From assembly GCF_052324685.1 (NCBI RefSeq), contig NC_135212.1, positions 2,745,652 to 2,809,651 on the forward strand: DNA of 64,000 nt. The letters are read 5' to 3'. Origin of the DNA: Brachyhypopomus gauderio. Lineage: Eukaryota; Chordata; Actinopteri; Gymnotiformes; Hypopomidae. Shown here one piece after another: positions 1 through 64,000 of the stretch. The notes under the pieces were generated by a model. The model was not told where the DNA came from. It searched no databases and saw only the letters and a list, made by a program, of their open reading frames with translations. A program made the position numbers and the translations under genes. Every line of letters begins with the position of its first letter. Within the stretch, counting starts at the first letter, position 1.

Positions 1-169
1 GGACTTGAAATTCCAAGTTTCAGACTTGGGACTTGACTTGACGGTTGCTTGTCTTGACTCGAGACTTGACTTGAGTTGACTGTCTTTGCTTGAGACTTGA
101 CTCGGGACTTGAGGATAAAGACTTGGCCTTACTTGAGACTTGCAAAACACTGACTTGGTCCCACCTCTG
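1..169 (-). mobile_element. End of a hAT-like nonautonomous element (cut by window edge)
   Basis: This is the reverse complement of the left end of the element at 32045-33455: runs of CAAGT/ACTTG-type words ending in CCCACCTCTG at 169. Only one end is inside the window. The next bases (170-177, TCTAATAC) could be the target duplication, but the partner copy lies outside. Confidence 0.7.
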
Positions 170-985
170 TCTAATACTTTATACATGTCTGACAATTATC
201 CAAGCAACCAATCCAAAAATGGGGCAAACCAGAATCATTCAATCACAAACCATAACAAATCGGTACACATGAATTCAATCAAATTTACAGAACACCCACA
301 ATATCACCACATCACACAAACACGCTATCTATCGCTCTCTCTCTCTCTCTTTCTTTCTCTCTAATCCCCCACATCTTTCCTATACTGCCTGGTCTATGCG
401 GTTTTTATCCCACGTTGGGGTGCACATCACGACCAGTCCACCAATCGATGAGGAATCTGGGGGCAAGGCGTGGTGAAGTAGTAGTGATGAGAATGAGTGG
501 CGGAATAAAAAAGACGATAGCGGAGCAGACGGAAAAAACAGAAACAGCAACAACAATATAAATAACAACACAAACCACGCAGGGCTGTAACAGTGCAATA
601 CCTCCATTTACATGCACAGGTATGGCTCGATGTCACTGCTATTTGACACAGGCTGTGATGATGTAAACAGAGCAGACTGACAGTCACAGTCCAATTAACA
701 GTCCTATTAAAATGGTTTAACCAGTTAATCCAGGTTGATTTTAACTTGGGCTATTCAAGGTACAAGGATTCAGACAAATGAATGCTCAGATCAAGATGCT
801 CACTCTCATGACGGTGCACATGATGTTCCTCATGACATTTTGTGACAGTGAAAGATTTTCTCATTTGTAGAGAGGACATGCTGATGTCTGAAGCTGCCCT
901 GCTGTACATGATCAGTGGAGAATGGTGCTACACCACAGTCACATTTTCAGCTGTAGCTTCACTGTGTGAATATGACTTTCACTTT
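170..985. other. Intergenic; duplicated at 56990-57820
   Basis: No gene is supported. The stretch holds a CT-rich microsatellite near 329-361 and is nearly identical to 56990-57820, the matching spacer of the second VH group II copy. Short open frames in it are not conserved between the two copies. Confidence 0.6.
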
Positions 986-1024
986 GGTTTTAGTACAGCT
1001 GCTTCACCAACTACAGTCACTGTG
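986..1024 (-). promoter_or_regulatory. V(D)J recombination signal of VH 1.0 kb
   Basis: Minus strand: heptamer CACAGTG (1018-1024), 23-bp spacer, nonamer ACTAAAACC (986-994). The heptamer is consensus and the nonamer differs from ACAAAAACC at one base. The 23-bp spacer is the VH type. Confidence 0.93.
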
Positions 1025-1533
1025 TCTGTCGAGCACAGTAATAAACAGCAGTGTCCTCTGCTGTCAGACTCTTGGCCTCTAAGAACTGCGTGCTTGTGGA
1101 GACGTCTTCAGACAAAATGAACTGTCCTCTCATGGAGTCGGCATACGTGGGCTCATCAGTACTGCCAGAGTTGACAAATCCAATCCACTCCAGTGCTCTC
1201 CCTGGTTTCTGCCGTATCCAGTGCATGAAGTATTCAGTCATGTCATATCCAGATATCTGGCAGGATATCTTCACACCCTGTCCAGGTCTCTTGACCTGAG
1301 ATGGAGACTGCTCCATGCTGATTTCTTGACAATTAAGACCTATTAATACAAACGATACAACAGACAGCATAACAAATAAGGAAAAACACAGAAGGACAAG
1401 TCCCAGTAAAACTGACTTGGTTATACTAAATAATCTGCATATTCTAATTTTCTGAATAGTATTGTCATTAGTAATTACTTTGTATGGCCCACATGACGAA
1501 ACAAAGAATGCTCACAAGCCCCATTTGCCCCAT
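1025..1533 (-). CDS. Immunoglobulin heavy-chain V segment, group II (1.0 kb)
   Basis: Germline VH segment that would encode the variable domain of an Ig heavy chain after V-D-J joining. The leader exon is 1479-1533 (18 codons plus one base, donor GTAATT). The intron is 1340-1478, and the V exon 1025-1339 follows a TTAATAG acceptor. The split codon joins in frame, giving a hydrophobic signal peptide (GLVSILCFVMWAI). The V exon shows the first Cys (KISCQIS), the core Trp ([16 protein letters not shown]) and [10 protein letters not shown]. An octamer-like site lies 91 bp before the first ATG and an RSS follows directly. There are no stops, so it looks functional. Its duplicate is at 57.9 kb, with differences mainly in CDR1 and CDR2. 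Confidence 0.93.
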
Positions 1534-1564
1534 TTTAGTCTAAAGCTAAAGAGTAAGTCCTGTG

Positions 1565-1631
1565 CTATATATGCTGGTACAGCTTTATACAATGTATGAC
1601 CATGTAAAGATGGAGGAGCCTGAATTTACAT
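1565..1631 (-). promoter_or_regulatory. VH promoter: octamer-like site and TATA
   Basis: Minus strand ATGTAAAT at 1624-1631 (one mismatch to ATGCAAAT), then a CATATATAG TATA-like box near 1565-1574, in the expected order ahead of the leader exon. The same pair occurs before the 57.9-kb copy. Confidence 0.7.
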
Positions 1632-2246
1632 ATTCCATGTAGAAACTTCCTGTTGTGCTTTTTGACATGCAAGTATGAGGCCAGTGTATTCACATCGTGG
1701 CAAAATATGGCTGAATATGTGTGTGATGTTTCTCTTTTTCATAACAAAAATGAATGTGAGTGAGCTGATCTGACGCTGGGGACATGCAGTGAATATGCTT
1801 CAGTGAGTAGTGTGGCAGGATTTTACATCTGTGAACATCTTTTTACCATAACCCATCACATTTGATTGCTTTACACATTAATACACTGCATTATCTTGAG
1901 TGACATGACATACAGCATCAAGTTTCCTACGTTTTACGCTTGTCTCTTGGAATGTATACAGTGGAATTTTCTTGGTGTTGTTGTAAACATCTGTCACACA
2001 CACACACCAATTCTGTTATTAGATGCCTGCCTGACTCAGGCTAGCCAACATATAAGTTAACTGCTATACAGCTCAGTTTATGAGAACTTTTAAGTCGCCA
2101 CAAAATATGGTAAAATATATTTTTAAAGAATATACTGCATACTACTAGGCTTTTCAGGATTCTTGACTACAGATAATACACTTTTGACTCTGACAAACTA
2201 AATGTCAAACAGTTGCCTCAGTAACTCCACTAGTTCATGGTTTAGT
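1632..2246. other. Intergenic between VH segments
   Basis: No gene is seen. The part from about 1850 onward is repeated near 27940-28310 and 58570-58900, so it belongs to the triplicated group I VH block. Confidence 0.6.
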
Positions 2247-2284
2247 GGTTTTTGAACAGTTCATTGGCTTGTTGTGTCACAGTG
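2247..2284 (-). promoter_or_regulatory. V(D)J recombination signal of VH 2.3 kb
   Basis: Minus strand: heptamer CACTGTG (2278-2284), 22-bp spacer, nonamer TCAAAAACC (2247-2255). Confidence 0.92.
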
Positions 2285-2713
2285 ACTCTCGTGCACAGTA
2301 ATAAACAGCCGTGTCTTCAGTTTTCAGACTCTTCACCTGCAGGTACAGCATGTTTTTACTGGTGTCTTTAGTGATGGAGAACTGGCCCTGGAGAGACTGG
2401 GCAAATATAGTGCCTGTGCCACCATCAATGAGCCCAATCCATTCCAGTGCTTTTCCTGGTTTCTGACGGATCCAGTGCATCCAGTAGCTGCTCATTGAGA
2501 ATCCCGACACAGTACAGGACAGAGTGGTGGACTCTCCTGGTCTCCCCACCACAGAGTCAGAGGAGGTCAACGACTGACCATAAACACCTGAAAAACAGAA
2601 AATTACAGATGTCAAAAGAAATGTAATATTAAAAGTGCTTGTTAAAATGTTATGATTAGAGGTTTCTCACATGAAGCAAAAGCAAGAAGAATTCCATACT
2701 GCAGCATATTCAT
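2285..2713 (-). CDS. Immunoglobulin heavy-chain V segment, group I (2.3 kb)
   Basis: Germline VH segment. The leader exon 2671-2713 encodes [14 protein letters not shown] plus one base, with donor GTGAGA. The intron is only 83 bp (2588-2670), and the V exon 2285-2587 follows TTTTTCAG. The V exon has the first Cys (LSCTVSG), [16 protein letters not shown] and [10 protein letters not shown], with CDR1 GFSMSSYW. A perfect octamer lies 147 bp before the first ATG. It belongs with the 28.6 and 59.5 kb segments, and the three are members of a triplicated block. It looks functional. Confidence 0.94.
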
Positions 2714-2777
2714 CACTACAATCTCAATGTCTTCAGCGAGAGAAATCAGACATACCAGTGGTTCAGTAGGTAAAGCC

Positions 2778-2867
2778 ATTTATATCTGTGTCCTAATGAG
2801 GGGGTGTGTGCTTAACCCTGACACAGGTCAAGAATACAAATTACTCATTATATATGTAAATTTGCAT
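2778..2867 (-). promoter_or_regulatory. VH promoter: perfect octamer and TATA
   Basis: Minus strand ATGCAAAT at 2860-2867 is an exact Oct-site octamer. TATAAAT at 2778-2784 lies between it and the leader exon. Confidence 0.85.
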
Positions 2868-3361
2868 TGCACTGCACATTACAACTGCAGGTGTGTTGAG
2901 GATTTATATCTACAATGTCATTTAGAGGTCAAAACAAGGGAGAACCTTGGATGAAGGTAAATATTAATGAATCTCTTGAATTAATGTGTTATTGAATTTG
3001 TTATTGATATTTTCACCACTGTGGGAACACTGCAACATATTCAATAATTTGTTTTTCTACCATGAAACAGACAGGTCTCTGCAGATATTCAGTACCATCA
3101 TTCCTCAGCATCTGATTGGACGGTTGAAAGTGCTCTGCCTGAACACTTTGTTCTGCAACTGAAACTTGTGACTTCAGTGAGTCCAGATTGGGAGCTCCAC
3201 GCAGTTGCTTAGTGATCACCTAGCAGGGAATCTCATTTAGACCCTCCACATGTTTTCAAGATAATACTGCAGCCAAACTCAGAAATAATGTAGAATGTTT
3301 GAACATTTCTTATAACACAGAACATGATTTTGTTATTGTGTCTCTAAGACACTCTAAGTAT
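2868..3361. other. Intergenic
   Basis: No gene is recognised. The part up to about 3010 is shared with 29171-29310, downstream of which the two copies diverge. Confidence 0.5.
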
Positions 3362-3580
3362 GTGTCTTCACTCATCAGACTAGTCATGTGGATATTATAT
3401 GCTCTTGTCTCTAGAGTTTGTGAACCTTCCTTTAAGGGTTGAATAAAATTTGATGCTACTGCTGTCATAAATGTGGGATATCCACTCCAGTCCTGATCCA
3501 GGAGGCTGCATAAATGTCAGCGTGTGAGGCTCAGGTTTAAGGACAGCAAAGGTGCTCAGTTAGTGTCTGAACCCTCACAC
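3362..3580 (-). pseudogene. VH pseudogene, group III-like, CDR1 deleted
   Basis: The minus strand shows a TTTGCAG acceptor at 3581-3583. After it come a readable QTLTE start, then in another frame LKPEPHTLT (FR1), PPGSGLEWIS (FR2), a CDR2 and KGRFTNSRDKS (FR3), followed by in-frame stops. The first Cys region, CDR1 and the Trp of FR2 are missing because FR1 is joined almost directly to FR2. With a frameshift, a deletion and stops it cannot encode a V domain. No usable RSS was found. Confidence 0.85.
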
Positions 3581-3752
3581 CTGCAAAAATATGAAAACAG
3601 AAAGAGAAAGAAAAAAAGTAAATTATCGGTATATATATTCGTTAAATAATCTCTTTCTATGCTCACCTATAAGAAAAATAATAAAATCCAATAACAATGA
3701 AAGTAGAAAGCTATTCAATATATGCTGGACAATCATGTGTAACATTACAAAT

Positions 3753-4095
3753 TGTTACGGTGGGAGGAGGCAGACATGACAAGGCACGTAGCGGTGAAAC
3801 TTATACGTTTAATAAACAAAACAGTAGAGTCCAGCGTGGATAGTGCACAGCACTCTTTACATTCAAACACAAAGAGGCACGAGCTTTAGACAAAGACGAG
3901 TATGGGACATTGCGTGAACGCACATTAAATAGATGGACTAGACAATCCCCCGTGATCATGAGACGAGCCACAGGTGAGACCAATGAACACGCTCACAAAC
4001 GACCCACACCCACTGAAATACAAACATAGACATAATCAGATGCAGATGACATAAACACACACCCAAAAGAAGGGGTCCGGAGCTGTTCCGTGACA
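3753..4095. mobile_element. Solo LTR (343 bp) with 5-bp target duplication CAAAT
   Basis: Starts TGTTACGG and ends CCGTGACA, flanked by CAAAT at 3748-3752 and 4096-4100. It has the same length and is clearly related to the intact LTR at 16631-16973. A TTTAATAAAC word could serve as polyadenylation signal. Orientation is probably minus, by analogy with the 16.6-kb element. Confidence 0.88.
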
Positions 4096-4235
4096 CAAAT
4101 ATGCATGTTACATACAGTAATCCTTACTGAGAAGTTATGCCTGCCTGGACTGCCCTCTAGAGTTTGTGTGGGTGTGGGTGCAAATATGTCAAATGTGTAC
4201 TAAAGGTTTAGCTTATTTTGATTTGTTTTACACAT

Positions 4236-4650
4236 TTACATTTACATTTATGGCATTTAGCAGACGCTCTTATCCAGAGCGACTTACAAAAGTGCTATGT
4301 AGTTGCTTGGAATCTCCAAGGTAGAATAGATAGTCCTGAACACAAGGTACTCTAAAGCTGGAAAAACCACTAGACTAAAGTCAAATGATACCTAACAATT
4401 ATACTTGAATATACACATCCCCTGAGGAAAAAGACAGTAAACAATTCCTATAACCCAATTATGCACAATACCTGAGGAAAGAGATGATAAAGTACAATAG
4501 ACAAAGCATAATTATGCAAAGTGCACTTGAAAGAGGTGGGTCTTCAGTCGGCGTCTGAAGACAGCAAGTGACTCCGATGTTCGGACACACAAGGGAAGTT
4601 CATTCCACCACAAGGAACACAAGGTAACATTTTCAAAAGGATCCTAGAAT
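4236..4650 (-). mobile_element. 3' end of an L2/jockey-type LINE
   Basis: Read on the minus strand, a stretch near 4520-4620 encodes a WNELPLC...RRLKTHLFQ-type ending, the usual C-terminus of these reverse transcriptases. It continues into the widespread teleost tail around 4237-4300 (ACATTTACATTTA repeats, GCAGACGCTCTTATCCAGAG). The element is 5'-truncated, with no RT domain remaining. Confidence 0.7.
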
Positions 4651-4744
4651 CTGTATAAAGTCTAAGAATCTTGTGTCTGAAGTGTTGTACAGACAGTCCA
4701 GTGTGTCATGGCTGTGTCTTTGTAACAGGTACAGTACACTGATG

Positions 4745-4894
4745 CATCTTCAGTATGAAGATTATCTGCCTGTACAGTCACTGTGATGCTGTTGTCATCT
4801 TTACTGAACCTATTGAAATAATACTGAAATAATTCACTCAAATAATAGTTTTCTGAACTTAATGATATAGTGAACTTGCTTTTCAGAGAATCTA
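4745..4894 (-). pseudogene. VH relic (FR3 fragment, group IV-like)
   Basis: The plus strand aligns by eye with the FR3-coding part of the 23.5-kb VH. Shared landmarks are CTTCAG..TGAAGATT, CCTGTACAGTCACTGTG, CATCTTTACTGAAC and GAACTTGCTTTTCAGAGAAT. An AT-rich insertion of roughly 60 bp splits it. No leader, V core or RSS survives. It is shorter and more decayed than the relic at 3.4 kb. Confidence 0.7.
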
Positions 4895-5377
4895 TGTGGT
4901 CTACTTCCTGCTTTCTTGCTCTCGCATTTTTGGTTTTGGAAATTCTACATTTTTGACCTTTGCTGGTTTTGAAAATTCTACATTTTTGACCTTTTCCCTG
5001 TCGTTGTTACGCCTTCCTGGTTCAGTCTGCTTATTACAGTTTTTCTCGATTGTTTACACACATTGTCTGAAAGCATGCCTCATACTCTCAGAACTCTACA
5101 CACAAATAAAAAAAAAAACACACACAATGGGCAAAACCCCTCAGTTCTCTTTCAAAATGAAACTTTACATTCAGAACAATGTTATCTCTTCTCAAAATGG
5201 TATTTTGTTCTCAGATGACACACACAAACCATCATATGAATAGACATTTAAAAGAACCAGTTGAACATTGATGTGCTCAATGTAAAACACTATGATGAAT
5301 GGAAAACACTTCTCCATTCATCATAATGACTTAGGCCTTTTTTTGTTCAGTGTTACACTTACTACACACAGGAAATA
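4895..5377. other. AT-rich intergenic
   Basis: Nothing recognised. A plus-strand open frame of about 115 codons here is compositionally biased and has no family features. Confidence 0.5.
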
Positions 5378-5755
5378 CAGTGGGATGCGAAAGTTTGGGC
5401 ACCCTTGTTAATTTTCCTGATTCACCTTTATAAATCATTGAATGTTTGGATAAAAAAAATTCAGTTAAATATATCATATAGGGGACAAACACAGTGATAT
5501 TTGAGAAGTGAAATGAAGTTTTTATGATTTACAGAAAGTGTGCAATAATTGTCTAAACAAAAATAGGCAGGTGCATAAATTTGGGCACTGTTGTCATTTT
5601 AATGATTTCAAAAGCTTTAAAATGACTTATTGGAACTCAAATTTGATTTGGTAAGTTCAGTGACCCTTGACCTCCATACACAGGTGACTCCAATTATGAG
5701 AAAGGGTAATTAAGGGTGGAAATTGTTTGTTTTTCTCCTCTGCATCTTCTCTGAA
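5378..5755 (+). mobile_element. Tc1-like transposon, 5' part (continues at 8985)
   Basis: Begins after a TA dinucleotide with CAGTGGGATGCGAAAGTTTGG, the characteristic end of a fish Tc1-like family. It runs through the noncoding 5' region to CTCTGAAGAAT. The next part of such an element, the transposase start, is found only at about 8985. The copy is therefore split by a 3.2-kb insertion. Confidence 0.8.
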
Positions 5756-6002
5756 GAATCCTTGGGCAGTGGTTAGGTGAGGATCCAACTTGTAAGCTAT
5801 GTGCAGGAAGTGGTACATTGAAGCACATCCTGTCGGCATGCAATGTGAGTTTGTCACAGGGACGTTATACGAACGTCCCTTGCACTTGAGAAGAAGCGGT
5901 TGGAAGTTAATGGCATGCCAGTTGCAAGTTCCAATAGAGTAATTAGGTTTGTGTGTAAGGAGCAGCGTAGCAAGGAGCCAGCACAGTCTTCAAAAGTTGG
6001 TG
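5756..6002 (+). mobile_element. R4/Dong-type LINE fragment: CCHC finger (continues at 8007)
   Basis: The plus-strand frame reads WLGEDPTCKLCAGSGT followed by LKHILSACN. This is the C..C..H..C finger that precedes the restriction-like endonuclease in R2/R4-type non-LTR retrotransposons. The frame continues to SKVGGK at about 6002, where an L2/jockey LINE is inserted, and resumes at 8007. The element is 5'-truncated: no reverse transcriptase motif precedes the finger. Confidence 0.75.
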
Positions 6003-8006
6003 GTAAGTCAATCAATCAATCAATCAATCAAAGTTTATTTGTATAGCGCTTTTAACAACTCAAGTTGTCGCAAAGCAGCTTTACAGGGTTTACAAGGTTA
6101 ACAATACTATGGGTCCAGAACCCTAATGAGCAAGCCAAAGGCGACAGTGGCGAGGAAAAACTCCCTATGATGGTGAGGAATAGGAAGAAACCTCGGGAGA
6201 ACCAAGACTCAAAAGGGAACCCATCCTCCATTGGGCGGCCCGTTAACACACAAATACACAAGTCACACATAATTCACACAATCAGACTAGGTAAAAGGTA
6301 GAATTGAAAGTTCTGGGTTTTGATATTGTCACTGTAAATGTCTGTTGATGAATGCCAGGCTTTCATTCCGTGTCGGAGCAGTGATGCTGGTATTGTAGGC
6401 TCCGACTGCAGTGTTACTCCCCAGGTGAACCCCGGTATCAGCACATCCACCGGCAGCCAGACCATCCCCCAGGTGCCTGCAGGTGCCTGTATCCAATCGT
6501 CTTGGGTAGAGCCATGCAAGAAGATAGATAATACAGACTGAGTGGACATGAATTTAAACCACCGTTGATTTAAATGTACGTAGCTCACGTGCCAGTGATC
6601 AGCATGTGGCTCCGGCAGACTAATCTATAGCAGCATAACTAAAGGGAGAGGTTCAGAGGTGACCACAGGCATGAGGGCTCACTGAGACATTGCTTTCCAG
6701 TCAAGTCATAGTCACAAATAGAGTGATGCCAAGACACAGCTGGATGACAGCATCAACATCTCAGATCACCAGAAATCTCAACGTCTGGGGGCCCCCAAGC
6801 CCCTACACCTTACAAGGGGAATTTTAGCTGAAGGCTTGACTAAACAGGTGAGTCTTAAGTCTAGATTTAAAGATTGGAACTGTGTCAGAGTCTCGGATTG
6901 GAGCTGGAAGGCTATTCCATAATTGAGGGGCTTTAAAAGAGAAAGCTCTGCCTCCGGCTGTAGTTTTACTAATTTTTGGAACTACGAGAAATCCAGCATT
7001 TTGGGAGCGCAAAGGGCGAGATGGGTTGTAGTAATCAATGAGTTCACTCAGATATTGTGGGGCAAGACCATTTAACGCCTTATAGGTTAACAGGAGAACT
7101 TTAAATTCAATGCGATGTTTAATCGGCAGCCAGTGTAGTGCAGCGAGAGTGGGACTAATATGATCGAATTTCCTAGCCTTGGTTAGGACTCTAGCTGCGG
7201 CATTTTGTACAAGTTGTAGCTTCTTTATGGACTGTTTAGAGCATCCAATTAGAAGACTATTACAGTAGTCCAATCTCGACGAGACAAAAGCATGAACTAG
7301 CTTCTCTGCATCAGCTAAAGAAAGTAAGTGTCTCAGCTTGGCAATATTACGTAAATGGAAAAAGGCAGCCTTAGTGACATTGCATACATGTGTGTCAAAT
7401 GAAAGATCAGAATCAATAGTGACACCTAAACTTTTTGCAGTAGATTTTGGTGTTACTGAAAAACCATCTAGGGTAAGGGGAATATCAGCCCAATTGCTTC
7501 TAACAGCTTTAGGCCCAAGAATCAGTACCTCAGTCTTGTCAGAATTTAGTTTAAGAAAATTAGACGCCATCCAGTTTTTAATATCCTGGACGCAGTTCTC
7601 AATCTTGAGAGTTGTGGTGGTATCATCTGGATTAGAAGATATATACAACTGAGTATCATCTGCGTAGCAATGGAAGCTAATACCATGCCTACGAATGATA
7701 GTGCCCAGTGGTAGCACATATAATGAGAATAATATGGGGCCCAGTACAGATCCTTGTGGGACACCATACTTTACTTTAGAATGCTCAGAGCATTCGTTAT
7801 TTACTAGCACAAATTGGTAACGATCTGTCAGGTAGGACCTGAACCAGGAGAGTGCTTGACCTCTTATGCCAATGAGTGTCTCCAGTCTATTAAGTAGAAT
7901 ATTATGATCAATGGTGTCAAAAGCAGCACTGAGGTCTAGCAGTATGAGAAACGAAATGTGTCCTTTATCAGAGGATATTAAGAGATCATTCAGTACTTTA
8001 GTTAGT
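6003..8006 (-). mobile_element. L2/jockey-type LINE with partial reverse transcriptase
   Basis: A minus-strand open frame (about 8003 to 6824) carries the RT domain: LLDLSAAFDTIDH, YGVPQGSVLGP, CYADDTQLY (catalytic ADD), the NSDKTEVLI region and the C-terminal RLKTHLFSQAFS. The 3' UTR runs to a (TTGA)n tail whose complement is the TCAATCAATC array at 6009-6030. The N-terminal endonuclease is missing, so the copy is 5'-truncated. It lies inside the R4/Dong-type LINE. A close relative is at 34.8 kb. Confidence 0.88.
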
Positions 8007-8984
8007 GCTGTTTCAGTGCTGTGTTTCAGTGCAGTTCAGTAAGTGGGCTGATGCAAGAGATTGGAAACAGTTGGTTGATGTAGGCTGTAAATTGCAGGTT
8101 CCAGAGTGTATTGTAGTCACAAACTTGAGGCCAGATGTTGTGTTGTATTCTGAAAGTAAGCGGATAGTGTATTTCATAGAGCTAACTGTTCCATTTGAAG
8201 ACGAAGTTGATGCAGCATATGAAAGGAAAAGGTTGAAGTATGCAGATTTGGTGGCTGAGGTAAGAGAGCGGGCTGGCAGGCACATATTAGACCTGTAGAG
8301 GTAGGGGCTAGGGGTTTTGTGGCGAAGTCTGCCACAACACTACTGGCTGAGTTTAGATTTAGAGGCTGTGTGATGAGAGCAGTGGTAAAGGAGTTGTCAG
8401 CAGTAGCTGAGAGATCTAGTCAGTGGGTGTGGCTAAGAAGGGCTGAGGTTAGGTGGGGTAAGGATAGTACTTGAAGAGATAAATTGTTTGGTGTGTGTGA
8501 TGTTGGGATATGGGTAGGATTGTCGCTTGGCTTTTCCGATAGCCGTCGGGTAGCAGGGTTGTGGGTAAATTTTGTGATGGGCTACATTGTGAGCTTGGAG
8601 GGGGGTGGGTCTGGGATGCCAGACTCCACTGATGAGTCTTCTGGAGGTGTTGGGGGCTCAATTCATCGAAACACCAATGAAGGGAGGTGCCTTCCTGATG
8701 ACCCCAAGGAAAAGCTTGCAAGGTATTGTGTGTGTCCATGTCACTTTGTTTTGAAGGTCAGTCCAGGTTTGTTTGGTGGTCTGAGTACTTGGCAGTTGAG
8801 GCAATGGACCATGAACATAGTGCGCTGTGCTTCTGGATCCTTGTCGAGCCAGTATCAGATTGTAGCTGCTGCTGTGTTCTGTTCAAGCAACTAGTGTGGG
8901 CATAGGGTGTGTGAAATCTATCTTGTCTTCTTAGTAGTATTGGGTAAGTATTATTAGATCATAGTCGTTGGTTGGTTAATACAT
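8007..8984 (+). mobile_element. R4/Dong-type LINE, restriction-like endonuclease and 3' end
   Basis: Plus-strand codons 8026-8298 read FSKWADARDW, then RPDVVLYSES, then IVYFIELTVPFEDE. This matches the RPD...E...TVPFE core of the restriction-like endonuclease that nicks target DNA in R2/R4/Dong/Rex6-like elements. A stop at 8296-8298 is followed, one frame over, by further coding-like sequence (VGARGFVAKSATT to about 8473), so the copy carries a frameshift. The 3' UTR reaches about 8984, where Tc1-like sequence resumes. The copy is inactive. Confidence 0.78.
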
Positions 8985-9282
8985 CCTAGCCAAGCCTGTT
9001 GCATGACTCTGGATGTTAGCTGCAGGATTTATCATCTTCCTGTATTATGTTACTTGAGGAGTCACAGCATGGGAGATTCAAAACAACTTTCAAATGACCT
9101 GAAAACAAAGATTGTTCACCGTCATGGTTTAGGGGAAGGATACAGAAAGCTATGTCAGAGATTTCAGCTTTCAGTCTCCAGTGTGAGAAACATTGTGAGA
9201 AAATGGAAGAAGACAGGTACAGTTCAAGTCAAGGCTTGAAGTGGCAGACCAAGCAAAATCTCGAATAAACAGAAGTGAATCA
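8985..9282 (+). mobile_element. Tc1-like transposase N-terminus (continues from 5755)
   Basis: ATG at 9070 opens MGDSKQLSNDLKTKIVHRHG and then the paired-like helix-turn-helix RFQLSVSSVRNIVRKWKKTG, the DNA-binding half of a Tc1/mariner transposase. A stop at about 9237 is followed in frame by SGRPSKIS, so that stop is premature. The DDE catalytic half is absent because a LINE tail begins at 9283. Confidence 0.85.
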
Positions 9283-9377
9283 AATCAAATCAAATCAAAT
9301 ATATTTGTATAGCGCTTTTCACAACATATGTTGTCACAAAGCGCTTTACAGGATTTACAAGTTTTAACAATCATATG
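9283..9377 (-). repeat. LINE 3' tail, first part (continues at 16297)
   Basis: ATCAAATCAAATCAAAT followed by TTGTATAGCGCTTTTCACAAC is the minus-strand tail of the same L2/jockey-type family as 6.0 kb. It is interrupted at 9377 by the BEL/Pao element. An uninterrupted copy is at 41204. Confidence 0.85.
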
Positions 9378-9823
9378 TGTTATGCCCCAGCGATAAGTTG
9401 TTTGATTTTGTAACTAAGTTGTTTCGTTACGATATGACGATAAAGCAGAGATGTATTCTGGGTAGTAAGAAGTAGCGTTTGTTATGCACCTGTCATGGTC
9501 AGTTGTGTGTTCATCCTGCCTGCAGCCATAGCTCAAACTTTCTCTCCCTCCTTGCTAAGGCATTGTCTGTGAGTACAACCTATATATTGCTTGTATGCAG
9601 ACTAGTTATACCCTGTGTTCGCTAGCATCTTTATGCATAACTAGTTACGTAGTCATGCTATGCTGCTCATCCATATGCTATGTTGACGTGTATGCTGATT
9701 GAAACGTCTCGTTGTAATTGTTACAGTTTCACAAGATTCTCACTAAACTTCATGGAAAGAATTATCCGTGTCCTGGAGTTTTTTTTGAGAGTGTTTAAAC
9801 TGATTGGAATCCAGCCCATGACA
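9378..9823 (+). repeat. BEL/Pao 5' LTR
   Basis: 446 bp, TG...CA ends, directly after the ATATG target duplication. Carries GATATGACG and GACTAGTTAT where the 3' LTR is 2 bp shorter each time. Confidence 0.93.
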
Positions 9824-9971
9824 GTGAAAAGACAGCAATACAGCTACGAGGGACGCGAGGATAGCCATAGCGTGGAGCTAATTAGTATCAGAAATACGCG
9901 ACTAACCTTCAGCTTCCAGACAGCTTCACGTTAGCCCGCTCCTCTCGATAACGATTAGCGCAACCATCGGG

Positions 9972-12900
9972 ATGTCACAACGCAGCGACAGTAGTAAACA
10001 AGCTAGAGATGATCGGTCTGAGTCAGCACGCTCAACGAGCAGCCGCTCATCCACTAAGTCGTCTAGAACAACGGTGAGCATGGCTGTGGCAATGGCACAG
10101 GCTAAAGCCGAGGCGGCGCAAGCTAGAGCAGCACATGCAGAAAGGGAAATCCAGCTTAAGGTAGAGCAAGCACGCATACAAGCTAACCTAGAAGCATTGA
10201 ACGAGGAGAAAGAGAAAGATGCTGCTATAGCAGAAGCGAACACTTTGGCAGCCGGTTTGCAAGATATGGGGTTTGAAGTACGAAGCGAGATTAAAAGTGT
10301 GCCCTATCAAGCTGTTAAAGACCAACGCACCGCCGCATTCGTAGCCGACCAAGCCAGCTCGCGTAGGGAGGATGCATTCGCCGCAGCAGAATACGATGCC
10401 GTTTCACCCTCTTCTCATTCTGCTTGCTCGGGTATGGCCAACGCTATGCCTTCGGCGACGCGGGTGTTCATGGGGAACCAAGCCGCCGCCTCTGAAGCTG
10501 TTACTGCACACCAGGTGCGTCAAGGTTCGCATGCAAGCGGAGCACCTCCCCAACCGTTTCTCTACTCCGCTCCAGCACCGCAGCTTTGTGGAGCTTCTCC
10601 ACAACGCCGTTTCAAAAAAGAGCCTTCGATTCCGTTTGATCCACTATTCCAGAGGACGCAATACGGAGCTAGCCACGACCGTTCTACGACTACAGCAGAC
10701 TTCATTAGGTATCTAGCCCGCAACCAGCTGGTGACTTCAGGTCTCACCAAATACGATGACCAGCCCGTGAACTACTGGGCCTGGAAGGGGTCATTCCAAA
10801 ACGCTATCAGTGAGTTAGAGCTGCACGCTGCAGAAGAGCTCGACCTTCTGATAAAGTACCTAGGAAAGGAATCAGCAGAACAGGTAAGGAGGATTAGGAC
10901 GGTTAACATCGGGAGTCCGCCAATTGGCCTGCGTATGGCATGGGAGCGCCTTGACGAGATGTACGGTTCGCCTGAAGCCGTTGAACAGGCTCTCTTCAGC
11001 AAATTAGAAAGCTTTCCGAAGGTCACGGCGAAAGATCCCCAGAAGCTTAGGGATTTGGCCGACCTTTTAGCGGAGCTACAAGCCGCCAAGCAGGATGGAT
11101 ATTTAGCAGGTTTGCTTTATTTGGACACTTCAAGGGGAATTAGGCCTATTATAGAGAAACTCCCATACAACCTCCAGGAAAAATGGCTGTACTACGGGAC
11201 GAAATACAAGCGTGAAAACATGGTCAGTTTCCCACCGTTTTCTGCGCTAGTGGATTTCATCTCCATGGTAGCAAAGGCTCGCACAGATCCAAGTTTTAGC
11301 TTCTTCGTGCAGGCTTCGACTGAGAAGAAGGGCAACTGGGAGAGGCCTACAAAGACGTCTGTGTACACACAGAAAACGCAAGTTTCAGCGACAGCCAAGT
11401 CTGAGCTCAGAGAGCGAATTGATCCAAACAAACTCTGTCCTCTGCATAGGAAGCCGCACCCTCTGAAGAAATGCAGGGGCTTCCGAGAGAAAAGCATTGA
11501 GGAACGCAAACAGCTCTTGAGAGATCACTACATCTGCTTTCGCTGTTGCTCATCCACAGAACATCTCGCCAAGAATTGTGAGGCGGAGGTAGAATGCACA
11601 GAGTGTGGGAGCATCACTCATGCTTCAGCACTGCACCCTAAGCCCTTCACTCAGAAGCCTAAGTCTTCTACCCCCTATACAGCGGACGGCGGGGAGCAAG
11701 ATGAAGCAGAGAGTCAAGAAGTCAAGTCTTCGTGCACGCAGGTATGTGGAGAAGGCTTGAGTGCTAGAACATGTGCCAAGATTTGTTTGGTTAGCGTGTT
11801 CCCGAATGGATGCAAAGAGAAGGCCAAGAGAATGTACGCTATACTGGATGAGCAGAGTAACCGATCACTCGTACGGTCAGAGTTCTTTGACACCTTCCAG
11901 ATATCTGCATGCTCTTTCTCGTACACGCTCACGACGTGTGCAGGCCTGACTGAGATGGAAGGGAGAAGAGCTCGAGGCTTCACTGTAGAATCAGTGAGTG
12001 AGGGAGTGAGTATTCCACTGCCTACGCTCCTCGAGTGCAACCAAATTCCCAATGTCCGTACAGAAATTCCTACGCCAGACGCCGCCTATCATCATCCTCA
12101 TCTTAAACGTATCGCCAAGAAGATACCACCTTTGGACCCAGAGGCCAAGATACTCTTGTTGCTGGGCAGAGACATCTTGCGGGTGCATAAGGTCCGCGAG
12201 CAGATAAGTGGCCCAGGGGATGCACCATTCGCCCAGAGGCTTGACCTAGGTTGGGTTGTTGTCGGTGACGTGTGCCTTAGAGGTGCGCACAGATCGATGG
12301 AGGTAAGGAGTTGGAAGACAGCTATCCTGGAGAATGGACGTACAAGTTACCTTCAGCCATGCGGTAACAAGGTCAGTGTGAAAGAGAAGTTTCATCTGGG
12401 ACATTCTCAGCAGCGTGACTCAATGGCTACCTTTGCGCGTAGCTTAAGCTCATCAGTTGGAGGCCGCCTGGGGCAGACCGTCTTTGCTCAAACATCTGAC
12501 GATCATAGACTTGCTCCGTCCAGAGAGGATTTAGAGTTCCTTGAGCTGATGGAGACCGAATGCTATCAGGACAGCTCAAATAGTTGGGTTGCGCCTCTAC
12601 CTTTCCGGACTCCGAGACGGCAGCTGCCTAACAATAGACAGCAGGCTCTTGACCGCCTCATCTCACTTCAGCGCTCACTGGAGAAGCGGCCGCAAATGAA
12701 AGTGGATTTCTTGAAGTTTATGGAAAAGATGCTCAAGAAAGCACACGCAGAAGTTGCTCCACCACTGAGGCCGGGACAAGAGTGCTGGTACCTGCCTTTG
12801 TTTGGCGTGTACCATCCGCGGAAGCCGGATAAGATCCGTGTGGTCTTCGACAGCAGCGCGTCAAGTGAAGGAGTGTCGCTCAACAATGTCCTGCTCACAG

Positions 12901-13712
12901 GGCCCGACCTCAACAATAGCCTGCTGGGCGTTCTCATGAGGTTCAGGAAGGAACAGGTAGCGGTCACTGCTGACATTGAACACATGTTCCATTGCTTCAT
13001 TGTCCGGGAAGACCACCGAGACTTTCTTCGTTTCCTGTGGTTTAAGGATAACAACCCTAACGCTGACATCGTGGACTACAGGATGCGAGTTCACCTCTTT
13101 GGCAATAGCCCCTCGCCTGCCGTTGCAGTGTACGGGTTGAGGAGGGCAGCTAGGGAAGCGGAAGCCGATTATGGAAGTGACGCAAGAAGGTTTGTTGAAC
13201 GTGAATTCTATGTGGACGACGCCTTAAAATCTTTTGCCAGAGAAGAAGAAGCGATCAGTGTTCTTCGACGGGCTCAGAAGATGCTCGCAGCATCCAACCT
13301 CAGGCTGCATAAGATCGCATCGAACAGACCAGCAGTCATCAAAGCATTTCCGCATGAAGATTGCTCTAAGGAAGTAGACAGTCTCAGTCTCTTTGCAGAT
13401 GACACACCCATCCAACGCAGTCTCGGATTGCTTTGGAACATGCTCGCAGACACCTTTATGTTCCGAATTGAGGACGATCAGAAGCCGTTCACTCGCAGGG
13501 GAGTGCTTTCGACTGTGAATAGTCTTTATGACCCTCTGGGGTTCCTTGCACCTATCACAGTCAACGGGAGGTTGATGCTTAGAGAACTCACCATGCAAGG
13601 AGGAGACTGGGATGCGCCGCTCCCCAGAGACAAAGAGGTAGAGTGGACTGAATGGAAACAGTCGCTTCGGGACTTAGAAGGTCTGCAGACCTACTACGGG
13701 TGCGTTGAGTAG
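9972..13712 (+). CDS. BEL/Pao gag-protease-reverse transcriptase polyprotein
   Basis: 1246 codons. The N-terminal 200 residues are charged and Ala/Gln/Glu-rich, probably coiled coil, and the gag core follows. Residues about 520-556 hold Cys/His knuckles (CFRCCSSTEHLAKNC and CTECGSITHASALH). The protease active site is YAILDEQSNRSLV near residue 625. Reverse transcriptase motifs are VVFDSSAS, VTADIEHMF and the catalytic FYVDD near residue 1080. Translation stops at 13710-13712, before RNase H, and the RNase H frame is offset by one base and overlaps by 8 bp. This family normally has one continuous polyprotein, so I infer a disabling frameshift rather than programmed shifting. Confidence 0.9.
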   Translation: MSQRSDSSKQARDDRSESARSTSSRSSTKSSRTTVSMAVAMAQAKAEAAQARAAHAEREIQLKVEQARIQANLEALNEEKEKDAAIAEANTLAAGLQDMGFEVRSEIKSVPYQAVKDQRTAAFVADQASSRREDAFAAAEYDAVSPSSHSACSGMANAMPSATRVFMGNQAAASEAVTAHQVRQGSHASGAPPQPFLYSAPAPQLCGASPQRRFKKEPSIPFDPLFQRTQYGASHDRSTTTADFIRYLARNQLVTSGLTKYDDQPVNYWAWKGSFQNAISELELHAAEELDLLIKYLGKESAEQVRRIRTVNIGSPPIGLRMAWERLDEMYGSPEAVEQALFSKLESFPKVTAKDPQKLRDLADLLAELQAAKQDGYLAGLLYLDTSRGIRPIIEKLPYNLQEKWLYYGTKYKRENMVSFPPFSALVDFISMVAKARTDPSFSFFVQASTEKKGNWERPTKTSVYTQKTQVSATAKSELRERIDPNKLCPLHRKPHPLKKCRGFREKSIEERKQLLRDHYICFRCCSSTEHLAKNCEAEVECTECGSITHASALHPKPFTQKPKSSTPYTADGGEQDEAESQEVKSSCTQVCGEGLSARTCAKICLVSVFPNGCKEKAKRMYAILDEQSNRSLVRSEFFDTFQISACSFSYTLTTCAGLTEMEGRRARGFTVESVSEGVSIPLPTLLECNQIPNVRTEIPTPDAAYHHPHLKRIAKKIPPLDPEAKILLLLGRDILRVHKVREQISGPGDAPFAQRLDLGWVVVGDVCLRGAHRSMEVRSWKTAILENGRTSYLQPCGNKVSVKEKFHLGHSQQRDSMATFARSLSSSVGGRLGQTVFAQTSDDHRLAPSREDLEFLELMETECYQDSSNSWVAPLPFRTPRRQLPNNRQQALDRLISLQRSLEKRPQMKVDFLKFMEKMLKKAHAEVAPPLRPGQECWYLPLFGVYHPRKPDKIRVVFDSSASSEGVSLNNVLLTGPDLNNSLLGVLMRFRKEQVAVTADIEHMFHCFIVREDHRDFLRFLWFKDNNPNADIVDYRMRVHLFGNSPSPAVAVYGLRRAAREAEADYGSDARRFVEREFYVDDALKSFAREEEAISVLRRAQKMLAASNLRLHKIASNRPAVIKAFPHEDCSKEVDSLSLFADDTPIQRSLGLLWNMLADTFMFRIEDDQKPFTRRGVLSTVNSLYDPLGFLAPITVNGRLMLRELTMQGGDWDAPLPRDKEVEWTEWKQSLRDLEGLQTYYGCVE

Positions 13713-15825
13713 AGAACTTTGTGTTTTTGCAGACGCATCAACAAAAGCAATAGCAGCTGTGGCCTACATCAGGATAACGAGTCACCAAGGACAGAGTGGA
13801 ATCGGATTCGTCTTCAGGAAGGCGAAGTTAGCTCCTCCAGCTGGAGCGACCGTTCCAAGACTCGAGCTCTGTGCCGCTGTGCTTGCGGTCGAGATTGTTG
13901 AGATGATAGTCGCGGAGATGGATATCACGTTCGACAGCATCATCTACTACACAGATAGCAAAGTCGTGCTAGGCTACATTTACAACCAATCTAGGAGATT
14001 CTATGTCTACGTGCACAACAGAGTCCAGCGTATCCGCCAATCTCCTTGTTTTGGTCAGTGGAGGTACGTCCCAACGCACCTCAACCCAGCTGACATCGGG
14101 TCAAGAACGACAACGCCGGCCTTACTGAGCAGCACAGCTTGGCTCAAGGGACCAATCTTTCTTCATAGCGCAGCTTCATGCTTGTCTGATTCTCAGGAGA
14201 CATACGAGATGGTTGAGCCTGACCTTGACTCAGAAGTGCGACCCCAAGTGCTCACAAGCTTCACACACGTCGTTAGAAATGTGATACGCCCACAGCGGTT
14301 TGAACGCTTTTCCGACTTCGGAGCTCTTCTTATGGCCATAGCACGTCTCGTTCATGTGGCACGTTCCTTTGCTCGTTCAGCCCAGGATGGATGCCGAGGG
14401 TGGCACATTTGTCGTCCTTCAGAAGAAGAGCTGCTGAGAGCCAAGGCGTGTATCGTGAAGAGTGTCCAAAGTGAGTACTATGCGGAAGAACTGACCTGCA
14501 TTGGTTCAGGAACCAATATCCAACCTTCCAGCAGTCTGTGGAAGCTGCACCCCACATTGGATCAAGACCAACTTCTCAGGGTAGGAGGCTGGATCGAGCA
14601 AGCGAGACTGGGCATGAGCGAGTGTCATCCTATTATCATACCTGGCCAGCATCATCTTGCAACCCTGCTTGTGTTGCATTATCATGAAGCGGTGAAACAC
14701 CAAGGGAGGCATATGACCGAAGGTGCCATCCGAGCGGCAGGGTTCTGGCTGGTAGGTGCTAAACGCCGCATCAGCAGTATGCTCTACAAATGCGTCACTT
14801 GTAGGAAGTTGAGAGGAAAGACCGAATGCCAGCAGATGGCAACTCTGCCAGCGGAATGCCTACAAGTTGCACCCCCTTTCACCTACGTAGGTGTGGACGT
14901 CTTTGGACCGTGGGACATCGTTGCACGCCGCACGAGAGGAGGAACCGCCAACTCCAAACGCTGGGCCGTGATGTTCTCGTGCATGTGCTCAAGAGCAGTT
15001 CACATTGAACTGATCGAAGCAATGAGTTCCAGCAGCTTCATCAATGCTTTGAGGAGGTTCTTTGCAATCAGGGGGCCTGCAAGGCAGATACGCTCGGACT
15101 GCGGAACCAACTTTGTTGGTGCTTCTCGAGAGTTGAGCATGGACAGACAGAGTCCAGACTTCCACAGCATGGAGAAATTCTTGGAGACTCAAAATTTCAC
15201 CTGGGTTTTCAACCCACCCCACGCGTCCCATATGGGTGGGGCTTAGGAACGAATGATTGGCATCGCCCGTCGCATACTGGACTGCATGCTGCTCGAACAG
15301 AAGAGGTTTCCCTTGACGCACGAGGTCTTGGCTACCCTCATGGCAGAGGTAGCAGCGATCATGAATGCGAGACCTCTCGTCCCAGTGTCATCAGATCCGG
15401 AGTCGCCACTAATTCTCACCCCAGCGATGCTTCTAACCCTCAAGACAGGCACTTCACCCCCTCCACCACTGGCCAGCATGGAGGACGCAGCTCTCTTTCG
15501 GGAGGAGTGGAAGCGAGTTCAAGGTTTAGCAGACTCCTTTTGGTATAGGTGGAGGCGGGAATACCTTAAGACGCTGCAGCTCAGACATAAGTGGCAAAAG
15601 AAACGGCCGAGTCTCCAAGAAGGGGATGTAGTGCTTTTGAAGGATGCTGAAGCGAAGAGAAACCAGTGGCCTATGGGTATTGTCAGGAGAACCTTTCCAG
15701 GAGAGGACAAGCTGGTTCGGAAAATCGACGTGGAAGTGATCAAGGATGGAACTAAGAGAACGTTCTTACGCCCTATTACAGAAGTAGTTCTGCTTCTTTC
15801 CCCACAGACTGAATCTTCTCATTAG
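13705..15825 (+). pseudogene. BEL/Pao RNase H-integrase, interrupted by a stop
   Basis: The frame opens with RNase H motifs (CVFADASTKAI near its start, YYTDSKVVLGY near residue 85). The integrase follows: an H-H-C-C zinc domain (HYHEAVKHQGR...CVTCRKLRG) and two of the three catalytic acidic residues, in YVGVDVFGPW and IRSDCGTNF. An in-frame TAG at 15244-15246 falls immediately before the third catalytic residue. The rest of the integrase reads on in the same frame to 15825. With the upstream frameshift this makes the copy non-autonomous despite its young LTRs. Confidence 0.88.
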
Positions 15826-15854
15826 TGTGGGCCTTAGAGTGCCCAGGCGGGGAG

Positions 15855-16296
15855 TGTTATGCCCCAGCGATAAGTTGTTTGATTTTGTAACTAAGTTGTT
15901 TCGTTACTATGACGATAAAGCAGAGATGTATTCTGGGTAGTAAGAAGTAGCGTTTGTTATGCACCTGTCATGGTCAGTTGTGTGTTCATCCTGCCTGCAG
16001 CCATAGCTCAAACTTTCTCTCCCTCCTTGCTAAGGCATTGTCTGTGAGTACAACCTATATATTGCTTGTATGCAGACGTTATACCCTGTGTTCGCTAGCA
16101 TCTTTATGCATAACTAGTTACGTAGTCATGCTATGCTGCTCATCCATATGCTATGTTGACGTGTATGCTGATTGAAACGTCTCGTTGTAATTGTTACAGT
16201 TTCACAAGATTCTCACTAAACTTCATGGAAAGAATTATCCGTGTCCTGGAGTTTTTTTTGAGAGTGTTTAAACTGATTGGAATCCAGCCCATGACA
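15855..16296 (+). repeat. BEL/Pao 3' LTR
   Basis: 442 bp, TGTTATGCCCC to CCCATGACA, followed by the ATATG target duplication. It differs from the 5' LTR only by two short indels in a base-by-base reading. Confidence 0.93.
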
Positions 16297-16445
16297 ATAT
16301 GGGTCCAAATCCCTAATGAGCAAGCCAAGGCGACAGTGGCAAGGAAAAACTCCCTAGATGGTGGGGAATAGGAAGAAACCTTGGGAGGACAAAGACTCAA
16401 AAGGGAACCCATCCTCCATTGGGCGGCCCGTTAACACAAAAATTA

Positions 16446-16481
<36 letters not shown>

Positions 16482-16630
16482 CCTTGAGCTGAACACTGAG
16501 GACATTTACCCAGGCTGACCTGCCATATAGCAAAAATACTTTGAACAGTGACAAAATAAAAGAGTAGGGAATTCCATACTTGCTCCAAACCATTTTCATC
16601 CACCTTAAAAAGTGACTAGGTTACCCTCTT
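16297..16630 (-). repeat. LINE tail, second part, with poly(A/T) run
   Basis: Continuation of 9283-9377, matching 41299-41614 in the other duplicated block. It contains a run of about 30 A (16446-16476) where the other copy has CACAAAAACAAAAAAAG. No open frame is convincing. Confidence 0.8.
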
Positions 16631-18638
16631 TGTTACACTTGAGGGAGGAGGAACGACGAGTGAAAAACGGTGCAACATAGAACGTTTAATAAACAGAAAC
16701 AATACGGTAAGCTCCGTGCGGAGGGCGAGTACAATTAACAGACTCTCACACAGGCACAAAACTTTAGACAAAGATGAGCACAAGACACTGCGCGAACGCA
16801 CATTAAATAGGTGATTAACACAGACCCTCGTGATCTCGAGACAAGGCACAGGTGAGACTACGAACATGCTCACGAACAACACACACCCATGGAAGTACAT
16901 ACATGGACATAACGACACGCAGACAACGTAGCAGCACGCCCATAGGAAAGGGTGCGGGACAGTTACCGTAACAGAACCCCCCGCCAGGGGCTCGCTACTC
17001 CCGGAGCGTCCCGCGCAGCTGGAAAGCCCCGAACCTACACCAACGGGCAGGTCTGGAGCCGCCGGGATCACGAGCCTCCGAGAGCCGTCTCCCCCGACGG
17101 TGGGAACCACCACGAACAGCCCTAGAACACCTTCCCTGGGAAGACAGGGGAAAATACATTAAACAATGGCACAGCAACAAACACGCAAACGGGAACATTA
17201 AACACGAAAGGCACAAGAGGGAAAAGGGAAGAACAAAGGGACAGACAAACAGACAGGTACTGGCAGCCATGGGATCGCTCCGGCTGCTTGCCAAAGCGCA
17301 AGCGGAGGCACGGTCTGTCCTGGGGTAGCAGACGCAGCGGGCGGTCCAGGCGGCGGAGTTCCCCCGGTCTTCGGGATGTCCCTCCGCATGCGCGTTGTGC
17401 TGCTCGGGACTCCCGCTAACCGTGCTCTCGGTGGCTTCCCTCTGGGAGCTTCAGCCTTCCTTCTGGGCGCCACCGGAGTCCTGGCTTTCTGCCGCGCGCT
17501 GGCTGGGGTCCGCGGCGTCTCCAAGGGCACGCTGAACCCCCTCCTCAGACCGCTGGCTATACCAGGGTCCCTCTGCGCTCCCGGGGATGCTGTCGCCTCG
17601 CCCCTCACCGTCTCCATCTCCTCCTCATTCTTGGAAACGCTCTGACCAAGCGACATGGGCTCCTCCGGGGTCGGGCAGCGGGAGCAGTCCATATCGCTCA
17701 CCTCTGAAGGGCCCCGAGGGTCTTCCCGCGCGGACTGCACGGTGCCCTCCGAGCACTGAGCGTCGCTATCCTCTTCGTCGCTCTCGCCATTGTGCTTGGA
17801 GGGGAGCAGGTGAACGGAGGGAGAGGGGCTGACGTTCTCATATCCCTCGCAGTAATACTCGGTATGAGCCGAGTAAACGGATAGAGAAGGACTGACATCC
17901 TCCTCCTCCTTCCCGACCGAGTATACGGACGGGGGGGGGGGGGGGGACTGACTTCTTCCTCCTCCTCTTCACAGGAGTGCTCGGTGGGCGCTGAACACTC
18001 AGACGGCGGGGGGCTGATGTCTTCCTCGCCGTAGTACACGGTGGAGGCGGAGTACACCGACGGCACACAGCTAGCTCTGTCGCCCGTCTCTTCCTCTCCC
18101 GAATCCTCACTCCCTGATTCGAGCTCGGGAGGGGTTGCCGCCACCATTCCCGCATACACCACCAGCGGATCCTCATCGCCATCCTCACAGCTTGCCAGGG
18201 GGGAGGACTCCCTTCTCATTGCGCGGAGACCCTCTCTCCACGCAGCCTGAAAGAAGGAGTCTTCTCTCCTCTCCTCCTCAGGGTATGCCAGGAGCGAAGC
18301 GCTGCGCCTCTCGCTCCACATTCTCTCTGCGGCCAGCCGAAAGCACTCCGCTTCATTATCGGCCGCCTGAGCCTGATGCAGCAGGCGCGCACATATGGGG
18401 TCCTGCTGCATCTCCACCTGCTCTTCGTGGCGATGTGCAGGGGAAGAGGCGTGACGGCGAACGCACATTAAATAGGTGATTAACACAGACCCTCGTGATC
18501 TCGAGACAAGGCACAGGTGCGACAACGAACACGCTCACAAACGACCCACACCCACGGAAATACATACATGGACATAACGACACGCAGACAACGTAATGGC
18601 ACGCCCACAGGGAAGGGTCCGGGACTGTCACCGTAACA
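16631..18638 (-). mobile_element. Internally deleted LTR retroelement, minus strand
   Basis: A full LTR at 16631-16973 (343 bp, same family as 3753-4095) is followed by a purine-tract complement (GAACCCCCCGCC). A GC-rich interior comes next, then a truncated second LTR at 18457-18638 that matches 16793-16973. The PPT position shows the element reads on the minus strand. No target duplication is visible, so the outer edges have probably rearranged. The element is absent from the paired position at 41614, where the flanks CTCTT and AGTGTGACGG are contiguous. Confidence 0.8.
17198..18525 (-). pseudogene. Gag-like open frames of the 16.6-kb LTR element
   Basis: Two overlapping minus-strand frames (18525-17698 and 17740-17198). 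The first encodes an acidic, Ser/Pro/Glu-rich protein with a helical stretch (ICARLLHQAQAADNEAE) and a Glu-rich patch. A G/C homopolymer at 17932-17947 sits inside it and is a likely site of slippage. The second is basic and Arg/Pro-rich. I recognise no known domain, protease or RT. The position between two LTRs suggests a degenerate gag, but that is inference. Confidence 0.45.
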
Positions 18639-18639
18639 G

Positions 18640-19001
18640 TGTGACGGGGGTAGTGAGGCGGCAGGAGGCGAAGGCTGCATATCATACTCTTTATTATCCA
18701 TATTCAACAAAAGGAGAAACAGAAGCAGGATAGGCTGCATCAGTACTCTAATACGAGACCCAGTCCTTGTATCTGACGACAGTAAGACGACAGGGAGGGA
18801 ACAAGTCCAGTGACCTGAGGAATAGTCTCCATACAATGTGCAGCACTGGACTGCACGACCTGTGGGCTTAAAAGGTGGCAAACATGACAGGCTACAGGTG
18901 TCAATACTGCAGTGATTGGGTTTGGTGCTCGGGGACGTGTGCCATGTGTGTGTGTGGATGCACACGCCCTCTGGTGGTGGCCCGACCTCCCCACTATGAC
19001 A
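18640..19001. mobile_element. Solo LTR (362 bp)
   Basis: TGTGACGGGG to CCCACTATGACA, followed by CTTAG (19002-19006). The left CTTAG is lost because the 16.6-kb element adjoins it. The duplicate at 41620-41730 retains both CTTAG repeats but lacks about 250 internal bases. Confidence 0.85.
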
Positions 19002-19391
19002 CTTAGTGTCCATCAGGAGCACAGTCTGTTAGGGGATATTCACCCTTGACCACCCAGACAGCCTTGCTGGCCTGTTACAACTCTTGCATAACTTCTAGAT
19101 TCAGAATCATCCAAGTTTTTTGGATGTTCACTTGCATATGCCCTCCATCTACCCTGAAGGCAGTTCCTTAATATATAAAAAATTATAAATGTCTGTTTTT
19201 GATATGTTCACCCATATTACACAGTGTTTAGCTGACCAGTGATAAAATGTCTAATGAATTTTTAAAACATATTAACACTTGAGTGAGTAACACAAAGCAA
19301 CGCAGCATTTTTAAAAGCATTTAAATAAAGTAATAGTGCTGTAAAGGCATTTTCAGAGCAGCTTTAACTAAATGATTATTTGTGAAGATCA
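19002..19391. other. Intergenic
   Basis: No gene is seen. Nearly identical to 41731-42119. Confidence 0.6.
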
Positions 19392-19429
19392 GGTTTTTGC
19401 TGAGCATTGCAATCTCTTGCTTCACTGTG
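19392..19429 (-). promoter_or_regulatory. V(D)J recombination signal of VH 19.4 kb
   Basis: Minus strand: heptamer CACAGTG (19423-19429), 22-bp spacer, nonamer GCAAAAACC (19392-19400). Confidence 0.93.
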
Positions 19430-19868
19430 CGTCACGAGCACAGTAATACACAGCAGTGTCTTCTGTCTTCAGTTTGCTCATGTGCAGATACACCTGGTTC
19501 TTGCTGTTGTCTCTTGAGGTGGTGAACCGGCCATAAACTGCACTAGAGTAAAACTTGTTATCACTGTCATACTCAATAGTTGAAACAAATTCCAGTCCTT
19601 TTCCAGGTGCCTGTCTGATCCAAGCCATCCAGTAGATACCAAAGTTAAACCCAGAGGCTGTACAGGTCAGTGTATGAGCATTGTCAGGTTTGATAACCAC
19701 TGGCTCAGACTCTGTCAGAGTTTGACTCAGAGAATCTGAAATATAAGAGCAAGCATAAAAATTAGATGTCAAGTAGATGTGAACATTTTATAAAGAGACA
19801 ATTGAGTCAAACTTACAGTGAAAGAAAACTGACACAGCAATGCATTCCAGTAATCTGAATAGACCCAT
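19430..19868 (-). CDS. Immunoglobulin heavy-chain V segment, group III (19.4 kb)
   Basis: The leader exon 19817-19868 encodes [17 protein letters not shown] plus one base, with donor GTAAGT. The V exon 19430-19735 follows ATTTCAG and the split codon joins in frame. FR1 is [14 protein letters not shown], the first Cys is in TLTCTASG, the Trp in [14 protein letters not shown], and FR3 runs [11 protein letters not shown] to [10 protein letters not shown]. No stops. An octamer-like ATGCAAAA is 100 bp before the ATG. The copy at 42.2 kb differs by only two residues in the V region (I/S in CDR1, Y/N in CDR2). Confidence 0.94.
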
Positions 19869-19967
19869 TTCTGAAGAACTGAAATCACAGCTCCTGTCAT
19901 GAATAAATTTTTACTTACCAGTAAACTACTGAAGTGAATGTAGCTATAAATTGGTGAAGCATTTTTT

Positions 19968-19975
19968 TTTTGCAT
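19968..19975 (-). promoter_or_regulatory. Octamer-like promoter site
   Basis: Minus strand ATGCAAAA (one mismatch to the octamer), 100 bp upstream of the leader ATG. A TATA-like AATTTATAG at about 19943-19952 lies between. Confidence 0.6.
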
Positions 19976-20040
19976 AGCCCACCCATAGAAGCTATAAATA
20001 TCCCCTCTGGGGAATATGTAAGAACACATAAGAATCAAAC

Positions 20041-21246
20041 ACTACTGAAGAAACCTTAAGAACAGAACTTTACTAAACAGGCTTTAAGAACAGAACTTTA
20101 CTGGACAGGCTTTAAGAGCAGAACACTACTGAACTGTTTTTAAGAACAGAACAAATTTAGGAACAACACATTACTGGAAGGCTCCACCAGTGTTTCACAC
20201 CAAAGAGTCCAAAAGTCTTTTCTTTTGTTTTTTTCAGATGCAAAAAATCTACTCATCATTAGTCATTTGTCAAGAAATGAGTATCTACTGGGTATGTTCT
20301 TAATATCAGCACTAGACCTTAAGACCTTAAGGTAGGTAGATGCTGGATTCAGGGAGATGCTGGATTCAGACGAGATCTGACAAAAACTCTGCCGGTTATG
20401 AAAACCTTGTAAATATAAATCAGTAGTTGGAATCAAACTATTTGTTATCATTTATATGAGTATTTGTCATGAGCTGATGAGTAGATCATAATAGCAACAT
20501 TTAAAAGTGCTCATTTTTGAGGATGATCTGAATAATGTGACAGAAAGTCACAGCAGCCTGAGTAACTGTGAGTAGCTGATAGTGTGTTCATGTGAAGATG
20601 ATTAAATATTGTCTGTCTGATCCAGGCTATTTAAGAGAAATCATAGAATCCCTCAGACAAGACCTGATCTAGTTTTACATTTCTGCATTTATCCCATCCA
20701 GAGTGCACACACACATAGCCAGTACAGTGGTCACACACCTGTAGTGGTGCCCAGGGAGCAGTTGGGCGTCTTTCTCCATGACATTGCAGCTATGGTTACT
20801 TCTGGTAGTGGAGTTTGAACCACTGAACTTTCAATCACATGCCAGGGTTTCTAAAGTTAATTGTAATTGTGAAGTTAATTATGACAAGATGTGATATGAT
20901 ATCTGATGTTTACAGCATTGGTTAACAGTTATAGTATATTTATACAGTATATTTATTTACTTTGAATGACAAATTGTTTCCCATGGAGACCCCATCTATT
21001 GAGGAAAATGTGTAGTTTTGTTTGCATAGACTGCCCCCTACAGGTAAAAAAGACTGTTCCATATGCAGAGTAAGAACGTTCATGTTAAACTCACATACTG
21101 TACTATTGTAACACGCTCAGTTTTGCAGACAAAAGTTTGTAAAGAAATTCCATCATAGTTTTAGTCTCTATGTTTATGAGGAATGTGCATGGGACAAGAA
21201 GTCTTACTGCACAGAGGGAGTGCCTACTGGATTTAGTACTTTGCTG

Positions 21247-21315
<69 letters not shown>

Positions 21316-22300
21316 TGAATGCATAATAAGCTTTCCCTAGCTGACCAAAGGGATATTCAGTCAAGGATAAAATCACTGAGGAACTAGGGTAATCATTGTA
21401 TTACCCTAATCCTCAAAGTAAAAAAATATGTCTGAATATAGTGTTGGAGCCATTATGTAGAGAATATAGTTTCTTATAATTTATTTATTTGTAATGTTTG
21501 AGTGTTTGAATATAAGACTGATTGTTGTCTGTTAAATATTGTCTTGCCTACAGTAATAACGTTAATTTTACGCACAACGTCATTTTTAGGCATGAAGCTG
21601 CAGTAGCCGTTAGAGTGACAGCACAACAGTCTTTGACCGTTACCACACGGAGCTAAGCTATATAGCGCAAGACAATTTGTACTTTGTCATATGAGAAATG
21701 TTTCATTTAGTAAATTTTGAAAATCTTCAATGAAGTCTCGCGTCATTGACTCCAATGCAAGAAGTTAAAAGAAGAAGAAGCTGCACCTACATATAGCAAT
21801 AGATAGCCTACTTACAACAACACTGAAATATACCAATGTAAATCAAATTCATGATGAGATTATTGAATTTATAATAAATTATATGCTAGTACTGTACATA
21901 ATGGATAAAATGCCATTGTTTTATTCACTGGTAATGTCCAATTTGACATTGATGAGGGGTTGTCTGATGTATACAACTATCTCTACCGTCTTCTGCATTT
22001 CCAACTACCTTCCACTAAGCTCATGAATCACTGTTAAATGTGAGGTCAACCACAGTGGTGATTGGTGAAAACTGAAGATTTTCAGAGTGTTCCTTGAAGT
22101 TTCTCACCTTCCTACTGTCCTCTTTTTAAAAACCCAAATTATGCAAATGTGCACATGAAGCCACTCCACAAAAGAGTCTAAATATTTTTTTCTGTACCTT
22201 TTCAGTGCTCTCTCTCTACTTGATTCTAAATTTTATTTCTCATTTCAAGTTCTTTGATTTGTCTGATGAATTGGTGAAGTGGGAATATGTCAATATGGTC
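20041..22300. other. Intergenic, duplicated at 42770-44993
   Basis: No gene is supported. Contains short repeats of a TTAAGAACAGAACTTTACT phrase (20050-20150) and the CA microsatellite listed separately. The same sequence with small indels is present in block B. Confidence 0.6.
21248..21313. repeat. (CA)n microsatellite
   Basis: About 33 CA units. The paired tract in block B (43990-44032) is about 12 units shorter. Confidence 0.97.
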
Positions 22301-22338
22301 TGTTTTTGTCTTAATCTGCAGTGTTCTGTTTCATTGTG
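22301..22338 (-). promoter_or_regulatory. V(D)J recombination signal behind the 12-unit array VH
   Basis: Minus strand: heptamer CACAATG (22332-22338), 22-bp spacer, nonamer ACAAAAACA (22301-22309). The essential CAC of the heptamer is intact, and the G-to-A change at position 5 would be expected to weaken it. Confidence 0.85.
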
Positions 22339-23109
22339 GTGTTCGAGCACAGTGATACACAGCAGTGTCTTCTGTTTTCAGACTGGTCATGTGTAGATAC
22401 ACCTGCATCTTGCTGTTATCTCTGGAGATGGTGAACCTCCCTTGTAGTAATTGAGAGTATGATTTATCTCTGGAGATGGTGAACCTCCCTTGTACTGATT
22501 TTGAATATGATTTATCACTGGAGATGGTGAACCTCCCTTGTACTGATTGAGAGTATGATTTATCTCTGGAGATGGTGAACCTCCCTTGTGGTGATTGAGA
22601 GTATGATTTATCACTGGAGATGGTGAACCTCCTTTGTACTGATTGAGAGTATGATTTATCACTGGAGATGGTGAACCTCCCTTGTACTGATTGAGAGTAT
22701 GATTTATCTCTGGAGATGGTGAACCTCCCTTGTACTGATTGAGAGTATGATTTATCTCTGGAGATGGTGAACCTCCCTTGTGGTGATTGAGAGTATGATT
22801 TATCACTGGAGATGGTGAACCTCCCTTGTACTGATTGAGAGTATGATTTATCTCTGGAGATGGTGAAGCTCCCTTGTACTGATTGAGAGTATGATTTATC
22901 TCTGGAGATGGTGAACCTTCCTTGTAGTGATTGAGAGTATGATTTATCTCTGGAGATGGTGAACCTCCCTTGTGTCAGTGTCTGGATCCTGCAACCCGCA
23001 ACATCAAGGTTCATTATATGTATGTTTGAATACTGGCAAATAAATATTACAGAGGATGTAAATGAAATGCATAAATACATCTACTCACCAAAGTGATCAT
23101 TGGATTCAT
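22339..23109 (-). pseudogene. VH-derived segment with 12 tandem CDR2/FR3 units
   Basis: The minus strand is open over 249 codons. After a TTGCAG acceptor-like site comes IQTLT, the first residues of a group III FR1. The frame then jumps straight to QGRFTISRD. The 16-residue unit ([19 protein letters not shown]) runs 11 times, and the twelfth copy continues into a normal FR3 end ([22 protein letters not shown]). FR1 Cys, CDR1, the FR2 Trp and CDR2 are absent, so no Ig fold is expected. A possible short leader (MNPMITL, donor GTGAGT at 23083-23088) exists but its phase does not fit the acceptor. Classed as a pseudogene, although the frame is kept and an RSS follows. Confidence 0.85.
22422..22973 (-). 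repeat. 48-bp tandem array, 12 units
   Basis: Plus-strand CTGGAGATGGTGAACCTCCC recurs at 22422 and every 48 bp to 22950. Units differ by a few substitutions (CTCTGG/CACTGG, TACTGATT/GGTGATT) in a fixed order. The period is a multiple of three, so the reading frame is preserved. Confidence 0.98.
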
Positions 23110-23142
23110 AGCTGTTTCTGAAAAGTTGAAGCAAAATGAGTT

Positions 23143-23151
23143 TATTCATTT

Positions 23152-23185
<34 letters not shown>

Positions 23186-23204
23186 ACACACACACACACA
23201 CACG
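23143..23204. repeat. (CA)n microsatellite beside a TATA-like box
   Basis: Interrupted CA repeat at about 23161-23204. The adjoining minus-strand TATAAATG near 23146-23153 is about 40 bp upstream of the putative short leader ATG (23109). Confidence 0.7.
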
Positions 23205-23489
23205 GTTATATTGAGTTTGATATTGTGCTTGATGTGGTTACAAAAGGTAAAAATAACCGATCCCTCAAATTCAGAGCATGTGCAGAGGTGACAGACGTAC
23301 CTTAAAAAACAAAGCAAAGTTTGTCTTAAGGTCGGCATAAAGAATGCAGTGACACCACAACATTTAAGATACTGTCACAAAAATCTAAGGACATTTTTCC
23401 TGTAAGGTGTTGGCTCTTTTGTAGTGATCTTATGATACATTTATTCAACTTGTTTCTTCACAAAAGTGTGTGTGTGGTGGGGGGTGGGG

Positions 23490-23528
23490 TGTTTTTGTCA
23501 AGGTATTATGCATTTATCTAGTACTGTG
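23490..23528 (-). promoter_or_regulatory. V(D)J recombination signal of VH 23.5 kb
   Basis: Minus strand: heptamer CACAGTA (23522-23528), 23-bp spacer, nonamer ACAAAAACA (23490-23498). Confidence 0.9.
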
Positions 23529-24020
23529 TGGTCTCCTTACACAATAATACACAGCTGTGTCTTCAGGCTGCAGATTCTGTCCCTGTAGAGTCACTGTGCT
23601 GCTGGAGGCATCTTTAGAAATACTGAACTTGCTTTTCAGAGAATCTTTTTGCCTAATGTCCCCACCCCCCCAAATGTGATTGATCCACTCCAGAGTTTTC
23701 CCTGCAGGCTGCCGTATCCAGCCTGTCGCATAGTTATCATCAGTAACTGAATAACCTGATACTTTACAGTTGATAGTCAGAGATCCTCCTGGATTTATAA
23801 CCAATGAACTTGGCTGAGTTAGGTCAAGATCACATTTCACACCTAGAAAAAAATACAATACAATTTTAATTGCTTGTTTAAACAAATGTAAATAAGTTGA
23901 CCTTTACAGCAAAAATATGTAAATGTAAATAATTAAATTAATAAAATTCTATTTCAAGGACATTACATGAGACTTACAGATTACTGCTCTCATTATCAGT
24001 ATCAGAGATAAGTAGATCAT
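23529..24020 (-). CDS. Immunoglobulin heavy-chain V segment, group IV (23.5 kb)
   Basis: The leader exon 23978-24020 encodes MIYLSLILIMRAVI plus one base, with donor GTAAGT. The V exon 23529-23842 follows TTTTTCTAG, joining to CVKCDLDLTQPSS. First Cys in TINCKVSG, Trp in ATGWIRQPAGKTLEW, FR3 SKFSISKDASSSTVTLQ, end [10 protein letters not shown]. The CDR1 is longer than in groups I-III and CDR2 is Gly-rich (HIWGGGD). No stops. An octamer-like site lies 92 bp before the ATG. Its duplicate is at 46.3 kb. Confidence 0.93.
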
Positions 24021-24111
24021 GGTTGTATGTGGGCTCTGTTGAAGATGCTGCCGTGATCTCCACTGGGGTGAAAGGATGAAGGTCTTTCATACATACAGAA
24101 AGACTGGGTCA

Positions 24112-24119
24112 TTTTGCAT
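24112..24119 (-). promoter_or_regulatory. Octamer-like promoter site
   Basis: Minus strand ATGCAAAA, 92 bp upstream of the group IV leader ATG. The same site and spacing occur at 46845-46852. Confidence 0.65.
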
Positions 24120-24301
24120 AAGCTGAAACGTCAATTATTCCAATTATTTATTCAAATCATTCAAATTATTAAGCGGGTGATGCATTTATAAAGCAGATTG
24201 GTATAATTTCATGACTATTAGAAATGTCTCTCAGCCAAAGGTAAAGGTTTTTTGAAATTCAAATAAATCAATTTGAATTATTGACCTCAGAATTATCGAA
24301 C

Positions 24302-24820
24302 TGTCACGTAGGGCCACGCCCCCCTCTCTAGCTGTCACTTCGGTTCCCTGCTCGAGGTCTGTGTTGTTCCCTGCTTGTCTGGTGATTGTGTTCTTGCATT
24401 GATTCCAGTGTGATCCTTATTCTGTGTTCCCAGTTCTGTGAGTACTTCTGTGTTCTGTGAGTACGTTTTTGCTGCCCAGTCACTCTGTGTTTCTGTTTCT
24501 GTTTCCTGGTTGTTTTGTTTGCGTTCTACCCGTGTTTTTTTTCAAGTATATCGTTCGGTCATGTCTCTTCATGTTTCTTGTTCTGAGAAAAAAATGTTTC
24601 CTGTTTCCATTGCTGGACATATTATTCCCTGCCTATAAGGGCCTTTACCTTCCTTAGTAAAGTTAAGGATCCTTCACTTCTCTTCCAGTTTTCACCTTTG
24701 TCTAGTTTGTTAAGACGTCACTTTGACATTTTTATTACCTTGTTACCTAAACTACAGCCAGTGAATAATAACAACTTTTAAATGAGTGCAAGAGGCACTA
24801 GTGAGCACAGAGGATTGTGA
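24302..24820. mobile_element. LTR-like repeat (TGTCACGTAGGG...)
   Basis: Begins TGTCACGTAGGGCCACGCC, resembling the start of the solo LTR at 36077, and may end near TTGTGACA. No target duplication was found, so the end is uncertain. The block B copy (47036-47425) lacks about 100 bp. Confidence 0.45.
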
Positions 24821-25053
24821 CAGTAGCAAAACCCACAGCAGCACACACAGCAGGGGCAAATGTGCCATGGGTAAATGTGTATGTGATGCCGGCCACAGGC
24901 CTAGGGGAACCTTGGCCAGGCACAAGGTGACGTCAACCCCTGGGATGACGTTATGATGGCAGAGGGAAAGAGTGGCTCGCTCACTCTCTTCCTCGTTCTG
25001 TCTTTCTCTCTCTCTCTCTCTTTCTCTGTAGTAACGAAGGGAAATAGCACAAC

Positions 25054-25336
25054 TGTGACAGGCAGGGTGAGCAACTAAAATGGAAGCGATCACGCCAAGT
25101 CTCAGGGGAAAAGGATGGTTTAATAGAAAGTGTGCAAACCAAAAACCTCCAAATTAAGGATATAATGACCAGCGGTCAACTGGTACAAAGACAAGGCATA
25201 TATAGGCAAACAAACGACACTCAGGTGAGACAGATCACGGGCTCCGCCCACCTGAGGAACGCACACAACATCACAAAACAACAACAACAGCTGCTATGGA
25301 TGGAGGCGACCAGTAGGGGGCCGCCTCACCGTGACA
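25054..25336. mobile_element. Solo LTR (283 bp), present only in block A
   Basis: TGTGACAGGCAGGGTGAGC to CACCGTGACA, with ACAAC before and ACAAA after, an imperfect 5-bp duplication. Block B reads straight through (CACAACGCTGGAG near 47656). Same family as 61066-61362. Confidence 0.82.
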
Positions 25337-25429
25337 ACAAAGATGGAGTGGAGTAGTGGAGGGATATTTCTTCAGGAACCGACCGGAACCGACCGTGCTC
25401 AAAATAACCAACTAAAAACAAAAACTGCA

Positions 25430-27930
25430 AACAAAAGAGCATCGAGTTCCCTACTCACCCAGGCCACATTTACAATAATATTATTTACAACAATTACAAT
25501 AAACGAGTTATATACAACAATGTACAATTATCAGAGTTGTATAGTAACGAAGTAGAACTACTTCATTACTGTACTTAAGTACTAAAATGCTGTATCTGTA
25601 TTTTACTGGAGTATTATTTTTTTCTTCTACTTCCACTTTTACTTCACTACATATTTTCCATTAGTTTAATACTTTTACTCCGATACAAGGCTGGACTGGG
25701 ACAAATGCCCTGGCATTTTTGGTTTAGACTGGCCCCTCATTGTCATTTATGTATGTGGGGTACGACAACAAAAAAAAATAATTAAAAAAATTACTAAAGC
25801 GGACCACGAAGAGAAAGGGTGGGGCCGCTTTCGTCCTATATCCAGATTACCAGTCCAGCCCTGCTCCGATACATTTTTTACATGCTGTATAGTTACTCGT
25901 TACAATTATAAACATGTTAGCTAGGAATTAAACCCATATTATCAACACTGCCAGAGCGGTAGATGGTGCTGTCACCAGGTCAAGCGATCAGACTGTCTCA
26001 TGAGAAAACTGCTCATTCTCCGGTCACGTCCCACCTCTGCTGCTACCTTCACTGAACATGTGAGCTTTGTAAGCTAGGTATACATGACGCATCGTGACTT
26101 GCGCAAGGGTCAGCGCGGCAAAAATGATGCAATCATGGTGGCTCCGCGCAAGGTCGTGCACCACTCAATTTTTGTGCGTGCAATTCATACACTTGTATGA
26201 CACTTTAAAGGTCCATTTGCAATATTTTTCAGCACCTTCAGCCTAATTTGCATATTTATACAAATACACATATACTTGAAATTATTCGAAATAATTCGCT
26301 TTTTATCACATTAAAAGAGATGGTATTATAGGATTATAAATTTGTACAGACCTCAGAGTTCTGTAGCCCAGCGCTGGGAAAACAGATTCACAACACAAGG
26401 GTGTCAGGAAAGAGTTACAAAGTTTAATGATAATACATGTAGCTAAATACAGAACGAAGAAGATGTGTCTTAACACAATTGGGTAAGAATAACAAATATA
26501 TTATTTTTACCTATACAAAAAACATTCAAACATGTATGATTGGTGTTCTCCTTATCAGGAGAGGAGGCACAGTAGACTGGATCTAGGAGTAGTGGAAAAG
26601 TACCAGGGTTGCCAACTTTTGACGTTCACTTGGAGTGAGATTTTAACCTGGAGCCGGTGGCGAGTGTATTTTGTTGAGCGGGGGGGGTGGCGAACGTAAA
26701 ATGGACACAGATTCAGTGTTATATCGCCGGTGGATGGCGCCAGAGCTAGCGAACTAGAAATGTATTGAATCATATATGTGGATCTGAGGTAAATAAACTG
26801 GATTTTTTTTTTTCGGCGTGAGATATCGGAAGTGTGGCATGAGAGCGTGTGAAAACGGTCAAATGCGTGTGTCTCACGCTCAATGCGTGAGAGTTGGCAA
26901 CCCTGAAGTACAGAGAGGAAGACAGAGAGAGAGACAGACAGAGGGAGAGACAGAGAGAGAGAGAGAGAGGGGGGTTCTAACTGAGGAGCAGACACACAGA
27001 TAAGGGAGTGAATTGAATGTCAGAGTGTTCTGAGCATCACAGACAGTAATTCTCTTACAGTATCCTGTTTGGTAAGAGCAGAAGAATAAGTGTATTACAT
27101 AAGCTTGTTGGTGTTTTAATGTAGGCCACTTAAATTGGCTTTCCACACCTCCAACATCGAGTGATCGTGGCGGTGAGGGTAAGGAAGTAGACCACCCCTG
27201 GCCCTACCTAGAGACAATGTTTTCGTTTACCGGAGTGAAAGAAAATTCTTATAGGATGAAGTGCCTTCTCCTAAAAAGTGGGAAATATTGGCCTTCAAAA
27301 ATTCACCTTCAAACTTGAAGAAACACATCAAGGTCAGTTACAAATATAACACACAGAAGACACACCAGCTTGAGCTATCAGTAAGCACTAGTTAGGTTAG
27401 CGGTCTTAGCTAGCTAACTAATCTAATTATGTTCATGACGTGCTGCAGTATTCACTTAACATTAGCTAGCAATCATAAAGGCTATGTCACGCTGAATTGT
27501 GTTTTAGCAACAGTAAGCCATGTCTCGTTTCGTGTTGATTAATCATGTGCCCATTTTTATAGTGTAGTTTTTCATAGGGTGAGGGCATTTATTGAGGGTA
27601 AACGCAGGGCAGTAGGCTCACCCTTAGAACCCAACGGACGGATTTTACATCCAAAATACACCTTGTTTTCTCAGCTAAATTAAGGCTAACTTGTACTTCT
27701 GCATCAAACCTACGACGTAGCAGGACATAGATTATCTAGGGGTTTTTTGTGTACAAAGTGTTATGCCCAGGTTTTTAAGTTGCTACTTGTTTTTACATAC
27801 AGAATACTTTGTGGTCATAGACAGCTTTGATTTGTAAGTGATGTATTTGACTGCTTTCTTTAATTAATACAAAACGCAATACTTGTACTTTTTACTTTCA
27901 GTACTTGAGTAATAGTTAGAATAGTTACCA
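25430..27930. repeat. Noncoding duplicated block (pairs with 54150-56760)
   Basis: Long stretches match 54160-56760, with insertions in each copy. Holds a GA-rich microsatellite (26926-26970) and a fragment near 26600-26890 with TCTCACGC words that also appears inside the hAT element (32873-33120) and near 54790-54960. No gene is supported. Confidence 0.75.
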
Positions 27931-27939
27931 TAACCCATG

Positions 27940-28541
27940 ACATTTGGTAGCTTTACACATTAATACACTGCATTATCTTGAGTGACATGACATACAGCAT
28001 CAAGTTTCCCACTTTTTACCCTCGTCTCTTGGAATGTATACAGTGGAATTTTCTTGGTGTTGTTGTAAACATCTGTCAAACACCAAATCTGTTTTTAGAT
28101 GCCTGCCTGACTCAGGCTAGTCAACATATAAGCTAACCGCTATACAGCTCAGTTTATGAAAACTTTAAAGTCACCACAAAATATGGTAAAATATATTTTT
28201 AAAGAATATACTGCATACTACTAGTCTTTTCAGGATTCTTGACTACAGATAATACACTTTTGACTCTGACAAACTAAATGTCAAACTGTTGCGTCAGTAA
28301 CTCCACTAGTTCATGGAAACTGGTAAGAAATAATGTGATTAGAACAAACTGCCTGTCGTTATGAGAGACTGATGCATAATTTATTAACAAAATTTAAAAT
28401 GGTGGAACTTACATGAAATTGCTAACATTAAAAAAACACTAGCTTAGACGATCATGTTCAAGCTTTGAACGACATTTGTAAAAGGTACTTCTTTGGTCTG
28501 GTTAGTCATGCCTCAGTAACTTGACTAGTTCATGGTCTAAC
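27940..28541. other. Intergenic, third copy of the group I VH spacer
   Basis: Matches 1870-2230 and 58570-58900. About 200 bp near 28310-28500 is not in the 2-kb copy. No gene is seen. Confidence 0.6.
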
Positions 28542-28579
28542 AGTTTTTGAACAGCTCATTGGCTTGTTGTGTCACAGTG
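28542..28579 (-). promoter_or_regulatory. V(D)J recombination signal of VH 28.6 kb
   Basis: Minus strand: heptamer CACTGTG (28573-28579), 22-bp spacer, nonamer TCAAAAACT (28542-28550). Confidence 0.91.
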
Positions 28580-29016
28580 ACTCTCGTGCACAGTAATAAA
28601 CAGCCGTGTCTTCAGTTTTCAGACTCTTCACCTGCAGGTACAGCATGTTTTTACTGGTGTCTTTGGTGATGGAGAACTGGCCCTGGAGAGACTGGGCAAA
28701 TATAGTGCCTGTGCCAGTATCAATGCGCCCAATCCATTCCAGTGCTTTTCCTGGTTTCTGACGGATCCAGTGCATATAGTAGCTGCCCATTGAGAATCCC
28801 GACACAGTACAGGACAGAGCGATGGACTCTCCTGGTCTCCCCACCACAGAGTCAGAGGAGGTCAACGACTGACCATGAACACCTGAAAAAAGGGTAAATT
28901 TGGGATGTCAGGAAAAAAGTACATTTTCAAAGTGCCTGTTAAAATGTTGTCGTTATGATTAGAGGTTTCTCACATGAAACAAAAGCAAGAAGAATTCCAT
29001 ACTGCAGCATATTCAT
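28580..29016 (-). CDS. Immunoglobulin heavy-chain V segment, group I (28.6 kb)
   Basis: The leader exon 28974-29016 encodes [14 protein letters not shown] plus one base, with donor GTGAGA. The V exon 28580-28882 follows TTTTTTCAG and joins as [11 protein letters not shown]. First Cys, [16 protein letters not shown] and [10 protein letters not shown] are intact, with CDR1 GFSMGSYY and CDR2 IDTGTGT. A perfect octamer sits 147 bp before the ATG. An in-frame stop lies in the intron, which is removed by splicing. Looks functional. Confidence 0.93.
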
Positions 29017-29080
29017 CACTACAATCTCAATGTCTTCAGCGAGAGAAATCAGACATACCAGTGGTTCAGTAGGTAAAGCC

Positions 29081-29170
29081 ATTTATATCTGTGTCCTAAT
29101 GAGGGGGTGTGTGCTTAACCCTGACACAGGTCAAGAATACAAATTGCACATTGTATATGTAAATTTGCAT
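29081..29170 (-). promoter_or_regulatory. VH promoter: perfect octamer and TATA
   Basis: ATGCAAAT on the minus strand at 29163-29170 and TATAAAT at 29081-29087, the same layout as at 2778-2867. Confidence 0.85.
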
Positions 29171-29329
29171 TGTACTGCACATTATGATTGCAGGTGTGTT
29201 GAGGATTTATATCTGCAATGTCATTTAGAGGTTAAAACATTGGAGCAGCTTGGATGAAGGTAAATATTAATGAATCACATTTGTTATTGATATTTTCACC
29301 ACTGTGGGAACACTGCAACAAATGTGTGA

Positions 29330-29700
29330 TACATGAGATGGTACGTGTCTCCAACATCTCCCCAAACAGTACTTCAGACTTTTCTTTTAAAATGTGCCTG
29401 GTCAATGCGTGCTCGGTGACAAACAAAAGTCATATCTTAAATGATTTATTTACAGGGAACAATTTAGCTTTTCTGTTTTTAACTGAAACCTGGCAACGGG
29501 ATGCAGACTTTTCTCATTTAAACCAACTGTGTTCTTCAGACAGCTCTGTGATTGGGACTCCATGTTTATCCGGACGAGGTCTTGCAGTAGTTTGGAAGAA
29601 GCATTTTGTTTGCCAGTTAGTGAACACGGAGCTTTATTTCACTTTTGAACTGCAAATAAAAAAAATGTTGGTAAGACTAAGCCATTCAATTGTGTCTTAA
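29330..29700 (+). mobile_element. L2/jockey-type LINE, apurinic endonuclease fragment
   Basis: The plus-strand frame reads VNACSVTNKSHILNDLF, then LAFLFLTETWQRDADFS, then GTPCLSGRGLAVVWK. These are the N-terminal motifs of the AP-endonuclease of this LINE group (NAR/CS, TETW, GRGGLA). The frame ends at 29700 without RT sequence. Confidence 0.75.
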
Positions 29701-29701
29701 T

Positions 29702-30103
29702 CAGTGTTGCGAATAACGCCGTTAGGTAACGGCGTCATTTTGTCAGTAACGGGATAATATAATTAATTACTTTTCCTGTTGTTACAACGTCGTTGACATT
29801 ACTGGTCATTAAAAGCAGTGCGTTACTATATATTGATATACTAACGGTAATCCGAGCGGACCCCTGCCCAGGCTAGTGAGGAGTAACAGATCTCGATAGG
29901 TCACAGTTCTCGGTGTAACAAATGTTTAACTTAACAAGTCAGTAAGCGATTGGCTAAGGCAGCGTTATGGTAGCCAATCAGAGCCAGTGTTTTTACACAC
30001 GCGCCGATGCACAGCAGTGACACATGACACAATCGGAGAAGAGGCAGAAATGGCGAGTCAGGAGCAAGCCGAAGAAAAATTAGCATTTTTTACGTGGCGA
30101 TAC
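29702..30103 (+). mobile_element. 5' end of a hAT-like transposon
   Basis: Starts CAGTGTTGCGAATAACGCCG, a common fish hAT terminus. At 30050 an ATG opens MASQEQAEEKLAFFTWRYT, which looks like a transposase first exon before it runs into a CACTGTAAAAAC sequence at 30104. No right end could be assigned. Confidence 0.5.
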
Positions 30104-31314
30104 ACTGTAAAAACATTTTTAACAGATATTTAGTGTAAATAAATACAGTATTTTTCTGTCTTTTTCATAATAAGAGAATATACCTGTAAAATACAGGAAA
30201 ATGACTTTTTTAAAGAAAACTCAGATGAAGCGAGGTCCAGCTTGGTACAGCCAGCGGGGCAATGTGCAGCACTGGACCGGACGACCTCCGGGAATAAAAG
30301 GGTGCACAACATAATCGTGAACAGGTGTTAGTACTCAGGGGAATTGGACCGTGGGAGCAGTGTAGTGATCTGGGGCGTGCGTTGTGTGTGAACACGAACG
30401 GGCACATTCGCCCTCTGGTGGCGACCCATCCTCCCCACCGTGACAGCTATGTTGCTTCTGTGATGCTGAGCTCTAGCTATAATAAGTTTGTGCTATTAAC
30501 AGAAAAGATAGATTTTGTTGGTATTCTATTTCATTTATTTTTTAACCTTATTTTTCTATTATTTACTTAGAAAAATTATTTATTCATTTGGTTTATTATT
30601 ATTATTATTTATTATTACTAAATGTTGTTGAGAACACAGCCTTGCACCGTGCAAAATGTTTGCACTATTATTACTTGTACACGTGTTATCTATTTGGAAT
30701 TATTCTGGATTCATTACACAGTAAAAAAACAAAACAAATTAATGTGCTGCTGTTCAGAGAGACATTACATTTCTATATTTTATTCTTAATTTATCGTGTT
30801 TCACATCGATATCGGGATATCCAACAGTGTTCTCGCACATTGCAATTCTAGTCCATATCGTGCACCCCTAATGGCATAGTAATAAAATGTGTGTATTGTG
30901 TTGTAATTTTTATTACCACAGGATGCAACAGACAATCTCCATTCATTCTTTTCATAGAGAAATTCTATACACCACTGAAATCATGTTGTCAATCTGCAGT
31001 CTAGGCCATGCTCTTATACCCTATATGGAACCCCGGATCTAAAAGAAATTTCTCTACGAGACAAATGAACATTTTTCTCTTGAATACAACTGTATTGTCT
31101 GAATTATTATTAAAGTGAAATGTAAATTCATTAGACCGGCAGCCTCCTTAAAAATAACGCAAACCAGCATCCTTTGCCAGTGTGGTAGTGTTTTTTCCAT
31201 GTACGGAATGAGGGAACATAAAAATAAGTCAGATCTTTCCCTTTTATTCATAGCTTGCTTTGACAAGCTCTACGAGCAGACAGCACTCTGGAGTTCTTTC
31301 TGACCCTACCGGTA
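30104..31314. other. Repeat-rich intergenic
   Basis: 30225-30444 resembles the 3' half of the 18640-19001 LTR family (GTGCAGCACTGGACCG to CCCACCGTGACA). The rest is AT-rich with no gene recognised. Confidence 0.5.
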
Positions 31315-31926
31315 CTTGTCCATCCTCAAAGCAAAGTTGGCATCTGTGGTGCTCTTTCTTGGCATGACACCCTGCTGCTCACAAATAGTTCCCTCTTGTC
31401 TAGGTCTAGCTTCTACAACTCTCTCCCAGATCTTTATTGTGTGGCTCATCAACTTAATTCCCTTGTAGTTGTTAACAAGTCTAAGCCAGTGCCTTTAACA
31501 TCTCCTCTATTAACTCTTTACCACATTCCTTCCTTCTTCAGTTTCCACCATTTGGTCTTCTTTTCTGGTTTGACGTTTTTCCTCTTCTTCACAACAACAG
31601 TCATTCTACACACCACCATACAATGCTGTTTGGCCACGCTCTCTCCTGTCACAATCTTACAGTCCCCAATCTCTGTCGGGTTTTGTCTTCTACACAGAAT
31701 GTAGTCTACTTGTGTACTCCTCCCTCCACTCTCATAGGTCACCCTATGTTCCTTTTTGGAAATACGTGTTGACTACAGCCATTTCCATCCTCTTGGCAGA
31801 ATCCACCACCATCTGTCCTTCCTGGTTCCTTTCCTTGACACCTGTGATGGTGTGCTGTTTACCTTGTTTAACTTGAATGGTCTCAGAGTACACCCAATAC
31901 CGACGCACCCACTTATGCACACCCAC
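31315..31926 (-). pseudogene. RTE-like LINE fragment (endonuclease plus RT start)
   Basis: Minus-strand frames give EGQMVVDSAKRMEMAVVNTYF and, shifted, YESGGRSTQVDYILCRR, which are endonuclease motifs of CFDP2/RTE-like elements. After a gap comes NYKGIKLMSHTIKIWERVVE and CEQQGVMPRKSTTDANFAL, part of an RT domain. Frameshifts and a large internal deletion make it dead. Confidence 0.75.
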
Positions 31927-34712
31927 AATGCATATAGCCTTTGACTACGCCACTTCTATAAGATGGAGAAAGGGACCCCGTGCTAGGCCACTCAAATAAA
32001 TGAGTGCAAAGAACCAGCCAATAACACAACAGGTATCTAATTGGCAGAGGTGGGACCAAGTCAGTGTTTTGCAAGTCTCAAGTAAGTCCAAGTCTTTATA
32101 CCTCAAGTACCGAGTCAAGTCTCAAGCAAAGACACTCAAGTCAAGTCAAGTCTCGAGTCAAGACAGGCAATAATCAAGTCAAGTCCCAAGTCTGAAACTT
32201 GGAATTTCAAGTCCTTTCGAGTCTTTTTTTTTTTTTTTTTTACCAATGTTGCAGGTATATTTTAAATGTAAATAATAGACATGCGTTCTTTTTTAAATCT
32301 GTATTCTCCTCAAATCTTGATAAAACATGTGCAACTGAAAACACGAAGTATAAAAAAAAATTAAAATTACACCTCTTTATTGCACAGTTCAATTTGTTAA
32401 ACTTAGCTGCAAAAATATTCATACTTTAAACTACAATTTTCCAGAAATAAATATTCTGTGAAAAAGTCATAAGTAGAACTCCATGTTCAAATAAAAAGTG
32501 CTGATATTTTCACAGTACAATACAAAGAACCATAACAGCATTTTCCCTCTCTTCTCTTATCTGGTTTATTGGAGAACATGTGTGAGTGACACAAGACAAA
32601 CAAATATAAGAACTGAACAATTAACAGGAATCTGCAACTTTAGACATTTCAGTAAACTATTCTGCATTGCATTTGCTGGCCAAAAGTCTGTATGTCATTT
32701 GTGCACGATGAATGATGTCCCCATAGCTGAAAACTCGCTCCACTTTTGTCAATATATTTTTTTCTCGACGTAGATATCTTCAAATACACAATCCATGCTG
32801 AGATAGAACTGGATATTATGATGGTGACAGAGAGAGGCTCTCTTCCCCGAGTTCAGATACAGAACCCATGGATGCCAACTCTCACGCATTGAGCGTGAGA
32901 CACACGCATTTGACCGTCTTCACACGCTCTCACGCAACACATCCGAATATCTCACGCCGGAAAAAAATCTAGTTTATTTACCTCTGATCCACATCTATGA
33001 TTCAATGAGTTACTAGTTCGCTCTGGCACCAACCACTGGCGATCGATCGATCGCGATATAATACTTAATTTGTGTCCATTTTACACCCCGCCCGGTAAAA
33101 AATTTACGTTCGCCAACCCCCCATTTGATTGGTTGTGCTGCAGCCCATGCACACACACACGTACAGAGTGTGGAAAAGCAGAGGACTGGTCTGCGTCAGA
33201 AGGACGGAAATTAAATTAATGGGGCGCACTTTATAAATATTAATATGCGTTTTAAAATTTAGATTTGGGGTAAAAAAAAATCAAGTCTTTGCAAGTAAAC
33301 AGGTTCAAGTCCAATTCAAGTCCCAAGTTATTGGTGTAAAAGTCCAAGTCAAGTCTAAGTCTCTGAATATTTTTTCAAGTCAAGTCAAAAGTCTTAATAT
33401 TAATGACTCGAGTCTGACTCGAGTCCAAGTCATGTGACTCGAGTCCCCACCTCTGCTAATTGGGTCACAATATTGTTTATTTCAAATATAAAAATATACA
33501 GACTCTGTTATAAAAATAGACACTCTATTGGGGGGATAAGCTAGGTAAGCTATTACAAAGACTCTAAGTAGTACTGCACAGACTAAAAACCCCGTGGCCA
33601 AGGCTATGTACCACCCACAGTGTTCACTCCAAAATGACCACAAACGCTAATTTTACTACACCAAATCCTTGTAACCACACTAAGCGGCTGCACCAAAAAG
33701 GGCACAACCTGGACGCAACACCCCACAGAGGGCACAACCTGGACGCTGGGGTGGCCCATGCCTTGACCACAAACAAACAAATAAAAATAACCAAACAGAT
33801 ACTGGACATAAAAGAGCTGTGCAGGACTATCACAACTGTTACTGCTATGCTCCAGGCTTAACCCCCAAAAGACTATACAGTAGCTGGTGTTGGCAGCAGA
33901 TATACTCGTAGCGCTACGTAAAGTAGCACAGGCTTAACCCCCAACGGACTATAAGATAGCTGGTTTGGCAGCAGATATACTCGTAGCGCTACGTAAGTTA
34001 GCACAGGCTTAACCCACAGAAGACTATAAAATAGCTGGTTTGGCAGCAGATATACTCATAGCGCTGCATACATTAGCACCTTGCCGTGAACCTCAATCTA
34101 TTAAAATGCAGAAAATAATTAAAAATATTGGGTAGGGAAAAACAGTGGCCTGCAAGCACCCCAGCTACAGCTCCACTCCGTTCAAGATGAAATTGTTCAC
34201 TCTGCCCTTAGAGGCTTACTGGCTCCGTAGCTGTAACCCGAACAAAACAGCATTTAAGCACACGCAACGAAACCCACGAACACAAGCATGGTAGCTGTCC
34301 ACCAATAAATGGTCAAAACACAATATTATAGTGCTTAAAAGGTACATACCCAGTAGATACGCAGGCAAAGCTCAAATCCACACCTGTTAGGTCACTGTTG
34401 ACGTCAATGCTTCGCAATCTATGCGAGCAAAGGTGCAGCCAGTTAGCACAGAAGCTGATCAACCATGCTTCCCAATAGCCACTCACCAGCACGTCTCCGT
34501 ACGACAATCCAGCGACCTACTGGTTGAATCCACTGTGTGTAACTCTCCGCTTCTCAATTGGATGGCCACCAATACAGCCTCAGTTCCTCCAGGCATGACG
34601 TTCACACACCAAACAACTTGCAAGGCCTTCGTGTATCCAGACAGGAAGTAAATACACCAAGGTATGCTCCCTTTTATCGACCCCCTTTGGCGCCAAGCAA
34701 ACCTACCCATTG
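31894..34712. repeat. Deleted copy of the composite repeat at 50.5-54.1 kb
   Basis: Once the hAT insertion is removed, the sequence matches 50497-51188 and then jumps at GGGTA to the 3' end of the transposase gene (34144-34235 matches 53508-53600) and its downstream flank. It is an internal-deletion derivative lacking about 2.3 kb, including nearly all of the coding region. Confidence 0.8.
32045..33455. mobile_element. Nonautonomous hAT element with CTAATTGG duplication
   Basis: 1411 bp with terminal CAGAGGTGGG and its complement CCCACCTCTG. The 8-bp duplication CTAATTGG is at 32037-32044 and 33456-33463. The related site at 50640 has a single CTAATTGG and no element, an empty site. Subterminal regions are crowded with CAAGT/ACTTG words. 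No transposase frame is present. Confidence 0.93.
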
Positions 34713-34819
34713 CTTCCTCATCTCATCTATCACTTCATCTAGATCCTTCCAAAACTTCTTTTTCCTCTTCCTCACATCCAACCTGTGGAGCATAACCACT
34801 GGCAACATTCAACATCAGA

Positions 34820-36800
34820 CCATAAGAGGTCAAGCACTCTCCTGGTTCAGGTCCTACCTGACAGATCGTTACCAATTTGTACTAGTAAATAACGAATGCT
34901 CAGAGCATTCTAAGGTAAAGTATGGTGTCCCACAAGGATCTGTACTGGGCCCCATATTATTCTCATTATATATGCTACCACTGGGCACTATCATTCGTAG
35001 GCATGGTATTAGCTTCCATTGCTACGCAGATGATACTCAGTTGTATATTTATTCTAATCCAGATGATATCACCACAACTCTCAAGATTGAGAACTGTGTC
35101 CAGGACATTAAAAACTGGATGGCGTCTAATTTTCTTCAACTAAATTCTGACAACACTGAGGTGCTGATTCTTGGGCCTAAAGCTGCTAGAAGCAATTGGG
35201 CTGATATTCCCCTTACCCTAGATGGTTTTTCAGTAACACCTAAATCTACTGCAAAAAGTTTAGGTGTCACTATTGATTCTGATCTTTCATTTGATGGACA
35301 TGTATGCAATATCACTAAGGCTGTCTTTTTCCATTTACGTAATATCGCCAAGCTGAGACACTTACTTTCATTAGCTGATGCAGAGAAGCTGGTCCATGCT
35401 TTTGTCTCGTCAAGATTGGACTACTGTAATAGTCTTCTAATTGGATGCTCTAAACAGTCCATAAAGAAGCTACAACTTGTACAAAATGCTGCAGCTAGAG
35501 TCCTAACTAAGGCTAGAAAATTTGATCATATTAGTCCCACTCTCGCCGCATTGCACTGGCTACCGATTAAATATCGCATTGAATTTAAAGTTCTTCTGTT
35601 AACCTATAAGGCGTTAAATGGTCTTGCCCCACAATATCTGAGTGAACTCATTGCTTACTACAACCCATCTTGCCCTTTGCGCTCCCAAAATGCTGGATTT
35701 CTCCTAGTTCCAAAAATGAGTAAAACTACAGCCGGAGGGAGAGCTTTCTCCTTTAAAGCCCCTCAATTATGGAATAGCCTTCCAGCTCAAATCCGAGATT
35801 CTGACACAGTTCCAATCTTTAACTCTAGACTTAAGACTCACCTATTTAATCAAGCCTTCAGCTAATATTCCCCTTGTAAGGTGTAGGGGCTCGGGGGCCC
35901 CCAGACATTGAGATTTCTGGTGATCTGAGATGTTGATGCTGTCATCCAGCTGTGTCATGGCATCACTCTATTTGTGACAATGACTTGACTGGAAAGCAAT
36001 GTCTCAGTGAGCCCTCATGTCTGTGGTCACCATAGATTAGCCTGCCAGAGCCACATGCTCGTCACTGGCACGTGAGTGTAACGTAGGGCTACGCCCCCCT
36101 CTCCTCGCTGTCACTCCAATGTCTCTGTTCCTCATGTCTTTGTTGTTCTTTGCCCGTTAGCCCCTCCCTGCTTGTCTGTCTGCCTGGTTTCTGTCTGTCT
36201 GCCACGCCCGTGTCGTTATCGTCCTCAGCTATGTCTTGTTAGTTCCGTGTACTTATAGTCCCTGTGTTTCCCTAGCCCCTTGTCGGTTATTCGTTCTCTC
36301 TTGGTTTATCGTGGTATGTTCTAGTTTGGTTACTCTTCGCCCGTTGTTCTCGTGTTTTGTGTCTCCCAGCCTTGTCAGTGTTTCCCTGTTGCCATTATGC
36401 CCGTGTATGCGTGTTATTCTGACTGCCCTCCCGTGATGAACCCGGACTGGTTTTCTGAATCCGATGATGGTATGCCCTTTAATAAATCTCGCTCTTCTCA
36501 GCATTTGTGTCCGTCCCCTCGCTTCGCAGTGCAAGCTACGTTACAGTGAGCTATGTACATTTAAATCAACGGTGGTTTAATTTCATGTCCACTCAGTCTG
36601 TATTGTCTATCTTCTTGCATGCCTCTACCCAAGACGATTGGATACAGGCACCTGCAGGCACCTGGGGGATGGTCTAGCTGCCGGTGGATGTGCTGTTGCC
36701 GGGGTTGGATGAGCCATTGCCACTAGGTGTCATGCTGATGCTGGCCCGCCTGAGGCCCACCGCCTGCACCGAGGGGACTGTGGCTGCTTGGCCGGTGTTG
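34820..36800 (+). mobile_element. L2/jockey-type LINE, second copy, with solo LTR inside
   Basis: Plus-strand frame to 35865 with IRGQALSWFRSYLTDRY, YGVPQGSVLGP, CYADDTQLY and a C-terminus RLKTHLFNQAFS. It lacks the endonuclease and the first RT motifs. The 3' UTR matches the 6.0-6.8 kb copy in reverse and is split at 36077 by an LTR insertion. The apparent N-terminal extension from 34558 is flanking repeat read through. Confidence 0.88.
36077..36545. mobile_element. Solo LTR (469 bp) with GTGAG target duplication
   Basis: Ends TGTAACGTAG and CTACGTTACA form a perfect 10-bp inverted repeat. GTGAG flanks both sides (36072-36076 and 36546-36550). The other LINE copy reads CACGTGAGCTACGTAC without interruption (complement near 6577-6591), giving the empty site. 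A TTTAATAAATC polyadenylation-like word suggests plus orientation. Confidence 0.94.
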
Positions 36801-39520
36801 TGATTTTGGGTTTTTTGCTTAGCAATAGCATATACTTTGCTTATTCTTTTAACATAATATAGAAGTGAAATGTAACCACTGTTTGATATAAAAGTAAAAT
36901 GTAATCACTGTTTAATATAGGAGTAAAATGTAACAACTGTTTTAAGATGTGTCCGAACTGTGAACCCTGGAAGGGGATGTTGCGAAACCACACTGTAGAG
37001 TGGGATTGAAAAAGCAGAAGGTGTAGGCCCGATCATGCTGACGTTGGGGAAAATATGAATTTACAGCATCTTCATGTATGGCGGCCTCTCGCCGACCCAT
37101 CAGTCCATCAGTCCAAACATTTGTATGACTTTTAAATGGTCCCATGATGAGCTTATGTGCAGTCACTTTGAAAGTTGTTCCACTTTAAGCAATCATAAAC
37201 TCCAATAAAAGCCTGGTCAGAAATGGATGGGTTTACTTTAGAAACTGAATAATGGGGAACTCTACAGCTGCAAGCCCTGTAAAAATGTAGGTACGAGTCA
37301 AAACCATACACAGCTGCCAAAATCAGGCCCAATTCTGACCAACATGCCTCATATCTTCCTGGATGTCAAACAAAACTGTCTGATATTTGTGGTTATTGTG
37401 ATTTCAGAATTGTTTTGCATTTTACGTTACAATGTTATGCATTGTAAATTGATTAAAAAGTGCACACAATGTCCCAGAATTACTATATGGCCTACAGGTT
37501 GCAGGTTAAAACAGAAACATTAGATTTTCTCTTTTCACAGATGCGGCAGTGGGCACTGGTTTAATGATGCCTAACAAGATCATTGAGAGAAACGACATGA
37601 TATGTAGTGACAGCTAACAGTGAGTGAACTGGGACTGAACACAAGTGCACAGTGATAATGAAGTGATGTTGTTCTATGAGATATTTGATGTGATCGTTTC
37701 ATATAGCTAGGCGCAATTCTTAAAATAATTTCCGCACCCTTACCATCTTACTGTAACTGCTGAAAATGCCTTATACAACTGTGTGTAAGCCCTTTTATGA
37801 TCTGTAACGATTATTGCAGTATTAGATTCTGTGATTGGCCCTTGTGCTTTGTATTAGACAATTAAAAGTTCTCGTTGTAGAAGCATATTCAGTGTAGCTA
37901 AATTTTTCAAGTTGTTGATTTTCTACTAGGTGTGTAAATGAAACAAAGAAACATTTTTCCCAAGCAATCCTAATCTGAATCTTTTAATTGGCACATGCTG
38001 CTACAGTCCATACAACACAATAAACTGAGAATGATATAGGATAACTAGTGCTGTTAGTTCACATTATTGTTTATATTTTAGAATCCCATTTATTATAAAT
38101 CTTTTCAACTTCGAGAACATTGTAAAAATCCATAGTAACCATCTTTTTGTGTTTTTTACATTTATTTTTTTATTTTTTTAGAGTCAGTTCAGTTGTCATG
38201 ATCGTTGAAGTTCAACTGTCAAAATAAAGAGATTGAAAGTATGTATTATGGCTGAGCTTTTATTATTGCTTTTATTGTTTTGGTTAATGTTTTTACATTG
38301 TTTTAAATGTTGTTTGTTAATTTATGTAAGTACACCATTCTTTTATCTGCTGAAATAAAAGGTAACTGTAAAATGTTCATGTAAGCTGGAATTTAAAGAC
38401 CAAAATAATATTTGTTTACAGAAATGTATTGTAATATTGGTAGTTTTAACAGAAACTTAAGATGTTAATACATCCCAAGCATCGTAAATTAATAGGAAAG
38501 AGTAGCATATTTATTGGACCATTGGATGTTAAATTAAACACATAACTTTTGAAACTACAAAACTTTTGGTTTATCTTAACATGATATTGTTTTTTATTAT
38601 GGTATATAGTTGTTGTCTGTGAATATTATCACATGAAATGAAAGCATAGATCTTTGAACACACTAACCATAGACTTTTATATAGGGTTAAAAATATATAA
38701 TTTTACATTTTTTTGTGTATTTAAAAAGCAGAATCCAATGATTTTAATGTTGAAATCTCATTGATAAACAGTACATTGTAAGAATTTGTGGATTGATCAA
38801 CCAACATTTCACAGTTATCCACTGTAAGTTTATACCCTCAAAAACAGGGGAAGGAACATTTACCTGATGAATTTTAATGTTGCTTTGTGTTCCACGTTTG
38901 AAATGTGCTGGAATTTTGACTAACGTAGCCTACTTTAAAATGCTTGAAATTGTAATGGTATTTCGTTTCACAAGCTGTCTGACTGAACAGTTCGCTTGTA
39001 TTACGTTTACAAATAAATTTACTGAGGTACTGTAGCGACTACTACTCCTCACGGCGAGTTCCCTAACCGACACTTGGCCACTCAAGGAGTCTTAGCCCCT
39101 TTAAGTGACACAGGGGGCCTGCGCGCGCCAGGGTTGCGTTATCAATAAAGTTTCCCTCCTCTGGATTTTTGGATTAAGCAGTTTCTGCCTCGGTTACCGA
39201 ACCTGCTTCAATACATTGTTACTGTTAAAAATGCACTTGCAATAAAGTGAGTATTGGAAAAATTAATTTTGCTGCTGAATGTAACTACTAGAGTAACTTG
39301 TAATCTAACGTAGTTACTTTTAAAATCAAGTAATCAGTAACGTAACTAAGTTACTTTTAAAAGGAGTAATCAGTAATCGGATTACTTTTTCAAGGTAACT
39401 TAGCCATCACTGCCCACGAAGATACACAGACGCAGACGTCTAGACGTAGACGACAAACACATGCCCAAAGGGGAGGGGTCGGGAGCTGTACCGTGACAGT
39501 ACTTCTATAAGCCCCTATAA
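36801..39520. other. Long AT-rich stretch without genes
   Basis: No convincing gene. 39296-39412 carries TAATCAGATTAC-type words ending AGCCATCACTG, like a hAT right terminus. 39416-39500 is a remnant of the 3753-4095 LTR family. Around 39029-39220 a segment with AATAAAG could be another LTR, but no target duplication was found. Confidence 0.5.
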
Positions 39521-40069
39521 GGGCGTACTCACACTAGGCACGGTTTGCTCGTTCCGTGCCGGGGCCTGGTTATCCCCCCTCCCCACTCCCCCGCTGGCCT
39601 GCACTCACACTCGCTTCAGCAACCCGGCCCGAGCACGCTTACGTCATCACAACGCCGCTTTATTTGGAAAAAAGCGCGCTCGCACAACACTATAGAGTTC
39701 ACGATTCTCTTTTTATTGTATTTTTGGAGTCGTTTTGGGAGTGCAGAAACATGGTGCAAGCACAGATTTATCGATAATTTAACACAACGATTGTCTGCTA
39801 ATCGCTTTGCCGCTATGACTGTTTAACGTGAGCGTCGCATCACTGATGTCATGTTTGAGTTCCAGCGAAATGAACCAATCACACGAGGCACCAAGCGGGC
39901 TCGGGCACGGATAGCGCTCACACTAGAAGCGAACCGTGCCCGAGTCCACATGAATCGTGCCCTGGCCCACCTCCTCAAAGCGGGCCCGAGCACGGTTAAA
40001 CGAACGAACCGTGCTTCGGCAGGCAACCGTGCCCGGGCCCGGATCACAGAGCCTAGTGTGAGTACGCCC
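39521..40069. mobile_element. Harbinger-like MITE with TAA target duplication
   Basis: 549 bp. GGGCGTACTCACACTAGGC at the left is exactly inverted at the right (GCCTAGTGTGAGTACGCCC). TAA lies at 39518-39520 and 40070-40072, the 3-bp type used by PIF/Harbinger. The interior is GC-rich with many GGCACGG/CCGTGCC words and no transposase. Confidence 0.9.
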
Positions 40070-40301
40070 TAAGTCTCTTTAGTGTTCCAATGGAAAGAAC
40101 ATAAACAGAACCACCATACAATCCAACAATATTGTATCATAATGTTTTATACTGAATTGAAATTGAATTCTATTTTCCATCTAATTACATTCCACCATAG
40201 GTCAAAATCATTTTATAATATGTTGAAACAATGTAATGAAAGTTATTTTGCTGTATAGACATTTTCAGCACAGCTGTAGCTAACTGATCATTTGTGAAGA
40301 T

Positions 40302-40335
40302 GTTGTTTGGCATTGCAATCTCTTGCTTCACTGTG
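40302..40335 (-). promoter_or_regulatory. Degenerate recombination signal of VH 40.3 kb
   Basis: The heptamer CACAGTG (40329-40335) is intact. Compared with 19392-19429, bases are missing from the nonamer region: the best remnant, CCAAACAAC (40302-40310), would sit only 18 bp away. Rearrangement is probably poor. Confidence 0.75.
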
Positions 40336-40782
40336 CGTCACGAGCACAGTAATACACAGCAGTGTCTTCTGTCTTCAGTTTGCTCATGTGCAGATACACC
40401 TGGTTCATGCTGTTGTCTCTGGTGATTGTGAATCTTCCCTGTACAGACTGAGAGTACCACTGAGATGAACCACTTGGTTGGGATACTGTGGCTATCCACT
40501 CCAGTCCAGTCCCAGGAGCCTGTCTAATCCAAGCCATTCGATGATCAGTAAATGTGAACCCAGAAGCAGTGCAAGTAAGTTTATGTCGTTCTCCAGGTTT
40601 AACTGACACAGGCATAGACTCAGTCAGAGTTTGACATGCATATCCTGTAAAAAAGAAATGAATGTATTAATGTACCCAGTGTAACAACATTCTTGAATCC
40701 TGATTATTAAACATTGATATATTTCTCACTGACCTTTTAAAAATATTATCAGTGTAAGACAGTGTATTGTCATGAACTGCAT
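40336..40782 (-). CDS. Immunoglobulin heavy-chain V segment, group III (40.3 kb)
   Basis: The leader exon 40734-40782 encodes [16 protein letters not shown] plus one base, with donor GTCAGT. The V exon 40336-40644 follows TTTTTTACAG and joins as [17 protein letters not shown]. First Cys in KLTCTASG, Trp in [14 protein letters not shown], a long CDR2, then [16 protein letters not shown] and [10 protein letters not shown]. No stops. [11 protein letters not shown] here is the normal, single-copy counterpart of the repeated unit at 22.4 and 45.1 kb. An octamer-like site is about 92 bp before the ATG. The open V exon contrasts with its damaged RSS. Confidence 0.9.
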
Positions 40783-40873
40783 TATTAAATTATGTAGATG
40801 AGATAATGTGTCAAGAAAGTCAGTGGAGACTGTTCTGAGCAGACAGAGTTTATGATGGATAAATGCTTTATCA

Positions 40874-40881
40874 TTTTGCAT
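40874..40881 (-). promoter_or_regulatory. Octamer-like promoter site
   Basis: Minus strand ATGCAAAA, about 92 bp upstream of the leader ATG. Confidence 0.6.
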
Positions 40882-41203
40882 AACCCTCTGTAGCTTCAAA
40901 GAGGAAGGGCAAATTTTGTGGGTTCAGTCATGTGGAAAATCTACTTATCTATTGGATGTACGCACCCTGTTGGGGTTATTAGAGAAATGTAATAAAATAA
41001 TGATTATTATCATTATTAATTCTTGTTAGAAAACACTGTTAAACATATTGTTTTTTTATTATTTCAAATATCATCAAACAGATTATTTGACCATTAATTT
41101 AAATAAAATGCTTTACTTTATTGTCTGAAATTTATCATAGACCCTTAAACTCCAATCATAGAAACAACAATAAACAATGCTATAGAGCAATTATCCAGGA
41201 ACT

Positions 41204-41614
41204 GGATCAAATCAAATCAAACATATTTGTATAGCGCTTTTCACAACACATGTTGTCACAAAGCGCTTTACAGGATTTACAAGTTTTAACAATCATATGG
41301 GTCCAAATACCTAATGAGCAAGCCAAGGCGACAGTGGCAAGGAAAAACTCCCTATGGTGGTGGGGAATAGGAAGAAACCTTGGGAGGACCAAGACTCAAA
41401 AGGGAACCCATCCTCCATTGGGCGGCCCGTTAACACACAAATTACACAAAAACAAAAAAAAGTCCTGACCTTGAGCTGAACACTGAGGACATTTACCCAG
41501 GCTAACCTGCCATATAGCAAAAATACTTTGAACAGTGACACAATAAAAGAGTAGGGAATTCCATACTAGCTCCAAACCATTTTCATCCACCTTAAAAAGT
41601 GACTAGGTTACCCT
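41204..41614 (-). repeat. Uninterrupted LINE 3' tail
   Basis: Same sequence as 9283-9377 plus 16297-16630, here without the BEL/Pao insertion. It ends at CCCTCTTAG, where a solo LTR begins. Confidence 0.85.
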
Positions 41615-41619
41615 CTTAG

Positions 41620-41730
41620 TGTGACGGGGGTAGTGAGGCGGTGATTGGGTTTGGTGCTTGGGGACGTGTGCTGTGTGTGTGTGTGGATGCACACGCCCTC
41701 TTGTGGCGGCCCGGCCTCCCCACTATGACA
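41620..41730. mobile_element. Solo LTR, internally deleted (111 bp)
   Basis: TGTGACGGGG to CACTATGACA with CTTAG on both sides (41615-41619 and 41731-41735). The block A copy (18640-19001) is 362 bp, so about 250 bp have been lost from the middle here. Confidence 0.88.
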
Positions 41731-42119
41731 CTTAGTGTCCATCAGGAGCACAGTCTGTTAGGGGATATTCACCCTTGACCACCCAGACAGCCTTGCTGGC
41801 CTGTTACAACTCTTGCATAACTTCTAGATTCAGAATCATCCAAGTTTTTTGGATGTTCACTTGCATATGCCCTCCATCTACCCTGAAGGCAGTTCTTTAA
41901 TATATAAAAATTATAAATGTCTGTTTTTGATATGTTCACCCATGTTACACAGTGTTTAGCTGACCAGTGATAAAAGGTCTAATGAATTTTTAAAACATAT
42001 TAACACTTAAGTGAGTAACACAAAGCAACGCAGCATTTTTAAAAGCATTTAAATAAAGTAATAGTGCTGTAAAGGCATTTTCAGAGCAGCTTTAACTAAA
42101 TGATTATTTGTGAAGATCA

Positions 42120-42157
42120 GGTTTTTGCTGAGCATTGCAATCTCTTGCTTCACTGTG
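42120..42157 (-). promoter_or_regulatory. V(D)J recombination signal of VH 42.2 kb
   Basis: Heptamer CACAGTG (42151-42157), 22-bp spacer, nonamer GCAAAAACC (42120-42128), minus strand. Confidence 0.93.
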
Positions 42158-42596
42158 CGTCACGAGCACAGTAATACACAGCAGTGTCTTCTGTCTTCAG
42201 TTTGCTCATGTGCAGATACACCTGGTTCTTGCTGTTGTCTCTTGAGGTGGTGAACCGGCCATTAACTGCACTAGAGTAAAACTTGTTATCACTGTCATAC
42301 TCAATAGTTGAAACAAATTCCAGTCCTTTTCCAGGTGCCTGTCTGATCCAAGCCATCCAGTAGCTACCAAAGTTAAACCCAGAGGCTGTACAGGTCAGTG
42401 TATGAGCATTGTCAGGTTTGATAACCACTGGCTCAGACTCTGTCAGAGTTTGACTCAGAGAATCTGAAATATAAGAGCAAGCATAGAAATTAGATGTCAA
42501 GTAGATGTGAACATTTTATAAAGAGACAATTGAGTCAAACTTACTGTGAAAGAAAACCGACACAGCAATGCATTCCAGTAATCTGAATAGACCCAT
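42158..42596 (-). CDS. Immunoglobulin heavy-chain V segment, group III (42.2 kb)
   Basis: The leader exon 42545-42596 encodes [17 protein letters not shown] plus one base, with donor GTAAGT. The base before the donor is A here against T at 19.4 kb, so the split codon changes. The V exon is 42158-42463. The V-region protein equals the 19.4-kb segment except S for I in CDR1 and N for Y at the CDR2 end. All conserved Ig residues are present. An octamer-like site lies at 42695-42702. Confidence 0.94.
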
Positions 42597-42694
42597 TTCT
42601 GAAGAACTGAAATCACAGCTCCTGTCATGAATAAATTTTTACTTACCAGTAAACTACTGAAGTGAATGTAGCTATAAATTGGTGAAGCATTTTT

Positions 42695-42702
42695 TTTTGC
42701 AT
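42695..42702 (-). promoter_or_regulatory. Octamer-like promoter site
   Basis: Minus strand ATGCAAAA, 99 bp before the leader ATG, paralogous to 19968-19975. Confidence 0.6.
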
Positions 42703-42769
42703 AGCCCACCCATAGAATCTATAAATATCCCCTCTGGGGAATATGTAAGAACACATAAGAATCAAACAC

Positions 42770-43988
42770 TACTGAATAAACCTTAAGAACAGAACTTTAC
42801 TAAACAGGCTTTAAGAACAGAACTTTACTGGACAGGCTTTAAGAGCAGAACACTACTGAACAGTTTTTTAAGAACAGAACAGATTTAGGAACAACACATT
42901 ACTGGAAGGCTCCACCAGTGTTTCACACCAAAGAGTCCAAAAGTCTTTTCTTTTGTTTTTTTCAGATGCAAAAAATCTACTCCTCATTAGTCATTTGTCA
43001 AGAAATGAGTATCTACTGGGTATGTTCTTAATGTCAGCACTAGACCTTAAGACATCATTCAGGCCACACATGTAATTTACAGACATAAGGCAGATGCTGG
43101 ATTCAGACGAGATCGGACAAAAACTCTGCCGGTTATGAAAACCTTGTAAATATAAATCAGTAGTTGGAATCAAACTATTTGTTATCATTTATATGAGTAT
43201 TTGTCATGAGCTGATGAGTAGATCATGTATAATAGCAACATTTAAAAGTGCTAATCTTTGAGGATCATCTGAATAATGTGACAGAAAGTCACAGCAGCCT
43301 GAGTAACTGTGAGTAGCTGATAGTGTGTTCATGTGAATATGGTTAAATATTGTCTGTCTGATCCAGGCTATTTAAGAGAAATCATAGAATCCCTCAGACA
43401 AGACCTGATCTAGTTTTACATTTCTGCATTTATCCCATCCAGAGTGCACACACACATAGCCAGTACAGTGGTCACACACCTGCAGTGGTGCCCAGGGAGC
43501 AGTTGGGCGTCTTTCTCCATGACATTGCAGCTATGGTTACTTCTGGTAGTGGAGTTTGAACCACTGAACTTTCAATCACATGCCAGGGTTTCTAAAGTTA
43601 ATTGTAATTGTGAAGTTAATTATGACAAGATGTGATATGATCTCTGATGTTTACAGCATTAGTTAACAGTTATAGTATATTTATACAGTATATTTATTTA
43701 CTTTGAATGACAAATTGTTTCCCATGGAGACCCCATCTATTGAGGAAAACGTGTAGTTTTGTTTGCATAGACTGCCCCCTACAGGTAAAAAAGAATGTTC
43801 CATATGCAGAGTAAGAACGTTCATGTTAAACTCACATACTGTACTATTGTAACACGCTCAGTTTTGCAGACAAAAGTTTGTAAAGAAATTCAGAGGTTAG
43901 TTTTAGTCTCTATGTTTACGAGGAATTTGCATGGGACAAGAAGTCTTACTGCACAGAGGGAGTGCCTACTAGATTTAGTACTTTGCTG

Positions 43989-44035
<47 letters not shown>

Positions 44036-44993
44036 TGAATGCATAATAAACTTTCCCTAGCTGACCAAAGGGATTCAGTCAAGGATAAAATCACCCTAAT
44101 CCTCAATGTAAAAAAATATGTCTGAATATAGTGTTGAAGCCATTATGTAGAGAATATAGTTTCTTTACTTATAATTTATTTATTTGTAATGTTTGAGTGT
44201 TTGAATATAAGACTGATTGTTGTCTGTTAAATATTGTCTTGCCTACAGTAATAATGTTAGTTTTACGCACGACGTCATTTTTAGGCATGAAGCTGCAGTA
44301 GCCGTTAGAGTGACAGCACAACAGTCTTTGACCGTGACTACACGGAGCTAAGCTATATAGCGCAAGAGAATTTGTACTTTGTCATATGAGAAATGTTTCA
44401 TTTAGTAAATTTAGAAAATCTTCAATGAAGTCTCGCGTCATTGACTCCAATGCAAGAAGTTAAAAGAAGAAGAAGCTGCACCTACATATAGCAATAGATA
44501 GCCTACTTACAACAACACTGAAATATACCAATGTAAATCAAATTCATGATGAGATTATTGAATTTATAATAAATTATATGCTAGTACTGTACATAATGGA
44601 TAAAATGCCATTGTTTTATTCACTGGTAATGTCCAATTTGACATTGATGAGGGGTTGTCTGATGTATACAACTATCTCTACCGTCTTCTGCATTTCCAAC
44701 TACCTTCCACTAAGCTCATGAATCACTGTTAAATGTGAGGTCAACCACAGTGGTGATTGGTGAAAACTGAAGATTTTCAGAGTGTTCCTTGAAGTTTCTC
44801 ACCTTCCTACTGTCCTCTTTTTAAAAACCCAAATTATGCAAATGTGCACATGAAGCCACTCCACAAAAGAGTGTAAATATTTTTTTCTGTACCTTTTCAG
44901 TGCTCTCTCTACTTGATTCTAAATTTTATTTCTCATTTCAAGTTCTTTGATTTGTCTGATGAATTGGTGAAGTGGGAATATGTCAATATGGTC
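42770..44993. other. Intergenic, duplicate of 20041-22300
   Basis: No gene is seen. Includes a (CA)n tract at 43990-44032. Confidence 0.6.
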
Positions 44994-45030
44994 TGTTTTT
45001 GCCAACTCTGCAGCGTTCTGTTTCATTGTG
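44994..45030 (-). promoter_or_regulatory. V(D)J recombination signal behind the 13-unit array VH
   Basis: Heptamer CACAATG (45024-45030), 21-bp spacer, nonamer GCAAAAACA (44994-45002), minus strand. The spacer is one base shorter than in block A. Confidence 0.82.
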
Positions 45031-45848
45031 GTGTTCGAGCACAGTGATACACAGCAGTGTCTTCTGTTTTCAGACTGGTCATGTGTAGATACACCTGCAT
45101 ACACCTGCAGCTGTTATCTCTGGAGATGGTGAACCTCCCTTGTAGTAATTGAGAGTATGATTTATCTCTGGAGATGGTGAAGCTCCCTTGTACTGATTTT
45201 GAATATGATTTATCACTGGAGATGGTGAACCTCCCTTGTACTGATTGAGAGTATGATTTATCTCTGGAGATGGTGAACCTCCCTTGTGGTGATTGAGAGT
45301 ATGATTTATCACTGGAGATGGTGAACCTCCTTTGTACTGATTGAGAGTATGATTTATCACTGGAGATAGTGAACCTCCCTTGTACTGATTGAGAGTATGA
45401 TTTATCTCTGGAGATGGTGAACCTCCCTTGTACTGATTGAGAGTATGATTTATCTCTGGAGATGGTGAACCTCCCTTGTGGTGATTGAGAGTATGATTTA
45501 TCACTGGAGATGGTGAACCTCCCTTGTACTGATTGAGAGTATGATTTATCTCTGGAGATGGTGAAGCTCCCTTGTACTGATTGAGAGTATGATTTATCTC
45601 TGGAGATGGTGAACCTCCCTTGTACTGATTGAGAGTATGATTTATCTCTGGAGATGGTGAACCTTCCTTGTAGTGATTGAGAGTATGATTTATCTCTGGA
45701 GATGGTGAACCTCCCTTGTGTCAGTGTCTGGATCCTGCAACCCGCAACATCAAGGTTCATTATATGTATGTTTGAATACTGGCACATAAATATTACAGAG
45801 GATGTAAATGAAATGCATAAATACATCTACTCACCAAAGTGATCATTG
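45031..45848 (-). pseudogene. VH-derived segment with 13 tandem CDR2/FR3 units
   Basis: Block B copy of 22339-23109. The frame is open for 267 codons. The unit variants appear in the same order as in block A, with one extra [16 protein letters not shown] unit near the FR1 side. A 6-bp insertion (two codons, RDNSCRCMQ) lies just after the last unit. The end is [10 protein letters not shown] and the RSS. It likewise lacks FR1 Cys, CDR1 and FR2 Trp. Confidence 0.85.
45120..45719 (-). repeat. 48-bp tandem array, 13 units
   Basis: CTGGAGAT starts recur every 48 bp from 45120 to 45696. One unit carries GATAGTGAACC instead of GATGGTGAACC, which the block A array lacks. Confidence 0.98.
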
Positions 45849-45897
45849 GATTCATAGCTGTTTCTGAAAAGTTGAAGCAAAATGAGTTTATTCATTT

Positions 45898-45934
<37 letters not shown>

Positions 45935-46221
45935 TGGTTATATTGAGTTTGATATTGTGCTTGATGTGGTTACAAAAGGTAAAAATAACCGATCCCTCAA
46001 ATTCAGAGCATGTGCAGAGGTGACAGACGTACCTTAAAAAACAAAGCAAGGTTTGTCTTAAGGTCGGCATAAAGAATGCAGTGACACCACAACATTTAAG
46101 ATACTATCACAAAAATCTAAGGACATTTTTCTTGTAAGGTGTTGGCTCTTTTGTAGTGATCTTATGATACATTTATTCAACTTGTTTCTTCACAAAAGTG
46201 TGTGTGTGGTGGGGGGTGGGG

Positions 46222-46260
46222 TGTTTTTGTCAAGGTATTATGCATTTATCTAGTACTGTG
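46222..46260 (-). promoter_or_regulatory. V(D)J recombination signal of VH 46.3 kb
   Basis: Heptamer CACAGTA (46254-46260), 23-bp spacer, nonamer ACAAAAACA (46222-46230), minus strand. Confidence 0.9.
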
Positions 46261-46752
46261 TGGTCTCCTTACACAATAATACACAGCTGTGTCTTCAGGC
46301 TGCAGATTCTGTCCCTGTAGAGTCACTGTGCTGCTGGAGGCATCTTTAGAAATACTGAACTTGCTTTTCAGAGAATCTTTTTTATAAGTTTCCCCACCCC
46401 CCCAAATGTGATTGATCCACTCCAGAGTTTTCCCTGCAGGCTGCCGTATCCAGCCTGTCGCATATGTATTATCAGTAACTGAATAACCTGATACTTTACA
46501 GTTGATAGTCAGAGATTCTCCTGGATTTATAACCAATGAACTTGGCTGAGTTAGGTCAAGATCACATTTCACACCTAGAAAAAAATACAATACAATTTTA
46601 ATTGCTTGTTTAAACAAATATAAATAAGTTGACCTTTACAGCAAAAATATGTAAATGTAAATAATTAAATTAATAAAATTCTATTTCAAGGACATTACAT
46701 GAGACTTACAGATTACTGCTCTCATTATCAGTATCAGAGATAAGTAGATCAT
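46261..46752 (-). CDS. Immunoglobulin heavy-chain V segment, group IV (46.3 kb)
   Basis: The leader exon 46710-46752 is identical in protein to that at 24.0 kb (MIYLSLILIMRAVI), and the V exon is 46261-46574. The V domain is intact. Relative to the 23.5-kb copy the changes are G to E in FR1, DDNYA to DNTYA in CDR1, and GDIRQ to GETYK in CDR2. The octamer-like ATGCAAAA at 46845-46852 lies 93 bp before the ATG. Confidence 0.93.
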
Positions 46753-46844
46753 GGTTGTATGTGAGCTCTGTTGAAGATGCTGCCGTGATCTCCACTGGAG
46801 TGAAAGGATGAAGGTCCTTTCATACACACAGGAAGACTGAGTCA

Positions 46845-46852
46845 TTTTGCAT
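46845..46852 (-). promoter_or_regulatory. Octamer-like promoter site
   Basis: Minus strand ATGCAAAA ahead of the group IV leader, same spacing as at 24112-24119. Confidence 0.65.
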
Positions 46853-47035
46853 AAGCTGAAACGTCAATTATTCCAATTATTTATTCAAATCATTCAAATT
46901 ATTAAGCGGGTGATGCATTTATAAAGCAGATTGGTATAATTTCATGACTATTAGAAATGTCTCTCTGCCAAAGGTAAAGGTTTTTTGAAATTCAAATAAA
47001 TCAATTTGAATTATTGACCTCAGAATTATCGAACT

Positions 47036-47425
47036 GTCACGTAGGGTGCCCCCCTCTCTAGCTGTCACTTCGGTTCCCTGCTCCTCGTGTCTGTGTTGTT
47101 CCCTGCTTGTCTGCGTTCTACCCGTGTTTTTTTTTCAAGTATATCGTTCGGTCATGTCTCTCCATGTTTCTTGTTCTGAGAAAAAAATGTTTCCTGTTTC
47201 CATTGCTGGACATATTATTCCCTGCCTATAAGGGCCTTTACCTTCCTTAGTAAAGTTAAGGATCCTTCACTTCTCTTCCAGTTTTCACCTTTGTCTAGTT
47301 TGTTAAGACATCACTTTGACATTTTTATTACCTTGTTTAGTTCTAGGGCCTAAACTACAGCCAGTGAATAATAACTTTTAAATGAGTGCAAGAGGCACTA
47401 GTGAGCACAGATGAATGTGACAGTA
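47036..47425. mobile_element. LTR-like repeat, shortened copy of 24302-24820
   Basis: Same start (TGTCACGTAGGG) and end region as the block A copy, with deletions after TAGGG and after CTTGTCTG. Confidence 0.45.
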
Positions 47426-48179
47426 GCAAAACCCACAGCAGCACACACAGCAGGGGCAAATGTGTCATGGGTAAATGTGCATGTGTTGCCAGCCACAGGT
47501 CTAGGGGAACCTTGGCCAGGCACAAGGTGACATCAACCCCTGGGATAACGTTATGATGGCAGATGGAGAGAGCCGCTCACTCACTCTCTTCCTCGTTCTG
47601 TCTTTTTCTTTCTCTCTCTCTCTGTCTCTCTCTCTGTGGTAATGAAGGGAAACATCACAACGCTGGAGTTTAGTCTGTGGCATAAGGTTTATTCTGACCT
47701 TTTTGTATTTTGCCAGAGGCATTCGTTTCCCTAACGATCAGCGCCGAGCGCCCTCTACAGGCTCTGAAGATAATACCAGTCGCTCCTGACTGCTGATAAC
47801 CTCTCACAAATATTATAAAAAAACCAAATTAAAGTGACAGATAATTAAAAAAAATATATGTATGGATGGTCTGTTTCCAGTGGAGTTCTATATTCACGTC
47901 CTCTACACATGTTACGCCCCCGGTCTAGGGTGCGAGGTGTAACAGCAATGATAAAGAACAACAGAGAAATAGGCTGAAGTTGTCACACTACAGCCCCGAA
48001 CCCCTCCCCTTGGGGGTGTGTTTACGTAGTCCGCATCCGTATATGTACGGATATGTATATATGTGTATATGTATGTGGGGGTGTGGTTGTGTGTGTGTTC
48101 ACCCGTGTCATTAGTCTAACGTGTTTCATGTGGTGCTTGTTAGTTGAAATGTATAGTGTGTGTGTGTGTGTGTGTATAG
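47426..48179. other. Intergenic
   Basis: CT-rich microsatellite near 47600-47637 and TATGT/TGTG-rich sequence near 48040-48175. No gene is seen. Confidence 0.5.
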
Positions 48180-49189
48180 ACTAGAAAACACGGTAGGTAT
48201 TAAAGGAGTCGCACTCTCTTGGTTTAGATCATATTTGACCGACCGCTTCCAATGTGTAAGTGTTAATAATAAAACCTCTAAATCTGTGCAGGTTAAATAT
48301 GGTGTCCCACAAGGGACAGTCCTAGGACCACTTCTATTCACACTGTACATGTTACCCTTAGGCGAAATTATGCATAAGCATGACATCAGTTTCAACTCCT
48401 AAGCAGATGAACTCAGCTATATTTATCGGCAAAACCCGATGATTTAGGCGTAAACAGTAAAATCGAGAAATGTGTAGAAGAGATAAAACATTGGATGGCA
48501 TGTAAATTTCTAGCACTAAATCCCAATAAAACAGAGCTAATAATAGTTGGGTCTAGGGCTGCGAGAGACAAGATATGTAATGTAGCATTGAATCTACATT
48601 CTTTTACTATAACCCCCAGCGCAGAGGTAAAGAACTTAGGCGTCACAATAGACCTAGATCTCTCGTTCGATACACACATTAATAATATAACTAGGGTTGC
48701 GCTCTTTCACTTACGCAACATTGCTAAAATTAGATACATATTAAATACTAGTGATGCGGAAAAACTAATCCATGCATTCATATCCTCTCGTTTAGATTAT
48801 TGCAACAGTCTCCTAGCTGGATGTTCTGGTAAATCGATAAACAAACTCCAGCTGGTTCAGAACACAGCAGCACGAGTTTTAACAAAAACTAAAAAGTTTG
48901 ATCACATTAGTCCCATACTATCGTCATTACACTGGCTGCCGATTAGATTCCATATTGACTTTTATTAACATATAAAACACTGCACGGTTTAGCTCCAGAC
49001 TATCTTAGTGAACTTATTCAACAATATAACCCAGCACGTTCACTTCGCTCGCAGGACGCAGGGTTATTAACTGTTCCTAGGATCAAAAAGATCACTGCAG
49101 GTGGAAGAGCCTTTTCTTTTCCTCCACAATTGTGGAAAAATCTTCCTGCCTCTATTCGGGACTCAGACACGGTCTCAATGTTTAAAAAT
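48180..49189 (+). pseudogene. Degenerate L2/jockey-type LINE reverse transcriptase
   Basis: Plus-strand pieces GIKGVALSWFRSYLTDRF, YGVPQGTVLGP and LPLGEIMHKHD end in a stop. The frame resumes through LALNPNKTELI and SRLDYCNSLLAGCSGKS, breaks again near 48967, and a further piece reads to DSDTVSMFKN. Several stops and frameshifts make it an older, divergent relative of the 6.8 and 34.8 kb copies. Confidence 0.85.
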
Positions 49190-49192
49190 TAA

Positions 49193-49920
49193 GGGATTGA
49201 TTAAATCAATGGATTCTTATGGGAGGATGGAGGGATGAATGAAATGATAGAATGGGAGGATAGGCAAATGGCGTCAATATGATATTCAGTGCAGTGGTAG
49301 GGATCAGCTACTGAGTCATTTCACCAAGTTTGATAAATGTATCTTGAAAATTAAGGGAATTATAAAACCAATGGCTTCTTATGGGAGGATGGAGGGATGA
49401 ATGAAATGATAGAATGGTAGGATAGACAAATAGCATCAATATGATATTCAGTGCAGTGCTAGGGATCAGCTACTGAGTCATGTCACCAAGTTTGATCACT
49501 GTATCTTGAAAGTTAAGTGATTTTTAACATCAATGGATTCTTATGGGAGAATGGAGGGATGAAGGAATGAAAAAAGAATGAATACAAGAAAATAAAAAAC
49601 TGTTTTAGACCATATAAGACCATATAACACTATGTTTAACATATATACAATTGAATTGAAATAGCATTTTTAGTTGTTCTATCTAAACAGCTGATTGAGT
49701 TATATTAGTTGTTTCCAATGGGAGGATGGAGGGATGAAGGAATGAAAAAAGAATGAATAGAAGAAAATAAAAAGCTGTTTTAGACCATATAAGACCATAT
49801 ACCACCATGTGTAGCATATATACAGCTTAGTCAGTACAGCAGATATAGTTATACTATCTATACAGCTGATGTAGTTATAAAAGCATGTATTCCTATGGGA
49901 GAATGGAGGGATGAAAAAAG
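49193..49920. repeat. Decaying tandem repeat, period about 160-180 bp
   Basis: The phrase TATGGGAG(G/A)ATGGAGGGATGA recurs near 49217, 49380, 49541, 49722 and 49896, each followed by similar filler (AATGAAATGATAGAATGG or GAATGAAAAAAGAATGAATA). The unit decays toward 50.3 kb, where related words (AAAAGAAGGGATG) continue. Confidence 0.75.
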
Positions 49921-51188
49921 GATGAATAAAGAATGAGTGGTGAAAAATAATTGTATCTTTATTGACATCTGACCAGATGTACTATAGCTAGTGATTTTGG
50001 TGGTAATAGCATATACAACATAAGAGCTAGAAGGCAGTGAAAAATGAATGGAAGTGAATGGGTGAAAAAGAAGGGATGAAAAAGAAGGGATAAAAGAGTG
50101 ATAGAGTTGTGAAAAGTTGTTGTTTTCGTTCTTTCCATCACTGGACCATGTATATCGAGTTTGGTGGATTTATCTTGAAATCTGACAAAATGAGAGCAGT
50201 TTGAAAATTGGCCCATTGAAAGTCTATGGGAAAAATTGCTCGGATGGAGGTATAGAAAGGAGGGATGCAGGTGGTTTATCTTTCTAAAAAGCACAAGCAC
50301 ACTATATCTGATATAGGGCGGAGGTTCCTACAAAGTTTGGTGGTTCTATCTTAAAAGCTGTGGACGAAATAGCGTTCTAATTTTTTGGGGGGAATAATAA
50401 TAATTAGAAGATTAAGAAGAACAGTAAGTTGGCTTTGTCAAGCCAACTTAAATATTGTTATTTGCACTTTATGCAGGAAGGAGTTCGCTTATCACACAAT
50501 ACTGACGTACCCACTTGTGCACACCCACAATGCGTATAGCACCTCGACTACGCCACCCCTATGAGATGGGGAAGGGGAACCCGTGCTAGGCCACTCAAAT
50601 AAATGAGTGAGAAGAACCAGCCAATAACACACCAGTATCTAATTGGACCACAATACACTGTTTATTTCAAATATAAAAATATACAAACTTCGTTAAAAGT
50701 TATAAAAATAGATAGTATATTGGGGGATAAGGTATTTAAGCTAGTACAAGAGCTCTAATTAGTACTGCACAGACTAAAAAGGCGTGGCCAAGGATATGTA
50801 CCACCCACAGTGTTCATTCACAAATGACCACAAACACCACTACTACACCAAATCCTAGTAACCACATGAAGCAGCTGCACCAACTGTGCTCAACAAGAAA
50901 GCCACACCACCACAGCAAACACCCCACAAAGGGCACAACCTGGACACTGGGGTGTCCCACTCCTTGACCACAAACGAACAAATAAAAATATCCAAAGACG
51001 ATAAGACATAAAAGAGCTGTGCAGGAGTATAACGTTACCGCTATGCGTCAGACTTAACCCCCAACATTATATGAAACAATGGTTTGACAAAAAACATACT
51101 AGTGGCACTACATAAATTAGCACATTGATTTAAACCAATGTTTCCACTCTATTACAATGCGGAGACTGATTAAAAATACTGGGTACAC

Positions 51189-51520
51189 TGTAAACCCAGA
51201 TTTTGACTCAACTCAAAGAGATTGAGTTCATATTACTTAAATCGGTGTAATTTATTGACATTACTAGCTAATTCTGATTAAGGTGAACTTTTTCAAGTCT
51301 ATTCTTATAGTAATTGTGTTTTTTAAGTCCAATCAATATTTTTACTCAAACAAATTGAGTTTGTTGTACTTAAACCTGTGTTATTTCTTTACATTAATTA
51401 TGAATTCTGAGTAAACTGTACTTTTTAAAAAGCCCATTTTATTGCAATCATTGGTTTGAGTTTAGACAACTCAATATCATCAAGTTTTGCCTGTTACTAA
51501 TAGTAATGCAATGATGTCAC
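51189..51520 (+). mobile_element. Left end of a CACTA/EnSpm-like transposon
   Basis: Begins CACTGTAAACCCAGATTTTG, the CACTG-type terminus usual for animal EnSpm elements. Subterminal repeats of TTGAGTT/AACTCAA words follow. No matching right terminus was found after the gene. Confidence 0.6.
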
Positions 51521-51979
51521 GACCCGCCAAAAATCCAGTTAACGCCAGTTTTCTCCAACGAACGTCCCGCAAAGTGTGCGCAGTTTAGTGTGTTGTATGA
51601 ATGAGCCCGGAGTCAGAACAATTGAACTTCATCAGAACAATTTGAACCGTCTGCTTTGGGCACACTCCTGCTGCTTCCAGACAGTGAACTTAACGTTCAG
51701 TTGAGACGGTCACGCAGCTAGACACTGTTTAACAAACATCGTGGTAAGTTGACTAGCAGACTAGCTCACATAATTATTTAGGTTTATTTTCTCGATTTAG
51801 CTTGGATAATTTGAAGTTAATTCCACTCTTGGCTGTTATGCCTTTTTTTAAAACTGTTTTCATTTAGTTAATGCCATGTAGCTATTGTGTTCATTTGGAG
51901 AGTTAGGCTATTAGTTATTTTCAGAAGCTGTTAGCTAACTGTCGTTTTCCTTAGCTCATCTAACTCTAGCTAGCTGAAG

Positions 51980-53593
51980 ATGGAGTGGAAGTGTAAATAT
52001 TGTGCTTTTGTTAGCGAGAAAAGGGCGCAGCTATTCAAACACTACCGTTTAAAACATGGAAGTTACAAAAGGACAGCACCATTGCCTTGTTTGCACCAGG
52101 ACTGTTTGTGCACATTCAAGTCCTTAAACAGCCTTAAAGCACACATATCTCGTGTTCACTCTAAAACTCATGAGGAACAACCAGGAGAAAATGAAGCGCT
52201 TAAATTCAGCTGTCAGTTGTGTGACTTCAGTAAACCCTGCTCTGAATCAGACTTTTTCACTCACCTCCGAAGCAGACACTTGAAAGTTAACCAAAAGGTT
52301 CAGTGTCCATATGCAGGCTGTAGATTTCAGAGCAGTGTGTATTCAACTTTCAATGCACATAAAAGTAAAGCACACAGAGAAGACAACTGGAAGTTGTTCA
52401 AGAACGAAATAGTTGACATGAGTGATTACAATAAAGACAGTGATGTTGCAGATGAGCCACTGCCAGTTGAAAACACAGATGAGACAGATAGTGTCAGTGA
52501 AGATGTTTCAGAGATAGAGCTTCATGATTTCGAAAAGCAGTTGGAGCACAACATGGCTGCTCTTTTTTTAAAGATGCAGACTATCCTCCACATACCTGAG
52601 CGCTCTGTACAGGAAATTATAAAACAGCTTTGTGATATACATAAGTTGTCAGAGCCACTTCTGCAGCATAAGGTGAAGATGATTCTTCAGGAGTATGATT
52701 CTGAAATAGATGAGTACATTGTGAAGCAGGTGAGCAGTGCTGTTTCAGTGACCAATGTAATGACAGCATTTTGCAGCAAAGATGGTTCCTTAGCAACCAC
52801 AAAAAGGAGAGCATCGTATGTGTCTAAAGAATTTCCACTGGTAATGCCTATAGAGTACGTAGTTGACAAAGATCAGAAATCGGTTGTATATGTTCCCATA
52901 CAGCAAATGCTGCAGAAGTTACTGAGTAAGACAGATGTTTTAGATAAAGCAATGTCTGAAGAAATGCATGTTCCAAATGAATACAGATCTTATGTGGATG
53001 GTACATACTTCAGAGAAAATGGCATTCTTAATAGTGATGAGTTCACAATTGCCATTGGGCTGTACATCGATGACTTTGAAATCGCCAATCCGTTAGGAAC
53101 ATCAAAGAAAAAACATAAGATGTGTGCGGTGTACTGGGTAATTGCCAATATGCCTGCAAAATATAGAGCATCCCTCAACTCTATCCAGCTTGCTCTTATA
53201 TGCAACACAACCACTGTAAAAGGATGTGGTTATGCTAAAGTGCTGGAACCACTTATATATGATCTGATGTCACTTGAAAAAGATGGTGTTTACATAGAGG
53301 CCTTAGGTGCAAGTGTGAAAGGAACTGTTTTATATGTAGCTGCTGACAACCTAGGTGCTCATGCACTAGCTGGATTCCACGAAAGCTTCTCTGTTGATAA
53401 GTTCTGCAGAGTCTGCATGGCAAGTAGAAGTGACACTCAAGAACAAGACGTACGCTCTGGTGCTTTTGAGCTCAGAGACAAAGACAGGCATGACAGACAA
53501 AAAACAGTGGCCTGCAAGCACCCCAGCTGCAGCTCCACTCAGTGCAAAGATGTAGTTGTTCACTATGCGCTTAGAGGCTTACTTGCTCCGTAA
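51980..53593 (+). CDS. Zinc-finger/Tnp2-like transposase, probably 3'-truncated
   Basis: 537 codons, single open frame. Four C2H2-type fingers lie in residues 4-132 (CKYCAF...HYRLKH, CLHQDCLC...HISRVH, CQLCDF...HLRSRH, CPYAGCRF...HKSKAH). An acidic linker follows. After residue 330 there are YVDGTYF, GLYIDDFEIANPLGTSKKKHK and VYWVIANMPAKYR, which resemble the tnp2/EnSpm-type transposase fold. It stops at GLLAP in sequence shared with a deleted repeat copy, before a full catalytic domain would be expected. I read it as a mobile-element gene, not a host zinc-finger gene. The absence of stops suggests it is fairly recent. Confidence 0.75.
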   Translation: MEWKCKYCAFVSEKRAQLFKHYRLKHGSYKRTAPLPCLHQDCLCTFKSLNSLKAHISRVHSKTHEEQPGENEALKFSCQLCDFSKPCSESDFFTHLRSRHLKVNQKVQCPYAGCRFQSSVYSTFNAHKSKAHREDNWKLFKNEIVDMSDYNKDSDVADEPLPVENTDETDSVSEDVSEIELHDFEKQLEHNMAALFLKMQTILHIPERSVQEIIKQLCDIHKLSEPLLQHKVKMILQEYDSEIDEYIVKQVSSAVSVTNVMTAFCSKDGSLATTKRRASYVSKEFPLVMPIEYVVDKDQKSVVYVPIQQMLQKLLSKTDVLDKAMSEEMHVPNEYRSYVDGTYFRENGILNSDEFTIAIGLYIDDFEIANPLGTSKKKHKMCAVYWVIANMPAKYRASLNSIQLALICNTTTVKGCGYAKVLEPLIYDLMSLEKDGVYIEALGASVKGTVLYVAADNLGAHALAGFHESFSVDKFCRVCMASRSDTQEQDVRSGAFELRDKDRHDRQKTVACKHPSCSSTQCKDVVVHYALRGLLAP

Positions 53594-54078
53594 CTGTAAC
53601 CCAAACAAAATAGCATTTAAGCACCCGCTACAAAGCCCACGAACACACGCATGGTAGCCATCCACCAATGAATGGTAAAAAAACACAATAGTATAGTGAT
53701 AAAGAGTACCCACTAGATACGCAGGCAACGCTCGATTCCACACCTGTTAGGTGACCTCTGAAGCCAACACTTCGCAATCTATGCGAGCACAGGCGCAGCC
53801 AGTTAACACAGTAGCCGATAGCCATGCTTCCCAATAGCCATTCACCAGCACGTCTCTACACAACAATCCAGCGACCTACCGGTTGAATCCGCTATGTGTA
53901 CTTCTCTGCTTCTCAATTGGATGGCCACCAATGCACTAACGCAACCTCAGTTCCTCCAGCCGTGACGGTCGCACGCCAAACAATTTGCGATGCCTTTATG
54001 CACCTAGAAAGGAAGTGAATGCATCTAGGTATGCTCACCTTTATCGCCTCCCTTCGGCGCCAAGCCCACTCCCTACCT

Positions 54079-54253
54079 GTGCTCCACCTACAGTGGGCGT
54101 GTCCCATAGCTGTGCAAGTGTTACGCTCAAGTTAAGCTTACAGCCATGCCACACTGCAAAAGAGCGTTGAGTTCTCTACTCACCCAAGCCACATTTGTGA
54201 TATTATTTACAATAATTACAATAAACAAGTTATATACAACTATGTACAACTAT
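54079..54253. other. Short spacer, similar to 25430-25540
   Basis: TTGAGTTCTCTACTCACCC and following AT-rich words match block 25.4 kb. No gene is seen. Confidence 0.5.
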
Positions 54254-56760
54254 CAGACCCTCCAGAAAGTCGCGATGTTGCGATTTGCAACTTCAACGCA
54301 ACTTCAAGCAAACCCCGCGAATTCAGGGCAGTGTTGCAACTTCAGCCAATCACCGCAACTTTCCCGCAAATTTGACCAATCACTGATGTCATCTTGATGT
54401 GACGTCGACAAACTCCCGCCGTATATACATTCAAGAGGAGCAGACTGAAAGCAGCATGAGCGACGAAAATAACGGCAAAAAGATCGGGAAAAGTAGTATC
54501 CCAGTACACTACATGAAAGCGGGGATAAACTGTCCAGATCCGACCCGCGAATTGATTATCTATGGCCCCCTGGATGATATTTAATTACTATTAGAACCGG
54601 CCCGCAGGCCACAGCCGCCCGATGGTGTTTTGCACGCACAAACACTACATTCCCCACAATGCAACAGTAGCCCGCGAAGTCACTGCAGCGCACGCAAGCG
54701 GCGAGGGTCTGAGATAAAGTTTATAAGTTTAAACTTTAAACTGAGATAAAGTTTAAAGTCAGAGATAGGCTAAAGTTTATTCATCTCTGATCCATATCTA
54801 TGAGTTACTAGTTCGCTCTGGCGCCAACCACTGGCGATCGATCTCGATATAATACTTAATTTGTGTCCATTTTACAGGCCGCCCGGTAACAACTTACGTT
54901 CGCTAACCCCGCCCCCCGGGTCAACAATTAATGTTCGCCACCCCCTCCAGGTTCAAATCTCACTTCAAGCGATCTTGAAAATTGATAATTAAAATGGACT
55001 ACTAAATAGAGGAAACCATACAACATTTACTCCCTATTGTAATGTACTCACAAAAAAGCAAAAACACACCGCAACTTCCATCGCAATTTTTTTTAAAAAC
55101 ACCCGCAACATCAAACATTTTAGCCTGCAACAATCACAAAAAAGGCCCGCGAAATCCTGGTGGGACTGAACTATGCGCGTTGGCCCCGCACTCTGTCGCG
55201 TCGCGAGGTCGTACACCACTCGATTTTTGTGTGTGCAATTCAGGCACTTGTACAACACTTTCAAGGTCCATTTGCAATATTTTACAGCACCTTCAGCTTA
55301 ATTTACATATTTATACAAATACACATATACTTTTAACTTTTTATCACCTTAAAAGAGATGGTATCTGTTAAGGTTTCTGAAACCGTCTCTAGACGTAGAT
55401 CATAGCCTTCAGGGTTCATAGACAGGATTAAACATTTGTACAGCCCTTAGAGTTCTGTAGCCCAGCTCTGGGAGAACAGATTCACAACACACCGGTGTCA
55501 GGAAAGAGTTAAAAAGTTTAATAAAATTACATGTAGTTCACTACAGAATGAAGAAGATGTGTCTTAACTTAATTGCGTCTTAACTCCCTATCCTCTCACA
55601 AAAACAGGAGAAAAGGACAATTCAAATAAATAGGCACTCACCCAAACAAAATACAAATGAAACAACAACAAATGAGAGAACATGGACCCACACAAAGTCT
55701 GGTTAGGACTATAAAAGCTCATAAGGCACATTAAAAGCTCTTAGCGCCCAAAACATATGCAATGCCTTGGCAAAGAGGACCACATGGTGAACTGAAAAAC
55801 AACACAACACAGGCCACTGTACCAGGAGCAGTTAGAGAGGGGGCTTCTAACTGAGGAGCAAACACACAGATAAGGGGGTGAACTGAATGTCGGAGTGTTC
55901 TGAGGATCACAGATAATAAATCACAAAATCCCTTACAGTATCGTGTTTGGAAAGAGCAGAAGAATAAATGTATTACATAAGCTTGTTGGTGTTTTAATGT
56001 ACATTGGCTTTCCACACCTCCAACATGGAGTGTTTGTGGCGGTGAGGGTGAGGAAGGACACCACCCCTGTCCCTACCTAGAGACAATGTTTTCGTTTGCT
56101 GGAGTGAAAGCAAGTACTCCTAAAGAGTGTGAAATATTGGCCTTCAAAAATTCACCTTCAAACTTGAAGAAACGCATCAAGGTAAGCTACAAATATAATG
56201 CACAGAAGACACACCAGCTTGAGCTATCAGTAAGCGCTAGTTAGGTTAGTTGTCTTAGCTAGCTAACTAACCTAATTATGTTCATGACGTGCATTAGCTG
56301 GCAATCATAAAGGCTATGTCACACTGAATTGTGTTTTTAGCAACAGTAAGCCGTGTCTCATTTCGTGCTGATTAATCATGTGCTCATTTTTATAATGTAG
56401 TGTTTTTTATAGGGTGAGTGCATTTATTGGGGGTAAATGCAGGACAGTAGGCTCACCCTTAGAACTCGATGGACGGGTTTTACATCCAAAATACACCTTG
56501 TTTTCTCAGCTAAATTAAGGCTAACTTGTACTTCTGCATCAAACCTATGACGTAGCGGGACATAGATTATCTGGGGTTTTTTTGTGTACAAAGTGTTATG
56601 CCCAGGTTTTTAAGTTGCTACTTGTTTTTACATACAGAATACTTTGTGGTCATAGACAGCTTTGATTTGTAAGTGATGTATTTGACTGCTTTCTTTAATT
56701 AATACGAAACGCAATACTTGTACTTTTTACTTTCAGTACTTGAGTAATACATGTTAGAAT
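54150..56760. repeat. Noncoding duplicated block (pairs with 25430-27930)
   Basis: Matches 25430-27930 apart from insertions such as the 54254-55168 transposon. No gene is seen. Words such as TTTGCTGGAGTGAAAG and CAAACTTGAAGAAAC are shared at corresponding places. Confidence 0.75.
54254..55168. mobile_element. DNA transposon fragment with AACTAT duplication
   Basis: Ends CAGACCCTCCAGAAAGTCGCG and, inverted, CAGTCCCACCAGGATTTCGCG are imperfect terminal inverted repeats. AACTAT flanks both sides (54248-54253 and 55169-55174). A small plus frame at 54457-54585 (MSDENNGKKIGKSSI) might be a transposase start. The interior near 54790-54960 shares the TCTGGCGCC-type sequence found inside the 32-kb hAT. 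Confidence 0.75.
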
Positions 56761-57114
56761 AAACTACTTGCAATACCTAAGTACAAAAATACTTGCTGAA
56801 TACTTCTGTACTTCCGCTTAAGTTTTTAAAGAACACTTCAACTTCTACTCGTCACTTTTTTGATAGAGTACTTGTACTTTTACATGTATATAAAATTTTA
56901 TTTAAGTATATTTATTTAATAATAAATAAATATATATTAATAATATAATTTAATAATATTAAATATTTATTTAATACTTAATACATTTCTGACAATTATC
57001 CAAGCAACCAATCCAAAAACAGGGCAAACCAGAATCATTAAATCACAAACCATAACAAATCGGTACACATGAATTCAATCGAATTTACAGAACACCCACA
57101 AAATCACACAAACA

Positions 57115-57116
57115 TG

Positions 57117-57185
<69 letters not shown>
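57115..57185. repeat. (CTAT)n plus (CT)n microsatellite
   Basis: About eight CTAT units followed by a CT run. The paralogous site at 329-361 has only the CT part. Confidence 0.95.
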
Positions 57186-57186
<1 letters not shown>

Positions 57187-57820
57187 AATCCCCCGTATCT
57201 TTCCTATACTGCCTGGTCTGTGCGGTTTTTATCCCACGTTGTCACGTCTAGTCCACCAATCGATGAGGAATCCGGGGGCAAGGCGTGGTGAAGTAGTAGT
57301 GATGAGAATGAGTGGCGGAAAAACAAAGACGATAGCGGAGCCGACGGAAACAACAGAAACAGCAACAACAATATCAATAAAAACAACACAAACCACGCAG
57401 GGCTGTAACAGTGCAATACCTCCATTTACCTGCACAGGTATGGCTCGATGTCACTGCTACTTGACACATGCTGTGACGATGTAAACAGAGCAGACTGACA
57501 GTCACAGTCCAATTAACAGTCCTATTAAAATGGTTTAACCAGTTAGTCCAGGTTGATTTTAACTTGGGCTATTCAAGGTACAAGGATTCAGACAAATGAA
57601 TGCTCAGATCAAGACGCTCACTCTCATGACGGTGCACATGACGTTCCTCATGACATTTTGTGACAGTGAAATATTTTCAAATTTCTACAGTGAAAGAGAG
57701 AGTACATGTTAATGTCTGAAGCTGCCCTGCTGTACATGATCAGTGGAGAATGGTGCTACACCACAGAGTCACATTTCCAGCTGTAGCTTCACTGTGTTCA
57801 GTGACAGTGACTTTCACTTT

Positions 57821-57859
57821 GGTTTTAGTACAGCTGCCTCACCAACTACAGTCACTGTG
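57821..57859 (-). promoter_or_regulatory. V(D)J recombination signal of VH 57.9 kb
   Basis: Heptamer CACAGTG (57853-57859), 23-bp spacer, nonamer ACTAAAACC (57821-57829), minus strand. Confidence 0.93.
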
Positions 57860-58368
57860 TCTCTCGAGCACAGTAATAAACAGCAGTGTCCTCTGCTGTC
57901 AGACTCTTGGCCTCTAAGAACTGCGTGCTTGTGGAGACGTCTTCAGACAAAATGAACTGTCCTCTCATGGAGTCGGCATATAGAGGATCTGAGTTGCTAC
58001 CAGAGTCTATTCTCCCAATCCACTCCAGTGCTCTCCCTGGTTTCTGCCGTATCCAGTGCATGTAGTGTTTAGTCATGTCATATCCAGATATCTGGCAGGA
58101 TATCTTCACACCCTGTCCAGGTCTCTTGACCTGAGATGGAGACTGCTCCATGCGGATTTCTTGACAATTAAGACCTATTAATACAAAAGATACAACAGAC
58201 AGCATAACAAATAAGGAAAAACACAGAAGGACAAGTCCCAATAAAACTGACTTGGTTATACTAAATAATCTGCATATTCTAATTTTCTGAATAGTATTGT
58301 CATTAGTAATTACTTTTTATGGCCCATATGACGAAACAAAGAATGCTCACAAGCCCCATTTGCCCCAT
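57860..58368 (-). CDS. Immunoglobulin heavy-chain V segment, group II (57.9 kb)
   Basis: The leader exon 58314-58368 ends AIK plus one base, with donor GTAATT. The V exon 57860-58174 follows TTAATAG. Conserved Cys, Trp and [10 protein letters not shown] are present and there are no stops. Compared with the 1.0-kb copy, CDR1 reads TKHYMHW for TEYFMHW and CDR2 RIDSGSNSDPL for FVNSGSTDEPT. The framework is almost unchanged. The intron is also open, so the V exon frame reads upstream without being leader sequence. Looks functional. Confidence 0.93.
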
Positions 58369-58458
58369 TTTAGTCTAAAGCTAAAGAGTAAGTCCTGTGC
58401 TATATATGCTGGTACAGCTTTATACAATGTACCACCATGTAATGATGGAGGAGCCTGA

Positions 58459-58466
58459 ATTTACAT
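58459..58466 (-). promoter_or_regulatory. Octamer-like promoter site
   Basis: Minus strand ATGTAAAT, 91 bp before the leader ATG, paralogous to 1624-1631. Confidence 0.65.
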
Positions 58467-59149
58467 ATTCCATGTAGAAACTTCCTGTTCAGATGTTTTT
58501 GACCTGCCAGTGTATGTGGTAGACAGAAGGCATGATTAAATTTTGAGAAGGAGACCACATTTTTTTTTTACCATAACCCATTACATTTAATTGCTTTACA
58601 CATTAATACACTGCATTATCTTGAGCAACAGATGACATACAGCATCAAGTTTCCCACTTTTTACGCTTGTCTCTTGGAATATATACAGTGGAATTTTCTT
58701 GGTGTTGTTGAAAACATCCGTCACACACACCAAATCTGTTTTTAGATGCCGGCCTGACTCAAGCCAACATATAAGCTAACCGCTATACAGCTCAGTTTAT
58801 GAAAACTTTAAAGTCACCACAAAATATGTTAAAATATATTTTTAAAGAACATACTGCATATTACTAGTTTTTTCAGGATTCTTGACTACAGATAATACAC
58901 TTCTGTTGGAGAAAGAGTCTGATGTGGGAATACATGGATATAGAGTTTTTGTAACACAGAGTGATTAGGAGGTTGACACATTCAATGAGAAGAACGAAAT
59001 CCATTGACACAGATTAACACAGATTAGCAGAGATTGACACAGTGGTTAAGATGGTCCAAGGTCAATTTACCAATTCGCAGAACACCAGGTGACATGATAC
59101 ACAGAAAAATGTTAAGTTAAACAAGTTACAAAGGAGACTGATTATAACT

Positions 59150-59217
<68 letters not shown>

Positions 59218-59497
59218 CATACAGTTGATGACCAGCAAAAAGACAATGTTTGTATAACCTGCCTTTAACAAAAGCTATTGTATATTTATACAATATACAT
59301 ACATATGTATGTTGCATATGTATAATGCATTGTATATTTATGTTAAAATATTACTTCATCCAGTTACACTATTCATATAAAATATCACTTATAACACATT
59401 ACAGTATAAGAAACAATCAAATTGTTAATCTGTAGTATTTATAGAGGACAAACTAAATGACAAATGCCTCAGTAACTTGACTAGTTCATGGTCTAAC
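58467..59497. other. Intergenic
   Basis: 58570-58900 is shared with 1870-2190 and 27940-28270. A (CA)n tract spans 59152-59216. The rest is unique in the window, with no gene. Confidence 0.6.
59152..59216. repeat. (CA)n microsatellite
   Basis: About 32 uninterrupted CA units. Confidence 0.97.
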
Positions 59498-59535
59498 GGT
59501 TTTTGAACAGCTCATTAGCTTGTTGTGTCACAGTG
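59498..59535 (-). promoter_or_regulatory. V(D)J recombination signal of VH 59.5 kb
   Basis: Heptamer CACTGTG (59529-59535), 22-bp spacer, nonamer TCAAAAACC (59498-59506), minus strand. Confidence 0.92.
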
Positions 59536-59976
59536 TCGTGCACAGTAATAAACAGCCGTGTCTTCAGTTTTCAGACTCTTCACCTGGAGGTACAGCATGT
59601 TTTTGCTGGTGTCTTTAGTGATGGAGAACTGGCCCTGGAGAGACTGGGCAAATATAGTGCCTGTGCCAGTATCAATGCGCCCAATCCATTCCAGTGCTTT
59701 GCCTGGTTTCTGACGGATCCAGTGCATCCAGTAGCTGCCCATTGAGAATCCAGACACAGTACAGGACAGAGTGGTGGACTCTCCTGGTCTCCCCACCACA
59801 GAGTTAGAGGAGGTCAATGACTGACCATAAACACCTACAAAAGGATAAATTAGAGATGTAAGAGTCATCATGTAAGATTTAAGATTTCAAGAAGGGTATG
59901 TTGGTGTTCTTTTTATGAATACAAGCTTCTCACATGGAATAAAAGCAAGAAGAATTCCATATTGTAGCATGTTCAT
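59536..59976 (-). CDS. Immunoglobulin heavy-chain V segment, group I (59.5 kb)
   Basis: The leader exon 59934-59976 encodes [14 protein letters not shown] plus one base, with donor GTGAGA. The V exon 59536-59834 follows CTTTTGTAG and joins as [11 protein letters not shown]. All conserved residues are present. The coding end is cut back: after TGT GCA CGA the heptamer begins at once, whereas the 2.3 and 28.6 kb copies carry GAGT in between. An exact octamer is 127 bp before the ATG. Confidence 0.93.
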
Positions 59977-60102
59977 CACCATCATCAAGATGTCTTCAAG
60001 CAGACAGAAGGCAGATATACCACTGTTCAGTGCAGAGTCAGTAAAGCCATTAATACCTATGTCCTAATGAGTGGGTGTGTTCTTGAGTTTGGGAGTTTGG
60101 GT

Positions 60103-60110
60103 ATTTGCAT
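60103..60110 (-). promoter_or_regulatory. Perfect octamer promoter site
   Basis: ATGCAAAT on the minus strand, 127 bp upstream of the leader ATG. Confidence 0.85.
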
Positions 60111-61060
60111 ATGTAATGTCATTTAAGCAAAACAAGGAGGTGACTTGGATGAAGACAATTTCAATATATTGTATATTTTCATGATGGTTTTTACACACCA
60201 AATCACCCTTTTTTCTTTTTTCCTCTAGAAAAAACAGTTATTACATTGATAAATGACATCACTGGTGGGTAAATTAACTTTATTAAAAGCATTGCAATAA
60301 TTCAATGATACATTAATATGTTTACAAATATGATGTGTTTTATATGCAAATATAAGATAATATCTGATGTTTGCCACCTTTAGTGCGTCTGTAACTATGG
60401 CACTGCATGATTGCTCTCTGCTAGGTATTCACATGTTCTGATTCGTTATTGGTTTGTTTCTGTGGCTGCCGTGTGGGGTCAGAGATTATTCCAAGGCCCT
60501 GCAACTGACGTGAGCTCTAAAAATGATTTGAAGATTAGGCACATTTCATTCAGTAACAAGGGGGAGCATGTGTGATATGGGGCGGGGCTTCTCCACAGTC
60601 AGGTTAGGATAATGCAAGATTGCCGTGACAATATGGAGGTCACGCGATCTACGAGGTATGTTTAACTATAAAATATAAATATGAATACAGAGAAGGAACT
60701 ACAGACCAAGTGTAAATAGAACAACACAACTAGACTACAAAAGATATTTACCAAACAAGGGAACTATAATAAAGAGATATTCTAAACAATGGAATGTACA
60801 CCATGAACAGTGGCAAACCTTAACATAGTTTGACTAGACAAGACAATGTGAACAGAGAATTCAAGATGAGCACTAACCATGAACAACAACTAGGGATTTA
60901 GCAAAAGGTCACGACAAGCACAGAGAATAACATTGAGCCCCTGATACTCAAAAGAAAGGGACTATATACTAAACTAAATCAACCACAGGAACAAGGGACA
61001 GCTGAAAACAATATCCATGGAGTGAATTAAACAAAGAAAAATCGTGGCAATGAAAACAAA
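60111..61060. other. Intergenic
   Basis: Nothing recognised. Confidence 0.5.
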
Positions 61061-61065
61061 GGTGG

Positions 61066-61362
61066 TGTGACGGGTAGGGTGAGCGAAATAAAATGGAAGC
61101 GATCACGCCAAGTCTCAGGGAAAATGGATGGTTTAATGGAGAAAGTGCGCAAACCAAAAACCCGTGACATGCTCCGAATTAAGGATATAATGACCAGCGG
61201 TCAACTGGTACAAAGACAAGACATATATAGACGAACAAACGACCCTCAGGTGAGACGGATCACGGGCTCCCCCCACCCGAGGGACGAACACAATGCAACA
61301 CTTGACAGGACAGCTGCCGCTGTAGACGGGGGCGACCAGTAGGGGGCCGCCGTACCCTGACA
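61066..61362. mobile_element. Solo LTR (297 bp) with GGTGG target duplication
   Basis: TGTGACGGGTAGGGTGAGC to GTACCCTGACA, with GGTGG at 61061-61065 and 61363-61367. It aligns over its length with 25054-25336, including GGAAGCGATCACGCCAAGTC and GACCAGTAGGGGGCCGCC. Confidence 0.93.
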
Positions 61363-61367
61363 GGTGG

Positions 61368-63071
61368 GGCTAAGTGATGAAGAAAGCTAAATTGCCAGGT
61401 AGGCAGCCCCCTCTTTTGGCCTAGGCCAACCAGGCCATGGCCTATGGGCAAAATAAACGGAATGCATAATTACGCATTATGCTGTTCTGCATGCAGCCCA
61501 ATTCTAATAAAAGGTAAATGCTGAAATTTGCCATTTACATACAGTTAATGAGTATGATTTAGATACTGATCAGCATATCAGCAACAATAACAGTAATTAT
61601 TTACTGATTGGGTCTGTCTGTCTGTCTGTGAGAAATTAATATTTACTGTACTGTGTAAATTAGTTTACTCAGTTTTCGAACTTCCGAATAGAACTGAACT
61701 CAACAGTTGTTGGCTTGTTGTTTTTTACTTTAGACTGAAATGTGCAGATGCAAAAGGTTGGGACGACAAGGGGGGGCGGGGGGGAGTGGGGGTCCTGAAT
61801 TTTTTTTTTGGCCTTGGGCACGTAGCAGGTTGGGGTGGAGCCAGATGTGACAGGCCCAATGTGATAGATTTTTACGGGGTCCAGAATAGGCCTATCTCCC
61901 CAGCTTGTTTGTTGTTCACAATGAAACAGTTTGAAATGTTTTGAGACAGAAGTAAAACTTTGCAATGACAAATCAACAAGTTTAAATAGAGCAGGAGAAA
62001 GTATTCAACATCAGGCAGAGCAACTGTGAGGCTTCATGTGATCACTCGAGGGATTCTGGCAGTTGTGTCGTCAGTGATGCAGGCGGAGGCCGTGAAATGT
62101 AAAGCTATATGTATGTCCTTTTTTTCTTCTTCGATAATATGCGCAGTATTATTGCATATCATATATTAATATCAAGGTTATTTTTTTCTGTTCCACCAGA
62201 CCCGGTGGCGAGACAATCTCGGGAGACTTTGACACACCCGACTGCTTGGTGCCATTTTATAAATGTTGGTGTGGCATACGCTGGGATAGTTTGGCTTTTT
62301 TGCTCATTTGGCATCTTTTAAAGTTAAGTTACGGTAAGCAAAGTCCAAGTTTAGTCAATACCTGAGGAGCATTATATTATTCATTACACATAGAGTTACT
62401 AAACAGGCAACCCCAGTAACGCTAGCTGGTTAGCTATCCTGGCTAGGTGTTGTGAGGATGCCTGACTAGCTAGCATGAGCAAAAATTAGAAACGAGAGGA
62501 TAAATTCAATATTTTTACAAATTTAGATGTTCGTTTGTTAAAAAATTGATGGCACTGTACACAGGATGTACAGTATATATGACTATAAACTAACCAGCGG
62601 TGTGCTTTTCCTCATTAGACGCTGTTCTCAACACACACAAAATCACACAACAGGAGGCAATGGACATGATGGCTAAATTTATCTTTTTGACATTCTTTAT
62701 ACTCAGCCTGATGCAAGTTCTTCAATACTCTGTAATTGCTGGACATTTTGTTTGTTGTCCTGCTGTTCCATGTTCTCAGAGAAGAAATTTACAGAGAGAA
62801 TAATAAAAAATAATAATTTTTTTCATTATGGAATGTAGTTAGTTTTGTAGTAGTAGTAGTTTTGTGGTTTATTCAAGGTTGAATGTATAACGTTGAAACA
62901 ATGTTGGCATATGAACGTTGATTCACTTTTCAAAATCAACACCAAATCCAACGTTGATCCAACCATAACATTTGACGTTGATTCAACGCTGAAATGCCAG
63001 CTGGGTATCAGAGCATGAAAAAGGTTTACATTGTGCTAATGCACTTAAGGCTGCCTCGTCCTGAATTAAGG
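61368..63071. other. Intergenic with a MITE-like patch
   Basis: No gene is supported. 62890-63005 carries repeated CAACGTTGA/ACGTTGATTCA words and ends TGCCAGCTGGGTA, like a small palindromic DNA-transposon derivative. Confidence 0.5.
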
Positions 63072-63110
63072 TGTTTTTGTATAACATTGTAAACGTTTTC
63101 TGTTATTGTG
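63072..63110 (-). promoter_or_regulatory. V(D)J recombination signal of VH 63.1 kb
   Basis: Heptamer CACAATA (63104-63110), 23-bp spacer, nonamer ACAAAAACA (63072-63080), minus strand. The heptamer has two changes from consensus outside the CAC core. Confidence 0.85.
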
Positions 63111-63558
63111 GGAATCGAGCACAGTAATACACAGCAGTGTCTTCTGTCTTCAGTTTGCTCATGTGCAGATACACCTGCTTCTTGCTGTTGTCTCTGGAGA
63201 TGGTGAACCTCCCTTGGACTGCTTGAGAGGAGTGCTTTTCCCTACTGTTATGATTTATTGCTGCCACCCATTCCAGGCCTTTACCAGGAGTCTGTCTGTT
63301 CCATCCCATCCAGTAGTTAAAGTCTAGACGAGATGCTGTACAGGTCAGCGTATGGGATTCCGTAGGTTTAATGATCACTGGTTCAGATTGTTCCAGTGTT
63401 TGACCACAACAATCTAGATTGCAGAGAAGATTTGACAAGAGACACATTAATACCAGTGACAAAGAATGATAAATGAATTGTTCTGTAAAATCTCATACTA
63501 TTTGGAACTTACGTGCAGTGAGTGATGCTAATATGAAACTCAGACAGATTATTTTCAT
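63111..63558 (-). CDS. Immunoglobulin heavy-chain V segment, group III (63.1 kb)
   Basis: The leader exon 63513-63558 encodes MKIICLSFILASLTA plus one base, with donor GTAAGT. The V exon 63111-63413 follows ATCTAG and joins as HCCGQTLEQSEPVIIKP. First Cys in TLTCTAS, Trp in MGWNRQTPGKGLEW (Asn replaces the usual Ile/Val after Trp), FR3 [14 protein letters not shown], end [10 protein letters not shown]. No stops. The octamer-like ATGCAAAG at 63647-63654 is 89 bp before the ATG. It is the most divergent intact member of group III here and has no duplicate in the window. Confidence 0.92.
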
Positions 63559-63646
63559 TTTGCAGATTTCAAAGTGATGATCACTCATCTGAATATCATA
63601 AAGACTGGGTTTTAAGGGTTTATTAAAGGCTTTGAGAGGGGAGTTA

Positions 63647-63654
63647 CTTTGCAT
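63647..63654 (-). promoter_or_regulatory. Octamer-like promoter site
   Basis: Minus strand ATGCAAAG, one mismatch to the octamer. Confidence 0.6.
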
Positions 63655-64000
63655 AGTCTAACATTTTGCAAAACAAACAATGATATCAGGAAAAGGCTCC
63701 TGGTTCTTATTGACTGTTCTTAATAGCCCCGCCCCTCGTTCATTCCTTGTAATCTTAAATACTTCCTTATTGTAGTGATTATTCCCAACCTGCATCATTT
63801 GACTTTATTAAACACTGCATCATTTATTTTCACTGGATTTACATCAATCCATAATCATCAGCATTCTGTTCCACTGTATTCTTATTGTACTTGTCTGCCC
63901 ATAATTCCCATACCCACAACCAAGGACAGAAACAGGTCTAGGAGAAGGTTTCATGTGTTTATTTGACTCCAAATGATGTAACATTTATGTACTTCAGAAT
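63655..64000. other. Intergenic to window end
   Basis: No gene or recognisable repeat is seen. Confidence 0.5.

What the first reader, a model, noticed from the sequence alone, without database searches (positions are those of the whole stretch)
22339..23109. A VH segment whose body is replaced by 12 in-frame copies of a CDR2/FR3 unit
Seen: after four FR1 residues (QTLT) the frame goes straight into a 16-residue unit repeated on an exact 48-bp period, then a normal FR3 end, DTAVYHCAR and an RSS. FR1 Cys, CDR1, FR2 Trp and CDR2 are missing. Known: Ig V domains need the Cys pair and Trp for folding. Inference: a pseudogene that became a coding minisatellite. However, all units keep frame and no stop occurs in 249 codons, so a rearranged, translated repeat protein or a role as conversion donor for CDR2/FR3 cannot be excluded. 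I know of no described VH segment like this.
Basis: partly seen in the sequence, partly recalled or inferred. Interest (0 to 1): 0.85.

Follow-up and report, generated by a model that had tools for sequence, protein, structure and literature searches.

The report
Dead antibody segment turned minisatellite
In a fish antibody-gene cluster, a broken heavy-chain V segment has lost most of its body and carries instead about twelve in-frame head-to-tail copies of one 48-base piece; it sits there in two duplicated copies, and it looks like a relic rather than a working protein.

Summary
A VH-like exon (22339-22988) runs from QTLT straight into 11 full 48-bp units ([16 protein letters not shown]) plus a partial twelfth, then a normal FR3 end and RSS; Cys23 and Trp41 are gone. 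(1) A second copy lies at 45031-45734, with 12 full units plus a partial one, in a duplicated block (pieces 92-98% identical). Unit order is the same apart from one extra unit, so the array predates the duplication. (2) The 249-codon frame starts inside the putative leader intron. The best leader donor and the usual acceptor give a stop after four codons in both copies; 9 of 9 ordinary V segments tested the same way stay open. No octamer-like element (up to 1 mismatch) lies in 1.3 kb upstream; the 11 ordinary V segments found have one. (3) The open frame is no sign of selection: 48 is a multiple of three, 11 distinct unit changes split 4 silent to 7 not, and chance gives no stop with probability about 0.5. 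Best explanation: an exonic minisatellite in a dead VH segment of a teleost, probably an electric-eel relative. Expression, population variation and copies elsewhere could not be tested.

The parts
22339..22988 (-). Copy A: V exon (L-PART2 remnant, QTLT, array, FR3 end)
22416..22973 (-). Copy A: 48-bp array, 11 full units plus partial twelfth
22301..22338 (-). Copy A: RSS, heptamer CACAATG, spacer 22, nonamer ACAAAAACA
23089..23149 (-). Copy A: candidate leader exon MNKLILLQLFRNSYESNDHF+1 nt, donor GTGAGT; splicing to 22988 gives a stop after 4 codons
45031..45734 (-). Copy B: V exon
45114..45719 (-). Copy B: 48-bp array, 12 full units plus partial thirteenth
44994..45030 (-). Copy B: RSS, heptamer CACAATG, spacer 21, nonamer GCAAAAACA
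45835..45895 (-). Copy B: candidate leader exon, same frame clash
18909..25053 (.). Duplicated block, copy A (pieces of 92-98% identity to 41638-47661)
41638..47661 (.). Duplicated block, copy B
63188..63229 (-). CDR2/FR3 of an ordinary V segment: closest match to the unit in the window outside the arrays (92.9% over 42 bp)

Best explanation
It is a VH pseudogene of the QTLT-type teleost VH family. An in-frame 48-bp piece spanning the end of CDR2 and the start of FR3 was duplicated and then expanded by unequal exchange or slippage. A deletion joined FR1 (QTLT) directly to the array and removed Cys23, CDR1, Trp41 and most of CDR2. The leader side lost its frame match. The block was later copied with its array inside; since then the arrays have come to differ by one unit. 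It makes no antibody; the open frame survives because 48 is a multiple of three and few mutations have fallen in it. Shown: anatomy, second copy, unit order, frame clash at the best splice sites, no selection signal. Inferred: the order of events, the slippage mechanism, absence of translation.
For: Array and frame. Second copy with units in the same order but for one extra unit and two substitutions. The FR1-CDR2 body present in the 11 ordinary V segments found by motif is missing. Best donor plus usual acceptor gives MNKLILLQLFRNSYESNDHFGSRH* in both copies. Control: for 9 of the 11 ordinary V segments I picked a phase-1 leader by eye, and 9 of 9 splice in frame into the V exon; 40346 gave no such leader and 63121 was not tried. 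Octamer with up to 1 mismatch: 0 of 2 array copies in 1.3 kb, 10 of 10 ordinary segments in 0.9 kb and 63121 in 0.88 kb. Eleven distinct unit changes, 4 silent; P(at least 4 silent) 0.28-0.39, P(no stop) 0.45-0.52. No array among the 120 listed hits of the protein search.
Against: The frame is open in both copies. Splice combinations that keep the array open exist: 13 in copy A, 16 in copy B, within the limits set. One uses the same strong donor with a second AG 7 nt downstream, but with the leader MNPMITL only; another uses the same leader with a weaker donor (GTAGAT, 4 of 9 consensus positions against 7 of 9) 4 nt downstream. The RSS of copy A is close to consensus. Raw substitutions between the arrays are fewer than in the flanks (2 of 558 against 44 of 2408, p 0.007), though not when clustered changes count as one event (2 against 25, p 0.21). 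An octamer with one mismatch is expected by chance in about a third of 900-bp stretches (own estimate), and only 3 of the 11 ordinary segments have an exact one, so its absence is modest evidence.
Confidence: 0.88

Rival explanations
1. The segment is rearranged and translated: the array replaces the V domain body and gives a repeat protein, possibly beta-rich, on an Ig heavy chain.
For: Open frame in both copies; near-consensus RSS in copy A; alternative splice combinations keep the frame; single-sequence AlphaFold2 gives regular beta strands.
Against: Frame clash at the best splice sites where 9 of 9 ordinary segments tested have none; no octamer; no silent excess. The model's mean pLDDT is 66.6 for the best of five and 50-54 for the others, and exact repeats often yield regular folds without support (recalled).
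Confidence: 0.04
2. The arrays serve as donors for gene conversion of CDR2/FR3 in other V segments.
For: Units share 92.9% over 42 bp with an ordinary V segment (63121) and 81.8% over 44 bp with another (40346).
Against: That similarity is what common descent gives. The units carry little CDR2 variety: 3 of 11 full units in copy A and 4 of 12 in copy B are identical to each other. No conversion tract was tested.
Confidence: 0.04
3. The array is an assembly artefact (collapsed or inflated repeat, or a false duplication).
For: Long near-identical arrays can be mis-sized; the two copies differ by one unit. Reads could not be checked.
Against: Both copies hold the same unit-specific variants in the same order, and their near flanks differ by 1.8% plus indels. 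The exact unit count may be off, the existence of the array hardly.
Confidence: 0.04

Closest known systems
Teleost VH pseudogenes (e.g. channel catfish IgH locus, over half of 55 VH appear non-functional: PMC5192425, passages seen)
   Same: A defunct VH in a teleost cluster, with RSS kept and body damaged.
   Different: Usual damage, as recalled, is stops, frameshifts or truncation; here the body is replaced by a 48-bp array.
Coding minisatellites such as the 48-bp repeat of DRD4 exon 3 (recalled; search gave no paper)
   Same: A 48-bp in-frame unit of 16 residues in an exon, varying by whole units.
   Different: DRD4 is a working gene; here the host exon lacks the parts needed to make an Ig domain.
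In-frame duplications of CDR/FR sequence during somatic hypermutation (recalled; seen as a listing only)
   Same: Short in-frame duplications in V regions.
   Different: Here it lies in unrearranged sequence, in many copies, shared by two duplicated segments.

Membership tests
Functional IGHV segment | Cys23, Trp41 and Cys104 | tested here: not met
   Of these only Cys104 is kept (DTAVYHC)
Functional IGHV segment | Leader splices in frame to the V exon | tested here: not met
   Best donor and usual acceptor give a stop after 4 codons in both copies; other combinations keep the frame. Control: 9 of 9 ordinary segments tested are open
Functional IGHV segment | Octamer promoter element | tested here: not met
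   None with up to 1 mismatch in the 1.3 kb before Cys104, 0 of 2 copies
Functional IGHV segment | RSS with 23 +/- 1 spacer, copy A | tested here: met
   Heptamer CACAATG, spacer 22, nonamer 8 of 9
Functional IGHV segment | RSS with 23 +/- 1 spacer, copy B | tested here: not met
   Heptamer CACAATG, spacer 21, nonamer 7 of 9
Functional IGHV segment | Rearranged and expressed | not testable with these tools
   No repertoire or RNA data held
Immunoglobulin V-set domain (PF07686) | Pfam gathering score | tested here: not met
   22.3 and 16.2 bits for copies A and B, cut-off 26; best stretch at the FR3 end; two ordinary V segments 46.4 and 50.9
Exonic minisatellite | Head-to-tail units of constant period | tested here: met
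   Period 48, 94% matches, no indels
Exonic minisatellite | Variation in unit number | tested here: met
   11 against 12 full units in the duplicated copies; variation among individuals not testable

The most novel reading that the evidence does not exclude
The array is rearranged to D-J and, through a non-canonical splice, translated as a repeat module on an Ig heavy chain: an antigen-receptor chain whose V domain is replaced by a 16-residue repeat.
Probability: 0.03. Interest if true: 0.9.

Novelty: new variant of a known kind. Interest (0 to 1): 0.33.

Why it matters
It shows that a VH exon can decay by turning into a minisatellite that stays open because its period is a multiple of three, so an open frame in a V-like exon is not by itself evidence of function. 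The duplicated copies give a natural measure of array turnover: one unit of difference while the near flanks diverged by 1.8%. If it were expressed, it would be a wholly new form of Ig chain.

Tried and rejected
Selection on the array from fewer substitutions between the copies: p 0.007 on raw counts, but differences are clustered (a 460-bp stretch free of substitutions lies outside the array), and as independent events p is 0.21.

A 48-bp direct repeat in ordinary V segments as the seed of the array: in 63121 the codons EK of CDR2 lie exactly 48 bp before DN of FR3, but the best 12-base match at shift 48 there is 7 of 12 and lies elsewhere; shuffles of 63121 reach 7 or more in 1086 of 2000. 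Among the 11 ordinary segments the best at shift 48 is 8 of 12; the best overall is 10 of 12 at shift 51, in 2295 and 59542, for which no shuffles were run. The seed remains unknown. An aspartate 16 residues before the FR3 Asp occurs in 9 of 260 V stretches parsed from the fetched proteins.

Related arrays elsewhere: the protein search scored 7869 candidates, 4206 passed E 0.01 and 120 were listed. I checked all 237 proteins fetched by the two searches, those 120 included: the closest pair of FR3-start motifs is 39 residues apart, so none has a 16-residue array (one search had printed only 40 rows). The 8 sequences that I printed hold two or more V or FR3 pieces. The unlisted hits were not seen.

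Pfam matches of the array to other families: GH43_C passes its curated cut-off in both copies (27.4 and 27.8 against 23.4) and DUF4166 in copy A (23.8 against 23), yet no single stretch of theirs passes on its own; muHD stays below its cut-off (24.3 and 23.7 against 25), with one and two stretches that pass the E-value on their own. I take these as sums over repeats, not as membership; this is judgement. I ran no fold search, because the model is of low confidence.

Literature: searches returned nothing; 18, 36, 37 (12 of 47 listed), 45 and 50 returned lists in which no title or start of abstract describes such a VH. The library holds open-licence papers only. I read passages of one paper (PMC5192425); the others I saw as listings.

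Full report
What is there. On the minus strand, a VH-like exon at 22339-22988 reads IQTLT and then passes into 48-bp units encoding [16 protein letters not shown]. There are 11 full units and a partial one that continues into [26 protein letters not shown], followed by heptamer CACAATG, spacer 22 and nonamer ACAAAAACA. TRF gives period 48, 94% matches and no indels. The unit joins the end of CDR2 (SYSQSVQ) to the start of FR3 (GRFTISRD). FR1 after QTLT, with Cys23, and CDR1, Trp41 and the first part of CDR2 are absent (position numbers recalled, IMGT style). One search found 13 V segments by their Cys104 motif, all on the minus strand: 2 are the array segments, and the other 11 have both cysteines and the tryptophan.

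A second copy. TRF found the same unit at 45114-45719. The block 18909-25053 matches 41638-47661 in pieces of 92-98% identity. Copy B has 12 full units and a partial one; its units stand in the order of copy A except for one additional plain unit and two substitutions. So the array was there before the block was duplicated; whether B gained a unit or A lost one is open. Between the copies the array regions show 2 substitutions in 558 aligned bases; the flanks aligned (21400-24381) show 44 in 2408. That contrast is p 0.007 on raw counts but p 0.21 once clustered differences count as single events, so I do not read it as selection. Copy B also has a 10-bp tandem repeat (TGCAGGTGTA) in FR3 that adds two codons net, and an RSS spacer of 21.

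Can it be translated? The 249-codon ORF (22331-23080) starts inside what should be the leader intron (22989-23088). The best leader candidate ends at a GTGAGT donor in phase 1. Joined to the usual acceptor TTGCAG|GATCC it gives MNKLILLQLFRNSYESNDHFGSRH* in both copies. As a control I took phase-1 leaders, picked by eye, for 9 of the 11 ordinary V segments; in 9 of 9 at least one acceptor before the V exon gives an open frame to Cys104. 40346 gave no such leader, and 63121 was not tried. Thirteen combinations in copy A and 16 in copy B do keep the array open (starts up to about 270 bp before the exon, leaders of 15-90 nt, introns of about 60 nt or more). Most use weaker donors or starts in the dinucleotide repeat. 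The two most serious are the strong donor with a second AG 7 nt downstream, which has a seven-residue leader, and the same leader with a weaker donor 4 nt downstream. No octamer with up to one mismatch lies within 1.3 kb upstream of Cys104 in either copy; the 11 ordinary segments each have one within 0.9 kb (10, 63121). Three of those 11 are exact; one-mismatch matches can be chance.

Is the open frame a sign of function? Among the 23 full units of both copies there are 11 distinct changes from the consensus, 4 silent and 7 not. Under neutrality at least 4 silent has probability 0.28-0.39 and no stop has probability 0.45-0.52, depending on the transition bias. A unit of 48 bp keeps frame by arithmetic. 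So the open frame tells nothing either way.

Relatives. An ordinary V segment of the window (42162-42452) is 94% identical to an Ig-like protein of Electrophorus electricus; the next identities over the whole query in the 120 listed are 80-85%, in characins, catfishes and one loach, and a second Electrophorus protein has 68%. The window is therefore probably from an electric eel or a close relative; this is inference. A search with the array frame listed 120 of 4206 hits; none is an array. No published account was found in searches, judged by titles and starts of abstracts.

Structure. A single-sequence AlphaFold2 model shows regular beta strands with mean pLDDT 66.6, the other four models 50-54. 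I give it no weight.

Verdict. A VH pseudogene that turned into an exonic minisatellite and was then duplicated with its block. Not shown: absence of expression, array size by long reads, copies elsewhere in the genome (nine genome searches did not complete), and what seeded the first duplication (one search found no more than chance similarity at 48 bp).

Noticed in passing
9377-16296: LTR-flanked element (terminal repeats 9377-9823 and 15854-16296, 99.1% identical) with reading frames at 9972-13712, 13705-15246 and 15253-15825; two of the three pieces scanned match the Pao retrotransposon peptidase, so probably a young BEL/Pao retrotransposon.
   Followed up: partly
6658-7868 and 34821-36031: Inverted pair, 95.8% identical, with reverse-transcriptase matches (RVT_1) in overlapping reading frames of both.
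   Followed up: partly
3250-3900 (-): A further VH relict with stops and frame changes (pieces VQTLTE, SGLEWISHIYDSS, KGRFTNSRDKS), missed by the motif scan; it shares the QTLT start and RDKS in FR3 with the array segment.
   Followed up: no
45031-45143: Copy B FR3 carries a 10-bp tandem repeat TGCAGGTGTA where copy A has AAGA, net two codons in frame.
   Followed up: partly
40340-40636: Ordinary-looking QTLT V segment without a phase-1 leader candidate and with no RSS found by the scan; may itself be defective.
   Followed up: no
51980-53593 (+): 537-codon open frame without a Pfam match at E 0.001.
   Followed up: no
49185-49915: Tandem arrays with long periods of 162 and 175 bp.
   Followed up: no
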